This document shows positions 1 to 64,000 of a stretch of DNA of 64,000 nt, one piece after another. Every line of letters starts with the position of its first letter. Within the stretch, counting starts at the first letter, position 1. Made by a program: the position numbers and the translations under genes. Location: the NCBI RefSeq assembly GCF_008634025.1, contig NZ_PDCM01000002.1:1550001-1614000 (forward strand). Reading direction: 5' to 3'. Under the pieces are notes generated by a model. The model was not told the DNA's origin. It searched no databases and saw only the letters and a program-made list of their open reading frames with translations. The DNA comes from Streptomyces albofaciens JCM 4342 (GTDB lineage Bacteria; Actinomycetota; Actinomycetes; Streptomycetales; Streptomycetaceae).

Positions 1-10
1 GCTGCCCCGC

Positions 11-886
11 ATGGCGGCATCACTGGAGGAACTCGAGCAGCGCCTGTCCCACCTGCGCACCGAGCTGCGCGGTGCCGTGCGTGCACGGGACAAGGCCGAA
101 GCCGCGCGCATCCGTCGTGCACTGCGCGAGGCCGAGGCCGCATGGGAGCACGCCCTGGAGTCCGAGGCGGAGCCGGACGGCGAGGCCCTTCCGGTCGAGC
201 CCCCGGCCCCGCGAGCGTCGGCGACCGCAAGCGCACCACGCCGCAAGGAGCGCCCGACGCACGGCTCCATCCCGATCCGCGAACAAGTCCACCAGGCACT
301 CACCCTGCTGGGCGCCCCTGCCTCCCCGAAACTCATCTCCTCCACGTACGAGGCGTTTTTCACCGAGTCACTGGTCGCCACCAAACTCGCGTCCCTCCGT
401 CGCGACGAGGAGCGATCCTTCACGGCTCAGGGTTATGCCCGCCCGTACTACATCTGCGCAGCACTGACCCACGACCGCCTGGTCCCCGCACGCGGGCTCC
501 TGGCCCTGTCCACTTGGCCCGTGGAGCGACGGATCATAGGCCCGCTCAGCCCGCGCACCGACTTCCTCACCCACGCGACGGGAACCGCCGAGCAGATCCA
601 GCGACTCACCGCCGCGGGACATCCAGTCCCCGACGCGGCCTGGCGGGTGCTGCGCCGTTTCGCCCTCACGATCCCGGGCGCCTACGACGCCGCGGCCCCG
701 GAACCCGACCCTGCCCGCGTGATCGCGGCCGCGCACGCCGAAGCGGCCGTCCACCAGCAGGAGGACGACCAGCAGCGGCAAGCTGCCGCACAGCGCGCCC
801 GTACCCAACTCGGTGATGTACAGCAGCTGTTCGGTGCGGCACCGATGCGTGACGCACTGCGCGACGCGAGTGAATCCCTGCCCTGA
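11..886 (+). CDS. Winged-helix protein, first gene of helicase/nuclease cassette
   Basis: I do not recognise a named family for this 291-aa protein. Residues 3-50 are charged and heptad-like (many E, R and A), so probably a coiled coil. A Pro/Ala-rich linker follows to about residue 80. Residues 88-150 look like a winged helix-turn-helix, with a helix starting at REQVHQAL and a wing around SFTAQGY. The C-terminus is another charged helix. The gene runs in the same direction as the nuclease, middle protein and helicase that follow, with an 80-nt gap to the next start, so an adaptor or DNA-binding role in the same cassette is inferred. The start lies 10 nt inside the window, so a longer N-terminus upstream cannot be excluded. 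Confidence 0.6.
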   Translation: MAASLEELEQRLSHLRTELRGAVRARDKAEAARIRRALREAEAAWEHALESEAEPDGEALPVEPPAPRASATASAPRRKERPTHGSIPIREQVHQALTLLGAPASPKLISSTYEAFFTESLVATKLASLRRDEERSFTAQGYARPYYICAALTHDRLVPARGLLALSTWPVERRIIGPLSPRTDFLTHATGTAEQIQRLTAAGHPVPDAAWRVLRRFALTIPGAYDAAAPEPDPARVIAAAHAEAAVHQQEDDQQRQAAAQRARTQLGDVQQLFGAAPMRDALRDASESLP

Positions 887-966
887 CCCCCCTTCCCGAC
901 GGCGATGACGTCAGGCGCCTCGCACGCCGGTGATCTCCCGAAGACACGTTCCCCGAAGTAGAGACG

Positions 967-2085
967 ATGCCCTCGCAGCAGTCCGAACATCCCGACGACA
1001 GACTCGCACGGCTGCGCGGACCGCAGCCCCCTCAGCCGTACACCGCCCGCAAGATCACCGCCCTGACCGCCAACCCGGCCTGCGCCCGCCGGGCCGTGCT
1101 CGACGCCGCCGGGGTGGACAAGGCGCTGCTCGCCCAGCAGGTCGGATACGAGCCGCGCTTCGGCCAGTCACCCTTCGCCCTCGCCCGCGAACAGGCCTTT
1201 CACAGCCTCGTCAAGTGGGGCAGCTACGCCGAGCTCATCCGGCTGCTGCGCGAGCAGCTCTCCGTCCCCGTGGCGGAGGCCCATGTCACCGACCTCAACG
1301 AGGTAGGGGGCAACACGGCCCTGCACCTGCGCGAGCGGGAGACCCGCCGCCTTATCGCGCATGTGGCCTCCGGCCAGGACATACGGCTCATCCTCGACCG
1401 CCCCGTACTCACCCTCCAAGTCGCCGGTCGCACGGCGTACCTGGAGCCGGATGCGCTCACCCATCGCATCGAGGGTAAGTTCCACGTCGTCCTGATCCGC
1501 TCGTTCGCGGCGATCGACGGCCAGGCCAATCCGACCGCGGTCGCCGAGGCGGCCAAGCAGGCCGCGGTGTACGTCCTCGCGCTGCACCGCGCCTTCGAGA
1601 CGGCCAGTCTGCCCACCGAGCAGATATCCCACGAGTTCCTGCTCGTCTGTCCCAAAGACTTCTCCAACCGCCCCTACGGGCGCCTGATCGACCTTCGGCA
1701 GGAACTCGACGCCCTCCAATTCCAGCTCTCGCGGCTGCGGCGCGCAGAGGACCTCGCGGCCCAACTGCCCGGGACCGCCACCCTGGACACGGCCCGAAGC
1801 GCGGGCGAACTCTCCTCCTCCATAGAGGCCTTGGACGCGTCGTACACGCCTTCCTGTCTGTCCTTCTGCGAAATGGCGCGCTACTGCCGCGACGAGGCCG
1901 ACGGATGCGCCTCGCCGGCCCGCCTGGGCAGCGGCGTGCGCAACGACCTGCCGGGCATCGACTCCACCCGCACCGCGCTCGACTACCTGGACGGCGTCGC
2001 CGCCCCCGGAGAGGCCGAGGCGGAAGCCGTCGACCTGCTGCGCGCCGCCGCCCGGCTGCGCCGACTCCGCCGGAGGGCCGCATGA
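967..2085 (+). CDS. Cas4/RecB-like Fe-S PD-(D/E)XK nuclease family protein
   Basis: This 372-aa protein has the layout of Cas4/AddB-type Fe-S RecB nucleases. One N-terminal Cys (C39, in TANPACARR) pairs with a C-terminal cluster C297-x3-C301-x5-C307, with a further C314, which would hold a 4Fe-4S cluster. The nuclease core shows a Pro-Asp (D162 in YLEPDAL) and the family QxxxY motif (Q198 to Y202). The usual ExK is not clear: the strand at 174-179 reads VVLIRS, so the catalytic Glu/Lys may be lost or shifted. Known family members cut or resect DNA ends, often with a helicase. Its stop overlaps the next start (ATGA at 2082-2085), which indicates translational coupling. Cleavage activity is uncertain. 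Confidence 0.7.
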   Translation: MPSQQSEHPDDRLARLRGPQPPQPYTARKITALTANPACARRAVLDAAGVDKALLAQQVGYEPRFGQSPFALAREQAFHSLVKWGSYAELIRLLREQLSVPVAEAHVTDLNEVGGNTALHLRERETRRLIAHVASGQDIRLILDRPVLTLQVAGRTAYLEPDALTHRIEGKFHVVLIRSFAAIDGQANPTAVAEAAKQAAVYVLALHRAFETASLPTEQISHEFLLVCPKDFSNRPYGRLIDLRQELDALQFQLSRLRRAEDLAAQLPGTATLDTARSAGELSSSIEALDASYTPSCLSFCEMARYCRDEADGCASPARLGSGVRNDLPGIDSTRTALDYLDGVAAPGEAEAEAVDLLRAAARLRRLRRRAA

Positions 2086-3593
2086 GCGTCTTGTCCACCG
2101 TCGCGACGATCACGGCGTCCCACACCGGCCGCGCCGAACCTCTGACGACCGTCCGCCACCAGCACCTGGACGAGCAACCGTTCGTCCTGGTGCCGCTCAC
2201 CCTCGCCGGCGAGGCGTGCGCGCCCTTGGCCGCGCTCGCGGGTACGGACCCCGAACGCCCGATGCTCCTCACTGTCCGCCAGCCTCGCAACCGCGCCGAA
2301 CGCTTCCGCTTCGCCGAGCGCCTCGCCACCCTTCTCCTCGCGTACATCGACGGGTGCCGAACGGAGACGGAGCCCTACACCGTCGGCCGCGGCAAGGAAA
2401 AGGAGGAACGCCTGCGCTTCCAGCGGGCCCCGCAGCTCCTCGTCCCGAACGGCGAGGGCATCGCCTACGTGCGCCTGCTCGGCCGGCTGACCAGACTGCG
2501 CGCAACCGAGGGTCCATACGCGGTCGACCCGTCCGTGCCGGCTCTCGGTAAGTGGCTGACCTGGTTCGCGGACCTGGCCGAGTTCCCGAACTCCGGTGCG
2601 CTCCTCGCGATGACCCGGCTGCTCGCCGCCAACTGGGCCACAGGCCAGAGTTCTTCCGAGGACTCCCACCTCGCGTCCCTGTTCGCCTGGATCGATCCTC
2701 CGGAGGACAGTGACGGCGCGCGGGCGGCACGGGAAGCGGAGGACCCCGCCGTGTGGCCGCCGGCCGGTCCGTCCACGGACCCGGTCTTCGACCGCACCCT
2801 GCACGCGTTGATGACGCGCTACGACGATGCGTCCGACGACCGCGGACGCGAGGCGGTCGGCCGCCAGATCGACCATGAGCTGAGTGGCCAGATGCTGCCC
2901 ACCTGGCGGCTGATGTGGCGCGGAGTGGAGCTGCTGCGCGAGCTGCCGGAGGGCGCCCACGTTCCCGGCCGCTGGGACCTCGACCGGCGCTGGTTCTCCG
3001 AGTACGTCGAGTACCTGGACGCCGACGGCCGCCCGCAGGCCCGCCGCGACCAGGCCGTCCGAGCCGCCCGCCGCCTGGCCCGGCTGGAGGACGCGGTCAC
3101 CCGCTTCGAGGCGGAGCGCGCGTTCGACGACCCCCTGGTGATGGCGGAGTACGAGCTGACCGGCGAGGCGTTCACGGGTACGGTCACGGCCCGGGACGAG
3201 GACCGCTTCATCCCGGGCGACCGTCCTGGTTCCCAGGTGTGGCGTCCGACGATCGTCCTCCGCACCGACACCCGCGTCGGCCTCGCGGTAGGCACGGAGG
3301 TGAAGTCGCCCGCCCGCCCCGGCCAGGAAGCTCGCATTCTCGAAGTCAGGCAGGAGGACGGTGCCGGTCACACCGTGGTGCTCCAGCTCAAGGGCGGCTT
3401 CGCGAGGAAGCGCACACCACCGGCACCGCCCGGAACCCTCGCGGAGACCGGCGAAGAGCTGACGTACACCACGCTCAACCCCACGGCCATGCCGTCCGTC
3501 CTGCCCGACGAGGAAAACACCCCCTGGACCCACGGTGGTCCGCCCCAGCCGTACGAGCCCACCGACGAGGACGCAGAGGAGACCTGGGAGTGA
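2082..3593 (+). CDS. Unknown protein between Fe-S nuclease and SF1 helicase; C-terminal beta-barrel-like segment
   Basis: This 503-aa protein starts at the ATG in the ATGA overlap with the nuclease gene; an upstream in-frame start at 1905 would lie deep inside that gene. I recognise no named family. The first 350 residues are mostly helical, with long Arg/Glu-rich helices near 290-370 that could form a stalk. Residues about 365-450 are beta-rich with alternating hydrophobic strands (for example RPTIVLRTDTRVGLAVG), like the OB/SH3-like 1B barrel and stalk that Upf1/Dna2-type helicases carry as insertions. The last 60 residues are acidic and Pro-rich. Its end overlaps the helicase start by GTGA. 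My inference is that it supplies the accessory DNA-binding part of a helicase-nuclease complex. Confidence 0.55.
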   Translation: MSVLSTVATITASHTGRAEPLTTVRHQHLDEQPFVLVPLTLAGEACAPLAALAGTDPERPMLLTVRQPRNRAERFRFAERLATLLLAYIDGCRTETEPYTVGRGKEKEERLRFQRAPQLLVPNGEGIAYVRLLGRLTRLRATEGPYAVDPSVPALGKWLTWFADLAEFPNSGALLAMTRLLAANWATGQSSSEDSHLASLFAWIDPPEDSDGARAAREAEDPAVWPPAGPSTDPVFDRTLHALMTRYDDASDDRGREAVGRQIDHELSGQMLPTWRLMWRGVELLRELPEGAHVPGRWDLDRRWFSEYVEYLDADGRPQARRDQAVRAARRLARLEDAVTRFEAERAFDDPLVMAEYELTGEAFTGTVTARDEDRFIPGDRPGSQVWRPTIVLRTDTRVGLAVGTEVKSPARPGQEARILEVRQEDGAGHTVVLQLKGGFARKRTPPAPPGTLAETGEELTYTTLNPTAMPSVLPDEENTPWTHGGPPQPYEPTDEDAEETWE

Positions 3594-4954
3594 CCGCCCT
3601 CCTTCCTGACACCGGGGAGCCGGAAGCCCTCACCCCCGGCGAACGCGCGGACCGGGCGGTCGCAGGGATTCTCGCCAGCCTCGACACCGCGCCCGGCCGG
3701 GGTGTCGTGGTGGACTCACCACCCGGAGCCGGAAAGTCCACGCTGGTGGTGAAAGCCACCGGACACCTGACGTCCGCAGGCCACCAGCTCATGATCGTCG
3801 CGCAGACCAACGAACAGGTCGACGACCTGGTGGACCGCATCGCGCGGGAGCATCCCGGCCTGGCTCTCGGCCGCCTCCACGCCGGCGGCCACCTCCTCCC
3901 GCCCCGTGTCACCCGGCATGCCAACGTCACCGGGAGCAGCCAGGCGGCGGACCTGCGCGACCTGCCCGTCGTGGTGTCCACCGCGAAGAAATGGTCGTTC
4001 GTCACGCCGGAAAAGTGCGCCCCTTGGCGGTGGGCCATCGTCGACGAGGCGTACCAGATGCGCTCGGACGGGCTCCTGGCGACGGCCCCGCTGTTCGCCC
4101 AGGACGACTCGCAGGTTCTCTTCGTCGGCGACCCCGGTCAGCTCGACCCCTTCGCCACCGTGGAATCCGACCGTTGGCACGGCCTGACCTGGGACCCCCT
4201 GCGCAACGCGGTCGACGTCACCCTCGCCCACAACCCCGACCTCGTACGCCACCAGCTCCCGGTCTCCTGGCGCCTACCGGAGACGGCGGCGCCCCTGGTC
4301 GAGCAGGCCTTCTACCCCTTTTACCAGTTCGTCCCCGGCACGACGGCACCGGAGCGAGTACTGTCGTACGGCAGCTTGCCCCACGGCTCGGGCCCACTGG
4401 ACGACGTCCTCGCCCGGGCCGCCGACTCCGGCTGGGGCCACCTGGAACTCACCGCCCGCCACACCCTCGACGAGGACCCGGAGGTGGCGGATGCCCTCGC
4501 GGCGACGGCGGCCCGGCTGCTGGAGCGCGGTGCGCTGGTCAACGGGGAGCCCCTGACCGCGGACCGCATCGCGATCGGCACGGCACGCACCGTGCAGGCG
4601 GACGCGGTCCGCTCCCGCCTCGCCGCCTGCGGCCTGACCGGCATCACGGTGGACACCGCCAACCGCCTCCAAGGCCGCGAGTTCGACGTCACCCTCGTCT
4701 GGCACCCCCTCTCCGGCCGCCAGGACGCCTCCGCCTTCCACCTGGAGACGGGCCGCCTGTGCGTCCTGCTGTCCCGACACCGCTTCGCCTGCATCGTGGT
4801 AGCCCGCGCCGGCATCCGCGACCTGCTGGACCGGCACCCGCGGAGCAATCCTGTGTACCTGGATGTGCCGCCTAAGTTCCCTGACGGGTGGCGAGCGCAT
4901 CAGGTGGTCATGGGGTGGCTGGAGCGGGGGGAGCACCGGGTGCGAGCGGCGTGA
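3590..4954 (+). CDS. SF1 (Upf1/Dna2-like) AAA helicase
   Basis: A 454-aa superfamily-1 helicase. Motif I is PPGAGKST at 44-51, motif II is the VDEA at about 151-154, motif III is GDPGQLDPF from 180, motif V is the QGREFD near 360, and motif VI is the LLSRHRF near 393. The sequence pattern is that of the AAA_11/AAA_12 (Upf1, Dna2, Ighmbp2) group. It is compact, without the large 1B/stalk insertion usual in that group. The GTG start at 3590 overlaps the preceding stop (GTGA) with a GGAG-type ribosome site just upstream, so it is the last gene of a coupled operon. Proposed role: ATP-driven translocation on DNA for the linked Fe-S nuclease. The substrate is unknown. Confidence 0.8.
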   Translation: MTALLPDTGEPEALTPGERADRAVAGILASLDTAPGRGVVVDSPPGAGKSTLVVKATGHLTSAGHQLMIVAQTNEQVDDLVDRIAREHPGLALGRLHAGGHLLPPRVTRHANVTGSSQAADLRDLPVVVSTAKKWSFVTPEKCAPWRWAIVDEAYQMRSDGLLATAPLFAQDDSQVLFVGDPGQLDPFATVESDRWHGLTWDPLRNAVDVTLAHNPDLVRHQLPVSWRLPETAAPLVEQAFYPFYQFVPGTTAPERVLSYGSLPHGSGPLDDVLARAADSGWGHLELTARHTLDEDPEVADALAATAARLLERGALVNGEPLTADRIAIGTARTVQADAVRSRLAACGLTGITVDTANRLQGREFDVTLVWHPLSGRQDASAFHLETGRLCVLLSRHRFACIVVARAGIRDLLDRHPRSNPVYLDVPPKFPDGWRAHQVVMGWLERGEHRVRAA

Positions 4955-5033
4955 TCACGCACGAATGGAGTGTCAATGGCACTGGCAGGATGTACGGTCC
5001 ACGCAGATGTGGCGTGAGGGGGATATCTAGAGC

Positions 5034-5171
5034 ATGGCCGCAGTGATCGAGAACCCGATCATCAATTCGCCGTACACCAAGCCGGCCTGGCACTGGGAAC
5101 TGGGCGGGCCAGGGCAGCCGACAGGGGAACTGCTTCCAGGGTCGCCACCTGATCCAGGCCCCTGTCGATAA
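5034..5171 (+). pseudogene. N-terminal remnant of a type III-like restriction endonuclease (BPTD_3080-like)
   Basis: A 45-codon reading frame that starts at ATG 5034 and stops at TAA 5169-5171. It begins MAAVIENPIINSPYTKPAWH. From memory of the family, this strongly resembles the conserved N-terminus of BPTD_3080-family DEAD-box restriction endonucleases (IENPI-NSP-y--P-rHw---- followed by a tGE/tgEi strand). The continuation expected after that strand is lost. A +1 frame continues a little further (GRHLIQAP). It lies in the 279-bp gap between the helicase cassette and the SNF2 helicase. It is most simply the start of an older restriction gene left by replacement. A genuine small protein is the alternative. 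Confidence 0.5.
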
Positions 5172-5233
5172 TCGGTCGCCCGGTGTGACCTGCGCCAGTA
5201 AATCCACGTCCGCACCCCGGAGGTTCCGCTTTC

Positions 5234-8200
5234 ATGGTCCCCAGCGACACGGGCCGCACGATCGACCGGTTGCGCAAGCATCTGACCGGCGCCACGCGCC
5301 TGGACTCGCTGACTGAGTCGTTCTCCGTATTCGTCTACGAGGCACTCCAGGAGGAGTTGGCCGATGTCGACCTGCGCCTGCTCCTGCACGGCGACAGTCT
5401 CGATGACTTGGCCCTGAACGGCCTTCGGGAGGAGAATCTCCATCGCGCCCGGCTGGATCAGCACCGCGTCGCCCGCGCGTTCCTGAAGTGGGCCGAAGAA
5501 CATCTTCAGGCGAGGGCGCTCAAGCGGCGCACGCGCGGTACCTGGACGAGCGTCGACGGGCCGTTCCCTTATGTCGTCGACGGCGCGGGCCTTGAGGCCG
5601 AGAGCCTCGGCCTGGTGGCGTCCCAGGACCTGTACTTCCCTCTGGAAACGACGGAAGCGGACAAGGTGGCGCAGGCCGTGGTCCGCTTCGAGCGGATGTG
5701 GCACGACGACGGCACCAGCAGTACCATCCAGCAGGAGTTCCTCAACGCCGCCCGAACCCTCTTCATGGACAGGGCACCCGAGTCCATCTACCTGCGCATC
5801 CTGACGTCCCTGTTCAAGGACTTCGTCGAGGAGGCCGGCGAGGAGACCGCTGAGCGAGGCAGAACGGGCTTCTACGACTCCGTCGTGTGGAAGAAGCTCT
5901 ACAAGTTCCAGCGTGACGGCGTGCTCGGCGCGATCGAGAAGCTTGAACGCCATAACGGCTGCATCATCGCCGACAGTGTGGGCCTGGGGAAGACCTTCGA
6001 GGCCCTCGCCGTCATCAAGTACTACGAGCTGCGCAATGACCGCGTTCTCGTCCTGGCGCCCAAGCGGCTGCGGGAGAATTGGACCATCTACCGCGGCAAC
6101 GACAGGCGGAATCCGCTGGCTGCGGACCGCTTCCATTATGACGTCCTCAACCACACCGATCTAAGCCGGACCGGCGGGCTGTCGGGGGACATCGACCTGG
6201 CGAACGTCAACTGGGGCAACTACGACCTCGTCGTGATCGACGAGTCTCACAACTTCCGTAACAACCCTCAGGTCAAGGGACGAACGACCCGATACGAGCG
6301 CCTCATGGACGAGGTCTTCAGGTCTGGAGTGAGGACCAAAGTCCTCATGCTCAGTGCAACGCCCGTGAATACACGCTTGGCTGACCTGAAGAACCAGGTT
6401 CTGTTCGCCACCGAGGGAGACGACCAGGCACTGGCTTCGGACGGGATCAGAAGTATCGAGACCACACTGAACAAGGCACAAAGGCACTTCAACGAGTGGC
6501 AGCGACTCCCTGCGGCCACTCGGAGTACGAAGTCCCTGGTCGGCACGCTCGGCATGGATTACATTCGACTGCTGGACCTGGTCACGATCGCCCGCTCCCG
6601 GAAGCACATCGAGAAGTATTACGGCACCAAGGACGTCGGAAGGTTCCCCGCCCGCCTGGCTCCCGTTAACCTCACCCCGCCCATCGACACGGCCGACATG
6701 ATGATCCCGCTGGAGGAGATCAACCGGTCGATCCTGCGTCTGAATCTGGCCGCCTACAAGCCCACCTCCTACGTCAGCGCCAAGCACGAGAGCAAGTACG
6801 CGGCCCTGTACGACCAGAGGGTGCGCACTGGCGGCCGACGCGTGTGGCGGCAGACCGACCGTGAGAACAACGTGGTCCACCTGCTGCGAGTGGGTCTGCT
6901 AAAGCGCTTGGAGTCCTCGGTCAACTCCCTGGGCAAGACGCTCGGCAAGATCCTGGCCACCGTGGAGGGCGCGATCGCCAGCATCGACGCCTACGAGGCG
7001 ACCGGGGCCGAAGGAACGTCCATTGACAGTTTCGCCGACCTGGAGAAGATCGACCTGGACGACCCGCAGTTCGAGGACACCGTCGGCGGCAGCGTCAAGG
7101 TCTTCCTCGCTGACATCGACCGGGTGCGGTGGCGGCAGGAACTCGAGCACGACCGGGACACCGTGGCCAGCCTGCTCGTCGAGGTGACGGCGGTCGACGC
7201 CGACCGCGACGCCAAACTGGCCGAACTCAAACGGTTCCTGCGCGACAAGGTCCAGCACCCCACCAACGACGGCAACCGCAAGGTACTGGTGTTCACCGCT
7301 TTCAGCGACACGGCCGAGTACCTCTACGAGCATGTGGCCCGCTGGGCTCGTGACGAACTGGGTGTGCACGTGGCCCTGGTCACGGGGCAGAGCACCCGGA
7401 GCACCCTCCCGATGAAGCGCGTCCATATGGTCGACGTCCTCACCGCGTTCTCACCGCGCTCCAAGGACGGCGATCCGGACGACCCGCAGATCGACATCGT
7501 GATCGCCACCGACACCATTTCCGAGGGCCAGAACCTCCAGGACTGCGACACGGTGATCAACTACGACATCCACTGGAACCCGGTGCGCATCGTCCAGCGT
7601 TTCGGTCGCGTCGACCGCCTCGGTACCACCAACACGAGTGTTCAACTGGTCAACTTCTGGCCCAACATAGACCTGGACGCCTACATCAACCTCGAGGCGC
7701 GCGTGTCCAGCCGTATGACCCTGCTGGATGTCTCCGCGACCGGTGAGGAGAACGTCCTGGACGTCACGTCCGGCGACATGAACGACCTCGACTACCGGCG
7801 CAAGCAACTGCAGCAGATGCAGCAGGCCGCTCCCACCATGGAGGACCTCGCCGGCGGTCTGAGCATCACCGACCTGACGCTCTCCGACTTCCGCATGGAC
7901 GCCGCGGCTCGTGCGCGTGACGAGCTTCAGGAGATCGCCGGGTGGCCCCTGGCCCTGTTTGGCGTCTCCCGCTTCGACAAGGCCCTCGCCGACGACGGGC
8001 TCGCTCCTGGTGCGGTCTTCCTCCTGCGTGTGCGGGACGACGCGTTCGCTTTCTCCGAGGGGTACCCGCTGGCGCCGTACGTGCTGGCCTACGTGACCGA
8101 CGACGGCAGCCTCGCCCACGAGATCGAGGAACCCAAGCTGGCCCTCGACGTCCTGCGCCACCACTGCCTGGGCATTACCGAACCCGACGCCGCCATTCTG

Positions 8201-8410
8201 GCGGAGTTCGACCGGATGACCAGGTCGGGCAGGTCCATGAAGCACTACCGCGACCTCTTGGACGTGGCGGTCCGCGCCGCCTCAGGAAAGGCCGAAGAAA
8301 GCATGGTGGCCTCTCTCTTCTCGGCAGGCCCCTCACTACTGGGAACGGAGGCCGCCGCGCCCGGCCTGGAAGCCGTAGATTTGATCGCATGGCTGGCGGT
8401 GCTGCCGTGA
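5234..8410 (+). CDS. SNF2/DEAD-like helicase of extended type III R-M locus
   Basis: A 1058-aa superfamily-2 helicase. The RecA-like core begins with an SVGLGKT Walker A near residue 245. It continues with a DESHN motif II near 335, LSATPVN motif III near 372, and a C-terminal helicase lobe with ATDTISEGQNLQ and QRFGRVDRLG near 757-796. This is the SNF2-like group common in prokaryotic defence loci. The N-terminal 220 residues are helical and not recognisable to me. A GGAGG site lies about 12 nt before ATG 5234. The end overlaps the DUF4391 gene by GTGA. Helicase, DUF4391, Mod and Res together form a recurrent neighbourhood, so it is inferred to act with the type III enzymes. Its own reaction is unknown. 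Confidence 0.85.
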   Translation: MVPSDTGRTIDRLRKHLTGATRLDSLTESFSVFVYEALQEELADVDLRLLLHGDSLDDLALNGLREENLHRARLDQHRVARAFLKWAEEHLQARALKRRTRGTWTSVDGPFPYVVDGAGLEAESLGLVASQDLYFPLETTEADKVAQAVVRFERMWHDDGTSSTIQQEFLNAARTLFMDRAPESIYLRILTSLFKDFVEEAGEETAERGRTGFYDSVVWKKLYKFQRDGVLGAIEKLERHNGCIIADSVGLGKTFEALAVIKYYELRNDRVLVLAPKRLRENWTIYRGNDRRNPLAADRFHYDVLNHTDLSRTGGLSGDIDLANVNWGNYDLVVIDESHNFRNNPQVKGRTTRYERLMDEVFRSGVRTKVLMLSATPVNTRLADLKNQVLFATEGDDQALASDGIRSIETTLNKAQRHFNEWQRLPAATRSTKSLVGTLGMDYIRLLDLVTIARSRKHIEKYYGTKDVGRFPARLAPVNLTPPIDTADMMIPLEEINRSILRLNLAAYKPTSYVSAKHESKYAALYDQRVRTGGRRVWRQTDRENNVVHLLRVGLLKRLESSVNSLGKTLGKILATVEGAIASIDAYEATGAEGTSIDSFADLEKIDLDDPQFEDTVGGSVKVFLADIDRVRWRQELEHDRDTVASLLVEVTAVDADRDAKLAELKRFLRDKVQHPTNDGNRKVLVFTAFSDTAEYLYEHVARWARDELGVHVALVTGQSTRSTLPMKRVHMVDVLTAFSPRSKDGDPDDPQIDIVIATDTISEGQNLQDCDTVINYDIHWNPVRIVQRFGRVDRLGTTNTSVQLVNFWPNIDLDAYINLEARVSSRMTLLDVSATGEENVLDVTSGDMNDLDYRRKQLQQMQQAAPTMEDLAGGLSITDLTLSDFRMDAAARARDELQEIAGWPLALFGVSRFDKALADDGLAPGAVFLLRVRDDAFAFSEGYPLAPYVLAYVTDDGSLAHEIEEPKLALDVLRHHCLGITEPDAAILAEFDRMTRSGRSMKHYRDLLDVAVRAASGKAEESMVASLFSAGPSLLGTEAAAPGLEAVDLIAWLAVLP

Positions 8411-9177
8411 GTGACATTCCCCACGAGTACGCCGGTGCCGACCTGCTGGCTCTGCCCGAGAAGGCCCGGCAGCAGCAGCGTGTCGCGAAGAAGATGCTCG
8501 CCGCCCAGTTCGAGGATCAGACCCCCGCCGACGCCCGGCTACTGACCAAGGCGGTGGCCTCGGCGAACCTGGTCGGCATTTTACGCCCGGAGACCATACA
8601 GGTGCCCCGGTACCAGGACGGCGAGCGTACTGTCGTCGACGTCCCTGTCCTCGAGGCTTTCCTGGCCGACAGGACCTCGGCATCCGACAGGACTCGCGTG
8701 GCCGAACTCGTCCATCGCAGCATGGCCAAGCCGGTGGTGCTGTTCGCGCACATGCCCGACGGCATCACGGTCCTCTCGCTGGCGCTCAGCCATGTGAGCC
8801 GCACAGACCCCACCAGGTCGACCTCCGTAATAGACGCGCACGTCATGGTGCCGACCAAAGGTATCGAACCGGGCGCCCTCCACCTCGACCGGGTGGACCG
8901 CACGGACATGTGGGCGCTGTACCGCGACCTCGTGCGGACCGCAGCCGCTGACGGCCGCCCTGCCGGCACTGCCCTGCGGGCGGCGGACGCGGTCGCGCTA
9001 CGCCGACGGTTGACCGACCTGGAGAGCGAACTGATCACGGTCGTGCGGGACGCGAAACGCGCGAGGAATCAGCAGCAGCGCATCGATCTGAATATGGCGG
9101 CTCGGACGCTGCGTACACAGATCGGTCATGTCAGAGGCACCCTATACAGTGCCGACGGCGACCATGACACCGCCTGA
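8407..9177 (+). CDS. DUF4391 domain-containing protein
   Basis: A 256-aa protein that I place in DUF4391, a family found beside SNF2 helicases and type III methylases in defence islands. The pattern fits: an N-terminal helical segment (residues 8-40), a central beta-rich domain with KPVVLFAHMPDG and a following strand, and a C-terminal helical region (190-240) likely to be coiled coil. No catalytic motif is visible. The GTG start at 8407 overlaps the helicase stop (GTGA); an in-frame ATG at 8389 would add six residues and is the alternative. A 45-nt gap separates it from mod. Function is unknown; the context suggests an accessory subunit of the helicase or of the Mod/Res pair. Confidence 0.75.
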   Translation: MSDIPHEYAGADLLALPEKARQQQRVAKKMLAAQFEDQTPADARLLTKAVASANLVGILRPETIQVPRYQDGERTVVDVPVLEAFLADRTSASDRTRVAELVHRSMAKPVVLFAHMPDGITVLSLALSHVSRTDPTRSTSVIDAHVMVPTKGIEPGALHLDRVDRTDMWALYRDLVRTAAADGRPAGTALRAADAVALRRRLTDLESELITVVRDAKRARNQQQRIDLNMAARTLRTQIGHVRGTLYSADGDHDTA

Positions 9178-9222
9178 ACAGCTTGCAAATCATCACCTAA
9201 GCACACAAGGAAGACATCACCC

Positions 9223-11220
9223 GTGACCCTGAACTTCGAACCGGTCGGCAACCTGACCGGCCCCGGCGAGGCCAAGTCGAACCTCGACGTACTGGCGCGT
9301 CTCTTCCCCGACGCCGTCGTCGACGGCACCGTCGATATCGAGGCCTTCCGGGACCTCCTGGGTGAGAACGCCGCCCCTACGACCGCCGAGGCGTTCGGTC
9401 TGCGCTGGCCCGGCATGTCCGAGGCCCGCCGCCTGTCCACCCTCCCTGCCACAGGGACCCTCCTGCCGAAGCACGAGGAGTCCGTGGACTGGGACAACAC
9501 CCGCAACCTCATGATCGAGGGCGACAACCTCGAGGTGCTGCGGTTGCTGCGGCGCGGATACACCAACAAGGTCGACGTGATCTACATCGACCCGCCCTAC
9601 AACACGGGTAGCAACGAATTCGTCTACGACGACAAGCGCACTAGCTCGCAGGCCGAGCACGAAACGGTGGCGGGTCAGCGGGATGAAGATGGGGTGCTCC
9701 AGACCGGCGGTGGATCCGATCGGGCGCAAGACCGCAGGGCCGGTGCGTCCAGGCATTCGGCGTGGTTGTCGATGATGTATCCGCGGTTGCTTGTGGCACA
9801 TCACCTACTCAAAGAGACAGGGGTCATCATCGTCTCTATCGATGATGCTGAGCATGCACGTCTCAAGCTTCTGATGGATCGGGTGTTCGGGGCGGAAAAT
9901 TTCATTGCCAGCGTGACTTGGCAGGGCGGACGCAAGAACGACGCTCACTTTCTGTCACCGTCCACCGACTACATGCTGATTTATGTAAGGGACATTGGTT
10001 CTCTGGCAAACGTGCGCTGGCGCGAGCAGAAACCGGGGGTTGATTCGATTCTCGCGGCTGGACGCAAGGCATGGGCAGAGTCCGGTGAAGACGAAGCCGC
10101 GGCAACGAAGCTGATGAAAAACTGGTGGGCCAGCCTGACTCCGGACGATCCCCGACGAGCATCCGAGCACTACAATCAGATCGATGGGCAAAACGGCCGA
10201 CCTGGGGTGGTCTATTTCGGTGACAACCTGCGTAGCCCAAACCCCCGCCCCAACCTCTGTTACGACCTTCTCCACCCGGCAACAGGCAAGCCTGTCAACA
10301 TGCACCCAAACGGATGGGCATGTGAGGAGCCGCGAATGACGGAGCTCGTCTCAGAGGGACGCATCAAGTTTGGGCCTGATGAGACAACACGTCCCACTTT
10401 CAAGCGATATCTGGACGAGACCAGTACGCAGACGGTGCTGCCAGTATTTTATATGGACCGACGCGCAGCATCCAAGCGGCTGGATTCGCTCCTAGGCAAG
10501 GGTGTCTTCCCTTTCCCCAAAGATGAGAATGTCATCGCTCGATGGATCAATCTCGTTACTCAGTCGAACCCTGATTCCCTTGTCCTTGACTTCTTTGCGG
10601 GGTCAGGCACGACTGGTCACGCGGTCATGAATCTCAACGCCGCCGACGGTGGCAATCGTCGCTACATCCTGGTCCAGCTCGACGAGCGCGTCGACAAGGA
10701 CGGTTACGAGACGATCGCCGACATCGCTCGTGAGCGCCTCCGCCGTGCGGGCAAGCAGATCGCGTCCAAGCAGAGCTCCGACGCCGCCCCCATCGACATC
10801 GGTTTCCGGTCGTACCGCCTGGCTTCCAGCAACGTGAAGGCCTGGGATGGTACCCCTGACCAGCTGAACCTGCTCGAAGCCGTGGACAACCTCGTGGCTG
10901 GGCGTACCGCAGATGATCTGTTGGTCGAGATGATGCTGCGCATGGGCGTGGAGCTGACCACACCGCTGGAGACACGCGAGATCGCTGGCAGCCCGCTGTA
11001 CAACCTGGCGGGAACACTGTTCGCGTACTTCGGCACCGACATCACGATCGACCGGGCGAACGAAGTCGCCAAGGCTCTGGCGGCCTGGCGCGACGAGGAG
11101 CCGGGCGACGCCGACACCACAGTCGTTATCCGCGACACCGGCTTCGTCGACTCCGCCACCAAGCTCAACTTCGCCGCCGCGCTCAAGCAGGCCGGCTTCA
11201 CAACGCTGCGGAGCATCTGA
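9223..11220 (+). CDS. mod: Type III restriction-modification methyltransferase (Mod)
   Basis: A 665-aa site-specific amino-methyltransferase. The catalytic motif IV is DPPY at 123-126 (YIDPPYNTG), and the S-adenosylmethionine motif I is FAGSG at 458-462. The order IV before I is that of beta-class Mod subunits, which methylate the N6 of adenine and also provide target recognition for the nuclease. The segment between the motifs (about nt 9690-10620) is the expected target-recognition region. It is visibly less GC-rich, with codons such as ATT, TTT and CAT that are rare in its neighbours. The start is GTG 9223 with an AAGGAAG site upstream. The stop abuts the Res start with no gap, so Mod and Res are coupled. 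Confidence 0.92.
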   Translation: MTLNFEPVGNLTGPGEAKSNLDVLARLFPDAVVDGTVDIEAFRDLLGENAAPTTAEAFGLRWPGMSEARRLSTLPATGTLLPKHEESVDWDNTRNLMIEGDNLEVLRLLRRGYTNKVDVIYIDPPYNTGSNEFVYDDKRTSSQAEHETVAGQRDEDGVLQTGGGSDRAQDRRAGASRHSAWLSMMYPRLLVAHHLLKETGVIIVSIDDAEHARLKLLMDRVFGAENFIASVTWQGGRKNDAHFLSPSTDYMLIYVRDIGSLANVRWREQKPGVDSILAAGRKAWAESGEDEAAATKLMKNWWASLTPDDPRRASEHYNQIDGQNGRPGVVYFGDNLRSPNPRPNLCYDLLHPATGKPVNMHPNGWACEEPRMTELVSEGRIKFGPDETTRPTFKRYLDETSTQTVLPVFYMDRRAASKRLDSLLGKGVFPFPKDENVIARWINLVTQSNPDSLVLDFFAGSGTTGHAVMNLNAADGGNRRYILVQLDERVDKDGYETIADIARERLRRAGKQIASKQSSDAAPIDIGFRSYRLASSNVKAWDGTPDQLNLLEAVDNLVAGRTADDLLVEMMLRMGVELTTPLETREIAGSPLYNLAGTLFAYFGTDITIDRANEVAKALAAWRDEEPGDADTTVVIRDTGFVDSATKLNFAAALKQAGFTTLRSI

Positions 11221-14200
11221 ATGAAGTTCTCCTTCGATGCGGACCTCGACTACCAGCGTCAGGCCATCGATGCGGTCACGGGTCTGTTCAAAGGTCAGGA
11301 GGCCATGACCTCTCAGTTCACCGTGCACGCACACCCGTCCGCACACGCCGGCTTCGAGGGGCTGTCCGACCTGGGATACGGCAACATGCTGCATCTGGAC
11401 CGGGAGACGATCCTCGCCAACCTGCGCAAGGTACAGAACGACACGGGCCTCGCTCCGGAACCGTCGCTCGACTCGATGAACTTCACCATCGAGATGGAGA
11501 CCGGCACCGGCAAGACGTACGTCTACCTGCGAACCATCTACGAGCTCAATCAACTCTACGGATTTACCAAGTTCATGGTGGTGGTGCCGTCGGTGGCCAT
11601 CAAGGAGGGCGTCGAGACCTCTATCCGGATGCTGCGTGAGCACTTCGCTACCCTGTATGGCAACCCGCCGATGAACTTTTTCCAGTTCGACGGCGGTAAC
11701 CCGTCCCGGGTCCGGTCCTTCGCCACCTCGCCGAGCATCGAGGTCATGATCGTCACCGTCGGGGCGATCAACAAGAAGACCAACAAGATCTACCAGCCGG
11801 CCGAGGATCTCGACTTCGAGGTGCCCGCCGATCTGATCCGAGCCACAAGGCCGATCATCATCGTCGACGAACCCCAGAGCGTGTACGGGGACGCCGGCAA
11901 CGGAAGGAAGAAGGGCGCGGGACGCAGCGCGCTGGAGGACTTCAACGCCCTGGCCACTCTGCGCTATTCGGCCACCCACCCGAAGGACGACAAAGCCAAC
12001 CTCGTCTACCGTCTCGACGCCATCGCCGCTTACGAGAACGAGCTGGTCAAGCAGATCGAGGTCGACTCGCTGATCACGTCTTCCAGTGGGACGACCCCGT
12101 ACGTCAAGTTCCTCGAGGCAAAGCGCGGCAAGGCCGGAGCGATCACGGCCCGCGTCGAGGCGGACGTCGAGGAGGGGAACGAGCTCAAACGGAAAGCCAT
12201 CACGGTTGACACCGGGTCGCGCAGCAACCTCGCGGATGTGACTGGGCGTGACCTGTACAAGGACCTCACGGTGGTCGCCATCAACGCGGCCGAGGGGCAG
12301 CAGAGCATTTCCTTCGATACCGTCGCGCATCCGCTCGGTGTAGGCGACAGCATCGGCGCCGAGGTCAGCGTCGATGAGCGGGCCCGCCAGATGATCGCTC
12401 AGACCATCCGGCAGCATCTGCGCAAGGAGCAGGAGTTCGCAATCCACGGACGTGACATAAAGGTACTCAGCCTGATCTTCGTCGACTCCGTGGCAAAGTA
12501 CCGTGAGTACGGCCCCAACGGGGAGGCTCTTCCCGGCGAGTATGCGCGGATCTTCGAGGAGGAGTACACGCGCATCGCCTCGGAGCCGGAGTTCAGCACT
12601 CTGCTGGGCGACTCTCCCGCCGACCAAGTCGCAAAGGAAGCTCACCAGGGGTACTTCTCCGTGGACCGCCGCAAGGGCGGTGGTGAAGTACTGGTGGACA
12701 CCAAGGAGACCACCGACAAGGGGCGCCAGCAGGCCGGTCTGGCTTACGAGCAGATCATGCGGGACAAGGTCGGCCTGACCACGCCCGGCACCCCCATCCG
12801 GTTCATCTTCAGCCACTCCGCGCTGCAGGAGGGATGGGACAACCCCAACGTCTTCCAGATCTGCGTCCTGAGGAACATGGGCACCGAGCGGTGGAGGCGC
12901 CAGTCCATCGGCCGGGGCCTGCGCCTCTGCGTGGACGGGTCTGGCAACCGCGTGCACGGATTCGACACCAACCGCCTCACCGTGATCGCGAACGAGTCCT
13001 ACGAGGAGTTCGCCGAGCGCCTCCAGCGCGAAATGGCCGACGACCTGGGAATCCGGTTCGGCGTCGTCACCGTGGACGGCTTCGCACGGCTGACCTTCAA
13101 AGCGGAGGACGGGAGCGTCGTCCCCGTGGGCGCGGCCGCCGCGGAACAGCTGTACCAGGCCCTGTTCTTCGAAGGGTACGTCGACGTGAAGGGGAAGGTA
13201 CAGGACAGCCTGCGCAAGGCCGTGCAGACAGGCGACGCGAAACTCACGGAGATCGTCGGCGACGTCATGGATTCGGAGGCCGCGACCAAAACGGTACTCG
13301 GGCACATCAAACGCCTGGCCAAGCCGATCGAAGTCAAGAAGGCCGGCGAACGCATGGCGGTGCCGGTGGTCCAGGAACGGCTGGAGAGCGCCGAGTTTCA
13401 GGAACTCTGGAACCGCATCCGGCACCGCACGGAGTACCGCGTCGACGTCGACGAAACCGACCTTCGCGCCGCGATGGTCAACGCGCTGCGCACCATGCTC
13501 CCCGTGCCCAAGCGCCGCGGCGAATGGCTCACGCACCGCGTGCGGCGCATAGACCAGAGCGGTCTGACGGCCGAAGCGGCGGCCGCGCGCCGCACGGACG
13601 TCACCTACGCGGACAGTGAAGACCTGCCCGACATCCTGTCCGTCCTCGCGGATCGCACGCAGTTGACCCGTGCCACGCTCGCCCATGTCCTCACTGAGTC
13701 GGGCACCCTCGCACAGTTCCGGAACAATCCGCAGGCATACATCGACCAGGTGGGCCGCCTACTCAACATCACCAAGGAGCAGTTCCTTGTCGAAGGGGTG
13801 CGCTACGAGTTGGTGGACGCCTCCCGCCCAGAAGCGGACCGCCGCTACCCGATAAGCCTGTTCCACGAGGCTGACCTCGCCGGCTACACCGGCCCCGGAG
13901 GAAACATCATCACGGACGCGGACGGCAACGCCGTCTCGTTCGAGGACAAGTCCGTGTACCGCTACCTGATCATCGACTCGGCTCCGGAGAAGGAATTCGC
14001 ACTCGCACTCCTACAGCGTCCCGAGGTCAAGACTTTCGTCAAGCTTCCGCCATCGTTCCAAATCCCGACCCCTCTGGGGAACTACAATCCCGACTGGGCC
14101 CTGACCGTGGAACGGACCGATGGCAGCCGCTACATCGTTTTCGAGACCAAGGACGTCAACGAACTGGCCCTACTGCGCCCCGCAGAGCAAAAAAAGATCG

Positions 14201-14316
14201 CTTCCGCCCGTAAGCACTTCGCCGCGGTGACGCGAGACGCGGGGATAGACGATCTCGAGTACGAGGTCGTCAACGGCATCGAGGCAGCGACCGCGGTGAT
14301 GGAACGGGACGCCTGA
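11221..14316 (+). CDS. res: Type III restriction endonuclease (Res), DEAD/DEAH helicase
   Basis: A 1031-aa Res subunit. The helicase core has Walker A ETGTGKT at 93-99, motif II DEPQ at 216-219, a SHSALQEGWDNPNVFQ motif near 525-540, and the IGRGLR motif near 560. The C-terminus carries a PD-(D/E)XK nuclease: P957-D958 followed by E975-T-K977 (FETKD). Type III Res uses ATP to move along DNA and cuts when it meets another enzyme at an unmethylated inverted site. Its ATG follows the mod stop directly. All catalytic elements are intact, so the Mod/Res pair should be active. Confidence 0.92.
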   Translation: MKFSFDADLDYQRQAIDAVTGLFKGQEAMTSQFTVHAHPSAHAGFEGLSDLGYGNMLHLDRETILANLRKVQNDTGLAPEPSLDSMNFTIEMETGTGKTYVYLRTIYELNQLYGFTKFMVVVPSVAIKEGVETSIRMLREHFATLYGNPPMNFFQFDGGNPSRVRSFATSPSIEVMIVTVGAINKKTNKIYQPAEDLDFEVPADLIRATRPIIIVDEPQSVYGDAGNGRKKGAGRSALEDFNALATLRYSATHPKDDKANLVYRLDAIAAYENELVKQIEVDSLITSSSGTTPYVKFLEAKRGKAGAITARVEADVEEGNELKRKAITVDTGSRSNLADVTGRDLYKDLTVVAINAAEGQQSISFDTVAHPLGVGDSIGAEVSVDERARQMIAQTIRQHLRKEQEFAIHGRDIKVLSLIFVDSVAKYREYGPNGEALPGEYARIFEEEYTRIASEPEFSTLLGDSPADQVAKEAHQGYFSVDRRKGGGEVLVDTKETTDKGRQQAGLAYEQIMRDKVGLTTPGTPIRFIFSHSALQEGWDNPNVFQICVLRNMGTERWRRQSIGRGLRLCVDGSGNRVHGFDTNRLTVIANESYEEFAERLQREMADDLGIRFGVVTVDGFARLTFKAEDGSVVPVGAAAAEQLYQALFFEGYVDVKGKVQDSLRKAVQTGDAKLTEIVGDVMDSEAATKTVLGHIKRLAKPIEVKKAGERMAVPVVQERLESAEFQELWNRIRHRTEYRVDVDETDLRAAMVNALRTMLPVPKRRGEWLTHRVRRIDQSGLTAEAAAARRTDVTYADSEDLPDILSVLADRTQLTRATLAHVLTESGTLAQFRNNPQAYIDQVGRLLNITKEQFLVEGVRYELVDASRPEADRRYPISLFHEADLAGYTGPGGNIITDADGNAVSFEDKSVYRYLIIDSAPEKEFALALLQRPEVKTFVKLPPSFQIPTPLGNYNPDWALTVERTDGSRYIVFETKDVNELALLRPAEQKKIASARKHFAAVTRDAGIDDLEYEVVNGIEAATAVMERDA

Positions 14317-14376
14317 AATCTCGATGTGCTGCGGGATCGGTCAGCACCGTTCCCGCAGCACAGGTGCCCGCACCTT

Positions 14377-14562
14377 TCACGCCTCCGTCAAGAAGCCCAC
14401 GAACCGCGCCCACTCCCCGCGGCCGACGGCGAAGTGAGGGCGTGACACGTCCTTGGAGTCCCGCACGCACACGGCTTGTTCGGTGACGGCGACCTCGACG
14501 CAGCTGTCGCCCGAGCTGCCACTGTAGCTGGACTTAAACCAGAAGAGTTCCGTCGTGCTCAT
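14377..14562 (-). CDS. DUF397 domain small protein
   Basis: A 61-aa protein with the DUF397 signature: FWFKSSYSG near the N-terminus, CVEVA in the middle and a VRDSK strand, ending in W-x-x-F-V-G-F. In streptomycetes such proteins are encoded beside Scr1-type (DUF5753) helix-turn-helix regulators, as in the whiJ-like pairs, and are thought to work with them in development or as toxin/antitoxin-like pairs. Its ATG overlaps the stop of the preceding regulator (14559-14562). That regulator is broken here, so this gene may have lost both its partner and its translational coupling. Confidence 0.88.
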   Translation of the reverse strand: MSTTELFWFKSSYSGSSGDSCVEVAVTEQAVCVRDSKDVSRPHFAVGRGEWARFVGFLTEA

Positions 14563-15297
14563 AGCTCTCCTCGGAGTCGCTTCACCAGGCCGCGTGATTC
14601 TTGGCAGTTCAAGGCCTGCGAGCGAAGTGTGTCATAGCGCTGGTAGAGGGGGCTCACCTCTTTCGGGTCGGAGATCAGCCGGCCGTTCTCCTGGCCTTCG
14701 GAGTACGCCAGCCTTCGGCCCTCCGGTGTCTCGAGGAGCTGTACTGGGCCATCCATGCAGGCGTGGAACTCCACCTCGGTCGGCATGACCTGCAACGTCA
14801 CGTTACGCAATGTCGTCAGCTCTAGCGCGTGATCCAACTGGCCCCTCAGCACTTGGCGCCCGCCCAACCTGCGCCGAAAGACGGCCTCCTCCACGATGAA
14901 GTGAAACGGCACCGTCGACCGCTCGCGCAGAATCTTTTGCCGCTCCAGTCGTGCCTCGACCTGCGCCTCCAGTCAACAGCGGAAGCCTGTTCTCGAACAG
15001 GGCCCGCGCATACCCCTCCGACTGCAACAACCCCGGCACCAGCCGGCACTCGTACGTGCACAGGCTCACCGCCACCCGCTCCAGCCGAGCTCACTGCCGG
15101 AACCACGCCGCGAGCCCGGCATCCCCGCGCCCCCGTGTCACGTACTTCGACGCCTTCCGCAGCGCCCCGCTGTTCCCCAGCGCATCCTCAGCCCGCTGCA
15201 TCCTCAGCCCGCTCCACCAACGCAAGGTCGGGCATTCGCCGTCCCAGCTCCAGGTGGAACAGGGAGCCATCCCAGACTCCGCGGTGCCGGTTCTCAC
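14559..15297 (-). pseudogene. Broken Scr1-type (DUF5753) helix-turn-helix regulator
   Basis: Segments in different frames join to one DUF5753 protein. The N-terminal part reads LGRRMPDLALVERAEDA. It is followed by NSGALRKASKYVTRG, then CTYECRLVPGLLQSEGYARA, then FIVEEAVFRRRLGGRQVL, and finally the C-terminus to 14559. Three disabling changes are visible. A 16-bp tandem duplication (15182-15197 and 15198-15213) shifts the frame. A TGG codon in WFRQW has become TGA (near 15091). An extra G follows NRLPLLT near 14976. The helix-turn-helix start upstream of 15297 cannot be traced cleanly. The DUF397 partner gene downstream is intact. Confidence 0.75.
15182..15213. repeat. 16-bp perfect tandem duplication
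   Basis: Two adjacent copies of GCATCCTCAGCCCGCT, at 15182-15197 and 15198-15213. Sixteen is not a multiple of three, so the second copy shifts the frame of the regulator gene on the minus strand. Removing one copy restores VERAEDALGNSGALR. Confidence 0.9.
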
Positions 15298-15901
15298 CGC
15301 CGAGTACGAGAATGGTCCGGGCCGCGCCTCCGGCTTTAAGGTTCACCCTCTCCTCGTTCCATTGATCAACGACTTGGCGGACGATGACGAGCAGTAGGCT
15401 CCAAAGGTCCGCTTGGCAGAGATGCTGCACGTGACGACGACCGCCAGCGAGCGCGGCCAACGCTCCTCGAACGCCCGCGCCGCAGAGGAGCAAGGCGCGG
15501 CCTAGCGGTGATCCACAACGAGAGGCCGCCTGGGCGACTGCCTCAGCCGATCGGGGCCTGGCGCGACGACTCAACACACGTTCCAAGACGGACTGCACGC
15601 TGCGTGGAAAAGGTCCGCAAGGTACCTGCCCCGCCGAGGGACAGGAATCCCGAGCGGGGCGGGTTCACGTCTTTCGGCCGACCAGCGATGTCCGGGCATC
15701 CCACGGATGTACGCCCCCATGCTCGACGGGTCGTGAGTCGCGTCAAGTTGTCCTCGAGAACCAAGCCTCCGGCACGGTCATCAGGCGATGACGACGCTGG
15801 TGGGACCCGAAATTGGCACGCTCTCGAACCCGTCGAGTGGGCGACACGGCCCTGTGCAGAGGCGGAAGTCGGACCCGACATTCCGGTCCGTCGGGTCAGG
15901 C
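15298..15901. other. About 600 bp without a convincing gene
   Basis: The stretch upstream of the broken regulator holds only short GC-rich open frames with no family pattern. Part of it may be the decayed start of that regulator (minus strand). I see no RNA gene or clear promoter. Confidence 0.5.
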
Positions 15902-16396
15902 CTAAGCCGGCTCCCAACGGTAGCCCTCAACTGCCTCCCTGTAGGAAACCAACAGCGGTTCCAGTTCTGTACGCACCAGGCTGGCGTCGCCCGGTGGCAG
16001 AGTCAGCGATGCCCTCCGCATACGGACGCTCCACGTGGCCGGATCAGGGAACACGGAAAGCCTCGGCACAAGGTCACGCAGAACCAACCCCTCGCGGAAC
16101 CGCGCCAGGCCGGACACCTCCAGGTGGCAGCCCTCGGTAAAGGTACGCTCGCCGAAGACGATCGGATTCTTCAGGACTCCCACCGGGCCAGCGACCCGGG
16201 CACGGCCGATAACGCGCCCGAGGTCGCGCGTAGGGTTCCTGAAGCAGCCCCGCGTGGTGTAGAGAAAGATCTCGTCGCCCTCCTCCAGGGCTCGGGCCGA
16301 TTTGGAACGCCCGGCAGGGAAGGCCATCCGCTGCGCAGTGACCGCCCAGCTCAGTGCGGCGCGGTCACCAATAATCAGTAGGTGTGTGGACGGCAT
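15902..16396 (-). CDS. Putative PUA/EVE-like fold hypothetical protein
   Basis: A 164-aa protein. It opens with a strand STHLLIIGDRAALSW, has a GDEIFLYTTRG segment near residue 42, a GRVIGRARV strand and a final helical region. This arrangement resembles EVE/ASCH-type PUA-like domains, small proteins that often read modified bases in DNA or RNA and occur in defence islands. The assignment is by pattern only. The ATG at 16396 is preferred because residues upstream in the same open frame are low-complexity Arg/Gly/Pro typical of non-coding frame. No partner gene is adjacent; it lies between two broken genes. Confidence 0.6.
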   Translation of the reverse strand: MPSTHLLIIGDRAALSWAVTAQRMAFPAGRSKSARALEEGDEIFLYTTRGCFRNPTRDLGRVIGRARVAGPVGVLKNPIVFGERTFTEGCHLEVSGLARFREGLVLRDLVPRLSVFPDPATWSVRMRRASLTLPPGDASLVRTELEPLLVSYREAVEGYRWEPA

Positions 16397-16698
16397 GCCG
16401 ATCACGATACCGAGGTGGCCGCCCGGTGCACCTGCGACTCCATCCACAACCTCCGCACGACGCACGGTCTCCCTGGTTCCGGGCGTACACGGGATCGGCG
16501 CCCGGCTGCCAGGGCGCCCGCTCCGGCGGCGCGAAGAGCCACCGCTGCTAGGACCTCCCACACAAACGCCGCCCCTGTCCACAGGTTGCATGCTTGCCGG
16601 CTCCACCTCACGAGTGGTGTCACGGCCCCTGGCCCAAGGGCTGGTGACCATGACACGCCCATGGCACGGTGGACACCCTGCAGGCGCACTGCAGCCGT
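16397..16698. other. About 300 bp with no supported gene
   Basis: Lies between the start of the PUA/EVE-like gene and the end of the broken partner gene. Open frames here are short, Arg/Pro/Ala-rich and lack family features. Confidence 0.4.
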
Positions 16699-17146
16699 CT
16701 ACACCGTTCCCTGTGCCAGTGCACCCAGCACCCGCTCGACGTCGTCCCGCCACGCGCACAACTCCCCCTGCGTGGGAGCCAACTCATACCCGTGGTAGTG
16801 GCAGGCCCGGCTGAGGCCGCCCAGGTCGCCGACCAGCGGCGGGCCGTGTCGGGGTCGGCGTAGGACTCCAGGCACAGGGCCTGGGCGTGCGGCGGGTAGT
16901 AGGACAGCTGCGGCTTGCGAGCCTGCCAGTAGCGGCGCAGGGCCTCTTCGAGGGCGTGGCGCAGCACAGTGCCACGGCGCGCGGCCAGACGCCCGTGGTG
17001 GAGGCGGTGGCCGTGCCGAGCAACCGGTCCGCGCCCGCGAGCAGTTCCTCGGGGGCCGAGGTGGACGGCGGCGGAGGCGGGGTGGCCGCGGGGAGCCGGG
17101 GCGAGCGTGCGGGCGGGATGGGCGTGGCCGGGCGGATCGTGGTCAC
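16699..17146 (-). pseudogene. Frameshifted partner of SMC-like ATPase
   Basis: Three segments in different frames form one protein of about 150 aa. The first starts at GTG 17146 (TTIRPATPIPPARSPRL, then SAPEELLAGADRLLG). The second is TVLRHALEEALRRYWQARKP with LSYYPPHAQALCLESYADPD. The third is DLGGLSRACHYHGYELAPTQ, ending CAWRDDVERVLGAL and a stop at 16699. Frame changes occur near residue 57 and near the DTARR. The family is not known to me. It follows the broken ATPase in the same direction with almost no gap, so the two were probably one operon. Confidence 0.55.
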
Positions 17147-17152
17147 ATGGAC

Positions 17153-19048
17153 GCACCGCCTTCGCGAGGTCCGCGGTGCGGCGGATGATCTCCTCCGCGT
17201 CGTCGACGGTTACGGCTTCGTGGAACCCTTGTTGCGCCACCGGATGTGGTCAGTGGTCGGCTGGCCGTAGGCCCGGGTGAGGTCGGTCATGGTCTCGCCC
17301 ACCCGGTCGGTCTCCCCGTAGAGGGCGAGGGAGGCCAGTTCGGTGAGCTTGTGGGCCTTGGCGACGTGCTATTCGATCTCGGCGTGCGGCAGGCCCCTGC
17401 CGAGGAGCCGGCGCCGGGCCGGTTCGAGGAGGGCGGCCTCCAGGGCGGTGCGGCACAGGCCGGGCAGGACGCGGGCTACGACGTCGCCGGGCAGATCGCG
17501 GGCCCTGGCGAGCGCCTTCGCGTCGTTCAGGGGCCAGCTTGACGGGATCGTCACCGGAGCGGAGACCCGTACGGCGGAGCGCTCACGGCAGTCGACCGTG
17601 AGGACGGTGGCGGGCAGCCGCAGGTACTTCAGGGCCTGCGGCAGGCGGGTGTCGTGGGTGAAGACGACGACCTGGCGGTGCTCAGCGAGGAGCGCGAGGA
17701 CGCGGGCGAGACCGTCCACCTTGGCGGGGTCCATCGACTGCACTGGGTCGTCGATGACGAGGAACCGGAAGGGGTTCTCCGGGAGGAAGGTGCGCGGGAG
17801 GCAGAGGGACAGGGCGAGGGAGTGCAGTTCCCCCTGGCTCATCACGCCGAGCGCGGGGGCGTCGATGTCGTCGACGGTCACGTCGGGGGCGACCTTGCGC
17901 TGGGTTCCGGAGCCGCCCAGGCGGACCGGGCCGAGGGCGACGTTGCTCTGCTGGCGGCAGGTGTCGAGGGCGGGATGGGCGCGGTGGTGAGCGAGCGCAC
18001 GGGCGAGGAGTTCGGCGCGGCGCAGCGCGTCCTCGGCGGAGGTGCCCCGCAGGTCCTCGCGGAGGCGATGGCTTCGCGCAGCCGGGTCACGGCCGTGGCG
18101 ACCGCCTCGGTGTCGGGTCCGGTCAGGGTGGAGCGGCGGCGCAGGTCGAACAGGAGTGACTCGTCCGCCGGGCCGGTCCCGGCGGCGAGTTCGGCCGCCC
18201 GCGCGAGGTCTGGGCGCCGCCCGCTCAATGCGGTGTGGGGCGGCCCGGGCGCGGGGGTCGTCGGTGCCGTCCAGGAGGATGAGCAGGGCGGGCAGTTCCG
18301 CCTTGGCTTCCTTGGCGGGTGCCTCGTACTCGCGGGCCAGCTCCCGCAACCCCTTGTTGGCGGCGGCGAGTTGCTCCAGCCCGAGGATGGAGGCGACGGC
18401 GTCGTACATCTCGCTGGGCCTGCCTCCGATCACCTGGCCGAGCTCGGAGAACGACAGGATGGGGCGGTAGGTCGCCAGGCCCTCCTGCCAGCCGAGGCCC
18501 GGGAGAGGGACGGGCTCGTGGCCCGTGGTCGAGTTCGGCAGTGGAGTCGGCGACGTCGTCCCCGTGCCAGGTGCGCAGCACGGTGGCCGGCTCCGGTTCG
18601 CCGTCGATACGCAACTCCACGGCGACCTGAGGTTCCTGGCCGTGGTGAAGGTTGCGCCAGCTCTTGCGCAGATGTCGCTGCGGCCGCGCCAACGGGCGTT
18701 GTCGCCGGTCAGCGCAATCTCGACAGCCTCCGCGAAGCTCGACTTGCCAGAGCCGTTGCGGCCGGTGACCAGGGTGAGCCCCGGGCCGGGGGTGAGGGGG
18801 AGGCGTGCGGTGCGTCCGATACCGCGGAAGCCGCTGACCGTGACGGACTGCAGGTAGGCGCCCGGCATCCGGCCGCGCGCCCCGTCGTCGTCCTGGAACG
18901 CGGTGAGCAGGAGGGATCGGGTGTCCTAGTCGAGGTCCGAGCCGGCGAGTCGATCGGCGATGAGATGGGCGAGGGTGCCGGCCGCCGGGTCCTGGGCGGG
19001 CGGCCCTGCGGGAGACGGGTCCGGGGCGGGATCGGCGGGTTCTGGCAT
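17153..19048 (-). pseudogene. Decayed SMC/RecF-like AAA ATPase
   Basis: The start is best placed at ATG 19048 (MPEPADPAPDPSPAG). A TAG stops that frame after AGSDLD. The conserved core then follows: VTVSGFRGIG with Walker A TGRNGSGKSSF, an ELGQVIGGRPSEMY segment, a signature-like GVMSQGELHSLALSLCLP, and Walker B FLVIDDPVQSMDP with a HDTRLP switch. This is the pattern of RecF/SMC-like defence ATPases. Several shifts break it (near 18680, 18500, 18230 and 18060). A second TAG precedes HVAKAHKLTELASLALYGET near 17370. The coiled-coil middle appears shortened. It is clearly not functional as read here. Confidence 0.7.
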
Positions 19049-19267
19049 GGCGAAACTCCCGTGGAGACTATGGCTGTGAAGCGTGGGGCCGGACAGGCCG
19101 ACGGCAACTGAACGACACGGGGCACACGGGAGCAGCGTTACAACGCGGGGCCGTGAGCCGTGAGTTGTGGACGACCATAGCCCACCCACCCCCAATCATG
19201 GAACTCTTTGGAATTTCATGGAGATCATTGGGGTAAGAGCCGGGACGTGACACCCCGGCCCCCGCAC

Positions 19268-20941
19268 TCACAGACGCCACTCTTCGAAGAGCACCCCCAG
19301 CAGCTCCTCCTGTCTGGCCTTCAGCACTTCGGGGGTCCACTCGGCGTGCTGGAGCACTTGGCTGGTCAGCGCGAACGGGACCACTCCCCCGCGACCGGTG
19401 AAGTACTTGGCCTTCTTGGCGGTGAAGTCGTAGTTCTGGGCCGCAGAGTTCTTGGCGCGGTTCAGCAGCACCAGGTTTCCCAGGCGGTGCGTCCACTGGG
19501 CACGCCGCTCCTCGTCGAACAGCTCGACCCACTGCGAGTCGACCTTCGGGTTCTGCGGCAGGACGTGCTCCACGGTGATGAGCGGGTGGTCGTACGTCAC
19601 CCCCTGCCCGCGGGCCAGCAGCTCGTCGAGCCGCAGCAGGACGTACTTGCGGATCTTGCCGACTAGATAGAGATCGCCATCGAGCCTGGCCCGGGTTTCG
19701 GCCTTCTCGTCGTCCCTCAGCTCGAGAGCCGGGGAGTCGAGGCCCAGTCCGTCGTCGAGCTGCCGAAGCAGCTCGGCGTACCGTGTGACGCGAGGTGTCG
19801 TGTAGACGCGGCGGACGAACATGCTGGCCGACAGCCGCTCCAAGGCTCGCATGAACGTGTCAAGCCATGCCGGGTCGTCCTCGTGGTGGCGCAACGCCCA
19901 GAGGGCGGCCGGTCGCCAGTCGTAGTTGTCGACCTGCTGGAGCCTCCTGAACCAGGCGTTGACCGCCTCCGCACCCGAAGCGGACTCATAACGTGCTTCG
20001 CGGATCTGGGCGTAGGCCTCGGCATACGGCCGGACGACGTCATGGACGAAGACCTCGGCCCTACCAGGGAGGTAGCGGCTGAGCACCTGCTCCGGAAACT
20101 CCTTGAGCAGCTCATGTTCCGCCCGCTTCTTGGCGAAGATCATCCGCAGGTGGAGGAAGAGTTCCGCGAAGTCGTCACGTCCCAGCATCTCCTCGGCGTC
20201 CTCCCAGGTGGTGGCGCACGCCTCGGACGCCTCCGCGCCGAGATCCCCGATGATCTGCGACTTGAAGATGTCGGTGGGAGACAGGTCCAGGCCACGGGAG
20301 TTCATGACGCTGAAGATCCGGTGTGCGCTGTCGAGGTCAGGAGTGCTGACGACGACGAGGAACGTCCGCTCGGCGAGCATCTGAGCCAGTTCCAGCCGGC
20401 GTTCCTCGGTCACCGCGGTGAGGCTCTGGTGGAGGACCGTCGCGTTGCGGAGAACGGCCTTCTGCGCGTCGGTCCGCAGGGCTTCCTCCTTGAGCGTCAG
20501 CAGAGTGCCCACCGCGCCCTTCGTCTGCACGTACTTCTCGAAGAAGTCCGCGTCACGGCTGCGCAGAGTGAGCCGCGGCCTCGGGGCGAGCCCACGGATC
20601 TTGGCACCCGGCTCCATCACCAGCCGGTCGAGGTCGCCGCGTAGTTCCGGATCCTCGGTCAGGTCGCGCAGCACCGACAGGAGGATGGTCAGGGTCGTGA
20701 GGCGCTGCTGGCCGTCGATGACATCCGCCTTCGGGACCGCGCTGTTCTTCACGAGCACAACGGAACCGAGGAAGTACGGCTCATCCGTCCCGCGGTCAAG
20801 GGCTTCCTGGAGATCCATCAGCAGTTGAGCCGCCTGCTCCTCCTGCCAGGCATAGGGGCGCTGGTAGTCAGGTATCTGGAAGTCGTAGTCACTGCTGAAC
20901 ACCTTGTGCAAGGGCATCTCGTGCGCCTCGAGCTTTTGCAT
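19268..20941 (-). CDS. GmrSD-like type IV restriction protein (DUF262 + DUF1524)
   Basis: An intact 557-aa fusion. The N-terminal DUF262 (GmrS/ParB-like) domain shows IPDYQRPYAW at 23-32 and the hallmark DGQQRLTTL at 76-84, which in this family binds and hydrolyses nucleotide. The C-terminal DUF1524 domain is an HNH-type nuclease. It shows VEHVLPQNP near residue 455 and HRLGNLVLLNRAKNS near 484-498, with the AAQNYDF and K-K-A-K-Y-F that follow. Proteins of this build cut DNA with modified cytosines, such as glucosylated hydroxymethylcytosine, or protect against phage in related ways. It is the only complete gene in a block of broken defence genes and lies alone on the minus strand. Confidence 0.88.
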   Translation of the reverse strand: MQKLEAHEMPLHKVFSSDYDFQIPDYQRPYAWQEEQAAQLLMDLQEALDRGTDEPYFLGSVVLVKNSAVPKADVIDGQQRLTTLTILLSVLRDLTEDPELRGDLDRLVMEPGAKIRGLAPRPRLTLRSRDADFFEKYVQTKGAVGTLLTLKEEALRTDAQKAVLRNATVLHQSLTAVTEERRLELAQMLAERTFLVVVSTPDLDSAHRIFSVMNSRGLDLSPTDIFKSQIIGDLGAEASEACATTWEDAEEMLGRDDFAELFLHLRMIFAKKRAEHELLKEFPEQVLSRYLPGRAEVFVHDVVRPYAEAYAQIREARYESASGAEAVNAWFRRLQQVDNYDWRPAALWALRHHEDDPAWLDTFMRALERLSASMFVRRVYTTPRVTRYAELLRQLDDGLGLDSPALELRDDEKAETRARLDGDLYLVGKIRKYVLLRLDELLARGQGVTYDHPLITVEHVLPQNPKVDSQWVELFDEERRAQWTHRLGNLVLLNRAKNSAAQNYDFTAKKAKYFTGRGGVVPFALTSQVLQHAEWTPEVLKARQEELLGVLFEEWRL

Positions 20942-21149
20942 GCCCCGATAATGTCGGAGAAATGGAGCTCCGCGGCACTAATCCGACGCAACTTCCTGGC
21001 CCCTGACAGCGATTCCGTGGGAGCCGGGTCCATCCCACGCCTGGACGAGGGCTTCACCGTCTACTGCTGTATCGACGACAGCGCGAGCACCCACGTCCGG
21101 CATGAGGTTCGACAGGGACCGGAAGTCCGTCATCCGTGTCACTCGGCGC

Positions 21150-22115
21150 TCAGCTGCACCCGTATCCCTTGCCCCACGCGTCCGCGTGCCACGTCAACGA
21201 CCGCCGCGCATAGGTGACACCGATCCGGACGACCTGCTCAATCGTCAGGTTCGGCACGGGGATGCTCCGGTAGACGAAGTCGGACGCGAACCCGTTGAAG
21301 GTCAACGGAGCATGCGGGGCGGTTGCAGGTCGCTCGGGACCGATGTCGCCCAGCAGGGTACGTGCCCAGTCAAGGCAGAAGTAGTCGCCGTAGGCGCAAG
21401 CCTCCTGTTCGCGGACCGACCGCCGTGTCGGGCCGGGGCCGGCCAGGTGGACCAGCCAGAACTAGCCTTCCTGGATCTGCCAACCGAACCGGGGGTCGTC
21501 TCCGCGGTGAACATCTCCACGGTACCCTTGGCCTCGGCTCATTGCGGTCCGCACGATGACGCCGACCTGCTCGATCTCCTGCGCCAGCTCTGGCCGGACG
21601 AGGCTGTGCAGGCAAGGCATCTTCTGCACGGTCGCGCCCAGTCGAGCGTTCTTGAGGATTGCGACTGCCTCCTCTGGCACCAGCAACGGTTCGGCCCCGC
21701 GGGGGTGCCGACCTCGGCGGCCAGTCTCACGAGCTTGTCGATCAGGTCGAGCCAGTGCTCGAACATATCGGCGCCGAACCCGTCCGCCCGCCGGGGATAG
21801 GGCAGACAGGATCGCAGCGCGGCACACAGGTCCTCGTAGCTGCGGTAACGCCAGGTCAGACCGTTCGGGGTCGTCCATGAGCCGTCCGGCCAGGCGGGGG
21901 CGACCAGGCTGAGCAGCACCAGGACGGGATGGTCCAGGCCGTGGAGATTGCCCGCTGCGTACGCGTTCGACTGGCCGCTGCCCGGGAGCGAGAACCTTCC
22001 AGCCCTCGGGCCATCGAAAGCTCTTGCGGAACTCGAAACCATCCGGCCGCTCCTGCTCGGCGCCTACTCAATCCAGATTCGGCATACCGGAGCCCACAAG
22101 CCGACCAAGTTCGCC
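21150..22115 (-). pseudogene. Broken PD-(D/E)XK nuclease superfamily gene
   Basis: Pieces in several frames assemble into one protein. In order: GDELANLVGLWAPV, GFEFRKSFRWPEGWKVLAPG, HPVLVLLSLVAPAWP, then a helical WRYRSYEDLCAALRSCLPYP with ADMFEHWLDLIDKLVRLA, EEAVAILKNARLGATVQ, FWLVHLAGPGPTRRSV, and a C-terminal VRIGVTYARRSLTWHADAWG ending at 21150. The 'strand-P-x-W ... Y-x-D-L-x-x-A-L' pattern recalls the PD-(D/E)XK superfamily proteins common in Actinobacteria; that family call is from memory. There are at least three frame changes and a TAG after QEG near 21462. The likely start is near 22115 but is obscured. Confidence 0.5.
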
Positions 22116-22158
22116 AGCTCATCTCCGCGATAAGCCCCTCGTCGGCACGGGGTAAAAC

Positions 22159-22175
22159 TGGCCGGTTAAGCGGCC
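22159..22175. promoter_or_regulatory. TTAA-centred palindrome, copy 1
   Basis: TGGCCGGTTAAGCGGCC lies 18 nt before the GTG start of the Nudix-like gene. A near-identical copy (16 of 17 bases) is at 24865-24881 in front of the recombinase-like gene. Dyad symmetry and position suggest an operator for a shared regulator. Confidence 0.4.
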
Positions 22176-22193
22176 GCATGTCAGGATCGGACC

Positions 22194-22646
22194 GTGCCTG
22201 TTTTCCTGGACGCTGCCGAGAGTTCGGGGCGCCCTGCCGTGCCGCCTCCCAGGATGCGGCGGGTGGTGTTCGTCGCGTTGCTGAGCTCGGACGGGCGGCT
22301 TGCCCTGGTGGCAGACGACCCGTCTGGGGCTCTTCCCCGATGGGTACTCCCTTCAGGATCCGTCCGAGCCACAGAAACCTACCCTGAGGCGGCAGTGCGC
22401 GTACTCCGCAATGCGGTCGGCGCGATGCCGGTGCGCGGGGGCACTGTTGAAGGATGCCGCTGGGCTCAGGTGCCTGTGCCCGTAGGCCGGAGCCGTCGAG
22501 AAGCACACGTGTTCATCTTTCGTCTCGCTGCGGCTGGTGCTCCGCCGGAGCATCTGCCCTGGAGGGGAGCGACACGCTGGGCGGAGCCTGAGCAGTGGCA
22601 GGAGTTGTGCACACGGTGCGATCTGCCAGATGTGGATGTGCTTTGA
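22194..22646 (+). CDS. Nudix-like domain protein with degenerate Nudix box
   Basis: A 150-aa protein with a Nudix-like fold: an RRVVFVALLSSDGRLALV strand pair, then a WVLPSGSV turn into the Nudix helix. The box begins correctly (G-x5-E in GSVRATE) but the metal-binding REUxEExGU part reads RVLRNAVGA. The catalytic acidic residues are therefore missing, and hydrolase activity is unlikely. Such domains can serve as nucleotide sensors. The start is GTG 22194. A TTAA-centred palindrome lies just upstream. It is transcribed away from the broken nuclease gene and converges with the IclR gene. Confidence 0.6.
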   Translation: MPVFLDAAESSGRPAVPPPRMRRVVFVALLSSDGRLALVADDPSGALPRWVLPSGSVRATETYPEAAVRVLRNAVGAMPVRGGTVEGCRWAQVPVPVGRSRREAHVFIFRLAAAGAPPEHLPWRGATRWAEPEQWQELCTRCDLPDVDVL

Positions 22647-22723
22647 CGGGATACCTGGAGGGGTGGATCCCAGACGGGCGGATCACGTTGGGGCCTTGAG
22701 CCCCGGCACCTCGGCACCCACTT

Positions 22724-23491
22724 TCACTTTGCCCTGGCGATCGTGGTGGCGGTCTCCTGCAGGGCCGTTGCAACCGCTGGCATGTCCTGTTCACGCAGAC
22801 GTACGGCGGGGGCGTACACGGAGATCGCGGCGAGCGGTTCCCCGATGCGGTTGCGGATGGCCACGCCTACGCCGTGCAGGTCGTGTGCGCTTTCCTCGAG
22901 GTCTGCCGCCCATCCCCGGACTCTGACTTCCTCCAACTCCACCTCAAGCAGCGACCACTCAGTGATGCTTCCTGCCGCCGTAGCAGGGAGCGCGGCCGGG
23001 AGTGTCGCGCGTACATCTGCCGGGTCGCGCAGTGCAAGCAGGGCCTTGCCCGCCGCTGTGACGTGGGCAGGGAGCTCCTGCCCGAACGGAACGCTGACGC
23101 GCAGGACATGCCGGCACTCGACTCCGTCGAGTAGTCGGACGACGGCCGCATCCAGGGAGTACAGGCACACCGTCTCCTGCAGCTTCTCCGAGAGCTCCTC
23201 CAGGGGTCTGCGCGCCTGTCGTCGGACGTCCAGCTGGGCGATCGCGGCCAGTCCCATGCGTACGAGCTGCGGACCCGCTGAGTATCCGTGCTGGCCAGGA
23301 TCGTGACGCAGGAAACCCGTGCGCTGCAGGGTGACCAGGATGCGGTGTGCGGTGGAACGTGAGATACCGAGCTCCCGGGCGGTTTCGGTAACACCGACTT
23401 CCCCCCTGTCATACGCCAGGACGAGAACATCCAGGGCCTTCGTCACCGACGCCAAGGCCTCCGTCGCCGACGGATGCTTGCCATCCACCAT
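22724..23491 (-). CDS. IclR-family transcriptional regulator
   Basis: A 255-aa regulator of normal family length. The N-terminal winged helix-turn-helix covers residues about 10-70 (TETARELGISRSTAHRIL as the recognition part). The rest is the IclR effector-binding domain, with the AAGKALLA motif and a C-terminal SVYAPAVRL strand. IclR proteins bind small organic acids and control catabolic genes or themselves. The ATG at 23491 is chosen because it gives the standard N-terminus; the open frame continues upstream only as Arg/Cys-rich sequence. No obvious target operon is adjacent within the island, so the ligand cannot be guessed. Confidence 0.85.
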   Translation of the reverse strand: MVDGKHPSATEALASVTKALDVLVLAYDRGEVGVTETARELGISRSTAHRILVTLQRTGFLRHDPGQHGYSAGPQLVRMGLAAIAQLDVRRQARRPLEELSEKLQETVCLYSLDAAVVRLLDGVECRHVLRVSVPFGQELPAHVTAAGKALLALRDPADVRATLPAALPATAAGSITEWSLLEVELEEVRVRGWAADLEESAHDLHGVGVAIRNRIGEPLAAISVYAPAVRLREQDMPAVATALQETATTIARAK

Positions 23492-23769
23492 GAAGGAACC
23501 GTAACGCTCAAACGTTCCCGGAGACCGGGAGCTTCGGCAGAATCCACACGTCAGAATTCTGCGACGGCACGTCTCACAGTTCCGGTGCGGCATCGCTCGA
23601 ACCCGGCGAGCCAACTCTGCGTCAAGACAGGTTGATTCCTGCGATAACCCCGACCGGTCTTGCCGTGCTTGAGCGCACTGCTGACCGTTTGATAGCGCCT
23701 CACAGGAATGGGGTGCGTGCCACAGTGTGCCGTCCCTACACTGGCAGCGGCCTTCCTTAGGAGTTCGCT

Positions 23770-24291
23770 ATGGCGGGATACCGGACCAGCGCACCTGCGT
23801 CAGACAAGGGTGTCTACATCGGCCAGGCTCGGCATGCCGTGAAGGAGCTGATCACTTCACTGCGCGGCGAGTTGGCGACATTGGAAGCTGTGTACACGAT
23901 GATGTGCCAGGGCGCCGAATCCACCGATGTCCGCGAAGAGCCGCCGGACACTGGCGAGGACGCGGAAACCGCCCAGCCTTCCCGGGAAGGTCCGTCTGAA
24001 GTTTCTGTCGCCGACGAGGATCCTTCGTCCGAAGATGCGCGCCCGGGGATTGGCACTCGGACCCTGGGGCCACCGCGTAACGGAAGCATGCGCGATGCGA
24101 TCCTCACACTCCTGTGCGCTGCTCAAGAGGCGATGTCCATCACCGATATCGCCGCAGCGGTACGCCCGGGAGCGGACGCGACGGTCCGTTCATCCGTAGG
24201 AAAAACCCTCAACCGCATGAAGCAACTTGGCGAGGTGGAAAATGTAGCACCGGGAATGTTCCGGGCCGTGCTGTCATCCCGGGCCGCTTGA
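23770..24291 (+). CDS. Winged-helix hypothetical protein
   Basis: A 173-aa protein. Residues 15-45 form a helix that may be coiled coil (KELITSLRGELATLEAVY). Residues 50-95 are an acidic, disordered linker. Residues 105-170 form a clear winged helix domain (MRDAILTLLCAAQEAMSITD, then VRSSVGKTLNRMKQLGEVE). It probably binds DNA or mediates contacts; the specific role is unknown. A TAGGAG ribosome site lies just before ATG 23770. A strong hairpin terminator follows at 24324, so it is probably a single-gene transcript. The domain resembles island-borne winged helix proteins with no named family. Confidence 0.65.
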   Translation: MAGYRTSAPASDKGVYIGQARHAVKELITSLRGELATLEAVYTMMCQGAESTDVREEPPDTGEDAETAQPSREGPSEVSVADEDPSSEDARPGIGTRTLGPPRNGSMRDAILTLLCAAQEAMSITDIAAAVRPGADATVRSSVGKTLNRMKQLGEVENVAPGMFRAVLSSRAA

Positions 24292-24323
24292 TCCACCCGA
24301 GAACGACCCTAACCCAACAAGCA

Positions 24324-24354
24324 GGCCTCCCTCGATTAGCGGTCGAGGGAGGCC
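24324..24354 (+). terminator. Hairpin terminator
   Basis: A perfect 12-bp stem (GGCCTCCCTCGA with TCGAGGGAGGCC) around a 7-nt loop, about 33 nt after the winged-helix gene. There is no T run, as is common in streptomycetes. Confidence 0.8.
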
Positions 24355-24502
24355 GCCAAACACGCGAATGGACGCTTCTCCTAGTCAGGGTTCCGATTCG
24401 TCGCGCACGTTCACTCTAGCGCCCCCACGGATGGCGCTATAGGGCGTCTGCGTCATTCCGCACTTGAGCGTGCACGACTGACCTCAAAGAGGCAATTGGG
24501 GA

Positions 24503-24823
24503 TCAGTCATGAGCACATTGGGTCGTATTCGATCCGGGCCAGAGCGCCAGGCCCAGGGCACGCTCCAGTCGGCAGATCGTCAGCACATCCGGCCAGGTGG
24601 CGCCCGCCAGCAGATCCCCGATGGTCTGTCTGCCGACGTGGCTCTGGGCGGCCAGGGCGCGCAGCGAGAGCTCCGGCCTCTCACGCAGGGCGGCGGCGAG
24701 GCGGCGGGCAATCGTCTGGACCACCGCCGCGGCGGGCTCCCCGGCGATCCGGGCATCCGGCCACTCCTCCGGATCGACGGCGTAGCTCCATGGCGGCGCC
24801 GTGCGCGCTCGGCCTCCGGTCAT
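24503..24823 (-). CDS. XRE-type helix-turn-helix protein
   Basis: A 106-aa protein. Residues 52-92 form an XRE-like helix-turn-helix (LSLRALAAQSHVGRQTIGDL followed by WPDVLTICRLERALG). The N-terminal part has an aromatic WSYAVDPEEWPD stretch often seen before such domains. It is divergent from the recombinase-like gene. A GGAA ribosome site precedes ATG 24823. A repressor or antitoxin-like role in the mobile segment is inferred. No toxin gene is visible next to it. Confidence 0.7.
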   Translation of the reverse strand: MTGGRARTAPPWSYAVDPEEWPDARIAGEPAAAVVQTIARRLAAALRERPELSLRALAAQSHVGRQTIGDLLAGATWPDVLTICRLERALGLALWPGSNTTQCAHD

Positions 24824-24864
24824 AAAGATGCGTTCCTTCAGATCGTGATCGACACTGACACCAG

Positions 24865-24882
24865 TGGCCGGTTAACCGGCCA
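24865..24882. promoter_or_regulatory. TTAA-centred palindrome, copy 2
   Basis: TGGCCGGTTAACCGGCCA is a perfect 18-bp palindrome. It lies between the divergent XRE gene and the recombinase-like gene, 32 nt before GTG 24914. It matches the element at 22159. It is a plausible operator for the neighbouring XRE repressor. Confidence 0.5.
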
Positions 24883-24913
24883 CCTGTCATGGGCCTTGCG
24901 CCTGGAGGTCGCT

Positions 24914-25849
24914 GTGTCGAATCGCCTGCTGGCCTACGCACCGAAGGCGGAGACGGTGCCGCCCGCCCAGTGGCGCCGCATCGCTCCGGTCGTCCGCTCG
25001 CTGGGATTCATGGCCGTCGCAGCGGGACCCTACGGCCCAGACGTGGTCATGACACCGCTCGCACGGCTGGTCGCCTGGGTCGAGGCCCAGGGCCTCCCGC
25101 TCGAACCCCCGGTGATCCTTGACCAGAGCACCGTCGAACGGTTCATCCTCGTCGGCTGCCGCGACATGGCCGCCAACAGCCGCCGAACCTGCAGCAGCCA
25201 GCTGCGCCGGGCTTCCGAAGCGCTCTTGTTGGACCAGCTCGGACAGCATCCGCCGATCCGGCTGAAGGCCACCGCCGCCCCAGTGGCCCCCTACCCGCCG
25301 GCGGAAATCGCCTACTGGCTGATCTGGGCGCAGAGCCTGCCCACCCCCGCCCAGCGGTGCAACGCCTGTCTTCTGTTCTGTCTCGGTGTCGGCTGCGGGC
25401 TCGCCGTTGAGGATCTTGTGTACGTTCGGGGGCGGGACATCCTGGCGGGCCCCACCGGCCGGGCACTGGTGAAGGTGCACGGGCGCCGTCCGCGCACTGT
25501 CGTATGCCGGTACGCATACGAGGAACTGCTGCTGGCGGAAGCCGCCCACATCCCGGCAGACGCGTACGCCTTCCGGCCGGGCTGGCAGGACCGCACCAGC
25601 AAGCACATCGCATCGGACTGGCTGGCCAGGTACCCGCGGATCGTCAGCCGTTGTGACGGTGCAGTGCTGCAGACCCAGCGGCTGCGCACGACCTGGCTCG
25701 TCGATCTGCTGAATGCAGGTATTCCGCTGAGGGTGATCCTCAAAGCGTCGGGGCTCGGGACCCTGCACAGCCTCTCGCGATACCTCGTCTTCCTCCACGA
25801 CGTGCCCGAAGCGGAGGCATCCGATCTGTTGCGGGGGGGCGGCGGCATG
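24914..25849 (+). CDS. Degenerate tyrosine recombinase-like protein (open into the transposase)
   Basis: The start is GTG 24914 with GGAGG six bases upstream. About 310 residues show a tyrosine-recombinase-like layout. A helical core-binding part (residues 55-110) is followed by a catalytic part with GVGCGLAVEDLVYVRGRDIL, where GLR-x-x-E-L would be expected, so the first Arg is absent. At the end LRTTWLVDLLNAGIPLRVIL leads to a Tyr in LSRYL. A G7 run at 25833-25839 leaves the frame open into the transposase. With six Gs it would end at TGA in an ATGA overlap with ATG 25847. It is probably the partner gene of a mobile unit. Catalysis is doubtful. Confidence 0.6.
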
Positions 25850-27748
25850 AGCAGGAAGAACCCGGAGGACAAACCCTGCCGGCGTACCGGCCTCGCCTTA
25901 CGCCCTGCACCGCAGGCCCCCGGCCGTACCCTCAGCGACCGCGTTGTGAGGCAGGTCTTCGACCTCGTGCGCCACAGCGGAGTACTGGAACGCCTTCCCT
26001 CTAACGAGCACCGGCCAGGCCCGAAGGGCTTCCCGTTCCGCACAGTGCTGATCGGCCTGATCCTGTCGCAGTACATGGGCAAGAGCGCGAACATCAACGA
26101 CGCATGGGAGACGCTCTTCTTGGCCTTGTCTCCAGGGCCCAAAGCCCTCCTTGACGTCCCCGACGTCGACCTGCACATCCGCGAGGGCGCAACCCGAGAA
26201 GAAATCGACAGCGTCGCGCACCACCAATACGCGACGTCGAAGCGCGTCTACCGGTCCTGGGCCTCGATGACCCGGCGCCTTGACCCTGCACCGCACGACC
26301 GCCGCAAGAGGCTGTCGCTCAGCGAGGCTAAGAAGATTCGCCGGAAGTGGAATGCCCGCGACAACCAGGACACCGTGCGCAACCTGGAAGCCATCGCCCA
26401 GGATCTGATCCTCGCTCCGGTGATGGCTTCCTACCGGCGCGGCGACTTCGCTCAGTGGCCTGGCCACATCGCGGTCGACGACACTCCGGTTCCGGTCTGG
26501 GGCAAAGAGCCGGACTACCACCAGGACCGGGCCTCGCTTGAGATCACCGCCGGGATGTACGTGAAGGGAGGAACGCAGAAGAAGTCGGGGCCCAGCGGCA
26601 AAGCTGCGGCCTCCACGAACACTGGCACCCGGCGCGGCACCGCAAACAAGCCAGTGCCTCGCAAGACCAAGTCGGCCCGGGAGAAGAAGGCCAAGGCGCC
26701 GGAGAAGAGAGAGTTCCGCTACGCCATGATGGCCGCGTTCCCAGGCCATGGCCATGGCGACCTCGCTGGCGCCTACCCGGCGGTCTGCCTCGGCATGATC
26801 CTCCACACCCCGGGCACCGAACCCGGCCCGGCCGCCCTGCGCGCTATCCAGCCGGCCTTCGAACGAGGGCTGGTCAAAGACCTGTTCTGCGCCGACCAGG
26901 GCATCACCCAGGCCAAGCCTCACAACCTGCATCTGCAGCTGCTCAAACTCGGCCTCAACACGGTGAAGCACTACAACGACGACAAGGTCGACCGGCAGGG
27001 AGAGTTCCGCGGCATGCAGTTGGTCGGCGGCGAGTTCTACTGCCCGCTGATGCCCACCCCGCTCGTCACTGCGGGCGCCACATACATCGACAGCCGCACG
27101 GACGAGGACCGCGCCCACGCACTCAACCTGATCCAGTCCCGGAAGGACTACCAGACCAAGATCAAGGAGTACGGGCCCGCAGGGGACCAGCGTCGACAGT
27201 GCCCCGCCCTTGGATCCCACGCCACGGTCACCTGCTACCGTCGGCCCCAGCCACGCCCGTCCACCGTCGTCGACCTCGACGCCCCCACTGTCCGTACCCC
27301 GGCAGCCCTGCCCACCATCCGCAGGCCCAAGCGGGACACCCCCGTCCACCCCGACATCTGCAGGGGGAAGAGCATCACCGTCCCGGGCACCGTGTTGGCC
27401 AAGTGGCGGCAGAAATACCCCCTGTTCACTCCTCTGTGGCAGGAAGCCTGGTCCGGACTGCGCAGTCAGAACGAGGGCGGCAACGGCAACCTCAAGAAGT
27501 CCGCCCTCGATAGCATCGACAATCCCCAGCTCCGCCTGCCGCACGGACGCGTCGCACAGACCCTGCTCAATGCCGTCATCATCTTCGTGGCGAACCTCAG
27601 AGCCATCCGACGGTTCCTCCGCGACCAGGGCATCCAGCCCCGCAAAGCCAGCACACAGAGCGCCGTAACCCAACCCCGTGAGCCCTCCGACCCGCCCCAG
27701 GCGTGCCCGCTTCCGACGGAGCAGGTCGAGCCTCCGCCACGCGAGTGA
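25847..27748 (+). CDS. DDE-type transposase-like protein
   Basis: A 633-aa protein from ATG 25847. The N-terminal part (residues 25-100) resembles the helical DUF/transposase N-terminus seen in IS1182- or ISNCY-like elements. An RNase H-like core follows, with candidate acidic residues in HIAVDDTPVPVWG (near 205-215), DLFCADQGI (near 345) and QNEGGNGNLKKSA (near 540). That would be a D-D-E set with the usual N/K-L-K after the last Glu. A Lys/Arg-rich insert lies at about 240-285. Short terminal inverted repeats typical of an IS were not found, so it may act within the tRNA-linked element rather than as a simple IS. It is read in frame with the upstream recombinase. Confidence 0.6.
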   Translation: MSRKNPEDKPCRRTGLALRPAPQAPGRTLSDRVVRQVFDLVRHSGVLERLPSNEHRPGPKGFPFRTVLIGLILSQYMGKSANINDAWETLFLALSPGPKALLDVPDVDLHIREGATREEIDSVAHHQYATSKRVYRSWASMTRRLDPAPHDRRKRLSLSEAKKIRRKWNARDNQDTVRNLEAIAQDLILAPVMASYRRGDFAQWPGHIAVDDTPVPVWGKEPDYHQDRASLEITAGMYVKGGTQKKSGPSGKAAASTNTGTRRGTANKPVPRKTKSAREKKAKAPEKREFRYAMMAAFPGHGHGDLAGAYPAVCLGMILHTPGTEPGPAALRAIQPAFERGLVKDLFCADQGITQAKPHNLHLQLLKLGLNTVKHYNDDKVDRQGEFRGMQLVGGEFYCPLMPTPLVTAGATYIDSRTDEDRAHALNLIQSRKDYQTKIKEYGPAGDQRRQCPALGSHATVTCYRRPQPRPSTVVDLDAPTVRTPAALPTIRRPKRDTPVHPDICRGKSITVPGTVLAKWRQKYPLFTPLWQEAWSGLRSQNEGGNGNLKKSALDSIDNPQLRLPHGRVAQTLLNAVIIFVANLRAIRRFLRDQGIQPRKASTQSAVTQPREPSDPPQACPLPTEQVEPPPRE

Positions 27749-27783
27749 CACACCTCCGCCGCACTCCGCCCCCTGAAAACCCC

Positions 27784-27824
27784 ACATGCCTGCGCCACGG
27801 CTACCAGCCGTCGCGCAGGCATGT
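27784..27824. terminator. Long hairpin after the transposase gene
   Basis: ACATGCCTGCGC (27784-27795) pairs with GCGCAGGCATGT (27813-27824). The inner arms ACGGCT and AGCCGT pair around a 3-nt loop. The total is about 18 pairs with one mismatch. Probable terminator; an element end is the alternative. Confidence 0.65.
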
Positions 27825-27922
27825 CCTGTTTCCGCAGGTGAGAGGCGCAGTACCTGGACTGCCACCGCCTCACCCCCTCATCGGGCCGATCACGAGGCTC
27901 GAGGCCCCAGAAACGACGAAAT

Positions 27923-27949
27923 ACCGGTGAGTCACATGACTCGACCGGT
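27923..27949. repeat. Inverted repeat near the tRNA-Leu 3' end
   Basis: ACCGGT-GAGTCA and TGACTC-G-ACCGGT form an imperfect dyad 41 nt from the tRNA CCA end. It could be a recombinase arm site or a terminator. Confidence 0.4.
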
Positions 27950-27990
27950 AATTCGTGAACGCTTCGGGACGATCTCGTGAACGTCCCCGC

Positions 27991-28078
27991 TGGTGTCCGA
28001 GGGGGGACTTGAACCCCCACGCCCGATAAAGGGCACTAGCACCTCAAGCTAGCGCGTCTGCCATTCCGCCACCCGGAC
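27991..28078 (-). tRNA. tRNA-Leu (GAG anticodon)
   Basis: A full cloverleaf on the minus strand. The acceptor is GTCCGGG with CTCGGAC, followed by discriminator A and an encoded CCA (27991-27993). The anticodon stem is CTAGC/GCTAG with loop TTGAGGT, giving anticodon GAG. There is a long variable arm (TGCCC...GGGC) and a T arm with GTTCAAG. The class II shape and anticodon identify leucine. Its 3' end faces the accessory island, the usual side for integration of mobile elements. Confidence 0.95.
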
Positions 28079-28447
28079 TAGGTGTCGTCTTCGCGGGGCG
28101 TTCCCCGCGGCGACATGGACAACAATACCAAGGTTTCGGAGTGGGTTTCACCTGCGTATCCGGGCAGGGCATAAGGGCGGCTTATGGGCCGACGGGCAGG
28201 GGGACGGTTGCCGCCCTGGTCAGGCGGACGGGTGACGGGCGGGACCCTCGGCACACCGCGAGGGTGAGTGGTCCGGCCAGCCCTTGGCTTGAACGGTGCG
28301 GTGGCCCCTGGACAGGCTCGGCCCGATGCGGGATAACGCTCCATACAGTATTCGTCGACTGTATGCGATCTGCATCCGCTGTGATCAGCGTGCCGTGCAG
28401 CGCCGGTCTCCCCTGGCGGATCGCCCTACGAAGGGATGCGATGCCCC
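28079..28447. other. Intergenic region before the oxalate operon
   Basis: About 370 bp between tRNA-Leu and oxc. It holds a perfect 7-bp inverted repeat (separate entry) and otherwise GC-rich sequence without a supported gene. Confidence 0.5.
28342..28365. promoter_or_regulatory. Inverted repeat, candidate operator of the oxalate operon
   Basis: CATACAG (28342-28348) and CTGTATG (28359-28365) form a perfect dyad with a 10-bp spacer, 83 bp before the oxc start. The spacing fits a dimeric repressor. The regulator is unknown. Confidence 0.4.
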
Positions 28448-30160
28448 ATGCCCGACGACTCCCAGAAACCCGACACTTCTCCCTCGGCTTCCCACCCCCT
28501 CGTCTCCGGCGGCCACCTCGTGGCCCAGGCCCTCAAGGCGGAGGGCGTGGACGTGATCTACACCCTCTGCGGCGGCCACATCATCGACATCTACGACGGC
28601 TGCGTCGACGAGGGCATCGACGTGGTGGACGTGCGGCATGAGCAGGTCGCCGCGCACGCCGCGGACGCCCACGCGCGGATCACCGGCAAGCCGGGCTGTG
28701 CCGTGGTCACCGCGGGGCCCGGGACGACGGATGCCGTGACCGGGGTGGCCAATGCCTTACGGGCCGAGTCGCCGATGCTGCTGATCGGCGGGCAGGGGGC
28801 GCGGAACCAGCACAAGATGGGGTCGCTCCAGGATCTGCCGCACGTCGAGATGATGACGCCGGTCACGAAGTTCGCGGCGACCGTGCCGGACACCGCGCGC
28901 GTCGCCGACATGGTCTCGATGGCGTTCCGGGAGTGCTTCCACGGGGCTCCCGGGCCGTCCTTCCTGGAGATCCCCCGGGATGTGCTGGACGCGAAGGTGC
29001 CGCGCGACGCGGCGCGGGTGCCCCGGGCGGGGCACTACCGGGCCTCGACCCGTTCGGCGGGGGACCCGGACGCCGTCGAGCGGCTGGCCGAGCTGCTCGT
29101 ACGGTCCGAGAAGCCGGCGCTCCTGCTCGGCGGTCAGGTGTGGACGACGCGCGGCACGGACGCGGCGGTCGCGCTCGTACGGGGTCTGAACCTGCCCGCC
29201 TATATGAACGGCGCCGGCCGCGGCACGCTGCCGCCCGGCGATCCGCACCACTTCCGGCTCTCCCGCCGCCACGCCTTCACGCACGCCGATCTGATCGTGG
29301 TCGTCGGGACGCCGTTCGACTTCCGGATGGGGTACGGGAGGCGGCTCTCGCCTGCCGCGACCGTCGTACAGATCGATCTTGACTACCGCACGGTCGGCCG
29401 GAACCGGGATGTCGACCTGGGGATCGTGGGCGACGCGGGGCTGGTGCTGGCCGCCGCCGCGCAGGCCGCGTCGGGGCGGCTGGACAGCGGCGCGGGCCGG
29501 CGCAAGGAGTGGATCGAGGAGCTGCGGGCCGTCGAGGAGGCCGCGGAGACGGAGCGGCTGCCGCTGCTGCGCTCGGACGCCGCGCCGATCCACCCGTACC
29601 GCCTGGTCGCCGAGATCGACGACTTCCTGACCGAGGACTCGGTCTTCATCGGGGACGGCGGCGACATCGTCACCTTCTCGGGCCAGGTCGTGCGGCCGAA
29701 GGCGCCGGGCCACTGGATGGACCCGGGACCGCTGGGCACGCTCGGCGTCGGCGTGCCGTTCGCGCTGGCGGCGAAGCGGGCCCGGCCGGACAAGGAGGTC
29801 GTGGCGCTCTTCGGGGACGGCGCGTTCTCGCTGACGGGGTGGGACTTCGAGACGCTGGTCCGCTTCGGCCTGCCGTTCGTGGGGATCGTCGGCAACAACT
29901 CCTCGATGAACCAGATCCGGTACGGGCAGCGGGCGAAGTACGGCGAGGCGCGGGAGCGGGTCGGCAACACGTTGGGGGACGTGCCGTACGACGCGTTCGC
30001 GCGGATGCTCGGCGGCCACGGCGAGGAGGTCCGCGATCCCGCGCAGATCCGGCCGGCGCTGGAGCGCGCCCGGCGGTCCGGCCTGCCGTCGCTGATCAAC
30101 GTCTGGGTCGATCCGGACGCGTACGCCCCTGGAACCGTCCACCAGACCATGTACAAGTGA
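28448..30160 (+). CDS. oxc: Oxalyl-CoA decarboxylase (TPP enzyme)
   Basis: A 570-aa thiamine-diphosphate enzyme of the acetolactate synthase/oxalyl-CoA decarboxylase fold. It shows the N-terminal Glu that activates TPP (E65 in RHEQ), the AGPGTTDAV turn, and the TPP/Mg motif GDGAF from about 457 ending in a GNNSS. The gene directly precedes frc, so the reaction is most likely oxalyl-CoA to formyl-CoA plus CO2. By sequence alone a 2-hydroxyacyl-CoA lyase is also possible. ATG 28448 is preferred over ATG 28436, because the AAGGG site is immediately adjacent to the earlier codon and better spaced for the later one. A 10-nt gap leads to frc. Confidence 0.8.
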
Positions 30161-30170
30161 GGAGCCGCTG

Positions 30171-31427
30171 ATGGGCACCGCTCGTGAGAACGGTCCCGGC
30201 GCCAAGGCCCTGACCGGCGTCCGGGTGCTGGACATGACGCATGTGCAGTCCGGCCCGTCCGCCACCCAGCTGCTCGCCTGGCTGGGCGCGGACGTGGTCA
30301 AGGTGGAGGCGGTCACCGGCGATGTCACCCGCGGTCAGCTGCGCGACATCCCGGACGTGGACTCGCTCTACTTCACGATGCTCAACTGCAACAAGCGCGG
30401 CATCACTTTGAACACCAAGACGGAACGGGGCAAAGAGCTGCTGGCCGAGCTGATCCGGCGCTCGGACGTCCTGGTGGAGAACTTCGGGCCGGGCGCCGTG
30501 GACCGGATGGGCTTCCCGTGGGAGCGCGTCCGGCAGCTCAACCCGCGCCTCGTGTACGCGTCGATCAAGGGCTTCGGCGAGGGCCCGTACACGAAATTCA
30601 AGGCGTACGAGGTCGTCGCGCAGGCCATGGGCGGCTCGATGTCGACCACCGGGTTCGCGGACGGGCCGCCGCTGGCGACCGGCGCGCAGATCGGCGATTC
30701 GGGGACCGGCGTGCACTGCGTCGCCGGCATCCTCGCCGCGCTCTACCAGCGCGAACGCACCGGGCGCGGGCAGCGCGTCCAGGTCGCGATGCAGCACGCG
30801 GTGCTGAATCTGTGCCGGGTCAAACTGCGCGATCAGCAGCGTCTGGAGCGCGGCCCGCTGCCGGAGTACCCGAACGACGGCTTCGGGGACACGGTGCCGC
30901 GCAGCGGCAACGCGAGCGGCGGCGGGCAGCCCGGCTGGGCCGTGCGGTGCGCGCCCGGCGGCCCCAACGACTATGTGTACGTGATCGTGCAGCCGGCGGG
31001 CTGGCGGCCGCTCACGGAGCTGATCGGGCGGCCCGAGCTGGCCGCGGACCCCGAGTGGGCGACGCCGGCCGCGCGGCTGCCGAAGCTGGCGAAGATGTTC
31101 CAGCTCATCGAGGAGTGGAGCAGCACGCTGCCCAAGTGGGAGGTGCTGGAGCGGCTGACCGCGCACGCCATCCCCTGCGGCCCGGTGCTGTCCGCCAAGG
31201 AGTTGGTCGAGGACGCGTCGCTGGCCGCCGACGGAATGATCGTACGGGTGCCACATCCGCGGCGCGGCACGTTCACCACCGTCGGATCGCCCCTGAAGCT
31301 GTCCGACTCCCCCGTGGAGATCGACCGCTCGCCGCTGCTCGGCGAGCACAACGACGAGGTGTACGGGGGCGAACTGGGGCTCGGCGAAGAGGAGTTGCGG
31401 CTGCTCAGGGAAGACGGGGTCATCTGA
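30171..31427 (+). CDS. frc: Formyl-CoA:oxalate CoA-transferase
   Basis: A 418-aa CaiB/BaiF family III CoA-transferase that follows the Frc pattern along its length. It has the N-terminal [20 protein letters not shown], then [20 protein letters not shown]. The catalytic Asp is in IGDSGTG (D176, matching Asp169 of the Oxalobacter enzyme). The Gly-rich loop [11 protein letters not shown] and a C-terminal [10 protein letters not shown] follow. It moves CoA from formyl-CoA to oxalate, giving formate and the oxalyl-CoA used by Oxc. A GAGG site precedes ATG 30171. Its stop overlaps an ATG at 31427 (TGATG), the probable real start of the next gene. Confidence 0.92.
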
Positions 31428-31541
31428 TGGACCGGTTGACGGATGGGCGATGGATGGATGGGCGGCTGCCGGATGAGCAGTTGGCGGATGGGCGGGGGCA
31501 CCTGATGGGGGGGACGGTTACGGGAAGCGGACCCGGCGGCC

Positions 31542-33659
31542 GTGCTGCGGGCCGCGCGGGCGGCCGGGCGGACCACGCTGACGGCTCCCGAGGGCAGGCT
31601 ACTCGCGGCGGCGTATGGCATCGCGACCCCGGCGGAGGGCGTTGCCGAGTCGGCGGACGAGGCGGTGGCGCTCGCCGGCCGGATCGGCGGCCCGGTCGCG
31701 CTGAAGATCGTCTCGCCGGACATCCCGCACAAGACGGACGCGGGCGGCGTACGGACGGGCCTGTCCTCGGCCGCCGAGGTCCGGGCCGCGTACACGGAGG
31801 TCGTACGGAACGCCGCCGCGTACGCCCCGGAGGCCCGCGTCGAGGGCGTACAGGTGCAGCGGATGGTGCCGGAGGGGCTGGAGGTGCTGGTCGGGGCGGT
31901 CACCGATCCGGCCTTCGGGAAGGTGGTGGCGTTCGGGCTCGGCGGGGTGCTGGTGGAGGTCCTCAAGGACGTCACCTTTCGCCTCGCTCCGGCTTCCACG
32001 GCGGACGCGGAGTCCATGCTGGACGACATCCGCGCGGCCGAGGTGCTGCGTGGCGTACGCGGCGGTCCCGCCGTGGACCGCGCGGCGCTCGCCGACCTGA
32101 TCGTCCGGGTGTCCCGGCTGGCCGCCGACTTCCCCGAGATCGCCGAGGTCGACCTGAACCCGGTGTTCGCGGCGCCGGACGGGGTGCTCGCCGCCGACGT
32201 GCGCATCGTGCTCGGTGCGGAGCCGCCGCCGCGGCGCCGCCGGTACACCAGGGAGGAGATCCTCGCCTCGATGGAGCGGCTGATGCGCCCGCGCTCCGTC
32301 GTCGTCATCGGCGCCTCGAACGAGCCCGGGAAGATCGGCCACGCGGTGCTGCGCAACCTGCTCGACGGCGGTTTCGACGGCGCGGTCCACCCGGTGAACC
32401 CGAAGGGCGGCGGCATTTTGGGCCTTACGGCGTACCGCTCCGTGGCGGACGTGCCGGACGGGGCCGATGTGGCGGTCTTCGCCATCCCCGCGCCGCTGGT
32501 GCCCGCCGCCCTGGAGGAGGTGGGGCGCAAGGGCGTCCCGAACGCCGTACTGATCCCCTCCGGCTTCGCCGAGACCGGCGAACACGCCCTCCAGGAACGC
32601 CTCGTGGCCATCGCCGAGAAGTACGGGACCCGGCTGCTCGGACCGAACATCTACGGCTACTACTCCCCCGGCCGGCGGCTGTGCGCCACGTTCTGCACCC
32701 CGTACGACGTCACCGGCCCGGTCGCGCTGACCTCGCAGTCCGGCGGCATCGGCATGGCCGTCCTGGGCTTCGCGCGCGCCACCCGGACGGGTGTCTCGGC
32801 GATCGTCGGGCTCGGCAACAAGGCCGACGTGGACGAGGACGACCTGCTCACGTACTTCGGCGCGGACCCGCACACCAGGAGCATCGCGATGCATCTGGAG
32901 GACCTGAAGGACGGCCGGGCGTTCGTGGAAGCCGCGCGGGAGACCGTGCGCGAGAAGCCGGTCGTGGTCCTCAAGGCCGGGCGGACCGGCGCGGGCGCGA
33001 AGGCGGCCGGCTCGCACACCGGCGCGCTGGCCGGTGACGACGCGGTCTACGACGCCGTCCTCCGGCAGGCGGGCGTCATCCGGGCGCCGGGCCTCCGCGA
33101 GATGCTGGAGTACGCGCGTGCGCTGCCCGTACTGCCGACGCCGAAGGGCGAGAACGTCGTCGTCATCACCGGGGCGGGCGGCTCCGGCGTGCTGCTCTCG
33201 GACGCGGCCGTCGACCACGGGCTGCGCCTGATGACCGTCCCCGACGATCTGGACGCCGCCTTCCGGCGCCTCATCCCGCCCTTCGGGGCGGCCGGCAACC
33301 CCGTGGACATCACCGGCGGCGAACCGCCCGCCACCTACGAGGCCACCCTCCGGCTCGGCATGGCGGACCCGCGCGTCCACGCCCTGGTGCTCGGTTACTG
33401 GCACACCCTCGCCACCCCGCCCATGGTGTTCGCGGAACTGACGGCACGCGTGGTGGCCGAATTCCGGGCGGCGGGCACCGCGAAGCCGGTGGTGGCGTCG
33501 CTGGCCGGGGACACCGAGGTGGAGGAGGCGGGCGCGTACCTCTTCGAGCGGGGCGTGGTGGCGTACCCGTACACGACGGAGCTGCCGGTGGCGGTACTGG
33601 GGGCGAAGTACCGGTGGGCGCGGGCCGCGGGCCTGCTGCCGGAGGGCGGTGCGCCGTGA
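31542..33659 (+). CDS. ADP-forming acyl-CoA synthetase (acetate-CoA ligase family), N-terminus frameshifted
   Basis: The 705-aa frame from GTG 31542 contains three parts. An ATP-grasp domain comes first (APEGRLLAAAYGI, then GPVALKIVSPDIPHKTDAGG). A CoA-binding Rossmann domain follows (VVVIGASNEPGKIG near 252). The succinyl-CoA ligase-like domains carry the SHTGALAG motif near residue 490, whose His is phosphorylated in this family. It joins an acid to CoA with ATP giving ADP. Here formate or oxalate is the likely substrate by context. The natural start is probably ATG 31427, coupled to the frc stop. Dropping one G from the G7 run at 31507-31513 puts MGGRLREADPAAVLRAARAA in frame. As read, that start is out of frame. 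Confidence 0.8.
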   Translation: MLRAARAAGRTTLTAPEGRLLAAAYGIATPAEGVAESADEAVALAGRIGGPVALKIVSPDIPHKTDAGGVRTGLSSAAEVRAAYTEVVRNAAAYAPEARVEGVQVQRMVPEGLEVLVGAVTDPAFGKVVAFGLGGVLVEVLKDVTFRLAPASTADAESMLDDIRAAEVLRGVRGGPAVDRAALADLIVRVSRLAADFPEIAEVDLNPVFAAPDGVLAADVRIVLGAEPPPRRRRYTREEILASMERLMRPRSVVVIGASNEPGKIGHAVLRNLLDGGFDGAVHPVNPKGGGILGLTAYRSVADVPDGADVAVFAIPAPLVPAALEEVGRKGVPNAVLIPSGFAETGEHALQERLVAIAEKYGTRLLGPNIYGYYSPGRRLCATFCTPYDVTGPVALTSQSGGIGMAVLGFARATRTGVSAIVGLGNKADVDEDDLLTYFGADPHTRSIAMHLEDLKDGRAFVEAARETVREKPVVVLKAGRTGAGAKAAGSHTGALAGDDAVYDAVLRQAGVIRAPGLREMLEYARALPVLPTPKGENVVVITGAGGSGVLLSDAAVDHGLRLMTVPDDLDAAFRRLIPPFGAAGNPVDITGGEPPATYEATLRLGMADPRVHALVLGYWHTLATPPMVFAELTARVVAEFRAAGTAKPVVASLAGDTEVEEAGAYLFERGVVAYPYTTELPVAVLGAKYRWARAAGLLPEGGAP

Positions 33660-35020
33660 CGGCCCAGGACGTACGGCCCCCGGGCCGGGCCGCGTTCACC
33701 GAGGTCCGGGACGCGCACGGGCGGATCTACCGGCTGGGCGAGACGGACCGGCAGCTGCTCGGCCGCCCGCGGTGGACCATGGTGCTGCTGCCCTGGATCG
33801 CGATGCTCGGCATCAGCGTCTTCGAGTACGCATTCGGAGCCGCCGAGACCACTCTCTCCACGGCCCATCACTGGCCGCGCACCGGCACCTTCTGGGTGCT
33901 CAGCGTCTGGATCTTCTTCCAGGCGGCGGTGGCCTTCCCCGCGGGCAGGCTGCGGGAGAAGGGCCTGGTCAGCAGCCGGACCGCGATGCTGTGCGGGTCG
34001 GTGCTGTCGCTGGTGGGCTTCCTGAGCCTGAGCCACGCCCCGGACATCGGGTGGGCGGTCGCCGGCTTCGGCGTGCTGGGCGGCACCGGCGCCGGCCTGG
34101 TCTACGCGACCTGCATCAACACGGTCGGCAAGTGGTATCCGGAACGGCGCGGCGGCAAGACCGGCTTCGTCAACGGCGGCTTCGCGTACGGTGCCGTGCC
34201 GTTCATCTTCCTGTTCTCCTACGGCTTCGACACCGACGACTACCAGGCCGTTCTCGACCTGGTCGGCCTGTACGTCCTGCTGCTGACGGCCGCGGCGGGC
34301 CTGTTCTTCAAGGACCCGCCGAGGAACTGGTGGCCCGCGCACGTCGATCCGCTGACCGCGCCGCGCGAGGGGCGCGCCTCGGCGGCGCTGCGCACGAACC
34401 CGCCCGCGGCGGCGCAGTTCACACCGCGCGAGGCCATCCGTACCGGCATGCTGCCGCTGATGTGGGTCTGCCTGCTGTGCACGGCCGGGGTCTCGATCTT
34501 CGGGATCTCCTTCCAGGTGCCGTTCGCCCGGGAGGCCGGGTTCGGGCCGCTGGTGGCGGCGTCCTCCATGGGCGTCATGTCGGTGGTCAACGGCACGGGC
34601 CGGGGCGTGGTCGGCTGGCTCTCGGACCGGCTGGGACGGCGGCCGGCCCTGACGTATGTGTGCCTGGTCCTCGGGCTGGCCCAGTTCGGCGTCCTGTGGG
34701 CGGGCGAGAGCGCCAACCAGCCGCTGTTCCTCGTCTTCGCCTTCCTGTCCGGATTCGGCGGCGGCGCGTTCTTCCCGCTTTTCGCGGCCCTCGTTCCCGA
34801 CTATTTCGGCGAGAACAACAACGCGTCGAATTACGGCCTCGTCTACAGCTCGAAACTCGTCTCCGGCCTCTTGGGCGGCGGTATCGGCGCGTCGGTGGTC
34901 GCGGCGTGGGGGTACGAGGGCGCGTACGCGGTGGCGGGGTGCGTGGGGCTGCTGGCGGCGGGGCTGTCGCTGCTGCTGCGACGGCCGGCGGGAAAGGGGG
35001 CGGCCATGGGCGCGGGGTGA
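33656..35020 (+). CDS. OFA-family MFS transporter, oxalate/formate antiporter-like
   Basis: A 454-aa major facilitator with about 12 membrane segments. The first is near residue 42 and a cytoplasmic loop lies at about 215-260. The pattern is that of the OFA family: WIFFQAAVAFPAGRLREKG, GVLGGTGAGLVYATCINTVG followed by KWYPERRGGKTG, and the second-half loop GWLSDRLGRRPAL. OxlT-type members exchange oxalate for formate, and that fits the operon. The GTG start at 33656 overlaps the preceding stop (GTGA). It is the last gene of the operon; a PASTA protein gene converges on it. Confidence 0.85.
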   Translation: MTAQDVRPPGRAAFTEVRDAHGRIYRLGETDRQLLGRPRWTMVLLPWIAMLGISVFEYAFGAAETTLSTAHHWPRTGTFWVLSVWIFFQAAVAFPAGRLREKGLVSSRTAMLCGSVLSLVGFLSLSHAPDIGWAVAGFGVLGGTGAGLVYATCINTVGKWYPERRGGKTGFVNGGFAYGAVPFIFLFSYGFDTDDYQAVLDLVGLYVLLLTAAAGLFFKDPPRNWWPAHVDPLTAPREGRASAALRTNPPAAAQFTPREAIRTGMLPLMWVCLLCTAGVSIFGISFQVPFAREAGFGPLVAASSMGVMSVVNGTGRGVVGWLSDRLGRRPALTYVCLVLGLAQFGVLWAGESANQPLFLVFAFLSGFGGGAFFPLFAALVPDYFGENNNASNYGLVYSSKLVSGLLGGGIGASVVAAWGYEGAYAVAGCVGLLAAGLSLLLRRPAGKGAAMGAG

Positions 35021-35054
35021 GGAATTCCCCGGGCGCTCCCTCCCGTCAGCCTCC

Positions 35055-35697
35055 TCAGCACTCCTCCTGGAATTTCACCGCTTCCAGCGTCACCGGCTGA
35101 CCGTCCAGTTCTGTGCCCGGCGCCGGGCTCTGGCGGCACACCTTCCAGTTGGATTCCACGAGAACCATCCGGTTGCGGCCCGACGCGTCCTTCACGGTGA
35201 TGCTGGTACTGGTGTCGAAAGCGCGCCGGGCCACCTTCACCGACTTGTCGCGGAGGTCGGGCATGGCCGAGGCGGGAGCGGCGGAGGCATCGGCCCCGGC
35301 ATCCTTGTCGGGGCAGGTCTCGGACAGTTTCACCGCCCCGAAGTCCACCGTTCTGCGGGTGTCGGCCGCGCCGGGTCCGGGGGTCTGCGTACAGACCTTC
35401 CAGTTGCGGTCGAAGGCCTGCATACGCCCGCGTCCGAGCGCGTCGTGGCTGCGCAGCACCCGGAAACCCGGCCGCCTGGGCGGCGTCCTGCGCGCTCTGT
35501 AGCCCCTTGCCCACCAGATCGGGCAGCGTGGCCGTACGGGCCGGAGCGGGGCCCGGCGTGGTCTGCCCCGCGACGCTCGGCTCCGGCGCCGCCTTCGTGG
35601 GCGAACCGCCGCTGCCGTCGGCGCTCCCCGAGGGCTGGCAGGCGGCGAGTCCGAGGCAGAGGGTCGCGACGGCGGCGGTGACGGCGGTGCGGTGCAT
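35055..35697 (-). pseudogene. PASTA-domain lipoprotein, frameshifted
   Basis: From ATG 35697 the frame gives a lipoprotein signal (TLCLGLAACQPSG, lipobox LAAC) and a first PASTA strand (LPDLVGKGLQSAQDAAQAAG). One extra base in the TTT near 35463 then breaks it. In the next frame the protein continues as RVLRSHDALGRGRMQAFDRN-WKVC, a second PASTA repeat (MPDLRDKSVKVARRAF) with NWKVCRQSP, ending FQEEC at 35055. The intact product would be about 213 aa, exported and lipid-anchored. PASTA repeats usually bind peptidoglycan fragments. Because only one base is wrong and the rest is well conserved, an assembly error is as likely as real loss. Confidence 0.75.
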
Positions 35698-35938
35698 GGC
35701 TCCCCCAGTGCGGGCATGGCGTCGGTCCTGGTACGGCGCCGCTACGGCGATGATGCCGTAACGGACCGTGACGGACAGGGAGACCGCCGATATCCCCAGA
35801 GGGTTGTACGGGCGGGGTGGGGGAATTCCTGTTCGCCGACGTTCGGTTCTCGCCGTCCGGCCCTCGCCGTCCGGTCCCCGCCGGGATCCGGTCGTCTGTG
35901 CCGCCGAGTCCCGGCCGAATCGTCCGCCGGCGTCCCGG

Positions 35939-36328
35939 TCAGTGGTCGGCGGCCGGGACGGGTGCCTCGGGAGCCGCGTCGGGCCCGGGGGTTCCCTGCT
36001 GCGCGATGGCTTTGTGGTGCCGGACGACCTCGCCGATGATGAAATTCAGGAATTTCTCGGCGAAAGCCGGGTCCAGTTTGGCGTCCTCCGCCAATTTGCG
36101 CAGGCGGGCGATCTGGGTGGCCTCGCGGGCCGGGTCGGCGGGCGGGAGGTTGTGGCGGGCCTTGAGTTCACCGACCTGCTGGGTGCACTTGAACCGCTCG
36201 GCGAGCAGGTGCACCAGCGCGGCGTCCAGGTTGTCGATGCTGCCACGCAGGTAGATCAGGCGCTCGCGCGCCTCCTCGTCGGCGACGGAGGTCGCGTCGC
36301 CCGCCAGTGGTGCGGTCCCCTCGCTCAT
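35939..36328 (-). CDS. Chorismate mutase, AroQ type
   Basis: A 129-aa single-domain protein. It converts chorismate to prephenate for phenylalanine and tyrosine synthesis. The all-helical AroQ pattern is clear: LRGSIDNLDAALVHLLAERF (R28 and R45 as active-site arginines), a K56 in GELKARH, the PPADPAREATQIARL loop, and a final helix FAEKFLNFIIGEVVRHHKAI. The N-terminal 20 and C-terminal 20 residues are flexible. It is a single gene on the minus strand. Confidence 0.9.
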   Translation of the reverse strand: MSEGTAPLAGDATSVADEEARERLIYLRGSIDNLDAALVHLLAERFKCTQQVGELKARHNLPPADPAREATQIARLRKLAEDAKLDPAFAEKFLNFIIGEVVRHHKAIAQQGTPGPDAAPEAPVPAADH

Positions 36329-36413
36329 GTACGTCTCGCCAATCTGGTCGTACCGGCCGCCCCGGTCGGGCAGTGCTGATCCTGTGCACACTACCCGGCC
36401 ACGGGCGTACGGC

Positions 36414-36800
36414 TTAACCGCACGGCGCGCGCAGGCTCCGCAGATGGCGGGCCGAGCGGCGGGCGGTCGACAGGGAGCCCGCCGGGCTGGCGGCCGGGTT
36501 CTCGGGGGTGCCGTCCGGCCGGCGGGAGAACCGGTACTGGGCGGCACGCGCCCGGAAAATGTCCATCCCGAAATAGACGAGACGGGAGTCGGTTTCCGCG
36601 AGCAGGACGTCGTAAAGGCGGACGCGCGGGCCGTCGGTGGCGAAAGCGAATTCCTCGGCGTGATTGTGGTGGGAGAAACACATGCCGCGGGCTCTGGCGG
36701 CGGCACCGTACGCGTTGAATTCCGCGACGGCGCGTTTCCAGGTGTCGACGGTGTTGCCGTAGCGGTCGGGGATGGAGGGGGTGCCGAGCACGGCAGGCCG
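36414..36800 (-). pseudogene. Truncated sugar phosphate isomerase/epimerase (TIM barrel)
   Basis: Only the middle of an AP-endonuclease-2/xylose-isomerase-like barrel is readable: NTVDTWKRAVAEFNAYGAAA, then GMCFSHHNHAEEF, LLAETDSRLVYFGMDIFRA. The HNH and D-I residues match metal-ligand positions of the family. The first 100 or so residues are missing and replaced by a 17-bp tandem repeat. The C-terminus ends in unrelated Arg/Pro-rich frame to 36414. It is therefore a gene remnant and not expected to be active. Confidence 0.65.
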
Positions 36801-36910
36801 CCGTGCGCGCCAGACCGCCGTGCGCGGCAAGCCGCCGTGCGCGCCAGACCGCCGTGCGCGGCAAGCCGCCGTCCGCGCCAGACCGCCGCGCGCGCCAGGC
36901 CGTCGTCCGC
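36799..36910. repeat. 17-bp GC-rich tandem repeat
   Basis: At least six consecutive 17-bp units start at 36799, alternating CGCCGTGCGCGCCAGAC and CGCCGTGCGCGGCAAGC. The last units have one to three changes. It abuts the truncated isomerase remnant. The region to 37142 otherwise holds no supported gene. Confidence 0.85.
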
Positions 36911-37142
36911 TTCAGCGGCCAACGCCGTGTCGAGATCGTCGGTGACGTGCAGCCGCCCATCGGGCGTGCGAGGGGGGCGGGTCTGGTGAGGAGCGGCGCG
37001 TCCGGGGACGGCGGTCCGGCCGGTGCCGGGGGCCAGGGTGGCGCTCTGGTGCCATGGCGTGCAGCCTTCTCGACGGGCGCCGGTGGGCGGGCCGGGGCGG
37101 GCGCCGTTCGGCGGCCCGGGGCCGCCCGGGGACAATGGTCCG

Positions 37143-40100
37143 GTGATCTACCGCTACCGCGTTCTCGGCACCGCGCAGGCGCGCCGCCCCGACGGCACCG
37201 AGGTGCCCCTGAAAGGGGCTCGGCTGCGGGCGCTGCTGGTGGCGCTGGCGGCCGGCGGCGGGCGGCCGGTCCCGGCGGCGCAGTTGATCGCGCAGGTGTG
37301 GGGCGCGGACGCGGAGCCGCCGGCCGATGCCCCGGCGGCGCTCCAGGCCCTGGTGGGCCGGTTGCGCCGGGCGCTCGGCGGACCGGCGGTGACCTCGTCG
37401 CCCGGCGGGTACGCGCTCGCGGCCGAGCCGGACGCCATTGACCTGTTCCGCTTCGAGCGGCTGACGGCGGAGGGCACCGCCGCGCTGCGCGCCGGCGACC
37501 CCGCGGCCGCCGCCGGCCTGTTGGACGAGGCGCTGGCGCTGTGGCACGGGCCCGCGCTGGCGGACCTGCCGGACCGGGACGGCGATCCGCTCGCCGTACG
37601 GGCCGAACGGCGGCACGGCGAGGCGCGCCGCGCCCGGCTGGCAGCCGAGGTGGCGTGCGGCCGGGCGGCCGACGCGCTGGCCGAGCTGGCGGCGCTGGCC
37701 GTGGCGGAGCCGCTGGACGAGCCCCTCCAGGCGCTGTACATCCGGGCGCTGTCGGCTGCGGGGCGGCAGGCCGAGGCGTTGCAGGCGTACGAGGAGGTAC
37801 GGGCCGGGCTCGCCGAGCGGCTGGGCGCGGACCCGGGCACCGAACTGCGCGCTCTGCACGCGCGGTTGCTGTCCGGCGCGCCGGATCCGGCCCCGGCACC
37901 CCATGCGTCCGCGCCTCCCGCACAGTTCCGCTCCCGCCTCACTTCGTTCGTCGGCCGCGCCACCGAACTCGTTCGGCTGGGCGAGGAGTTGCGCAGCAGT
38001 CGGCTGGTCACTCTGCTCGGGGCGGGCGGTGTCGGCAAGACCCGGCTGGCCCTGGAGGCCGCCGACGCGGCGGGCGCGGACGGCGAACGGTGGCCCGACG
38101 GTGTCCGGGTCGCCGAGCTGGCCTCCGTACGGGACCCGGAGAGCGTGCCCGAAGCCGTCCTGACGGCGCTCGGCGGGCACCCGACGCGGGTACGCGCCCC
38201 AGGTCCCGGGGAGCTGCGCGCGCCCGGCGGGCCCGCGACGCCGCTCGCCCGGGTGGTGGAGCACTGCCGGCAGCGGCGGCTGCTGCTCGTGCTGGACAAC
38301 TGCGAGCATGTGATCGGCGCGGCGGCCGGGCTGGCGCACGCCGTCCTGGCCGGCTGCCCCGGCGTGACGGTGCTGGCCACCAGCCGCGAACCGCTCGGCG
38401 TGCCGGGCGAGTCGGTGCGCCCCGTCGAGCCGCTGCCGCCGTCGGCCGCGCTCCGGCTGCTGGCCGAACGGGGCGCCGCCGCACGCCCCGGGTTCCGTAC
38501 GGAGGACGACCCGGCCGCGTGCGCGGAGATCTGCCGCAGGCTCGACGGGCTGCCGCTCGCCGTCGAGCTGGCGGCGGCGCGGCTGCGCGCGCTGACGCCG
38601 CGGCAGATCGCGGAGCGGCTGGACGACCGGTTCCGGCTGCTGACCGGCGGCAGCCGGACGGCGCTGCCCCGGCAGCAGACGCTGCGGGCGGTGGTGGACT
38701 GGTCGTGGGACCTGCTCACGGCGGACGAGCGGGCGGTGCTGCGCCGCCTGGCGGTCTTCTCCGGGGGCTGTGAGGTGGCGGAGGCGGAGCGGGTGTGTGC
38801 CGCCCCGGACGCGGCCGACGGCCCCCGCTCCCCCGCCGACGTCCTGGAGGCGCTCACCTCGCTGGTCGACAAGTCGCTGGTCACCGCCGCCCCGGAGAGC
38901 CCGCGCGGCATGCGCTACCGGCTGCTCGAAACGGTCGCCGAGTACGCCGGGGAGCGGCTGACGGAGTCCGGTGAGCGGGCGGCCGTGGAGCTGCGGCACC
39001 TGACGGCGTACCGGGAGCTGGCCCGTACCGGCGATCCCGGGCTGCGCGGGCCGCGGCAGGCGCAGTGGCTGGCGCGCCTGGAGACGGAGCACGGCAACGT
39101 GCGGGCCGCGCTGCGCACGGCGGTCGGCCGGGGCGAGGAGCAGGAGGGGCTGTGTCTGGCGCTGTCGATGAGCTGGTTCTGGCAGCTGCGCAACCACCAG
39201 GCGGACGCCCGGCACTGGGCCGCCGCCGTCGCGGGCCTGGGCCCGGACCCGTTCGCCGATCCCGTACGGCCCGCGGAGCCGCTGGCCGACCGCTGTACGG
39301 CGGTTCCGCCGCCGTGGTCCGGGGAGCGGCTGCGGGAGGCGCGGCGCGGGGTGCGGCTGCTGGTGCTGGCCGGCAGCGGTGAGGGGGCCGGGCCGTCCGG
39401 GCCGGTGCGTCCGGAGCGGGTGGTGGCCGCGTACCGCCCGGGGCTGCCGCAGACCGGGCGGCAGCCGGGCGTCATGTGGTTCTTCGCCCGGCTGATGACC
39501 GGCGGGTTCGCGGGACTGGACGAGGCCGTCGACGCCGTCGTACGCCACTGCCGGGAGCTGGGCGACGGCTGGGACCTGGGCCTCGCGCTGCTGCTGCGGA
39601 CCAAGCTGCTCGGCAACCGGCCCGCCGAGCTGGACCGGTCGGCGCGCGACGCCGAGGAGGCGCTGGCCCTCTTCGAGGAGGCCGGGGACCTGTGGGGCAT
39701 CGCCGAGTCCCTGTCCGCGCGCGGCGACACGTACGAGCGGCGCGGGCAGTACGCGCTGGCGGACGCGGACTTCTCGCGCGCCCTGGAGGCTTCTGAACGG
39801 ATCGGCGCGCATGCTCAAGTGCCGGAGTTCAAGGCACGGCTGGCGGCCGTACGGCTGGAGGGGACGTACGGGGCGGAGGAAGGCGCCACGGTAGGCGACG
39901 CCTCCCGTTCGCCCCGCGTCCAGGAGGCAGAGCGACTGCTGCTGGAGGCCGTGGCGGAGTCCCAGCCCGCCGCCGGGGAAACGCTCAGCACTGCGCGGCT
40001 GCTGCTGGCGCGGCACTACGGCCGGACCGGACGCACCGGGCTCGCCCGGGAGCAGCTGCGCGAGGCGGAGCAGGCGTTCACCAGCGGCACCCCGGCGCTG

Positions 40101-40436
40101 TTCACCGGCATGGTGAGCGGGCTGCACAGCTGGCTGGACTGCCTCGACGGGGATTTCGTCCGGGCCCGCGAGCACGCGCGCCGGGCCGTCCGGCAGCTCG
40201 CCGCACTCGCGCATCTGGTGGCTCCGAACCTGATCGCCCATCAGTTCCTCTGCGCCGCGTGGGCCATGGCGGAGCTGGGCGCGGCCGAGGCGGGGCTGCT
40301 GAGCAGGGGGCGCGCCTGCTGGGTGCGTACGACCGCCACGCGCCCGCGTCCGAGGGCTTCGGTTTCCAGCCGCTGCCGCCCGCGGTGGAGACCCGGATAC
40401 GGGAGCGGGCCGGGGCGGCGGTGCGCGCGGCGCTGA
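37143..40436 (+). CDS. AfsR/SARP-type BTAD regulator with NB-ARC and TPR region
   Basis: A large regulator from GTG 37143. Residues 1-95 form an OmpR-like winged helix (YRVLGTAQARRPDG, VPLKGARLRALLVAL). Residues 96-245 are the BTAD domain. An NTPase follows, with Walker A LLGAGGVGKTR near 288-298 and Walker B LLLVLDNCEH. The C-terminal half is helical repeats (TPR-like). Such proteins activate secondary metabolite or developmental genes. A shift in the G5 run near 40300 sends the last residues into a nonsense tail ending at 40436. In the other frame a natural end continues (ARLLGAYDRHAPASEGFGFQ) to a stop at 40510. A full-length product of about 1122 aa is likely. Confidence 0.85.
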   Translation: MIYRYRVLGTAQARRPDGTEVPLKGARLRALLVALAAGGGRPVPAAQLIAQVWGADAEPPADAPAALQALVGRLRRALGGPAVTSSPGGYALAAEPDAIDLFRFERLTAEGTAALRAGDPAAAAGLLDEALALWHGPALADLPDRDGDPLAVRAERRHGEARRARLAAEVACGRAADALAELAALAVAEPLDEPLQALYIRALSAAGRQAEALQAYEEVRAGLAERLGADPGTELRALHARLLSGAPDPAPAPHASAPPAQFRSRLTSFVGRATELVRLGEELRSSRLVTLLGAGGVGKTRLALEAADAAGADGERWPDGVRVAELASVRDPESVPEAVLTALGGHPTRVRAPGPGELRAPGGPATPLARVVEHCRQRRLLLVLDNCEHVIGAAAGLAHAVLAGCPGVTVLATSREPLGVPGESVRPVEPLPPSAALRLLAERGAAARPGFRTEDDPAACAEICRRLDGLPLAVELAAARLRALTPRQIAERLDDRFRLLTGGSRTALPRQQTLRAVVDWSWDLLTADERAVLRRLAVFSGGCEVAEAERVCAAPDAADGPRSPADVLEALTSLVDKSLVTAAPESPRGMRYRLLETVAEYAGERLTESGERAAVELRHLTAYRELARTGDPGLRGPRQAQWLARLETEHGNVRAALRTAVGRGEEQEGLCLALSMSWFWQLRNHQADARHWAAAVAGLGPDPFADPVRPAEPLADRCTAVPPPWSGERLREARRGVRLLVLAGSGEGAGPSGPVRPERVVAAYRPGLPQTGRQPGVMWFFARLMTGGFAGLDEAVDAVVRHCRELGDGWDLGLALLLRTKLLGNRPAELDRSARDAEEALALFEEAGDLWGIAESLSARGDTYERRGQYALADADFSRALEASERIGAHAQVPEFKARLAAVRLEGTYGAEEGATVGDASRSPRVQEAERLLLEAVAESQPAAGETLSTARLLLARHYGRTGRTGLAREQLREAEQAFTSGTPALFTGMVSGLHSWLDCLDGDFVRAREHARRAVRQLAALAHLVAPNLIAHQFLCAAWAMAELGAAEAGLLSRGRACWVRTTATRPRPRASVSSRCRPRWRPGYGSGPGRRCARR

Positions 40437-40549
40437 CGGCGGACGCGTACGAAAGTGCTTACGGCGAAGGCGGCGGCCTCTCCGTGAAGGAGGCCGCCGC
40501 CCTGATCTGACCAGCGCGAACGCAGCGGCGCCCCGCGTGCGCCGGGCGC

Positions 40550-41437
40550 CTACTGCGCGTCCGCCAGCCGCTCCCGCGCCTCGGCCAGGTCCTCTTCCGT
40601 CGGCGCGTCGTCCTGCGACAGGGCCCGGCGCCAGTAGCCGGTGAAGTCGACGGACCGCTTCTCCAGGCCCCGGTCCTCGACCAGATGGCGGCGCAGGGCA
40701 CGCACCGCGCCCGCCTCCCCGGCGAGCCAGGCGAACACCGAACCGGCCGGGAAGCGGGCCCCGCGCACCGCTTCGGCCAGCAGCTCACCGGGCCCGGCCG
40801 CGCGCCGGTCGCGGTGCAGCCAGTGCACGGTCAGGTCGCCGCGGGTGGCGAGGGCCTGCTCCTCCGCCGCGTCCGCCACCTCGATGTAGGCGACCGCGCG
40901 GGCCCCTTCGGGCAGCCACTCGGCGAGGGTGCCGATGGCGGGCAGCGCGGTCTCGTCCCCGGCGAGCAGCGTCCAGTCGGCCGTACCGAGGGGGACGGGC
41001 CGGGCGAAGTACGCCGAGGGGCCGAACATGCCGAGCGTGTCCCCGGGCGCGGCGCGGCCCGCCCACCCGGTCGCCGGGCCGCGCGCCGCCCCCGCGCCGT
41101 GCAGCACGAAGTCGATGTCGATCGTCGCGTCCTCGGGGTGGTGCGCGCGGACGGTGTAGCTGCGCATCCACGGCCGTTCGTCCTCGGGGATCGCGTGGAA
41201 CGCCGCGTACCAGCGCATGAGGTCGCCGTCGGCGGGCGGCTCCGGGAGCCTCGGGACCGTGTGGCCGGGCTTGGGGAAGTACAGCTTCACCTGCTGGTCC
41301 GGCGCGTCGAGACGGAAGCCGGCGAGGTCCGGCCCGCCGAAGGTGACGCGCACCATGCGCGGTGAGAGCCGCCGGACCGCGGTGACCCGGAGGTGGCGGA
41401 CCGGCAGGGTGGCGGGCTGGGAAGGCTGTTGCTGCAT
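40550..41437 (-). CDS. Siderophore-interacting protein (ferric reductase-like)
   Basis: A 295-aa flavoprotein of the SIP family. It releases iron from ferric siderophores by reduction with a flavin and NAD(P)H. The FAD-binding barrel has the RSYTVRA motif near residues 92-98, and HHPEDATIDIDFVLHG follows. The NAD(P)H-binding part shows GDETALPAIGTLAEWLP and a C-terminal FAWLAGEAGAVRALRRHL, with a final FTGYWRRA. ATG 41437 is chosen; the open frame extends further without homology. No siderophore synthesis or uptake genes are adjacent. Confidence 0.9.
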   Translation of the reverse strand: MQQQPSQPATLPVRHLRVTAVRRLSPRMVRVTFGGPDLAGFRLDAPDQQVKLYFPKPGHTVPRLPEPPADGDLMRWYAAFHAIPEDERPWMRSYTVRAHHPEDATIDIDFVLHGAGAARGPATGWAGRAAPGDTLGMFGPSAYFARPVPLGTADWTLLAGDETALPAIGTLAEWLPEGARAVAYIEVADAAEEQALATRGDLTVHWLHRDRRAAGPGELLAEAVRGARFPAGSVFAWLAGEAGAVRALRRHLVEDRGLEKRSVDFTGYWRRALSQDDAPTEEDLAEARERLADAQ

Positions 41438-41747
41438 GGCGTCTCCGTGGGCAGGGCCATCGGCCGGCGACGGGCCGAGGCGTGCGGTCGGCACGGCGCG
41501 CGGGGACCGCGGCGCGCCGTGCGGGTCGATGGGACGACCGTCGCAGCCGCTGCCTACAGGGCGCCTACAGCGTGCCTGCACGGGCGGCATGCGTGCGGGG
41601 GACGCCCGCCGCCACGGCCCGAGCTATCCGGGTGATTCGCCCCCGAGGCCGTCACCCCGGAGGCCCCACCGTCAATACGTCTGCTGACAGGAAGCGTCCG
41701 GTGCCCCCGGCCGCGTCGGGTCCCGCACGAGAACGGAACACACCACC
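41438..41747. other. Divergent intergenic region
   Basis: About 310 bp between the SIP gene and the secreted protein gene. Short near-repeats are present (GCCTACAGGGCGCCTACAGC at 41551-41570). No gene is supported. A -35/-10 pair is not obvious. Confidence 0.4.
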
Positions 41748-42626
41748 ATGCCCACGGACCGCTGCCGACTGCTGCCCATCGCCTCCGCGAGCGTCCTCGC
41801 CCTCGCCGCCACCCTGGGCGCCGGGGCCGCCCTCGTCACCTCGCCCGCGACCGCTTCCGGGCCCGCGCGCGCCGCCGCGCCCCGGGAACCGGTGGAGACG
41901 ACGGTGCGGGTGGGGACCGGCACCGCCAACTTCTGCCTCACCCCGGACGCCACCCGCGCGTTCGCCAAGGCCGGGATGCGCCTGACCGCGCTCGCCCCGG
42001 CGAAGCTCACCGGTCCGGCCGCGCGCCGCTGCGTGACCACCCCGATCTCCGGCGGCACGCTCAACACCCGCTTCACCTCCGGGCACCTCGACTTCCGGGG
42101 CGGCTTCGACTTCGTCGGCAAGGGCCACCGCCACCTGAGGGTCAGCGCGCTGCGCGGCGAACTCGCCACCTCGCGCGTCACCGGCACCGTCGGCGGCTCC
42201 AAGGGGCGCCGGACCGACTTCCTGGCGTTCCATGTCGACCCGGCCCGGGTCCAGGTGGGCGGCGGACAGGCGCGGGCCCGGATGAGCTTCACCCTCACCG
42301 AGCGCGGCGTCGGCGCCTTCCGCGGCGCGTTCCGGGGGCAGTCGCCGCTCGCCGTGGGCCAGCGCGTGTTCGACGGGGACGGCACGGCGAGCTTCAGCAT
42401 GCAGCAGGCCGGCAGCACGTCGTCCGGGACCGGCACCGCCCAGGACCAGGCGTCCCCCGCCCCGGCCCGGCAGACGCCCGGGGCGGCGCGGCAGCCGTCG
42501 GCGGGCGCCGCGCAGCAGCCGGCCGGGCAGTCGCCCGCCGCCTCGCCCCGCCCGGCGGCCGACCCGACGCCCGCACGGCAGAACGATGTGGCGATGGACC
42601 CGGTCAACGCGGTCGCGGCCGACTGA
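41748..42626 (+). CDS. Secreted HtaA-like or hypothetical protein
   Basis: A 292-aa exported protein. A signal peptide covers residues 1-38 (RCRLLPIASASVLALAATLG, with cleavage near ATASG). The mature part is beta-rich. The region around residues 100-200 (LNTRFTSGHLDFRGGFDFVG, then a hydrophobic strand pair) weakly recalls heme-binding HtaA domains. The last 90 residues are Pro/Ala/Gln-rich and disordered. It lacks a clear C-terminal membrane anchor. Role uncertain; the adjacency to a siderophore-interacting protein makes an iron/heme link possible but unproven. Confidence 0.55.
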   Translation: MPTDRCRLLPIASASVLALAATLGAGAALVTSPATASGPARAAAPREPVETTVRVGTGTANFCLTPDATRAFAKAGMRLTALAPAKLTGPAARRCVTTPISGGTLNTRFTSGHLDFRGGFDFVGKGHRHLRVSALRGELATSRVTGTVGGSKGRRTDFLAFHVDPARVQVGGGQARARMSFTLTERGVGAFRGAFRGQSPLAVGQRVFDGDGTASFSMQQAGSTSSGTGTAQDQASPAPARQTPGAARQPSAGAAQQPAGQSPAASPRPAADPTPARQNDVAMDPVNAVAAD

Positions 42627-42734
42627 GCGTCAGGGCGGCGCGGGGCCGGGGCGGCACGGAGCCGGGGCGGCACGGCACGGCGGTCGGCCCGGCTCCGCGC
42701 CGAGGCCGTTCCCGCGCCGATGCCGGTCCCGCGC

Positions 42735-42812
42735 CGATGCCGCCGGTGACGTCGGCCGTGGTGCCGGTGATCCAGCGGGCGTCGGCGACGGCCGCGACGG
42801 TCTCCTGGGCCG
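42735..42812 (-). pseudogene. C-terminal remnant of a short-chain dehydrogenase
   Basis: In one minus-strand frame the sequence reads ETVAAVADARWITGTTADVT followed by GG. This is the typical C-terminal end of SDR enzymes (R-W-I-T-G-x-x-x-x-V-x-G-G). Nothing of the rest of the gene is present. It lies just past the GntR gene end. Confidence 0.5.
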
Positions 42813-42817
42813 CCGCC

Positions 42818-43495
42818 TCAGTCCTCGGCCCGCTCGTGGTACATCCGCCGGGTGTGCTCCGTGTGGGCCCGCATGACCGCGGTCGCCCGGGCCTCGTCCC
42901 GGGCGGTGATCGCCTCGATCAGCTCGCGGTGTTCGGCCCAGGACCGCTTGCCGCGCTGCCGGGCGACGGGGGTGTAGTACCAGCGCACCCGTCGCCCCAC
43001 CTGCGCCGCCAGGTCGGCCAGCACCCTGTTGCCCGCCAGGGCCATCACCTTGGCGTGGAACTCCGCGTTGGTGGCGACCGCGGTCTCCACGTCGTCGTCC
43101 CGTACCGCCCGCTCGCCTTTGTCGCACAGCGCTTCCAGCTCCGCGATGCCGGCCGGTCCGGCGTTGGCGGCGGCGAGCCGGGCGGCCTCCGCCTCCAGGA
43201 GGGTGCGCACGGTGAACAGCTGGTCGGCCTCCTCCTCGGTGGGCTCGTGCACGAACGCGCCCTGCGCCGGGCGCAGATCGACCCAGCCCTCCGTGTTGAG
43301 CCGTTGGAGCGCCTCACGGACCGGCTGCCGGGAGACACCGAGGTGGCCCGCCAGCTCGCTCTCGACCAGGTGCTGGCCGGGACGCAGCGCGCGGGTCGTG
43401 ATCAGTTCGAGGAGCGCTTCGTAGACGCGCTCGCGCAGCGGGCCGGGGCGTTCCAGCTTCGGCACGGTGCCCTGCGGCAGCCCTGTGGACAGCAT
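42818..43495 (-). CDS. GntR-family regulator (FadR/FCD subfamily)
   Basis: A 225-aa regulator. The winged helix-turn-helix (residues 18-85) shows LRERVYEALLELITTRALRP, then HLGVSRQPVREALQRLNTEG. The FCD effector domain follows (residues 95-215) with the metal/ligand-binding D/H set in TNAEFHAKV and SWAEHRELIEAI, and a C-terminal AHTEHTRRMY. FCD regulators sense organic acids and often control catabolic enzymes. It is divergent from the flavin monooxygenase gene, with a repeat element in between, so control of that gene and of itself is the simplest proposal. Confidence 0.9.
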   Translation of the reverse strand: MLSTGLPQGTVPKLERPGPLRERVYEALLELITTRALRPGQHLVESELAGHLGVSRQPVREALQRLNTEGWVDLRPAQGAFVHEPTEEEADQLFTVRTLLEAEAARLAAANAGPAGIAELEALCDKGERAVRDDDVETAVATNAEFHAKVMALAGNRVLADLAAQVGRRVRWYYTPVARQRGKRSWAEHRELIEAITARDEARATAVMRAHTEHTRRMYHERAED

Positions 43496-43566
43496 CGAGA
43501 TACCCCTCCGTGGACGCGACCGGGGGCGGTGCGGGTGCGCGCGACGGCCCGGGCGACCGATTGGTT

Positions 43567-43585
43567 ATCGTCTACAGTCTACCGA
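43567..43585. promoter_or_regulatory. Candidate GntR operator
   Basis: GTCTAC-A-GTCTAC direct repeat at 43570-43582, in the divergent gap between the GntR gene and the monooxygenase. FCD regulators commonly bind such short repeats near their own promoter. Confidence 0.4.
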
Positions 43586-43735
43586 GCGGGTCCGCCCGCG
43601 CGCAGGCCGCTCACCCCGGCCGCGCCACGCCCGGCCGTTCCCCCTGCGGGCGGCAACTCCTGCGAGAATACGTGTGCTTGAACCACCTCGGAGCACCGCG
43701 GGCCGCCACGGAACCGCGGGGAGGGCAGGGCACCC

Positions 43736-45109
43736 ATGCGCGGAGGAACGGTCGCGGTCGTGGGCGGGAGCATCGCCGGATGCGCCGCCGCGCTCGCCGT
43801 ACACCGGGGCGGCGCCACGGACATCACGGTCTACGAACGCGCCGCCGGCCGCCTGGCGGACCGCGGCGCCGGCCTGGGCGTGCACAACGCCCGCTACGCG
43901 GAACTGGCGTCGGCCGGGTACATGGACGCGGACATGCCCTGGATCCAGCTGTCCCGGCGCCGCTGGTACACCCGCGACGGCCGCAGCCCGCTCGGCCGGC
44001 CGGTGGGCGAACTGCCCTTCCCGTTCCGTACCTACAACTGGGGCCCGCTCTGGCGCGAACTGCGCGGCCGGATGCCCGCGACCGCCGTGTTCCGCAGCGA
44101 CAGCCCGGTCCGTGCGGTCGAGACCTCGGCCGACGGCGCCGCGGTGCACCTGGAGAACGGCACCACGCACCACGTCGACCTGGTCGTGGGCGCGGACGGC
44201 TACCGCTCGGCGGTGCGCGGCGCCGCCTTCCCCGGCGTACGGCCCGCGTACGCCGGTTACCTGGCCTGGCGCGGCGCGTTCCCCGCCGAACGGCTGACCG
44301 CGCTCGACGGTCCGGCCGGCGCGTGGCCGGTCGAGGACTGCGTCTTCGCCGTCTTCCCCGGCGGCCACGCCGTCATCTACCGCATCCCGGACGGCTCCGG
44401 CGGCCACCGCGCCAACTGGGTGCTCTACACCGTCCCTCCCCCGCGGCTCGACCTCGGCCTGGACACCCCCACCAGCCTTCCGCCCGGCACCCTCGGCGAG
44501 GCGCTGCACGCGCACTTCGCGCAGGTCACCGGCGAACTCCTGCCGCCGTACTGGGGCGGCCTGCTCCAACTGACCCGGCCGGAGGAGCTGTTCATCCAGC
44601 CGCTGTACGACTTCACGGCGCCCCGCTACGCCGCGGGCCGGCTGCTGCTCACCGGTGACGCGGCCACGGTCGCCCGTCCGCACACCGGCAGCGGCGCGGT
44701 GAAGGCGCTCCAGGACGCCACCGCCCTGGAAGCCGCCTGCACCGCCGCCGGCACCTGGTCCGAGGTGGCCGCCGCGTACGACGCGTCCCGCGGCCCCGTC
44801 GGCATCTCGATGATGGAACTCGGCCGCCGCCTGGGCGACGTGCTCGTCCTGCGCGGCCCGGACTGGCGGACGGTGGACCAGGCGGACCTGGACGCGCTGT
44901 GGGCGGGGGCGGACGCGGGCGCGTTCGGCGGGCGGGCCCTGCCGGGGGCGCCGGGCGCCGGGCACCCGGCCGGACGCGTACCGGACAATGGAACGGCCGA
45001 GGCCGGTCCGGCACCGCTGGCCGGCGCACCAGGGACGGACAGGACTGATCAGACATGGGACGGGTCACCGAGCGACGCCGCGTCATCCGCGTCCGCGACG
45101 GAGCCGTGA
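43736..45109 (+). CDS. FAD-dependent monooxygenase (aromatic hydroxylase-like)
   Basis: A 457-aa flavoprotein hydroxylase. The N-terminal FAD Rossmann motif is VVGGSIAGCAAALAVHRGG with an acidic end (VYERA). A second conserved element is VVGADGYRSAVR (the DG motif). The third is LLLTGDAATVARPHTGSG (the GD motif) near 300. This set marks group A monooxygenases that hydroxylate aromatic or heteroaromatic rings with NAD(P)H and oxygen; the pyridine hydroxylase-like group is closest in pattern. The C-terminal 60 residues are Ala/Gly/Pro-rich and overlap the fdhD start by 55 nt, which is unusual and may reflect a shift near the true end. Confidence 0.82.
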   Translation: MRGGTVAVVGGSIAGCAAALAVHRGGATDITVYERAAGRLADRGAGLGVHNARYAELASAGYMDADMPWIQLSRRRWYTRDGRSPLGRPVGELPFPFRTYNWGPLWRELRGRMPATAVFRSDSPVRAVETSADGAAVHLENGTTHHVDLVVGADGYRSAVRGAAFPGVRPAYAGYLAWRGAFPAERLTALDGPAGAWPVEDCVFAVFPGGHAVIYRIPDGSGGHRANWVLYTVPPPRLDLGLDTPTSLPPGTLGEALHAHFAQVTGELLPPYWGGLLQLTRPEELFIQPLYDFTAPRYAAGRLLLTGDAATVARPHTGSGAVKALQDATALEAACTAAGTWSEVAAAYDASRGPVGISMMELGRRLGDVLVLRGPDWRTVDQADLDALWAGADAGAFGGRALPGAPGAGHPAGRVPDNGTAEAGPAPLAGAPGTDRTDQTWDGSPSDAASSASATEP

Positions 45110-45909
45110 GCACGCGCCCGGACACCCTCGTCGGCGAGGAGCCGCTGGAGATCCGCCTCGGCGGCCGGCCGCTCGCCATCACGATGCGCACACCGGGCGA
45201 CGACTTCGCGCTGGCCGCGGGCTTCCTCGTGAGCGAGGGGGTGCTCGGCGGTGCCGGGGAGCTGGCGAACATCGTGTACTGCGCGGGCGCCACCGAGGAC
45301 GGCTCGAACACGTACAACGTGGTGGACGTGCAGCTGGCGCCCGGCGTGCCCGTCCCGGACATCACGCTGGAGCGCAACGTCTACACGACGTCGTCCTGCG
45401 GCCTGTGCGGCAAGGCCAGCCTGGACGCGGTCCGCACCTCCGCCCGCTGGCCGCTGGACCCGCCCGCCGACGCCCCGGCCCGCATCGCGCCCGCGACCCT
45501 GTCCGCCCTGCCCGGCCGGCTGCGGGCCGCGCAGCGCGTGTTCGACCGGACCGGCGGACTGCACGCCGCCGCGCTCTTCGACGCGGACGGCACGCTCCTC
45601 GACGTCCGTGAGGACGTGGGCCGTCACAACGCCGTCGACAAGGTCGTCGGCCGCGCCCTCCAGGACGGGCGGCTGCCGCTGCGCGACACCATCCTGATGG
45701 TCTCGGGCCGGGCCTCGTTCGAACTCGTGCAGAAGGCGGTCATGGCGGGCATCCCCACCCTCGCCGCGGTCTCCGCGCCGTCCTCCCTCGCCGTGGACCT
45801 GGCCGTCGAGAGCGGGCTGACGCTGGTGGGGTTCCTGCGGGGCGCTTCGATGAACGTGTACGCGGGGGACGAGCGGCTGGCGCTGGGCGCGGTGGCGGGC
45901 AAGGCCTGA
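45055..45909 (+). CDS. fdhD: FdhD formate dehydrogenase sulfurtransferase
   Basis: A 284-aa FdhD. It passes sulfur to the molybdenum cofactor of formate dehydrogenase and is required for activity. The conserved Cys pair is C115-G-L-C118 in SSCGLCGK. Other family marks are MRTPGDDFALAAGFLVSEG, the VREDVGRHNAVDKV motif and the C-terminal FLRGASMNVYAG. The start MGRVTERRRVIRVRDGAVS matches the usual streptomycete N-terminus, so the overlap with the upstream gene is accepted. Formate from the oxalate operon would be a natural substrate for the dehydrogenase, but that enzyme is not in the window. Confidence 0.93.
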   Translation: MGRVTERRRVIRVRDGAVSTRPDTLVGEEPLEIRLGGRPLAITMRTPGDDFALAAGFLVSEGVLGGAGELANIVYCAGATEDGSNTYNVVDVQLAPGVPVPDITLERNVYTTSSCGLCGKASLDAVRTSARWPLDPPADAPARIAPATLSALPGRLRAAQRVFDRTGGLHAAALFDADGTLLDVREDVGRHNAVDKVVGRALQDGRLPLRDTILMVSGRASFELVQKAVMAGIPTLAAVSAPSSLAVDLAVESGLTLVGFLRGASMNVYAGDERLALGAVAGKA

Positions 45910-45931
45910 GCGCGGCGGCCGGCGCGGGCCG

Positions 45932-46396
45932 TCAGCCCGCGTCCGGCCCCGGCTTCTCCCCCGGCTCCACGACACGCGCCAGCAGCGCCACCAGCTGCGC
46001 GCGTTCGGCGGGGGTCAGGGCCGCGGTCAGCTCGTCGTTGGCGCGGTCCCCCAGCGCTTCGGTACGGCGCAGGGTGCGCTGCCCGGCGGCGGAGATCTCG
46101 ATGGCGTTCTTGCGCCGGTCCCTGGGGTCGGGGGCACGGGTCACCAGCCCGTCGGCCTGGAGGTCGTTGACGACCGCGACCATGTCCTTGGGGTCGATCC
46201 CCACACTGCGGCCCAGCTCGGCCTGGGAGACCGGGCCCAGTTCCCCGACGGCCGACAGCACCGCGTGGTGCATCATCCGCATCCCTTCCTCGGCCAGCGC
46301 CTCGGCGACGAGCCGGTGGCCGCGGGCGGCGGCCCGGCCGAGCAGCCAGCTGGGGAGGGCGCGGATGCGGGCGGGTGCGTAGGGGGTCTCTGCCAT
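45932..46396 (-). CDS. MarR-family regulator
   Basis: A 154-aa MarR protein. Helix-turn-helix and wing at residues 55-100 (SQAELGRSVGIDPKDMVAVV, then APDPRDRRKNAIEIS, the usual D-x-R-D-R-R wing). The helices at both ends form the dimer. It is divergent from the oxidoreductase gene. Paired inverted repeats between them suggest autoregulation and control of that enzyme, as is usual for MarR proteins that sense phenolic or oxidising compounds. Confidence 0.9.
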   Translation of the reverse strand: MAETPYAPARIRALPSWLLGRAAARGHRLVAEALAEEGMRMMHHAVLSAVGELGPVSQAELGRSVGIDPKDMVAVVNDLQADGLVTRAPDPRDRRKNAIEISAAGQRTLRRTEALGDRANDELTAALTPAERAQLVALLARVVEPGEKPGPDAG

Positions 46397-46418
46397 GGCA
46401 TCAGCCTATCCGGAAAAC

Positions 46419-46463
46419 CATTGGGCTCACCAATGATTCCTGTTATCGTTGGTGCTCCCAACG
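46419..46463. promoter_or_regulatory. Paired MarR operator-like repeats
   Basis: CATTGGGCTCACCAATG (46419-46435) and CGTTGGTGCTCCCAACG (46447-46463) are each dyads and are inverted copies of one another. They lie 22 bp from the MarR start and 128 bp before the oxidoreductase start. Confidence 0.6.
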
Positions 46464-46590
46464 GTTCGCTGGCGCGCACCGCCGTGCCGTCCCGTTCGGG
46501 TTCCCGTTTCCCGCACGGCGTCCGGCATCCGTGACGCCTGTCTTCCGCGCGGCGTCCGGCGACGTCACGCCCTTCCCCTCGGAGGTGCCC

Positions 46591-47532
46591 ATGCGGCGAG
46601 TCCGCTTCCATTCCTACGGCGGTCCGGAAGTCCTGCGGGTGGAGGAGGCCGACGTTCCCGAGCCGGGCCCCGGTGAACTGCTCGTACGGACCGAAGCCAT
46701 CGGGGTGAGCCTGCCGTCCGTGCGCCGGACGCGCGGGGACGGCGACGGCGGCGGCGTACCGCTGCCCGCCGTCCTCGGCGGCGAGGTGGCCGGCGAGGTG
46801 ATCGGGCTGGGCCCGGACGTCACCGGCTTCACCGCCGGCGAGCGGATCACCGGACTTTCCTTCACCGGTTCGTACGCCGATGTGGCCACCGTGCCGGCCC
46901 CGCTGGCCTCCCGGATACCGGACGGCGCGACGAGCGAGGACGCCGTCGCGCTGGTCCGTGGCGGCCAGGTCGCCCTCGCCGCGCTGGCCACCGCCGCCCC
47001 CGCCGGCCCCGAGTCGGTGCTGATCACGGGCGCGGCCAGCGCCACCGGGCACCTCGCGGTGCAGTTGGCCAAGCTGCGGGGCGTGCCACGGGTGGTGGCG
47101 GCCGTCGGCTCGGCCGCCAAGGCGGACTTCCTGTACGGACTCGGCGCCGACGAGGTCGTCACGTACGAGGACGCGTCCTGGGGCGAGCCCGTCGACATCG
47201 TGCTGGACGGCGTCGGCGGGGACCTGCTGCCGCGCGCGGTGGCGGCCCTCGCGCCCGGCGGGCGGCTGGTGTTCTTCAACTCGGGCGGCGGTACGGTCCC
47301 GGCGTACGACCTCCTCGCGGGCTCGAAGACGATCACCGGGCTGACCATGGCGCGCTTCGCCGCCACCCGCCCGGAGCTCTACGAGCGGCACGGCGCCGGG
47401 CTGTGGGAGCACTTCCTCGCAGGCCGGCTGCGGGCCGCCGTGCACGCCCGCGTCCCGCTGGCGGAGGCCGCGCGGGCACACGAGATCATCGAGGGGCGCG
47501 GCAACTTGGGGAAGGTCATGCTGATCCCCTGA
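46591..47532 (+). CDS. Zinc-type alcohol dehydrogenase-like/quinone oxidoreductase
   Basis: A 313-aa medium-chain dehydrogenase/reductase of the quinone oxidoreductase group. The N-terminal catalytic domain starts RRVRFHSYGGPEVLRVEEAD. The NAD(P)H Rossmann domain has ITGAASATGHLAVQLAKLRG and an AAVGSAAKADFLYGLGADE strand. The Cys/His zinc ligands of true alcohol dehydrogenases are absent, so it should be zinc-free and use NADPH. ATG 46591 follows GGAGG by five bases; the open frame further upstream runs across the operator. Likely role: reduction of quinones or enones, under MarR control. Confidence 0.87.
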   Translation: MRRVRFHSYGGPEVLRVEEADVPEPGPGELLVRTEAIGVSLPSVRRTRGDGDGGGVPLPAVLGGEVAGEVIGLGPDVTGFTAGERITGLSFTGSYADVATVPAPLASRIPDGATSEDAVALVRGGQVALAALATAAPAGPESVLITGAASATGHLAVQLAKLRGVPRVVAAVGSAAKADFLYGLGADEVVTYEDASWGEPVDIVLDGVGGDLLPRAVAALAPGGRLVFFNSGGGTVPAYDLLAGSKTITGLTMARFAATRPELYERHGAGLWEHFLAGRLRAAVHARVPLAEAARAHEIIEGRGNLGKVMLIP

Positions 47533-47826
47533 GCCTTGATCCCCTGATTTCCTGATCCTTGATCCCTTGATCTTCGCGGTTCCCCTGTCGGGCGCGGCGT
47601 CGGCGCTGCTTACGGCGGCGTGCGCCACGGGTCCGCCCCGTGGTTCGCACAGGCATCCTCCGCCTCCTCCGGACGGGGAAGAAATCCGGCCGGGTGCGAA
47701 GAACCGCCGCGCGTGGCTTGTGGCGGTGCCGGGAGCCCAGTAGCTTCCTGCGCACGCGGAGGTAGGACGTTCTACGTATTCCGCCGATGCGATGCCCCGC
47801 CTACGCCCCGAAGGGCAGGTCGGACC

Positions 47827-49773
47827 ATGACGTCACCGTTCCGCACCCATGACCACCACCGCGGCAGACCCGCCAACGGGATCCGGCCGCGGCGCCGCGC
47901 GCTGGCCGCGCTCGCCGCCGCGGCCGCAGTCCTGGTTCCCGTGGCCACCGCCCAGGCCGACCCCACCACCACCGCGGCGCCACCCACCGGCTTCGACCAG
48001 CAAGTACTGTTCAAAGCCTCGCAGGAGCGCGGCTACGCGTGCTTCCGCATCCCGGCCATCGTCCGGTCCACCCGCGGCACCCTGCTGGCGTTCGCCGAGG
48101 GCCGGGTACGCAACTGCGGCGACGCGGCCGACATAGACCTCGTACTGAAGCGGTCCACCGACGGCGGCCGTACCTGGGGCCCCCTCCAGGTCGTCAACGA
48201 GGGCGGCGGCGACACGCACGGCAACCCGGCCCCCGTCGTCGACCGCGAGACCGGCCGCGTCCTGCTCGCCGAGACCTACAACAAGGGCCGCACCGACGCC
48301 GGGGCCTGCGATGTGCCGTGCGACCGCACCCCGCACCTCCAGTACAGCGACGACGACGGCGCCACCTGGTCGGCACCGCGCGACCTGACCGCCGAACTCC
48401 GGCCCGCCGGATGGAACTCCTGGTACGCGACCGGTCCCGTGCACGGCATCCAGCTCGCCCGCGGACGGCACGCCGGACGGCTGGTCTTCACCGTCAACGC
48501 CGAGAGCTACGCGGGCGGCCGCATAACGGCCAACCACGCGGCGCTGATGCTCAGCGACGACGGCGGCGACACCTGGCGGGTGGGCGCCGTGGACAGCTAC
48601 CCGACCGCCGCCGACGGCACGTTCCGCCAGAAGCCGTCGGAGATGAGCCTCCTGGAACGTTCCGACGGCTCGGTGTACGTCAACGGGCGCGAGCAGGACG
48701 GTACGGATCTCGGCCACCGCACGGCGGCCGTCAGCCGCGACGGCGGCGCCTCCTTCACCCGCCCCTTCCGCACGCTGCCCGGCCTGTACGCGCCGATGGT
48801 GCAGGGTTCCGTACTGCGGCTGCCCGCCCGGCGCCCCGGCGCGCCCGCCCGCACCCTGTTCGCCGCGCCCGCCGACCCCGACCGCCGCCGCACGATGACC
48901 ATCCGCTCCTCGTACGACGAGGGCCGCACCTGGGAAGGCGTGGACCGGGGCGCCCGGGTCACCACCGACTGGTCCGGCTACTCGGACCTGGTGGCCGTCT
49001 CCCCCGGGCTGACCGGACTGCTGTACGAGGGCGGGGCGGCCGACGCCCGCGACGAGATCCGCTTCGCCCGCTTCACCGACGCCTGGCTCGGACCGCGCCG
49101 GGGCCCCGATCCGACGACCCCGGACCACGGGCGGCACGCCCGGCCCGCCCTCGTGCTGGGCGGCGCCCGTCCGGTACCGGGCCGCTTCGGTGCCGCGCTC
49201 TCCTTCGACGGCCGGGACGACGCCGTACGGCTGCCCTTCCGCCGCTCGCTCCCGCTGGGCAGCGGGGACTTCACGTGCAGCCTCTGGTTCCGCTACCGCG
49301 CCACGTCCGGCGAGCAGCCGTTCCTGTGGATGGGCGGGGTGGGCGGCCGCAGCCCGCAGGTGGCCCTGCGCGGCGACCCGGCCCACGGCCGGATCAGCGC
49401 CTTCATCACCGCGCTCGACGGCGCCCGGCCGCCCGCCACCGCCGAGGTCGCCACCACCGCCGCGTACAACGACGGGCAGTGGCACCACCTGTCCCTGCGG
49501 CGCGCCGACGGCCGGCTGACCCTCGCCGTCGACGGCACCGAGACCCGGACGGTCCCCGACGTCCCCGGCTCCGTGAGCCGCAACTCGGTCTTCGGCGTGC
49601 ACGCGGGCCAGAAGGTGGACAGCCGTGCCCACCTGGCCGGCGACCTGGACGAAGTACGGGTCTACGGGCGGGCGTTGAGCGACGGTGAGCTGGCCCGGGT
49701 ACGCGAGGGGAACGGGCGCGTCAAGGGGCCGGTCGTGCTGAACCTGCCCTTGGACGACGTGGACGACGAGTAG
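47827..49773 (+). CDS. Secreted exo-alpha-sialidase with LamG domain
   Basis: A 648-aa exported neuraminidase. The signal peptide has an RRR start and Ala-rich core (residues 20-45, cleaved near AQA-D), possibly Tat-type. The six-bladed sialidase domain shows the arginine motif FRIP at 73-76 and Asp boxes (STDGGRTW, SDDDGATW, SDDGGDTW, SYDEGRTW). The C-terminal part from about 465 is a concanavalin-like LamG domain (WFRYRATSGEQPFLWMGG, then DGQWHHLSLRRADG, and a final LDEVRVYGRAL). It releases terminal sialic acid from glycans. The long gap upstream probably holds its promoter. Confidence 0.9.
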   Translation: MTSPFRTHDHHRGRPANGIRPRRRALAALAAAAAVLVPVATAQADPTTTAAPPTGFDQQVLFKASQERGYACFRIPAIVRSTRGTLLAFAEGRVRNCGDAADIDLVLKRSTDGGRTWGPLQVVNEGGGDTHGNPAPVVDRETGRVLLAETYNKGRTDAGACDVPCDRTPHLQYSDDDGATWSAPRDLTAELRPAGWNSWYATGPVHGIQLARGRHAGRLVFTVNAESYAGGRITANHAALMLSDDGGDTWRVGAVDSYPTAADGTFRQKPSEMSLLERSDGSVYVNGREQDGTDLGHRTAAVSRDGGASFTRPFRTLPGLYAPMVQGSVLRLPARRPGAPARTLFAAPADPDRRRTMTIRSSYDEGRTWEGVDRGARVTTDWSGYSDLVAVSPGLTGLLYEGGAADARDEIRFARFTDAWLGPRRGPDPTTPDHGRHARPALVLGGARPVPGRFGAALSFDGRDDAVRLPFRRSLPLGSGDFTCSLWFRYRATSGEQPFLWMGGVGGRSPQVALRGDPAHGRISAFITALDGARPPATAEVATTAAYNDGQWHHLSLRRADGRLTLAVDGTETRTVPDVPGSVSRNSVFGVHAGQKVDSRAHLAGDLDEVRVYGRALSDGELARVREGNGRVKGPVVLNLPLDDVDDE

Positions 49774-49788
49774 GCACGAGGCCGCTGG

Positions 49789-50451
49789 TCAACGCCTTCC
49801 GTAGAAGGCGTCGACCAGCGACTCCATGCTCTTCTGGAAGGAGCAGCAGAGTGCGATCCACGACCCGTCCACGAAGACCAGGTCGAACCGGCCGCGGGGC
49901 AGCGTCGTGCGCGGCTTGGGCCGCAGTTCGGCGATGTCCTGGCGCGGGACTTCCACGGCGAGGGCCGGTTCGGGGTCACGGGCCCGCCATCCGGTGGCGT
50001 GGTCGGTGACCACGAACAGCCGGCGGTCGGTGATCGCCTGGTGCCGGGGGGTGCCGCCCGCGTTGGTGACCTGCACGAGGAAGCGTCCGGCCATGCTGGT
50101 CCAGCCGCCCTCCATGGGCTTGCCGTACATCATGCGCTCGGCCGCGGCGTCGGCGGCGTCCTCGATGTTCTCCGGGGCCTCGCTGATCCCCTCGGCGACG
50201 TTGCCCACGGCGCGGGTCAGCCGGTTGTTGGTGAACCGGTTGTCGGTGACCGCGTCGATGGGCCGCGACGCCTTGTTCAGCACGTTGCCCAGCACGCCCC
50301 GGATCCGCTTCTCCAGGGCCGACTGCTTGGGCGGCAGCCGCAGGTGCGCGGGAACCAGCGGCAGGGACGGGTACACGTCGTACTGCTCGCTCCGCAGCAG
50401 CACCTCGCCGGGCTGGAGGAACTGCCGGCACGGGGTCTCGTGGTCGATCAC
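49789..50451 (-). CDS. Hypothetical protein, third gene of WXG/ESX-like cassette
   Basis: A 220-aa protein without signal peptide. A short beta segment at residues 12-40 (FLQPGEVLLRSEQYDVYPSL) is followed by a helix near 45-100. A beta-rich C-terminal half (GRFLVQVTNAGGTPRHQAIT, then LFVVTDHATGW) resembles a PH-like domain of the kind common in actinobacterial proteins. It follows the WXG protein gene by 17 nt in the same operon. It may be a cytoplasmic partner or chaperone of the secreted proteins. Function not known. Confidence 0.6.
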   Translation of the reverse strand: MIDHETPCRQFLQPGEVLLRSEQYDVYPSLPLVPAHLRLPPKQSALEKRIRGVLGNVLNKASRPIDAVTDNRFTNNRLTRAVGNVAEGISEAPENIEDAADAAAERMMYGKPMEGGWTSMAGRFLVQVTNAGGTPRHQAITDRRLFVVTDHATGWRARDPEPALAVEVPRQDIAELRPKPRTTLPRGRFDLVFVDGSWIALCCSFQKSMESLVDAFYGRR

Positions 50452-50468
50452 GCGGCCATTCTCCTCGC

Positions 50469-51611
50469 TCAGCCGAAGGGATTGTCGGGATCGCGCGGCT
50501 GCTGGGCCGACGCCGGGCGGGACATCAGGCGGATGTCCTGGTCGGCGGCCGGTTTCTGGTAGCGGCCGAGCGGGTCCGGGTTGGCGGGGGCCGGGTCGGC
50601 GGGAACCCCGTGCTTCGACGGCGGGCTCAACGGTCCGCTGACGGCGGGCCCGCCGGTCGTGCCCCCGCCGGAGGGCGACGGGTCGAAGTCCGACGCCGGC
50701 GGCAGGTGGACGTCGCCGTGCCGCCGCGCGCCACCACCGGATGCGGCGCCCCCGCCGTCACCGCCGTCGATCATGTCGTCGAGCTTTTCGGCTCCCGCCT
50801 GGACGACGGGCGAAAGCGCCTGCGTCGGATCGCCCGAGAATCCCAGGCCTCCCATGCCGAGGCCGACGGCACCCTTCATCGGCACCTTTACGGCCTTCAG
50901 CGCCTTTTTCGCGGCGATCCCCTTCAGGAACTTCTCGGCCTCGACCGGGTCCTTGATGTGCTTCCAGGTCCAGGGCTTGAGCTTTTTGACCTTCGACATC
51001 TTCTTGGCTTTTTTGAGCAACTTGATGATGTTGACGAAGGCCCTGAGTTCGGTGGCCAGTTCCTCCAGTACCCGGGCGATACGCGTCGAGACGATCCCGG
51101 CCTGGGCGACGGCGGTGGCGGCGGCCGCCGCGGCCGAGGCGCCGACCGTGATGATCGAGGTGGCCAGCGCCACGGCCAGCTCGATGATGGCCCACTCGAT
51201 CAGCTCGCGGATCAGCGTCTCCACGACCTGCTCGGCCAGCTTGGCCCGCTCGCCCGCCTGCTCCAGGACGTCCGCCACCGCGTCCATGTCGGCGGCTTCC
51301 TGCTCCAGTGCCGCTTCCATCTCGGCGAGGTGCCCCTGGAACGCGTCGGCCGCCTGGCCGGTCCACTCGTGGGCGAGGTCCGCGCGGTCCCGGCGCTGGT
51401 CGGCGATCAGGTTGCGCAGTTCGGTGGCCTGTTCGCGCCACAGCTTGGCGGCTTCCTGGATGCCCTCGTCGTCACCGGTGACGCATTCCAGGTGCTCGGC
51501 GAGCGGTTCGACGAGCGGACGCATGATGGCGTCCACCGCCGAGTCGAACCCGCTCATCCAGTCGTTGACCTTGTTGTAGGCGCTGAGCGCCCCCGTCGCC
51601 ACGCCGCTCAT
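50469..51611 (-). CDS. WXG-domain protein, putative type VII secretion substrate
   Basis: A 380-aa protein. The first 135 residues form the helical hairpin of WXG/ESX-type proteins, with the hallmark W-x-G in HEWTGQAADAFQGHLAEME near residue 86. A hydrophobic helix follows (about residues 155-190, Ala/Ile-rich, possibly membrane-inserting). A Lys-rich helix lies at 200-240. The tail from about 280 is Gly/Pro-rich and disordered. The start overlaps the upstream gene by ATGA. Larger WXG proteins of this type carry cargo or toxin domains in Actinobacteria; here no toxin fold is recognisable. Confidence 0.75.
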   Translation of the reverse strand: MSGVATGALSAYNKVNDWMSGFDSAVDAIMRPLVEPLAEHLECVTGDDEGIQEAAKLWREQATELRNLIADQRRDRADLAHEWTGQAADAFQGHLAEMEAALEQEAADMDAVADVLEQAGERAKLAEQVVETLIRELIEWAIIELAVALATSIITVGASAAAAAATAVAQAGIVSTRIARVLEELATELRAFVNIIKLLKKAKKMSKVKKLKPWTWKHIKDPVEAEKFLKGIAAKKALKAVKVPMKGAVGLGMGGLGFSGDPTQALSPVVQAGAEKLDDMIDGGDGGGAASGGGARRHGDVHLPPASDFDPSPSGGGTTGGPAVSGPLSPPSKHGVPADPAPANPDPLGRYQKPAADQDIRLMSRPASAQQPRDPDNPFG

Positions 51612-51940
51612 CGGCCGCCCCCGGGTCCGCCCTGGACGTGCCGCATCGTGCGCACGGTCTCGTCCTCGTCGGACTGGTAGGCCCGTGCCGTCTCGGTGAC
51701 GCCCTCGCCGACCTTCTCCTCCAGCGTCGCCGCCTTGTCGAGGATGTCCAGGCAGTCCTCACTCTGCTCCGCGTAGGCGCTGTACAGTTCGTCGGCCTCC
51801 GGGAGCTTTCCGAAGGCCTGCTGGTTCAGCGAATGCGAGGCGAGTTTGCTGCGGATCGCCCGCAGCTTCTCCGCGCGCTGGTCAGAGCTTTTGGCGAACT
51901 TGTGCAGAGCTTCTTGAGCAGCGGTGAATTGCTCGGGCAC
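51608..51940 (-). CDS. ESX/WXG100-like small secretion partner
   Basis: A 110-aa all-helical protein. It is of the size and build of EspC/WXG100-type partners: two long amphipathic helices (residues 8-40 and 52-90), with the second ending in a Y-x-x-x-D/E-like element (AYQSDEDE), which resembles the type VII secretion signal. It is the first gene of the cassette and overlaps the large WXG gene by four bases. It probably forms a heterodimer with that protein's N-terminal domain for export. The secretion machinery itself is not in the window. Confidence 0.7.
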   Translation of the reverse strand: MPEQFTAAQEALHKFAKSSDQRAEKLRAIRSKLASHSLNQQAFGKLPEADELYSAYAEQSEDCLDILDKAATLEEKVGEGVTETARAYQSDEDETVRTMRHVQGGPGGGR

Positions 51941-52148
51941 AGATCTCCCCCGATCCGTCGGTCATGGTGCGGGCGGACGCCGGGGCGCCGCGAAAGCCCG
52001 GACAACAGTACGGCGTCATCGCCGACGGGCAGGACGGGGGTGTTGATGCCCGTTGTGCAGATTTGTGGGGTCAAGAGATGACGGGTGGCACCGGGCCGCG
52101 CATCTCCCTTTGCCTTTCATTGGTAATCCCTGGTGATTCTCTTGCCCA

Positions 52149-53243
52149 TCATTTGGGATTGGTGTGCAACTCCCGAGCCGGTGGCGCGGCAGCAGCGGCG
52201 ACGGCAGACGAAGGACCGGCGTCCCGGGCCGGATCCACTTCGGTCCCCGCTCCGAAGCCCGCCTCCCGCGGGGCCCGTGCCGCGTACCGCTTCGCCAGCA
52301 CCGCGCACACCATCAGCTGCATCTGGTGGAAGAGCATCAGCGGCAGGACGGCCAGTCCGGCCCCGCCGCCGAACAGGACGGTGGCCATGGGGAGTCCGGC
52401 GGCCAGGCTCTTCTTGGAGCCGGCGAAGGTGATGGCGATGCGGTCGCCGCGGGCGAAGCCGGCCTTCTTCGAGCCGTACGAGGTGAGCGTCAGCATCAGC
52501 GCCAGCAGGACGGCCTCGACGCCCAGCAGGCTCAGCAGGCGCCACGGGGAGACCTGGTGCCAGATGCCCTCGACCACGCCCGCGCTGAAGGCGCTGTAGA
52601 CGACGAAGAGGATGGAGCCGCGGTCGACGAAGCCGAGGATCTTCTTGTGCCGGGTGAGGAAGCCGCCGATCCAGCGGCGCAGCAGCTGTCCGGCGAGGAA
52701 GGGCACGAGCAGCTGGAAGACGATCGAGACCAGCGAGCGGGCCGAGAAGCCGCCGCCGTCGCCGCCCAGGAGGAGGGCCGCCAGCAGCGGGGTCACCACG
52801 ATGCCGACCAGGCTGGAGAAGGAGCCCGCGCAGATCGCCGCCGCGACGTTGCCGCGCGCCATGGAGGTGAAGGCGATCGAGGACTGGACGGTGGAGGGGA
52901 CCAGGCACAGGAAGAGCAGGCCGGTGTAGAGGGGCTGCGTCAGGACGTACGGGACCAGGCCGCGGGCGGCCAGGCCCAGCAGCGGGAAGAACACGAACGT
53001 ACAGGCCAGGACCGTCAGGTGCAGCCGCCAGCTGCGCATCCCGGTGAGCGCCTCGCGGGTGGAGAGCCGGGCGCCGTAGAGGAAGAAGAGCAGCGCGACC
53101 GCGCCGGTGGACGCGTCGTCGGCGACGGCGGCGGCCGCGCCGCGGGCGGGCAGCAGCGCCGCGAGGCCGACGGTGCCGACGAGGGCCAGGATGAATCCGT
53201 CCACGGGGAGCCAGGAGGGGATGCTGAGCTGAGGGCGGCGCAT
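52149..53243 (-). CDS. Bile acid:sodium symporter family (BASS) transporter
   Basis: A 364-aa membrane protein with about ten helices. The BASS/SBF pattern is visible: LLFFLYGARLSTREAL after the second helix, FLCLVPSTVQSSIAFTSMAR with the family Ser/Thr motif near 125-145, and GSKKSLAAGLPMA in the ninth helix region. The C-terminus from about 325 is a charged, Ala-rich tail. These proteins move organic anions with sodium or protons; the substrate here is unknown. ATG 53243 is preferred over upstream starts because those read through a repetitive Thr/Arg stretch. Divergent from LysR, which may control it. Confidence 0.85.
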   Translation of the reverse strand: MRRPQLSIPSWLPVDGFILALVGTVGLAALLPARGAAAAVADDASTGAVALLFFLYGARLSTREALTGMRSWRLHLTVLACTFVFFPLLGLAARGLVPYVLTQPLYTGLLFLCLVPSTVQSSIAFTSMARGNVAAAICAGSFSSLVGIVVTPLLAALLLGGDGGGFSARSLVSIVFQLLVPFLAGQLLRRWIGGFLTRHKKILGFVDRGSILFVVYSAFSAGVVEGIWHQVSPWRLLSLLGVEAVLLALMLTLTSYGSKKAGFARGDRIAITFAGSKKSLAAGLPMATVLFGGGAGLAVLPLMLFHQMQLMVCAVLAKRYAARAPREAGFGAGTEVDPARDAGPSSAVAAAAAPPARELHTNPK

Positions 53244-53269
53244 GGTCTCTCTTCGACGGTCGGTTCGGG

Positions 53270-53400
53270 TAGGGCGAACGAGGCAGATGAGGTAGTCGGT
53301 ACAGGTGAGGCAGTCGGTTCGGGTGCGGCGGCCGATACGGGCGAGGCGGCCGGTACGGGCGAGGCGGCCGGTCTCCGTGGGGTGGACGGTGCCCTCTCCA
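53270..53400. repeat. Imperfect tandem repeats upstream of BASS gene
   Basis: Runs of near-repeats with period about 18 bp based on GGTACGGGCGAGGCGGCC (for example 53333-53385), between the BASS start and the LysR gene. They lie in the divergent promoter region. Confidence 0.55.
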
Positions 53401-53487
53401 GCCTGCCTGGTGGCACGGTCATCGGGAACCCCTCTTACCGTGGTGACTGCCATCACGGATCACGATGACGGCCGCTAGGCTGAGACG

Positions 53488-54375
53488 ATGTTCGACCCGG
53501 TGCAGTTGCGTACGTTCCTTGCGGTGGCCCAGACGCTGAGCTTCACCCAGGCCGCGCACCGGCTCGGCCTGCGGCAGTCCACCGTCAGCCAGCATGTGCG
53601 CAAGCTGGAGGCCGCGGCCGGGCGGCGGCTGTTCTCCCGGGACACCCACGCCGTGGACCTCACCGAGGACGGCGAGGCGATGCTCGGCTTCGCGCGCACG
53701 ATCCTGGAGGCCAACGAGCGGGCCGCGGGCTTCTTCACCGGGACGCGGCTGCGCGGCCGGCTGCGGTTCGGGGCCTCGGAGGACTTCGTCCTGACCCGCA
53801 TGCCGGAGGTGCTGGAGGAGTTCCGCCGCGAGCACCCCGAAGTGGATCTGGAGCTGACCGTCGAACTGTCCGGGACGCTGCACGAGCTGCTGGCCGCCGG
53901 CCGCCTCGACCTCGTCCTGGCCAAGCGCCGCCCCGGCCCCGCGCGCGGCCGCCCGGAGGCGCCGACCGGCCGGCTCGTCTGGCGGGACCGCCTCGTGTGG
54001 GTCGGCACCGACCGGCTGCGGCTGGACGCGCGGCGGCCCGTCCCGCTCGTGGTGTTCCCGCCGCCCGCGGTGACCCGGGCCCGCGCGCTGGAGGCCCTGG
54101 AGCGGCAGGGCCGCGACTGGCGCATCGCCTGTACGAGCGGCAGCCTGAACGGCCTGATCGCGGCCACCCGGGCCGGGCTCGGCGTGATGGCGCACAGCCT
54201 CGGCATGATCCCGCCCGGCCTGGTCCGGGTGCCGTCGCGGGCGGGGTTGCCGGACCTCGGCGGGGTGGACTTCGTCCTGCTGTACGGCGACGAGCGGGAG
54301 AACGCGGCCAGGGGCCCGGCGGAGGCCCTGGCCGAGGCGATACTGGCGGGCGGCGACCGGTTGCAGCTGCCGTAG
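53488..54375 (+). CDS. LysR-family transcriptional regulator
   Basis: A 295-aa LysR protein. The N-terminal winged helix-turn-helix (residues 1-62) shows LRTFLAVAQTLSFTQAAHRL followed by LRQSTVSQHVRKLE. The effector-binding domain follows (residues 90-290). Some sites there are atypical, for example ASEDFVLTRMPEVLEEFRRE. It is divergent from the BASS transporter gene across about 240 bp, the classic layout for a LysR regulator and its target. Confidence 0.9.
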   Translation: MFDPVQLRTFLAVAQTLSFTQAAHRLGLRQSTVSQHVRKLEAAAGRRLFSRDTHAVDLTEDGEAMLGFARTILEANERAAGFFTGTRLRGRLRFGASEDFVLTRMPEVLEEFRREHPEVDLELTVELSGTLHELLAAGRLDLVLAKRRPGPARGRPEAPTGRLVWRDRLVWVGTDRLRLDARRPVPLVVFPPPAVTRARALEALERQGRDWRIACTSGSLNGLIAATRAGLGVMAHSLGMIPPGLVRVPSRAGLPDLGGVDFVLLYGDERENAARGPAEALAEAILAGGDRLQLP

Positions 54376-54403
54376 GGCGGCGCGGGGCCGGACCCCGGGT
54401 TCC

Positions 54404-55348
54404 TCACCGCCACGCCAGGGAGCAGGACGCCGCGTCCCACAGCGCCTGCCGGGCGCGCAGCGACTCGATCACGGCCTCCGCGGCCTGTGCCCACTTCTCC
54501 CGGTCGTCGCCGCAGATCTCGACGAGCATCCGCGAGGACAGCGCCGCGTGCGCGTCTCCCTCGCCTGCGACGCGCCGGGCCAGGTAGTCCTTGAACGTCG
54601 CGAGCCGTTCCTGGGCGCCCTCGATGGCGGCGACCATCCGGAGCGTGCCGGGCATCAGGTCGGTGCGGCCGAACACGAACACGGCGGCGCGGCAGTGCAG
54701 CGGCGTGCGTGCGACGACGTTCCAGGTGGCGGCGGTGAAGTCGGCGGCGCCCGGGGGCGCGTCGGCGTACTTCAGGGCCTTGCCGACCGTGTTGCCGTCG
54801 CGCAGCAGCGCCACGAACGTCTCGACGGGGACCGTGTCGGCCCCGGTCCGGCGCATGCCGTCCACGTACAGCTCGAAACGGCTGCGGTGGCCGTCCCCGA
54901 CCGCGTCGCTCTCCTCGGCCGGCACGATCTCGTTGATCAGCCGGCGGCCGGCGGTGGGCCCTCGCGGGACCCACGGCACCTCGGTGCAGGTGAGATCGCG
55001 TTGCAGGCTCTTGAGCAGCGTCATGAAGCCCCATACGGCGAAGACATGGTGCTCCTGGAAGGCCGTGATCCGGCCGAGGCTGGTCAGTTCGCCGTGTACG
55101 CGGTGTTTCGCGACGTGGTCGTGGGCCGGGCCCACCCGGCGTCGCAGGGCGCTCAGTCCGGGGTGGACGGGGTCGTCGGGCGGCGGCCGGTCGTCGTCCG
55201 GGGGCTGGTCGCGGGGGTCGGGGCGGGGGTCGGGACGGGGGTCAAGTCCCTGGTCGAGGCGGGGGTCGGGGCCGTGGTCGGGACGCGGGTCGGTGCGGTG
55301 GTCGGGACGCGGGTCGGTGCGGTGGGGGTGGCGGTGGCGGGTCATCAT
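54404..55348 (-). CDS. DUF3050 protein with Asp/Pro/Arg repeat N-terminus
   Basis: A 314-aa protein. From about residue 60 it matches DUF3050, a heme oxygenase-like helical family: LGRITAFQEHHVFAVWGFMT, the P-R-G-P-T-A-G-R turn, and IVPAEESDAVGDGHRSRFEL. His and Glu side chains (E98/H99/H100, EES near 147) could bind iron. The first 58 residues are DPRPDHRTDPRPDHGPDPRL-like repeats coded by a GC-rich tandem repeat (about 55170-55330), so the true start may be further in. It follows the methyltransferase remnant in the same direction. The reaction is unknown. Confidence 0.72.
   Translation of the reverse strand: MMTRHRHPHRTDPRPDHRTDPRPDHGPDPRLDQGLDPRPDPRPDPRDQPPDDDRPPPDDPVHPGLSALRRRVGPAHDHVAKHRVHGELTSLGRITAFQEHHVFAVWGFMTLLKSLQRDLTCTEVPWVPRGPTAGRRLINEIVPAEESDAVGDGHRSRFELYVDGMRRTGADTVPVETFVALLRDGNTVGKALKYADAPPGAADFTAATWNVVARTPLHCRAAVFVFGRTDLMPGTLRMVAAIEGAQERLATFKDYLARRVAGEGDAHAALSSRMLVEICGDDREKWAQAAEAVIESLRARQALWDAASCSLAWR
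55170..55335. repeat. GC-rich tandem repeat in DUF3050 N-terminus
   Basis: Degenerate units of GGGTCGGGxCGGGGGTCGG and GGTCGGGACGCGGGTCGGTG; the latter occurs twice in tandem at 55278-55320. They encode the Asp-Pro-Arg-Pro-Asp-His repeats. Confidence 0.6.
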
Positions 55349-55378
55349 CGGCTTCCTCGGTGAGCGGACCGTGGGCGG

Positions 55379-55690
55379 TCAGGCGGGCGCGCCCGGCGCG
55401 GTGGCGCGCAGTGTGAACAGCAGCGGGCACTCCCCCTCGATCCGGGCGGGCAGCCAGTACCTGCCGTCCGCCCGCCGTTCCGGATACGGCAGCATCGGGA
55501 ACCCCGCGCAGGGGTACTTGCGCAGGAAGTCCGGCCGCGGCCCCGCCCGGACCACGCTGGTCACGATCTCGCCGAGGGAGTGCGCCCAGGTGTAGCCGGC
55601 GATCGCGGCCCCGGAGCCGGGCTCGAAGGGCTGGAGGCTCTCGCGCCCGCCGAGGAAGCTCCGGACGCCGCTGCGCCGGTGGCTGTGTCA
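55379..55690 (-). pseudogene. C-terminal remnant of a class I methyltransferase
   Basis: One minus-strand frame reads SFLGGRESLQPFEPGSGAAI, then AGYTWAHSLGEIVTSVVRAG, PRPDFLRKYPCAGFPMLPYP and a final GECPLLFTLRA to a stop at 55379. This is the C-terminal third of an S-adenosylmethionine-dependent methyltransferase (the 'W-x-H-x-L-G-E-I' part). The nucleotide-binding N-terminal part is absent. Confidence 0.6.
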
Positions 55691-55691
55691 T

Positions 55692-56011
55692 GGCTCCTTC
55701 TTCCCCCGTGGGTTTCCGATGCCTGGGATACGGAGCCGGAGGCGGAGGCGTTCACCCCTGTTTGCGGCCGGCTGCCGCTTCCGCTGCCTCCGGGACGCGT
55801 TGGGAGAGATTTGGTGCAGATCCGGTCCCGGCGTCGTGATCGTTCGGCGGGTGCCGCCCCCGCCGATGTCCGGGCTTCTCCGGAGTAGCCCGTTTTCGGC
55901 GCATGACCAGCGACTATGCCATCGGTCCGGCGGACCGGGCGCCCCTCCCGCCGCCCGTCCTGTTGGGGTACGGTCTCGGCCCTGTGTGAAGCACCACGAG
56001 GAGCTGGGTCA
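55692..56011. other. Intergenic region before acyl-CoA synthetase
   Basis: About 320 bp of GC-rich sequence with no supported gene. It should contain the promoter of the acyl-CoA synthetase gene. No clear regulatory element was found. Confidence 0.4.
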
Positions 56012-57838
56012 TTGCGCGAGTTCTCCGTGCCTCCGTTGGCTACGGCGCCCCGCGTCGGCGGGTTGGCGGACGCTGTCTTCGACCATGCCGGCTCGGATCC
56101 GGACCGCGTCGCGCTGGCCCGCAAGGACGCCGCCGGGCAGTGGCGGGACGTGACCTCGGCCGAGTTCCGCGACGAGGTGCTGGCGCTGGCCAAGGGCCTG
56201 CTCGCGCAGGGGGTCCGGTTCGGCGACCGGGTGGGGATCATGTCCCGTACCCGCTACGAGTGGACGCTCTTCGACTTCGCCCTGTGGTCCGTGGGCGCCC
56301 AGCCCGTACCGCTGTACCCGACCTCGTCCGCCGAGCAGGTCCACTGGATGCTGCACGACGCGGGGGTCACGGCCTGCATGGTCGAGCACGAGGACCACGC
56401 GATGACCGTCGGCTCGGTCATCGACCGGCTGCCGCAGCTGCGCCGCCTGTGGCAGCTGGACACCGACCCGGTGGCCGAGCTGACGGCGGCGGGCGCGCAC
56501 CTGGAGGACGAGGTGGTGCACCGCCACCGCATGGCCGTCACCCCGGACGCGACCGCGACGGTCATCTACACCTCCGGCACCACCGGCCGCCCCAAGGGCT
56601 GCGTGATCAGCCACGCCAACTTCATGGCCGAGGCCGACAACGTCGTCCAGCGCTACGAGACGGTCTTCCACTCCAAGCCCGGTGACGAGGCGTCCACCCT
56701 GCTGTTCCTGCCGCTCGCCCATGTCTTCGGGCGGATGGTGCAGGTCGCGGCGGTACGCGGCCGGGTCAAGCTCGGCCACCAGCCCGAGCTGTCCGCCACC
56801 GCCCTGCTCCCCGACCTCCAGTCCTTCCGGCCGAGCTTCATCCTCGCCGTGCCGTACATCTTCGAGAAGGTCTTCGCGGCGGCCCGGCGCAAGGCCGAGG
56901 CGGAGGGCCGGCTCGGGCCGTTCGAGAAGGCCGTCGAGGTGGCGGTGCGGTACGCGGAGGCGCTGGAGCACAAGGCGTTCGGCACCGCGTCCGGGCCCGG
57001 CGCCCCGCTGCGCATGCAGCACCAGCTGTTCGACAAGCTGGTCTACAGCAAGGTGCGGGAGGCGATGGGCGGCCGGGTGCGGCACGCCATGTCGGGCGGC
57101 TCCGCGATGGATCGCCGGCTCGGGCTGTTCTTCGCGGGCGCCGGCGTGACGATCTACGAGGGGTACGGCCTGACGGAGTCCACCGCCGCCGCCACCGCCA
57201 ACCCGCCCGAGCGCACCCGCTTCGGCACGGTCGGCTCCCCCGTGCCCGGCACGACCGTGCACATCGCCGAGGACGGCGAGATCTGGCTGCACGGCGGGCA
57301 GATCTTCCAGGGCTATCTGAACAACCCCCGGGCCACCGACGCCGTGCTGCACGACGGCTGGCTGGCCACCGGCGACCTCGGGGCGCTCGACGAGGACGGC
57401 TATCTGACGATCACCGGCCGGAAGAAGGAGATCCTGGTCACCTCCGGAGGCAAGACGCTCTCCCCGGTCGTCCTGGAGGAGCGGGTACGGGCCCACCCCC
57501 TGGTCGCCCAGTGCATCGTCGTGGGCAACGACCGCCCGTACGTGGCCGCGCTGGTGACGCTGGACCCCGACGCGGTCGCACACTGGCTCGCCATGCGCGG
57601 CAAGCCGGAGCTGCCGCCGACGGACCTGGTGCACGACCCCGACCTGGAGACCGAGATCCGCCGGGCCGTCGTCGCCGCCAACACGCTGGTCTCGCAGGCC
57701 GAGTCGATCCGTACGTTCCGGATACTGGCGCACCAGTTCAGCGAGGAGCACGGTCTGCTGACGCCGTCGCTCAAGCTGAAGCGCAAGGCCATCGAGGCGG
57801 CGTACGCGACGGAGGTGGACGCGCTGTACCGGACGTGA
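56012..57838 (+). CDS. Long-chain fatty acid-CoA ligase (AMP-forming)
   Basis: A 608-aa adenylate-forming enzyme. It makes acyl-CoA from fatty acid, ATP and CoA. The phosphate-binding loop is YTSGTTGRPKG at 186-196. The A5 motif is YEGYGLTEST. The A7/A8 region is GWLATGDLGALDEDGYLTIT-GRKKE. The C-terminal A10 Lys is in LTPSLKLKRK. TTG 56012 is the best start: it gives the REFSVPPL N-terminus usual for streptomycete homologues and follows GAGGAGC. The open frame upstream reads through to 55916 without homology. Stand-alone gene. Confidence 0.92.
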   Translation: MREFSVPPLATAPRVGGLADAVFDHAGSDPDRVALARKDAAGQWRDVTSAEFRDEVLALAKGLLAQGVRFGDRVGIMSRTRYEWTLFDFALWSVGAQPVPLYPTSSAEQVHWMLHDAGVTACMVEHEDHAMTVGSVIDRLPQLRRLWQLDTDPVAELTAAGAHLEDEVVHRHRMAVTPDATATVIYTSGTTGRPKGCVISHANFMAEADNVVQRYETVFHSKPGDEASTLLFLPLAHVFGRMVQVAAVRGRVKLGHQPELSATALLPDLQSFRPSFILAVPYIFEKVFAAARRKAEAEGRLGPFEKAVEVAVRYAEALEHKAFGTASGPGAPLRMQHQLFDKLVYSKVREAMGGRVRHAMSGGSAMDRRLGLFFAGAGVTIYEGYGLTESTAAATANPPERTRFGTVGSPVPGTTVHIAEDGEIWLHGGQIFQGYLNNPRATDAVLHDGWLATGDLGALDEDGYLTITGRKKEILVTSGGKTLSPVVLEERVRAHPLVAQCIVVGNDRPYVAALVTLDPDAVAHWLAMRGKPELPPTDLVHDPDLETEIRRAVVAANTLVSQAESIRTFRILAHQFSEEHGLLTPSLKLKRKAIEAAYATEVDALYRT

Positions 57839-57979
57839 GGCGCGGCGCCCGGGCCGCTCCTCCCCCGTGCGTACCCGCGCCTCCCCTACCTGCGCGGATG
57901 CCGCCTCCCCCGTGCGGCGGAAGCGATTCATCCCCCGGCCCGAGGCGCCGTCCGCGGGCCGCCGGGAGGCTGGTGTCCC

Positions 57980-59008
57980 ATGAACACCGACCAGCGCACG
58001 GACCGCCAGGTCCTCCTGGGCCGCCTCGCCGTCGCGGCCTGCGCCCCGTACCTCCTCCTGAAACTGCTGTGGATCCTGGGCCACGACATCGGCGTCGTGG
58101 ACCTGGGCAGGACCGGACGGGGCACCTGGATCGCGGCCAACGCCGTCACCTTCCTCATGGACGCCGTCGCCGCCGCCGTCGCGTACAGGCTCACCCGCCC
58201 GTCCGGCCTGCGGACCCCCGCATGGCTGCTCGCGCTGCCGGTGTGGATGGCGTCCGGGCTGCTCACCCCCCTGATGATCACCGTGCCCACCGGTTCCGCC
58301 GTCGCCGCCCTCACCGGCGCGGCGAACCCGATGGCGTCCGGCGACTTCCTCCGGCCCTGGGTGTACTTCCTGGTGTACGGCGCCTTCATCGTCGAGGGCA
58401 TCACCCTGCTCGGTGCCTTCTGGGTGTACGCGCACCGGCGCTGGGGTGCGCTGCTGCGCCGGCGGCTGGAGTCCGTACCCGCTCCGGCCCCTGGGGTACG
58501 GGCGGCGCGGCGGCTGCTCGGCGTGCCCGCGGCGGTGCTTTTCGCCGTACTCGGCGTGGTCGACGTGTTGTGGGGCCTCGGCATGCCGACGGGTTCCGGA
58601 GCCGGGGCGCTGCCCACGCGGAACGTCGTCACGGCCACGTCCGGCGTCGTCCAGGGCCTGCTGGCGCTGGCCGGCGCGGCCGGACTGACCGCCCTGCTCT
58701 TCCCCCACCGGGGACCTTTCCGGCGGCTGCGGACCCGGGTGCCGCTCGCGCTGGCCTGGCTGGGCTCCGCGACGGTGTTCGCGTGGGGCGGAACGATGTG
58801 GCTCTCGTTGGCCGCGGCCGACGCGCTGACCGGTGGCGGCTCGGCCTCCGCCGGGGGCCTGCCCGGTCTGGCGGGCGCCCTGGAACTGGTCGCGGGGCTG
58901 GTCGTGCTCTGCCTCGGCGCCCTCACCCTCGCGGCGGAGTCGGCCCGCCCGGACCCCCTCGCCTCCCCGCTCCGGCACGCGCCGGGGGTGCGCGGGAATG
59001 CTCCGTAA
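57980..59008 (+). CDS. Multi-span membrane protein of unknown function
   Basis: A 342-aa integral membrane protein with about eight hydrophobic segments (for example residues 15-37, 50-70, 80-105, 128-150, 175-200, 225-245, 255-280 and 295-320). Loops are Arg- or Pro-rich. I recognise no family motif. It lies between the acyl-CoA ligase and the aldo/keto reductase and may be read with the latter, although the coding ends differ by 55 nt. Confidence 0.75.
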   Translation: MNTDQRTDRQVLLGRLAVAACAPYLLLKLLWILGHDIGVVDLGRTGRGTWIAANAVTFLMDAVAAAVAYRLTRPSGLRTPAWLLALPVWMASGLLTPLMITVPTGSAVAALTGAANPMASGDFLRPWVYFLVYGAFIVEGITLLGAFWVYAHRRWGALLRRRLESVPAPAPGVRAARRLLGVPAAVLFAVLGVVDVLWGLGMPTGSGAGALPTRNVVTATSGVVQGLLALAGAAGLTALLFPHRGPFRRLRTRVPLALAWLGSATVFAWGGTMWLSLAAADALTGGGSASAGGLPGLAGALELVAGLVVLCLGALTLAAESARPDPLASPLRHAPGVRGNAP

Positions 59009-59063
59009 CGGATGATCGTTGACGTTGGAGAACCTGTACGTCGACCTAAGGATCGAATCTCTC

Positions 59064-59894
59064 GTGAGCAAGGTCCCCCACATCACCCTCAACAACGACG
59101 TGGCCATGCCGCAGCTCGGGTACGGCGTCTGGCAGGTGCCGGACGACGAGGCCTTCACGGCTGTCGGCGCCGCCCTGGAAGCCGGGTACCGCAGCATCGA
59201 CACCGCCGCGATCTACGGCAACGAGGAGGGCACGGGGAAGGCGCTCGCCGCCTCCGGCATCGCTCGTGACGAGCTGTTCGTGACGACGAAGCTGTGGAAC
59301 GACGCCCAGGGCTACGACTCCACGCTGCGCGCCTTCGACGAGTCCCTGAAGAAGCTGGGCCTGGAGTACGTCGACCTGTACCTGATCCACTGGCCGATGC
59401 CCGCCAAGGGCACGTTCGTGGACACGTACCGGGCGTTCGAGAAGATCTACCAGGAGGGCCGCGCCAAGGCCATCGGCGTCTCCAACTTCCAGCCCGCCCA
59501 CCTGGAGCGCCTGCTGGGCGAGACCTCGGTCGTCCCCGCGGTCAACCAGATCGAGCTGCACCCGCAGCTCCAGCAGTCGGAGGCCCGTGCCTTCCACGCC
59601 CGGCACGGCATCGCCACCGAGGCCTGGTCGCCGCTGGGCCAGGGCAAGGACCTCCTCAAGGACGCCACCATCACCCGGCTCGCCGGTAAGTACGAGCGCA
59701 CCCCCGCGCAGATCGTGCTCCGCTGGCACCTCCAGCTCGGCAACATCGTCATCCCGAAGTCCGTGACCCCGTCCCGGATCAAGGAGAACATCGACGTCTT
59801 CGGCTTCGAGCTGGACGACGCCGACATGGCGGCGATCGCGGAGCTCGACTCGGGCACGCGGCTGGGTCCGGACCCCGACGCGTTCAACGGCTGA
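59064..59894 (+). CDS. Aldo/keto reductase
   Basis: A 276-aa NADPH-dependent aldo/keto reductase of the 2,5-diketogluconate reductase-like group. The catalytic tetrad is visible: D and Y in SIDTAAIYGNEE (D41 and Y46), the Lys in TTKLWND, and His in YLIHWP. The coenzyme-binding end shows IPKSVTPSRIKENIDVFGF. GTG 59064 with AAGGA upstream is favoured; the in-frame TTG at 59019 would add 15 atypical residues. A strong hairpin terminator follows at 59948. Substrates are small aldehydes or ketones; which is unknown. Confidence 0.9.
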   Translation: MSKVPHITLNNDVAMPQLGYGVWQVPDDEAFTAVGAALEAGYRSIDTAAIYGNEEGTGKALAASGIARDELFVTTKLWNDAQGYDSTLRAFDESLKKLGLEYVDLYLIHWPMPAKGTFVDTYRAFEKIYQEGRAKAIGVSNFQPAHLERLLGETSVVPAVNQIELHPQLQQSEARAFHARHGIATEAWSPLGQGKDLLKDATITRLAGKYERTPAQIVLRWHLQLGNIVIPKSVTPSRIKENIDVFGFELDDADMAAIAELDSGTRLGPDPDAFNG

Positions 59895-59947
59895 GGACGC
59901 ACTCGCCACTCCCGGCGTACGGCTCCGGCCGGACGCACCTCCGCCCC

Positions 59948-59981
59948 GGCGCCGCCGGCCCGCTCCCGGGCCGGCGGCGCC
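59948..59981 (+). terminator. Strong hairpin terminator
   Basis: A perfect 15-bp stem (GGCGCCGCCGGCCCG with CGGGCCGGCGGCGCC) around CTCC, followed by a C/T-rich tract. It ends the aldo/keto reductase transcript. Confidence 0.85.
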
Positions 59982-60165
59982 GCCGCGTTCTCCTCCCCTC
60001 CTCCTCACCACCGCCCAGCTGAAGCCCGGTTTCCCGGTTTCCCGTGTCGCCCAGGGGGTTGGGAAACCCCTTGGCACCGGCGCTGAGCAGGACGAATGTC
60101 CTGAGTGCCGGGTCCGGGCAGTCAGCGGCCCCGGCACCGGAAGACCTTCAACGGAGGAGACCCCT

Positions 60166-60489
60166 ATGTTCCGCATCCCTCGCGCCGCCGCCGCACTCGC
60201 GGCCACCGCGGCCGTGCTCACGCTCGCCGGCAGCACGGTGGCCACCGCCGCCGGCACCTCGGCCCCCGCCCGGCAGACCGCCTCGCCCGCGGTCCAGGCC
60301 ATCGTCTGCACCGTCAACGACAACGGCGTCAACTACCGCGGCGGCCCGGGCACCAATTACCCGGTCCTGGGTCAGGTGAACAGGGGCCAGAAGATGAACG
60401 CGAGGGGCCGCGAGGGTTCCTGGATCATGGGTGACCTCTGGGGCGGCCGTACCGGGGTGTGGATCCACGCCGCCTACCTGGACTGCTGA
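60166..60489 (+). CDS. Secreted SH3-domain small protein
   Basis: A 107-aa exported protein. Signal peptide residues 1-30 (RIPRAAAALAATAAVLTLAG, cleavage near TAAG). The mature part is a bacterial SH3 domain (NDNGVNYRGGPGTNYPVLGQ, then WIHAAYLDC). Two Cys near the start and end of the mature part (C47 and C107) may form a disulfide. Such small secreted SH3 proteins bind peptidoglycan or other wall polymers. A GGAG ribosome site precedes ATG 60166. A terminator follows at 60548. Confidence 0.85.
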   Translation: MFRIPRAAAALAATAAVLTLAGSTVATAAGTSAPARQTASPAVQAIVCTVNDNGVNYRGGPGTNYPVLGQVNRGQKMNARGREGSWIMGDLWGGRTGVWIHAAYLDC

Positions 60490-60815
60490 GACCCGGTTCG
60501 CCGGCCCGGCCACACGCCCGCGCCGAGGGCCGGCGGGCTGGACACACGGCGGGGTGGTGGAGGGTCTTCCCGGCCCGGGAGGGCCACCACCCCGCCCGGC
60601 ACCGGCCGGCCGCCGAGGCCACGACCGCGCACCACACGCGAGCACGCCGACGGGGGCGCGCGGCGCCGGTCCCCGTGGCCGACCGGGGGACGGCGACCGG
60701 CCGGTGCCGGCATCGGGCCCGCCCTCTTTTGGGGGCGGGCCGGGCCGCGTTCGGCACGGCCCACGCCACGGTGGCGTTGCGTGGGGTTCTGGCCAGAACG
60801 GCGTAATATCAGCCA
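60490..60815. other. Intergenic region with terminator
   Basis: About 325 bp without a supported gene. It carries the hairpin at 60548-60596 and, near its end, the promoter region of the small acidic gene (GCGTAATATC). Confidence 0.5.
60548..60596 (+). terminator. Hairpin terminator after SH3 gene
   Basis: A 13-bp perfect stem (GGCGGGGTGGTGG with CCACCACCCCGCC), with an inner TCCCGGCCCGGGA palindrome in the loop. Confidence 0.75.
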
Positions 60816-61103
60816 GTGGCTATCGAACTCACAGACGATTTGATCAAGCTGGAAGAAGCTGCCCTCGCGGAGCACGCGAAGCTCCGGGCCATGCAGGCCG
60901 AGTACGGCCGCACCTCCGACGGCGACGGCTGGACCGACGACCAGCACGCTGCCTGGCAGCAGCAGTGGGACGCCTGGCGGGCCGCGTCGGAAGCCGTGCA
61001 GGCCGCTGTCAGCGCACACGCCGAGGCCGCCGGCGAGAGCAGGTACGAGGTCGAGAAGGCCCTGAAGGGCAAGGTGCGGCACCCGGAGCCCGAGGAGGGC
61101 TAG
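60816..61103 (+). CDS. Small acidic helical protein, conserved in streptomycetes
   Basis: A 95-aa protein, largely helical and acidic. It starts at GTG 60816 (AIELTDDLIKLEEAALAEHA). A Trp/Gln-rich segment (WQQQWDAWRAASE) lies in the middle and a Lys/Arg-containing end (EVEKALKGKVRHPEPEE). I do not know a function; similar short proteins are widespread as single genes in Streptomyces. It converges with the SDR gene over a 100-bp gap that holds GC-rich direct repeats. Confidence 0.65.
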   Translation: MAIELTDDLIKLEEAALAEHAKLRAMQAEYGRTSDGDGWTDDQHAAWQQQWDAWRAASEAVQAAVSAHAEAAGESRYEVEKALKGKVRHPEPEEG

Positions 61104-61206
61104 CGGGAGCCACGAGAGGGCGGGCCTCCTGCCATAGCCCGGCCCGTGGCGGGGCCGGCCCGTGGCGGGGCCGGCCCGTCCCCGGGGCGGGCCCGACCTC
61201 TCGCCC

Positions 61207-61959
61207 TCACCGCAGCGCGTACCCCCCGTCCGGATACAGCGTCGAGCCCGTCATGTAGCCGTTGGTGAAGAGGAAGAGGACGGTTTCGGCCACCTCGGGT
61301 TCGGTGCCGAGGCGATTGAGGAGGGCGGCCTCGCGGTAGTGCCCGGCGGCCTGTTCGCGTACGTCGGCCGGGCGCCCGGACCAGAGGCTGCCGTCGATCA
61401 TGCCGGGCGAGACGACGTTGACACGGACGGGCGCCAGTTCGACGGCCAGACCGCGCCCCAGGCCCTCGATCGCCGCGTTGCACGCGACGTAGGCGGGCGC
61501 CGGACCGGCCGGACGGACACTCGCGGCGCCGGACATCAGCACCACGGAGCCGTCCTGGGACAGGCGGGGTGCGGCGTGGCGGACGGCGTGGTACTGGCCC
61601 CAGAACTTGGACACGAACGGGCTCTCCGCGTCCTCGTCGGACAACTCGCGCATGGGGCCGGTCCGGTAGGAGGCGGCGGGGGTGAACAGGTGGTCCAGGT
61701 GGTCGACGGTGTCGAAGAAGGCGGCGATGGACCGCTTGTCGGTGTTGTCGACGGGGTGCCACCGGGCCGCCGGGCCCAGTTCGCGGGCGGCCTCGGCGAG
61801 GCGGTCCTCGTTGCGGCCGCCGAGGACGACGGAGGCTCCGGCGGTGACGGAACGGCGGGCCACCTCCAGGCCGATGCCGGAGGAGCCGCCGATGACGACC
61901 ACAGTGCGTCCGTCGAGCGGGGCGGGCGGGGGCGGAGGCGCGGGCGGGGTGGCGCTCAT
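61207..61959 (-). CDS. Short-chain dehydrogenase/reductase family, catalytic Lys missing
   Basis: A 250-aa SDR. The nucleotide-binding motif is GGSSGIG near residues 24-30. The catalytic Ser is in VVLMSGAAS. The usual YxxxK reads Y-V-A-C-N, so the Lys is replaced by Asn. The PG motif (VVSPGMIDG) and the C-terminal TGSTLYPDGG are normal. The lost Lys suggests weak or different chemistry, or a non-catalytic role. The Pro-rich first 14 residues are poorly supported. ATG 61959 is the only good start. It converges with the small acidic gene. Confidence 0.8.
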   Translation of the reverse strand: MSATPPAPPPPPAPLDGRTVVVIGGSSGIGLEVARRSVTAGASVVLGGRNEDRLAEAARELGPAARWHPVDNTDKRSIAAFFDTVDHLDHLFTPAASYRTGPMRELSDEDAESPFVSKFWGQYHAVRHAAPRLSQDGSVVLMSGAASVRPAGPAPAYVACNAAIEGLGRGLAVELAPVRVNVVSPGMIDGSLWSGRPADVREQAAGHYREAALLNRLGTEPEVAETVLFLFTNGYMTGSTLYPDGGYALR

Positions 61960-62276
61960 GCTGTGCGGGTCCCTTCGGCAAGGCGGTCGTCGTCCCGCTG
62001 GGCGCGGGAGGCCGTCCGGTCGTCGTGGTGTGAAGATCAACCGGAGGCGGGCGCCGGTCATTCCCCGTAGCCGCCCCGGCCCGTAGGCACGCCCCGTAGC
62101 CGCGCCCCGTAGGCGCACCAGCCATAGCCGCCCCGCAGGCGCCCCGCCCGTAGGCACGCCCCGTAGCCGCCCCGGCCCGTAGCCGCCCGCCCCGTAGGCA
62201 CGACCCGTAGCCGCGCCCCGTAGCCGCTCCGGCCCGTAGGCGTCCTCGCCCGTACAGCGCCCCCGCGCCAACCCGC
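61960..62276. repeat. Imperfect GTAGCCGC-type repeats
   Basis: From about 62069 to 62270 a run of degenerate units based on CCGTAGCCGC and CCCGTAGGCACG repeats more than ten times between the SDR and methyltransferase genes. No gene is supported here. Confidence 0.6.
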
Positions 62277-63248
62277 CTACGCCGCCCGCGCCGTGTGGAA
62301 CGTCTGGGCGGAGAGCCAGAAGAGGTCCGTGCGCCGGGCTACGCCCAGCGGGTCGTCCGGGTCGAGGAGGCGGGTGAGGGTGGCGCGGTCGTCCTCGTCC
62401 AGGAATTCGCCGAAGACCTCGACGGCGCGGTCCAGTTGCCGGGTGATGTGCTGCCGCTGGGCCGCGTCCAGCGGGGCGGGCACGTCCAGCAGGAAGCTGC
62501 GGCTGCGCGGGGACTTCAGGCCCGCCGCGGTCAGCAGGGCGGGCCAGTCCTCCACGACGCCGCGGGCGCCGGGCAGTGCCGCGCGCATCCGGGCGAACCA
62601 GTCCTCGCGCACCGCCTCCAGGCGGGCCTCGAAGCCGGGGCGGCCGAAGCCGAAGTCGCGGGGCAGCATGCGGGACGACAGGCCGCCCTCGGAGGCGACG
62701 AGCAGGCCGCCCGGGCGCAGCCGGCCGGCCAGGGCGGCCACCGCCGCGGCCTGGTCGCCGACGTGGTGCAGGGCCTTGCTGGACCAGATGAGGTCGGCGT
62801 CGCCGACGCCGTCGATGCCGTCGGGCAGCTCGCCGACGTGGGTACGGAAGCGGTCGCCGAAGCCGAGGCGGGCGGCGCGGTCCCGGGCGCGTCCGAGGAG
62901 CGCCTCGGTCGGGTCCACCGCCACGACCTCGGCGCGCGGGAAGGCCCGGGCGAGCAGGCAGCTGGTGACGCCGGGGCCGCTGCCGACGTCGAGCACCCGG
63001 CGCACCGCGTCGGGGCCCGGTCCGGACGGTTCGGTCAGCAGGTCCCGCAGCCAGGCCGTGGCCTGGTCGAGCATCGGCGTCTGGAATTCCGCCTCGCTTT
63101 CGAGGTGGGCGGCGAGCGCTTCCCAGTCCACGGTGGTGTGGTCGTCGTGGTGATGATGGTGCCGGTGCCCGGCCGGGTCGGGCTTCCGGCCGTGGTCGTC
63201 GTCGTGTCCGGGTGCCGGGGTGGTGGTGCCGTGGCTGTGGTCGGTCAT
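62277..63248 (-). CDS. Class I SAM methyltransferase with His-rich N-terminus
   Basis: A 323-aa methyltransferase. Motif I is VLDVGSGPG at 85-93; motif II (VVAVDPTEALLGRA), a DLIWSSKALHH element and the LRPGGLLVASEG motif are also present. The first 37 residues hold 11 His and several Asp (five consecutive His at 30-34), like a metal-binding tail of nickel or zinc handling proteins. Substrate is unknown. It is divergent from the SseB/DUF1266 gene. Confidence 0.8.
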   Translation of the reverse strand: MTDHSHGTTTPAPGHDDDHGRKPDPAGHRHHHHHDDHTTVDWEALAAHLESEAEFQTPMLDQATAWLRDLLTEPSGPGPDAVRRVLDVGSGPGVTSCLLARAFPRAEVVAVDPTEALLGRARDRAARLGFGDRFRTHVGELPDGIDGVGDADLIWSSKALHHVGDQAAAVAALAGRLRPGGLLVASEGGLSSRMLPRDFGFGRPGFEARLEAVREDWFARMRAALPGARGVVEDWPALLTAAGLKSPRSRSFLLDVPAPLDAAQRQHITRQLDRAVEVFGEFLDEDDRATLTRLLDPDDPLGVARRTDLFWLSAQTFHTARAA

Positions 63249-63351
63249 GGGCCGAGGGTCCGGCAGGGCGCGCTGGAAGGCAACCTTTGTTGCCGGTCCG
63301 GCAAGGCCCCCGCGTCCGGCCCGGTGGGCCGGCCAACGTAAGGTCGGGTCC

Positions 63352-64000
63352 GTGGGAACTCCAGGATGGATACCGCCGACCGAGACGGAACGGCGGCTGT
63401 GTGAGGCGGGCGCGCGGGGCGACCGGGAAGGCCAGGTCGCGGCGGTGGCCGGCGAGGACCTGTATTTGGTGGTGCCCCAGCAGGGCCAGGACCCGCTGCC
63501 GGTCTACGAGGACCCGGCCGTGGGCGGCACCTGCATCCCGGTGACGACCCGCGGCATGCTGCCGCCCTGGCACCCCCAGCAGTTCTTCGACCGGGTGACG
63601 GTCGAGGAGCTGGCGCAGGACTGGCCGAACGACAAGTGGCAGCTGGCGGTCAACCCGGGTACGCCGTGCGCCGCTTACCTGCCTGCCACCGCCGCGCACC
63701 GCGCCGCCTGGACACGGGCCCGGGCCCAGTACGGCGTACGGCCCGGCGGGCTGCTCAGCACGCACTTCGGCGGGCCGTTGCACGGTCCGCTCGCCCAGGG
63801 GCTCGCCTGCGGCGCCCCGATCGCGGTGCACCACAGCGTGCCGTGGAACGAGCTGGGCACCGCCTTCCTCGACCACACGACCGACGCCGAGCTGCTGCGC
63901 GAGCAGTGGTCGGTGGTCGATCCGCCGTCCTGGCAGCAGCGCCTCGGCCAGCTGCTCGACGCGCGGTTCGTGCCCGCCGGGACGGAGGCCGCGCTGCGGG
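63352..64000 (+). CDS. SseB-like/DUF1266 protein, truncated by window end
   Basis: The open frame from GTG 63352 runs to the end of the window without a stop (216 codons seen). It starts GTPGWIPPTETERRLCEAGA. Residues 30-100 are an SseB-like N-terminal domain (EDLYLVVPQQG, TTRGMLPPW), then NPGTPCAAYLPATAAHRAAW and a GGPLHGPLAQGLACGAPIAV element. This order is that of streptomycete SseB/DUF1266 proteins, usually about 400 aa or longer. The rest of the gene lies outside the window. Function is unknown. Confidence 0.75.
   Translation, partial: MGTPGWIPPTETERRLCEAGARGDREGQVAAVAGEDLYLVVPQQGQDPLPVYEDPAVGGTCIPVTTRGMLPPWHPQQFFDRVTVEELAQDWPNDKWQLAVNPGTPCAAYLPATAAHRAAWTRARAQYGVRPGGLLSTHFGGPLHGPLAQGLACGAPIAVHHSVPWNELGTAFLDHTTDAELLREQWSVVDPPSWQQRLGQLLDARFVPAGTEAALR

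Follow-up and report, generated by a model that had tools for sequence, protein, structure and literature searches.

In Dna2, an Fe-S nuclease, a barrel, a stalk and an SF1B motor follow one another along a single polypeptide, and Fe-S nucleases of the Cas4/AddB type are marked by one N-terminal and three C-terminal cysteines. Sen1/SETX proteins are R-loop helicases, and one PIWI-RE nuclease has reportedly been studied by experiment (PMC10991935). The fused COG2251/TM0106 enzyme (TIGR03491) is likewise a single chain, and in five such TM0106 proteins a nuclease stretch is followed by RNase_H_2, then by ~220 aa and finally by AAA_11/AAA_12; PMC3985635 gives the domain make-up of COG2251 and places PF13482 among the kin of the PolB exonucleases. 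For pPIWI-RE (Ppr) systems, an action on R-loops together with a DinG helicase is proposed in PMC3702460. No description of the operon considered below was found in the literature covered, which included PMC3702460, PMC12839542 and PMC3985635 and lay mostly outside subscription journals and preprints.

The operon lies in a window of 64,000 nucleotides from Streptomyces albofaciens JCM 4342 (GCF_008634025.1, NZ_PDCM01000002.1, positions 1,550,001-1,614,000 of the forward strand), the whole stretch of DNA that was analyzed. Computation established the order and conservation of the genes, the state of their motifs, the family of the motor, the neighborhoods and the predicted fold of C. As originally predicted, four genes, A to D, share one strand (Table 1), and three of them are joined by overlaps of 4 nt each, ATGA between B and C (2082-2085) and GTGA between C and D (3590-3593); the gap between A and B is 80 nt, and the two overlaps therefore tie together B, C and D only. 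A profile of C retrieved 80 loci from named genomes, some of them truncated by contig ends. B lies upstream of C in all 80 and the order B-C-D is present in 58, so the arrangement is not due to chance; the four-gene order, sought in other genomes, is present in 51. In the two genomes tested in which D does not adjoin C (G153, G254), it lies ~36-50 kb away. B-C-D has no established name in Pfam, NCBIfam or PADLOC, as had been supposed.

Table 1. Coordinates of the genes, motifs and domains of the locus, counted from the first nucleotide of the window
Feature	Position	Strand	Assignment
Gene A, 291 aa	11..886	+	N-terminal UVR-like helical hairpin, then HHH-beta-beta (winged-helix-like) domain; an accessory protein absent from part of the loci
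Gene B, 372 aa	967..2085	+	Predicted Cas4/AddB-type Fe-S PD-(D/E)XK subunit, active site degenerate
Cys39 of B	1081..1083	+	First predicted Fe-S ligand; invariant in alignment A4
E160-P161-D162 (EPD) of B	1444..1452	+	Kept in window copy
L176-I177-R178 of B	1492..1500	+	E-[I/V]-K in most relatives; catalytic Glu and Lys lost
Cys297, Cys301, Cys307 of B	1855..1887	+	Remaining predicted Fe-S ligands; invariant in A4
Gene C, 503 aa	2082..3593	+	Bridging subunit, AF2 model
C residues 31-303	2172..2990	+	RNase H-like fold resembling archaeal PolB exonuclease domain
C residues 319-465	3036..3476	+	Stalk helix plus a beta-barrel resembling the 1B domain of Sen1/SETX
Gene D, 454 aa	3590..4954	+	Compact SF1B (Upf1/Dna2-type) motor
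Walker A of D (DSPPGAGKST)	3713..3742	+	Invariant in A6
SNF2 - DUF4391 - type III Mod - type III Res	5234..14316	+	Neighboring module

The assignment of D as a compact SF1 helicase of the Upf1/Dna2 kind is borne out by its matches to AAA_11, AAA_30 and AAA_12 of Pfam and by its main helicase motifs, which are intact and invariant in 39 aligned members (alignment A6). Against the PADLOC models D gave weak local helicase matches only, among them PprDinG at E 4.2e-4, and A, B and C matched none. Sequence searches of the PDB with all four proteins returned nothing useful, the matches being two designed or engineered proteins for B and weak helical ones for A.

B had been described as a Cas4/AddB-type Fe-S nuclease, and this holds for the cysteines and fails for the catalytic site of the window copy. 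The full ligand set of one plus three cysteines (C39, C297, C301, C307) is present throughout the 46 B sequences of alignment A4. Although most relatives carry EPD followed by E-x-K, the window copy reads EPD followed by L-I-R, and with a nuclease motif so degenerate, cleavage by the usual mechanism is unlikely. The PDDEXK_1 profile detects 10 of the 46 relatives at E<=0.05 (best E 0.0014) and does not match window B, which has no match in Pfam. The decay follows the neighborhood: the catalytic lysine is gone in 12/12 Ppr-linked loci, and three of the other Ppr-linked copies have EPQ, IPQ or APQ in place of EPD; EPD and E-I-K are both retained in 10/10 SbcCD-linked loci, and the motif is also intact in the copies that form a core operon (see below).

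C belongs to a family with no match in Pfam, NCBIfam or PADLOC, and its 93 relatives gave stray weak matches to Pfam only. Its AF2 model (pLDDT 91.8, pTM 0.90, alignment of 93 sequences) resembles an RNase H/PolB-exonuclease fold, apparently inactive, joined to a stalk and a 1B barrel of the Sen1/SETX kind; the barrel foreseen for the middle protein is found in the model. In strand 1 of the RNase H-like part (residues 33-43), an acidic residue occurs in 0/93 relatives. Sen1/SETX is the top fold match of the stalk and barrel, although barrel matches are not specific. A search of phage records with C returned no match.

Taken by fold and motif, the series B, C(31-303), C(319-465), D, spread over three genes, follows the arrangement of the fused COG2251/TM0106 enzyme part by part. 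The two differ further in that the RNase H-like part of C lacks both the strand-1 acids and a Pfam match, and in that window B lacks E-x-K. By sequence, D matches the fused TM0106 motor at E 1.1e-24, B and C show no significant match to the fused enzyme, and none of the four proteins matches the TIGR03491 model. Segment-wise profile comparison was rejected as proof of homology for B and C, as A scored equally. TIGR03491 has no match in this genome and none over the cut-off in the 31 nearest genomes. Among 197 genomes, C occurs in 29, TM0106 over the cut-off in 59 and both in a single one (Fisher one-sided 2e-4, kinship ignored); the fused and the split form are almost mutually exclusive. The likeness to Dna2 is less close. 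It lies in the series of Fe-S nuclease, barrel, stalk and SF1B motor, the motor having Upf1-like motifs and the 1B barrel and stalk, here placed in C, preceding motif I. The parts that Dna2 unites are on separate genes, as had been noted, the nuclease on B and the motor on D; the stalk and barrel share C with the RNase H-like fold, a platform that Dna2 does not have. The cassette is also bacterial, and its nuclease site is lost in the window copy; core and SbcCD-linked copies keep an intact motif.

Gene A stands apart from the other three. It is present in 52/80 loci and missing from 28/80 (some of those cut by contig ends), is patchy in Streptomyces (5/61 genomes), and has a single match in this genome, hence its absence from the core operon; a role as essential fourth subunit was rejected because the core operon and those 28 loci lack it. 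It has no match in Pfam, NCBIfam or PADLOC. The AF2 model (pLDDT 89, pTM 0.68) begins with a hairpin that resembles those of the ClpC/UvrB type by fold search. The winged-helix protein originally predicted is recognizable in the HHH-beta-beta domain of this model, although no confident fold match, winged-helix included, was obtained for anything beyond the hairpin.

A second copy of B-C-D, elsewhere in this genome (L006), is the core operon. D of that operon is present in 58/59 good Streptomyces genomes, this one among them, and C in 16/16 Streptomyces of a separate genome draw; core and accessory C form separate clades with SH-aLRT 100 each. The cassette is not primarily a defense system, a possibility that had been raised, as D of the core operon is near-universal. 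A mobile, patchy spread fits the form with gene A in Streptomyces, not the core form. The window copy is the accessory form, within a defense island.

To the left, the locus continues past the window edge, where a complete Ppr system (PprPIWI, PprDinG, PprRE, PprPDDEXK), a guide-type restriction system, starts after 125 nt on the other strand; the same gene clusters are named Ppr by PADLOC in L045, L047, L049 and L050. Ppr is adjacent and divergent to the cassette here and in 11 further distinct loci. By PADLOC, A-D are not themselves Ppr proteins. Other copies adjoin SbcCD (Mre11-Rad50; 10 loci, two with partial genes), which in six loci holds the divergent position that Ppr holds here, or Wadjet (4 loci), or Rad50/LmuB-like ATPases; neither SbcCD nor Wadjet is present at the window locus. 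To the right, the predicted adjacency to type III restriction-modification genes is real, but their membership of the cassette was rejected, as the SNF2/DUF4391/type III module is swapped for other modules in sister loci.

We consider it somewhat better than even (probability about 0.55) that B-C-D is a split DNA-end-processing machine, nuclease-degenerate here and probably serving as a motor for Ppr. B, C and D would form one machine divided over three chains, with D as its SF1B motor and C supplying the stalk and the 1B barrel that in such motors normally stand just before motif I, together with an inactive RNase H-like platform; unwound DNA would pass through B, the Fe-S nuclease subunit. 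The ordinary form would be a chromosomal genome-maintenance enzyme that resects or degrades DNA ends, and the accessory A-B-C-D form may have been recruited into defense islands beside modules that detect or generate DNA ends, such as SbcCD, Wadjet, Rad50/LmuB-like ATPases, restriction-modification and Ppr. Window B-C-D would then most likely be a nuclease-dead helicase or translocase that opens DNA for Ppr, whose own Fe-S nuclease, PprPDDEXK, keeps an intact motif (KPD..ELK in 9/9 loci checked). We infer complex formation, as we do substrate, polarity, the loss of activity and the cooperation with Ppr.

The surroundings of the accessory copies could also mean that A-B-C-D defends by itself against phages or plasmids, with Ppr, restriction-modification, SbcCD and Wadjet as mere island neighbors. 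The 89 neighbor proteins of 11 accessory loci matched 144 PADLOC families at E<=1e-20 (families, not proteins), against 2 families for the 105 neighbor proteins of eight core loci; gene A is patchy, and two Streptomyces plasmids carry copies. However, B-C-D also exists as a near-universal core operon, its surroundings are conserved in Actinomadura and Micromonospora, and the window nuclease is unlikely to cut as usual, and we regard this explanation as improbable. Just as improbable, in our judgment, is a purely DNA-repair (end-resection) role, in which the adjacency to Ppr is a frozen accident and the window copy a redundant, slowly decaying paralogue. The core copy in the same genome and the degenerate motif favor it, as do the Ppr systems without a cassette (24 of the 30 Streptomyces Ppr loci read). 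Against it, all four genes of the window copy are under purifying selection as judged from dN/dS values of 0.11-0.23 relative to eight relatives (L043-L050), with 0.13-0.20 for B; the cassette is kept at 6/7 of the closest Ppr loci read, and it still accompanies Ppr where PprPDDEXK, C and B have diverged to 63-69% identity (L239).

The resemblance to Sen1/SETX and the Upf1/Sen1 type of D, together with the R-loop proposal for pPIWI-RE, would fit an action of B-C-D on RNA or RNA-DNA hybrids, with the window motor unwinding R-loops for pPIWI-RE. The Ppr system brings a DinG-type helicase of its own, though, the barrel matches lack specificity, and nucleases of the B type, like the SbcCD partners, suggest an action on DNA ends; we regard this as the least probable of the explanations considered.

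The recurrence of the cassette beside SbcCD, Wadjet and Ppr suggests that defense modules borrow genome-maintenance motors. Extending the split-machine reading, we offer tentatively, as a doubtful proposal, that a three-subunit Dna2-like resection machine working with SbcCD replaces the fused COG2251-type enzyme in Streptomyces and related actinobacteria, and that its copies became interchangeable defense motors; in the window the nuclease would be dead, and the motor and Fe-S scaffold would hand DNA to the pPIWI-guided nuclease complex. If so, bacteria would have a counterpart of Mre11-Rad50 plus Dna2. The conserved, unnamed helicase-nuclease operon of nearly all Streptomyces examined could be a missing piece of DNA-end processing in these bacteria, whose chromosomes are linear. 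The accessory copies also provide a natural experiment, with the nuclease motif intact beside SbcCD and broken beside Ppr.

The cassette is real, conserved and without a name in the libraries searched (Pfam, NCBIfam and PADLOC), and in the main we read it as a split Dna2/COG2251-like machine rather than a stand-alone defence system. Genes A to D share one strand, with 4-nt overlaps at B/C and C/D and an 80-nt gap at A/B, so the four same-strand genes and overlap-joined trio of the original prediction are borne out, as is the type III restriction-modification locus beside them: genes for SNF2, DUF4391, type III Mod and type III Res proteins lie 3' of D. The left edge of the window falls within a defence island, and immediately beyond it are genes for a PDDEXK_1 nuclease, a pPIWI_RE_Y+REase protein, a pPIWI_RE_Z helicase and a pPIWI_RE_X-MID-RNase H protein, whose equivalents at sister loci are called by PADLOC as PprPDDEXK, PprRE, PprDinG and PprPIWI. 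The right edge of the island is possibly at a tRNA-Leu (gag) gene (window 27991-28078, minus strand) and the apparent oxalate-catabolism genes, recognised by eye, at 28436-35020 (oxalyl-CoA decarboxylase, formyl-CoA transferase).

Coordinates of the cassette, the adjoining pPIWI-RE (Ppr) system and the core operon of the same genome
Feature	Position	Strand	Remarks
Gene A	window 11-886	+	no Pfam, NCBIfam or PADLOC family
Gene B	window 967-2085	+	no Pfam, NCBIfam or PADLOC family
Gene C	window 2082-3593	+	no Pfam, NCBIfam or PADLOC family
Gene D	window 3590-4954	+	SF1B helicase: AAA_11, AAA_30, AAA_12
Complete pPIWI-RE/Ppr system	L005 (locus at the left window edge) 5684-14875, directly to the left of window position 1	-	oriented divergently to gene A; the window edge excludes it
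Core gene B'	L006 (contig C1) 8544-10121	-	overlapping ends
Core gene C'	L006 (contig C1) 6898-8553	-	overlapping ends
Core gene D'	L006 (contig C1) 5462-6901	-	overlapping ends

By fold and motif, B-C-D is colinear with the fused COG2251/TM0106 architecture. Five fused proteins from other actinobacteria carry an N-terminal nuclease stretch, RNase_H_2, about 220 residues and then AAA_11/AAA_12 by Pfam, with a PDDEXK_1 match in one of the five; a 2014 survey (PMC3985635) groups PF13482 beside the PolB exonucleases and describes COG2251 as a PD-(D/E)XK-like domain plus PF13482, often with tandem AAA domains. In a profile comparison for which the fused chain was divided into four segments, B, C and D each scored best on the cognate segment (0.029, 0.035 and 1.1e-24), significantly for D only; because gene A, which has no fused counterpart, scores 0.036 on the motor segment in the same comparison, this is no sequence proof for B and C. 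The fused form passes its cut-off in 59 of 197 genomes of the class and the split form, as C, in 29, among them every one of the 16 Streptomyces sampled; a single genome (G090) has both, an avoidance with a one-sided Fisher P of 2e-4 when genomes are counted without correction for kinship. With E<=0.001 replacing the cut-off, the fused model reaches 68 genomes and overlaps the split form in 4, three of them weak Streptomyces matches. Two families (f17 and f18) have the fused form in some genera and the split form in others, with no genome holding both.

The cassette had been put forward as a possible uncharacterised defence system; its lack of a name stands, but a stand-alone defence role is in the main unlikely, given that a core operon exists in nearly all Streptomyces examined. 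Of 61 Streptomyces genomes sampled, 58 have a match to D (58 of the 59 good ones), mostly as one strong copy, and B-C-D occur together in all 15 core Streptomyces loci fetched; gene A, by contrast, is rare (5/61). The core operon of the window genome, L006, adjoins, by eye, a PAP2-like membrane protein gene and has no gene A, for which the whole genome yields a single match. The proposed four-gene order does recur: a scan of named genomes gave at least 561 loci, and in the 80 best of them B precedes C every time, B-C-D run together in 58 and A-B-C-D in 51. The 21 loci with no D within their bounds all belong, by title, to Micromonosporaceae, some being truncated by contig ends. In two genomes of family f37 (G153, G254), where B and C resemble the Micromonospora versions, D shares the strand of C but is separated from it by ∼36 and ∼49 kb. 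A protein search gave at least 3738 relatives of C. The C tree mostly follows families; core Streptomyces copies form one clade and the window copy falls in a separate accessory Streptomyces clade (SH-aLRT 100 for each). Neighbour clustering places the Actinomadura and Micromonospora copies in conserved chromosomal surroundings.

Counting PADLOC families rather than proteins, at loci picked by hand and with some ORFs dropped, 89 neighbour proteins at 11 accessory loci match 144 families at E<=1e-20 and 105 at 8 core loci match 2. SbcD-SbcC adjoins the cassette in 10 loci, either 3' of D (L057, L093, L103 and L122, from Pfam on L103 SbcD and L122 SbcC and otherwise tblastn) or divergent from A (L183-L188), with only part of SbcD retained in L187 and fragmentary genes in L184. 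L183, L184, L186 and L187 constitute one group, the A-D of L186 and L187 being 83-94% identical to those of L183. In L183 and L184 the genes immediately 3' of D are those of Wadjet (annotated as DUF3375, DUF4194, ATP-binding and JetD-domain), and type II Wadjet was found in L186 (JetA2, JetB2, JetC2) and L187 (JetA2, the gene tested there). On the linear plasmid NZ_CP108489.1, the L183 block of SbcCD, A-D and Wadjet is ∼6-22 kb from the plasmid end. Rad50/LmuB-like ATPase genes lie 5' of the cassette on the opposite strand in L052 (Pfam, PADLOC). Blast clusters give the same arrangement for L061, L068 and L090, the last with one gene between. By eye, window 17369-18868 (minus strand) encodes shortened kin of this ATPase family, of which L189 has a longer ORF (807 aa), and 19268-20941 (minus strand) an ORF resembling a GmrSD/DUF262 protein, a further defence-type gene of the island.

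pPIWI_RE_Z is present in 34 of 199 Streptomyces genomes. A-D adjoin Ppr in 6 of the 30 Ppr loci read, all six among the seven with a PprDinG identity to the window system of 77% or more; none of the other 23, two of them very distant, has the cassette adjoining. Adding the named loci brings the distinct Ppr-linked cassettes to 12 (window, L043-L050, L189, L239 and L240; L236 and L247, the same contigs as L045 and L043 judged by length, are counted once with them). Their B proteins have arginine for the motif lysine in 12/12 and leucine for the motif glutamate in 9/12, and the remaining three (L050, L239, L240) have glutamine in place of the aspartate of EPD. EPD and E-I-K are intact in all 10 SbcCD-linked B proteins and the core copy L006. 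Among 117 rows read for the motif, some repeated, E-x-K is otherwise lost only in L051, L052, L054 and L055, which fall in this accessory clade too and have no Ppr in view; L090 B reads EPA. The window B is still constrained (dN/dS 0.13-0.20 versus L043-L050), the motor motifs of D are intact, and PprPDDEXK retains KPD..ELK in 9/9 loci checked. Judged from sequence, the window copy is a nuclease-degenerate, defence-linked version of the split machine. One PIWI-RE nuclease has been studied experimentally (PMC10991935).

We envisage that C would dock on D as a 1B domain, holding B at the strand exit, and that the core enzyme would resect or degrade DNA ends. Accessory copies would act as extensions of modules that locate or generate ends, and the window copy would lend its motor and Fe-S scaffold to the Ppr nuclease. 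The Ppr mechanism assumed here is the R-loop directed restriction predicted for pPIWI-RE in PMC3702460.

Several loci have further features. L061 and L068 carry an extra gene between C and D (GmrSD-type by Pfam in L068), and at 124-146 kb of G159:C18 an SbcCD-linked cassette (L188) and a pPIWI-RE-type locus (L243), one of the two very distant Ppr loci mentioned above, are ∼15 kb apart. On contig C1 of G048 the accessory cassette is mirrored near the ends of the 10.68-Mb contig, at 20-25 kb and 10.652-10.657 Mb (L185 being one end), and this pair probably belongs to a linear chromosome's terminal inverted repeats.
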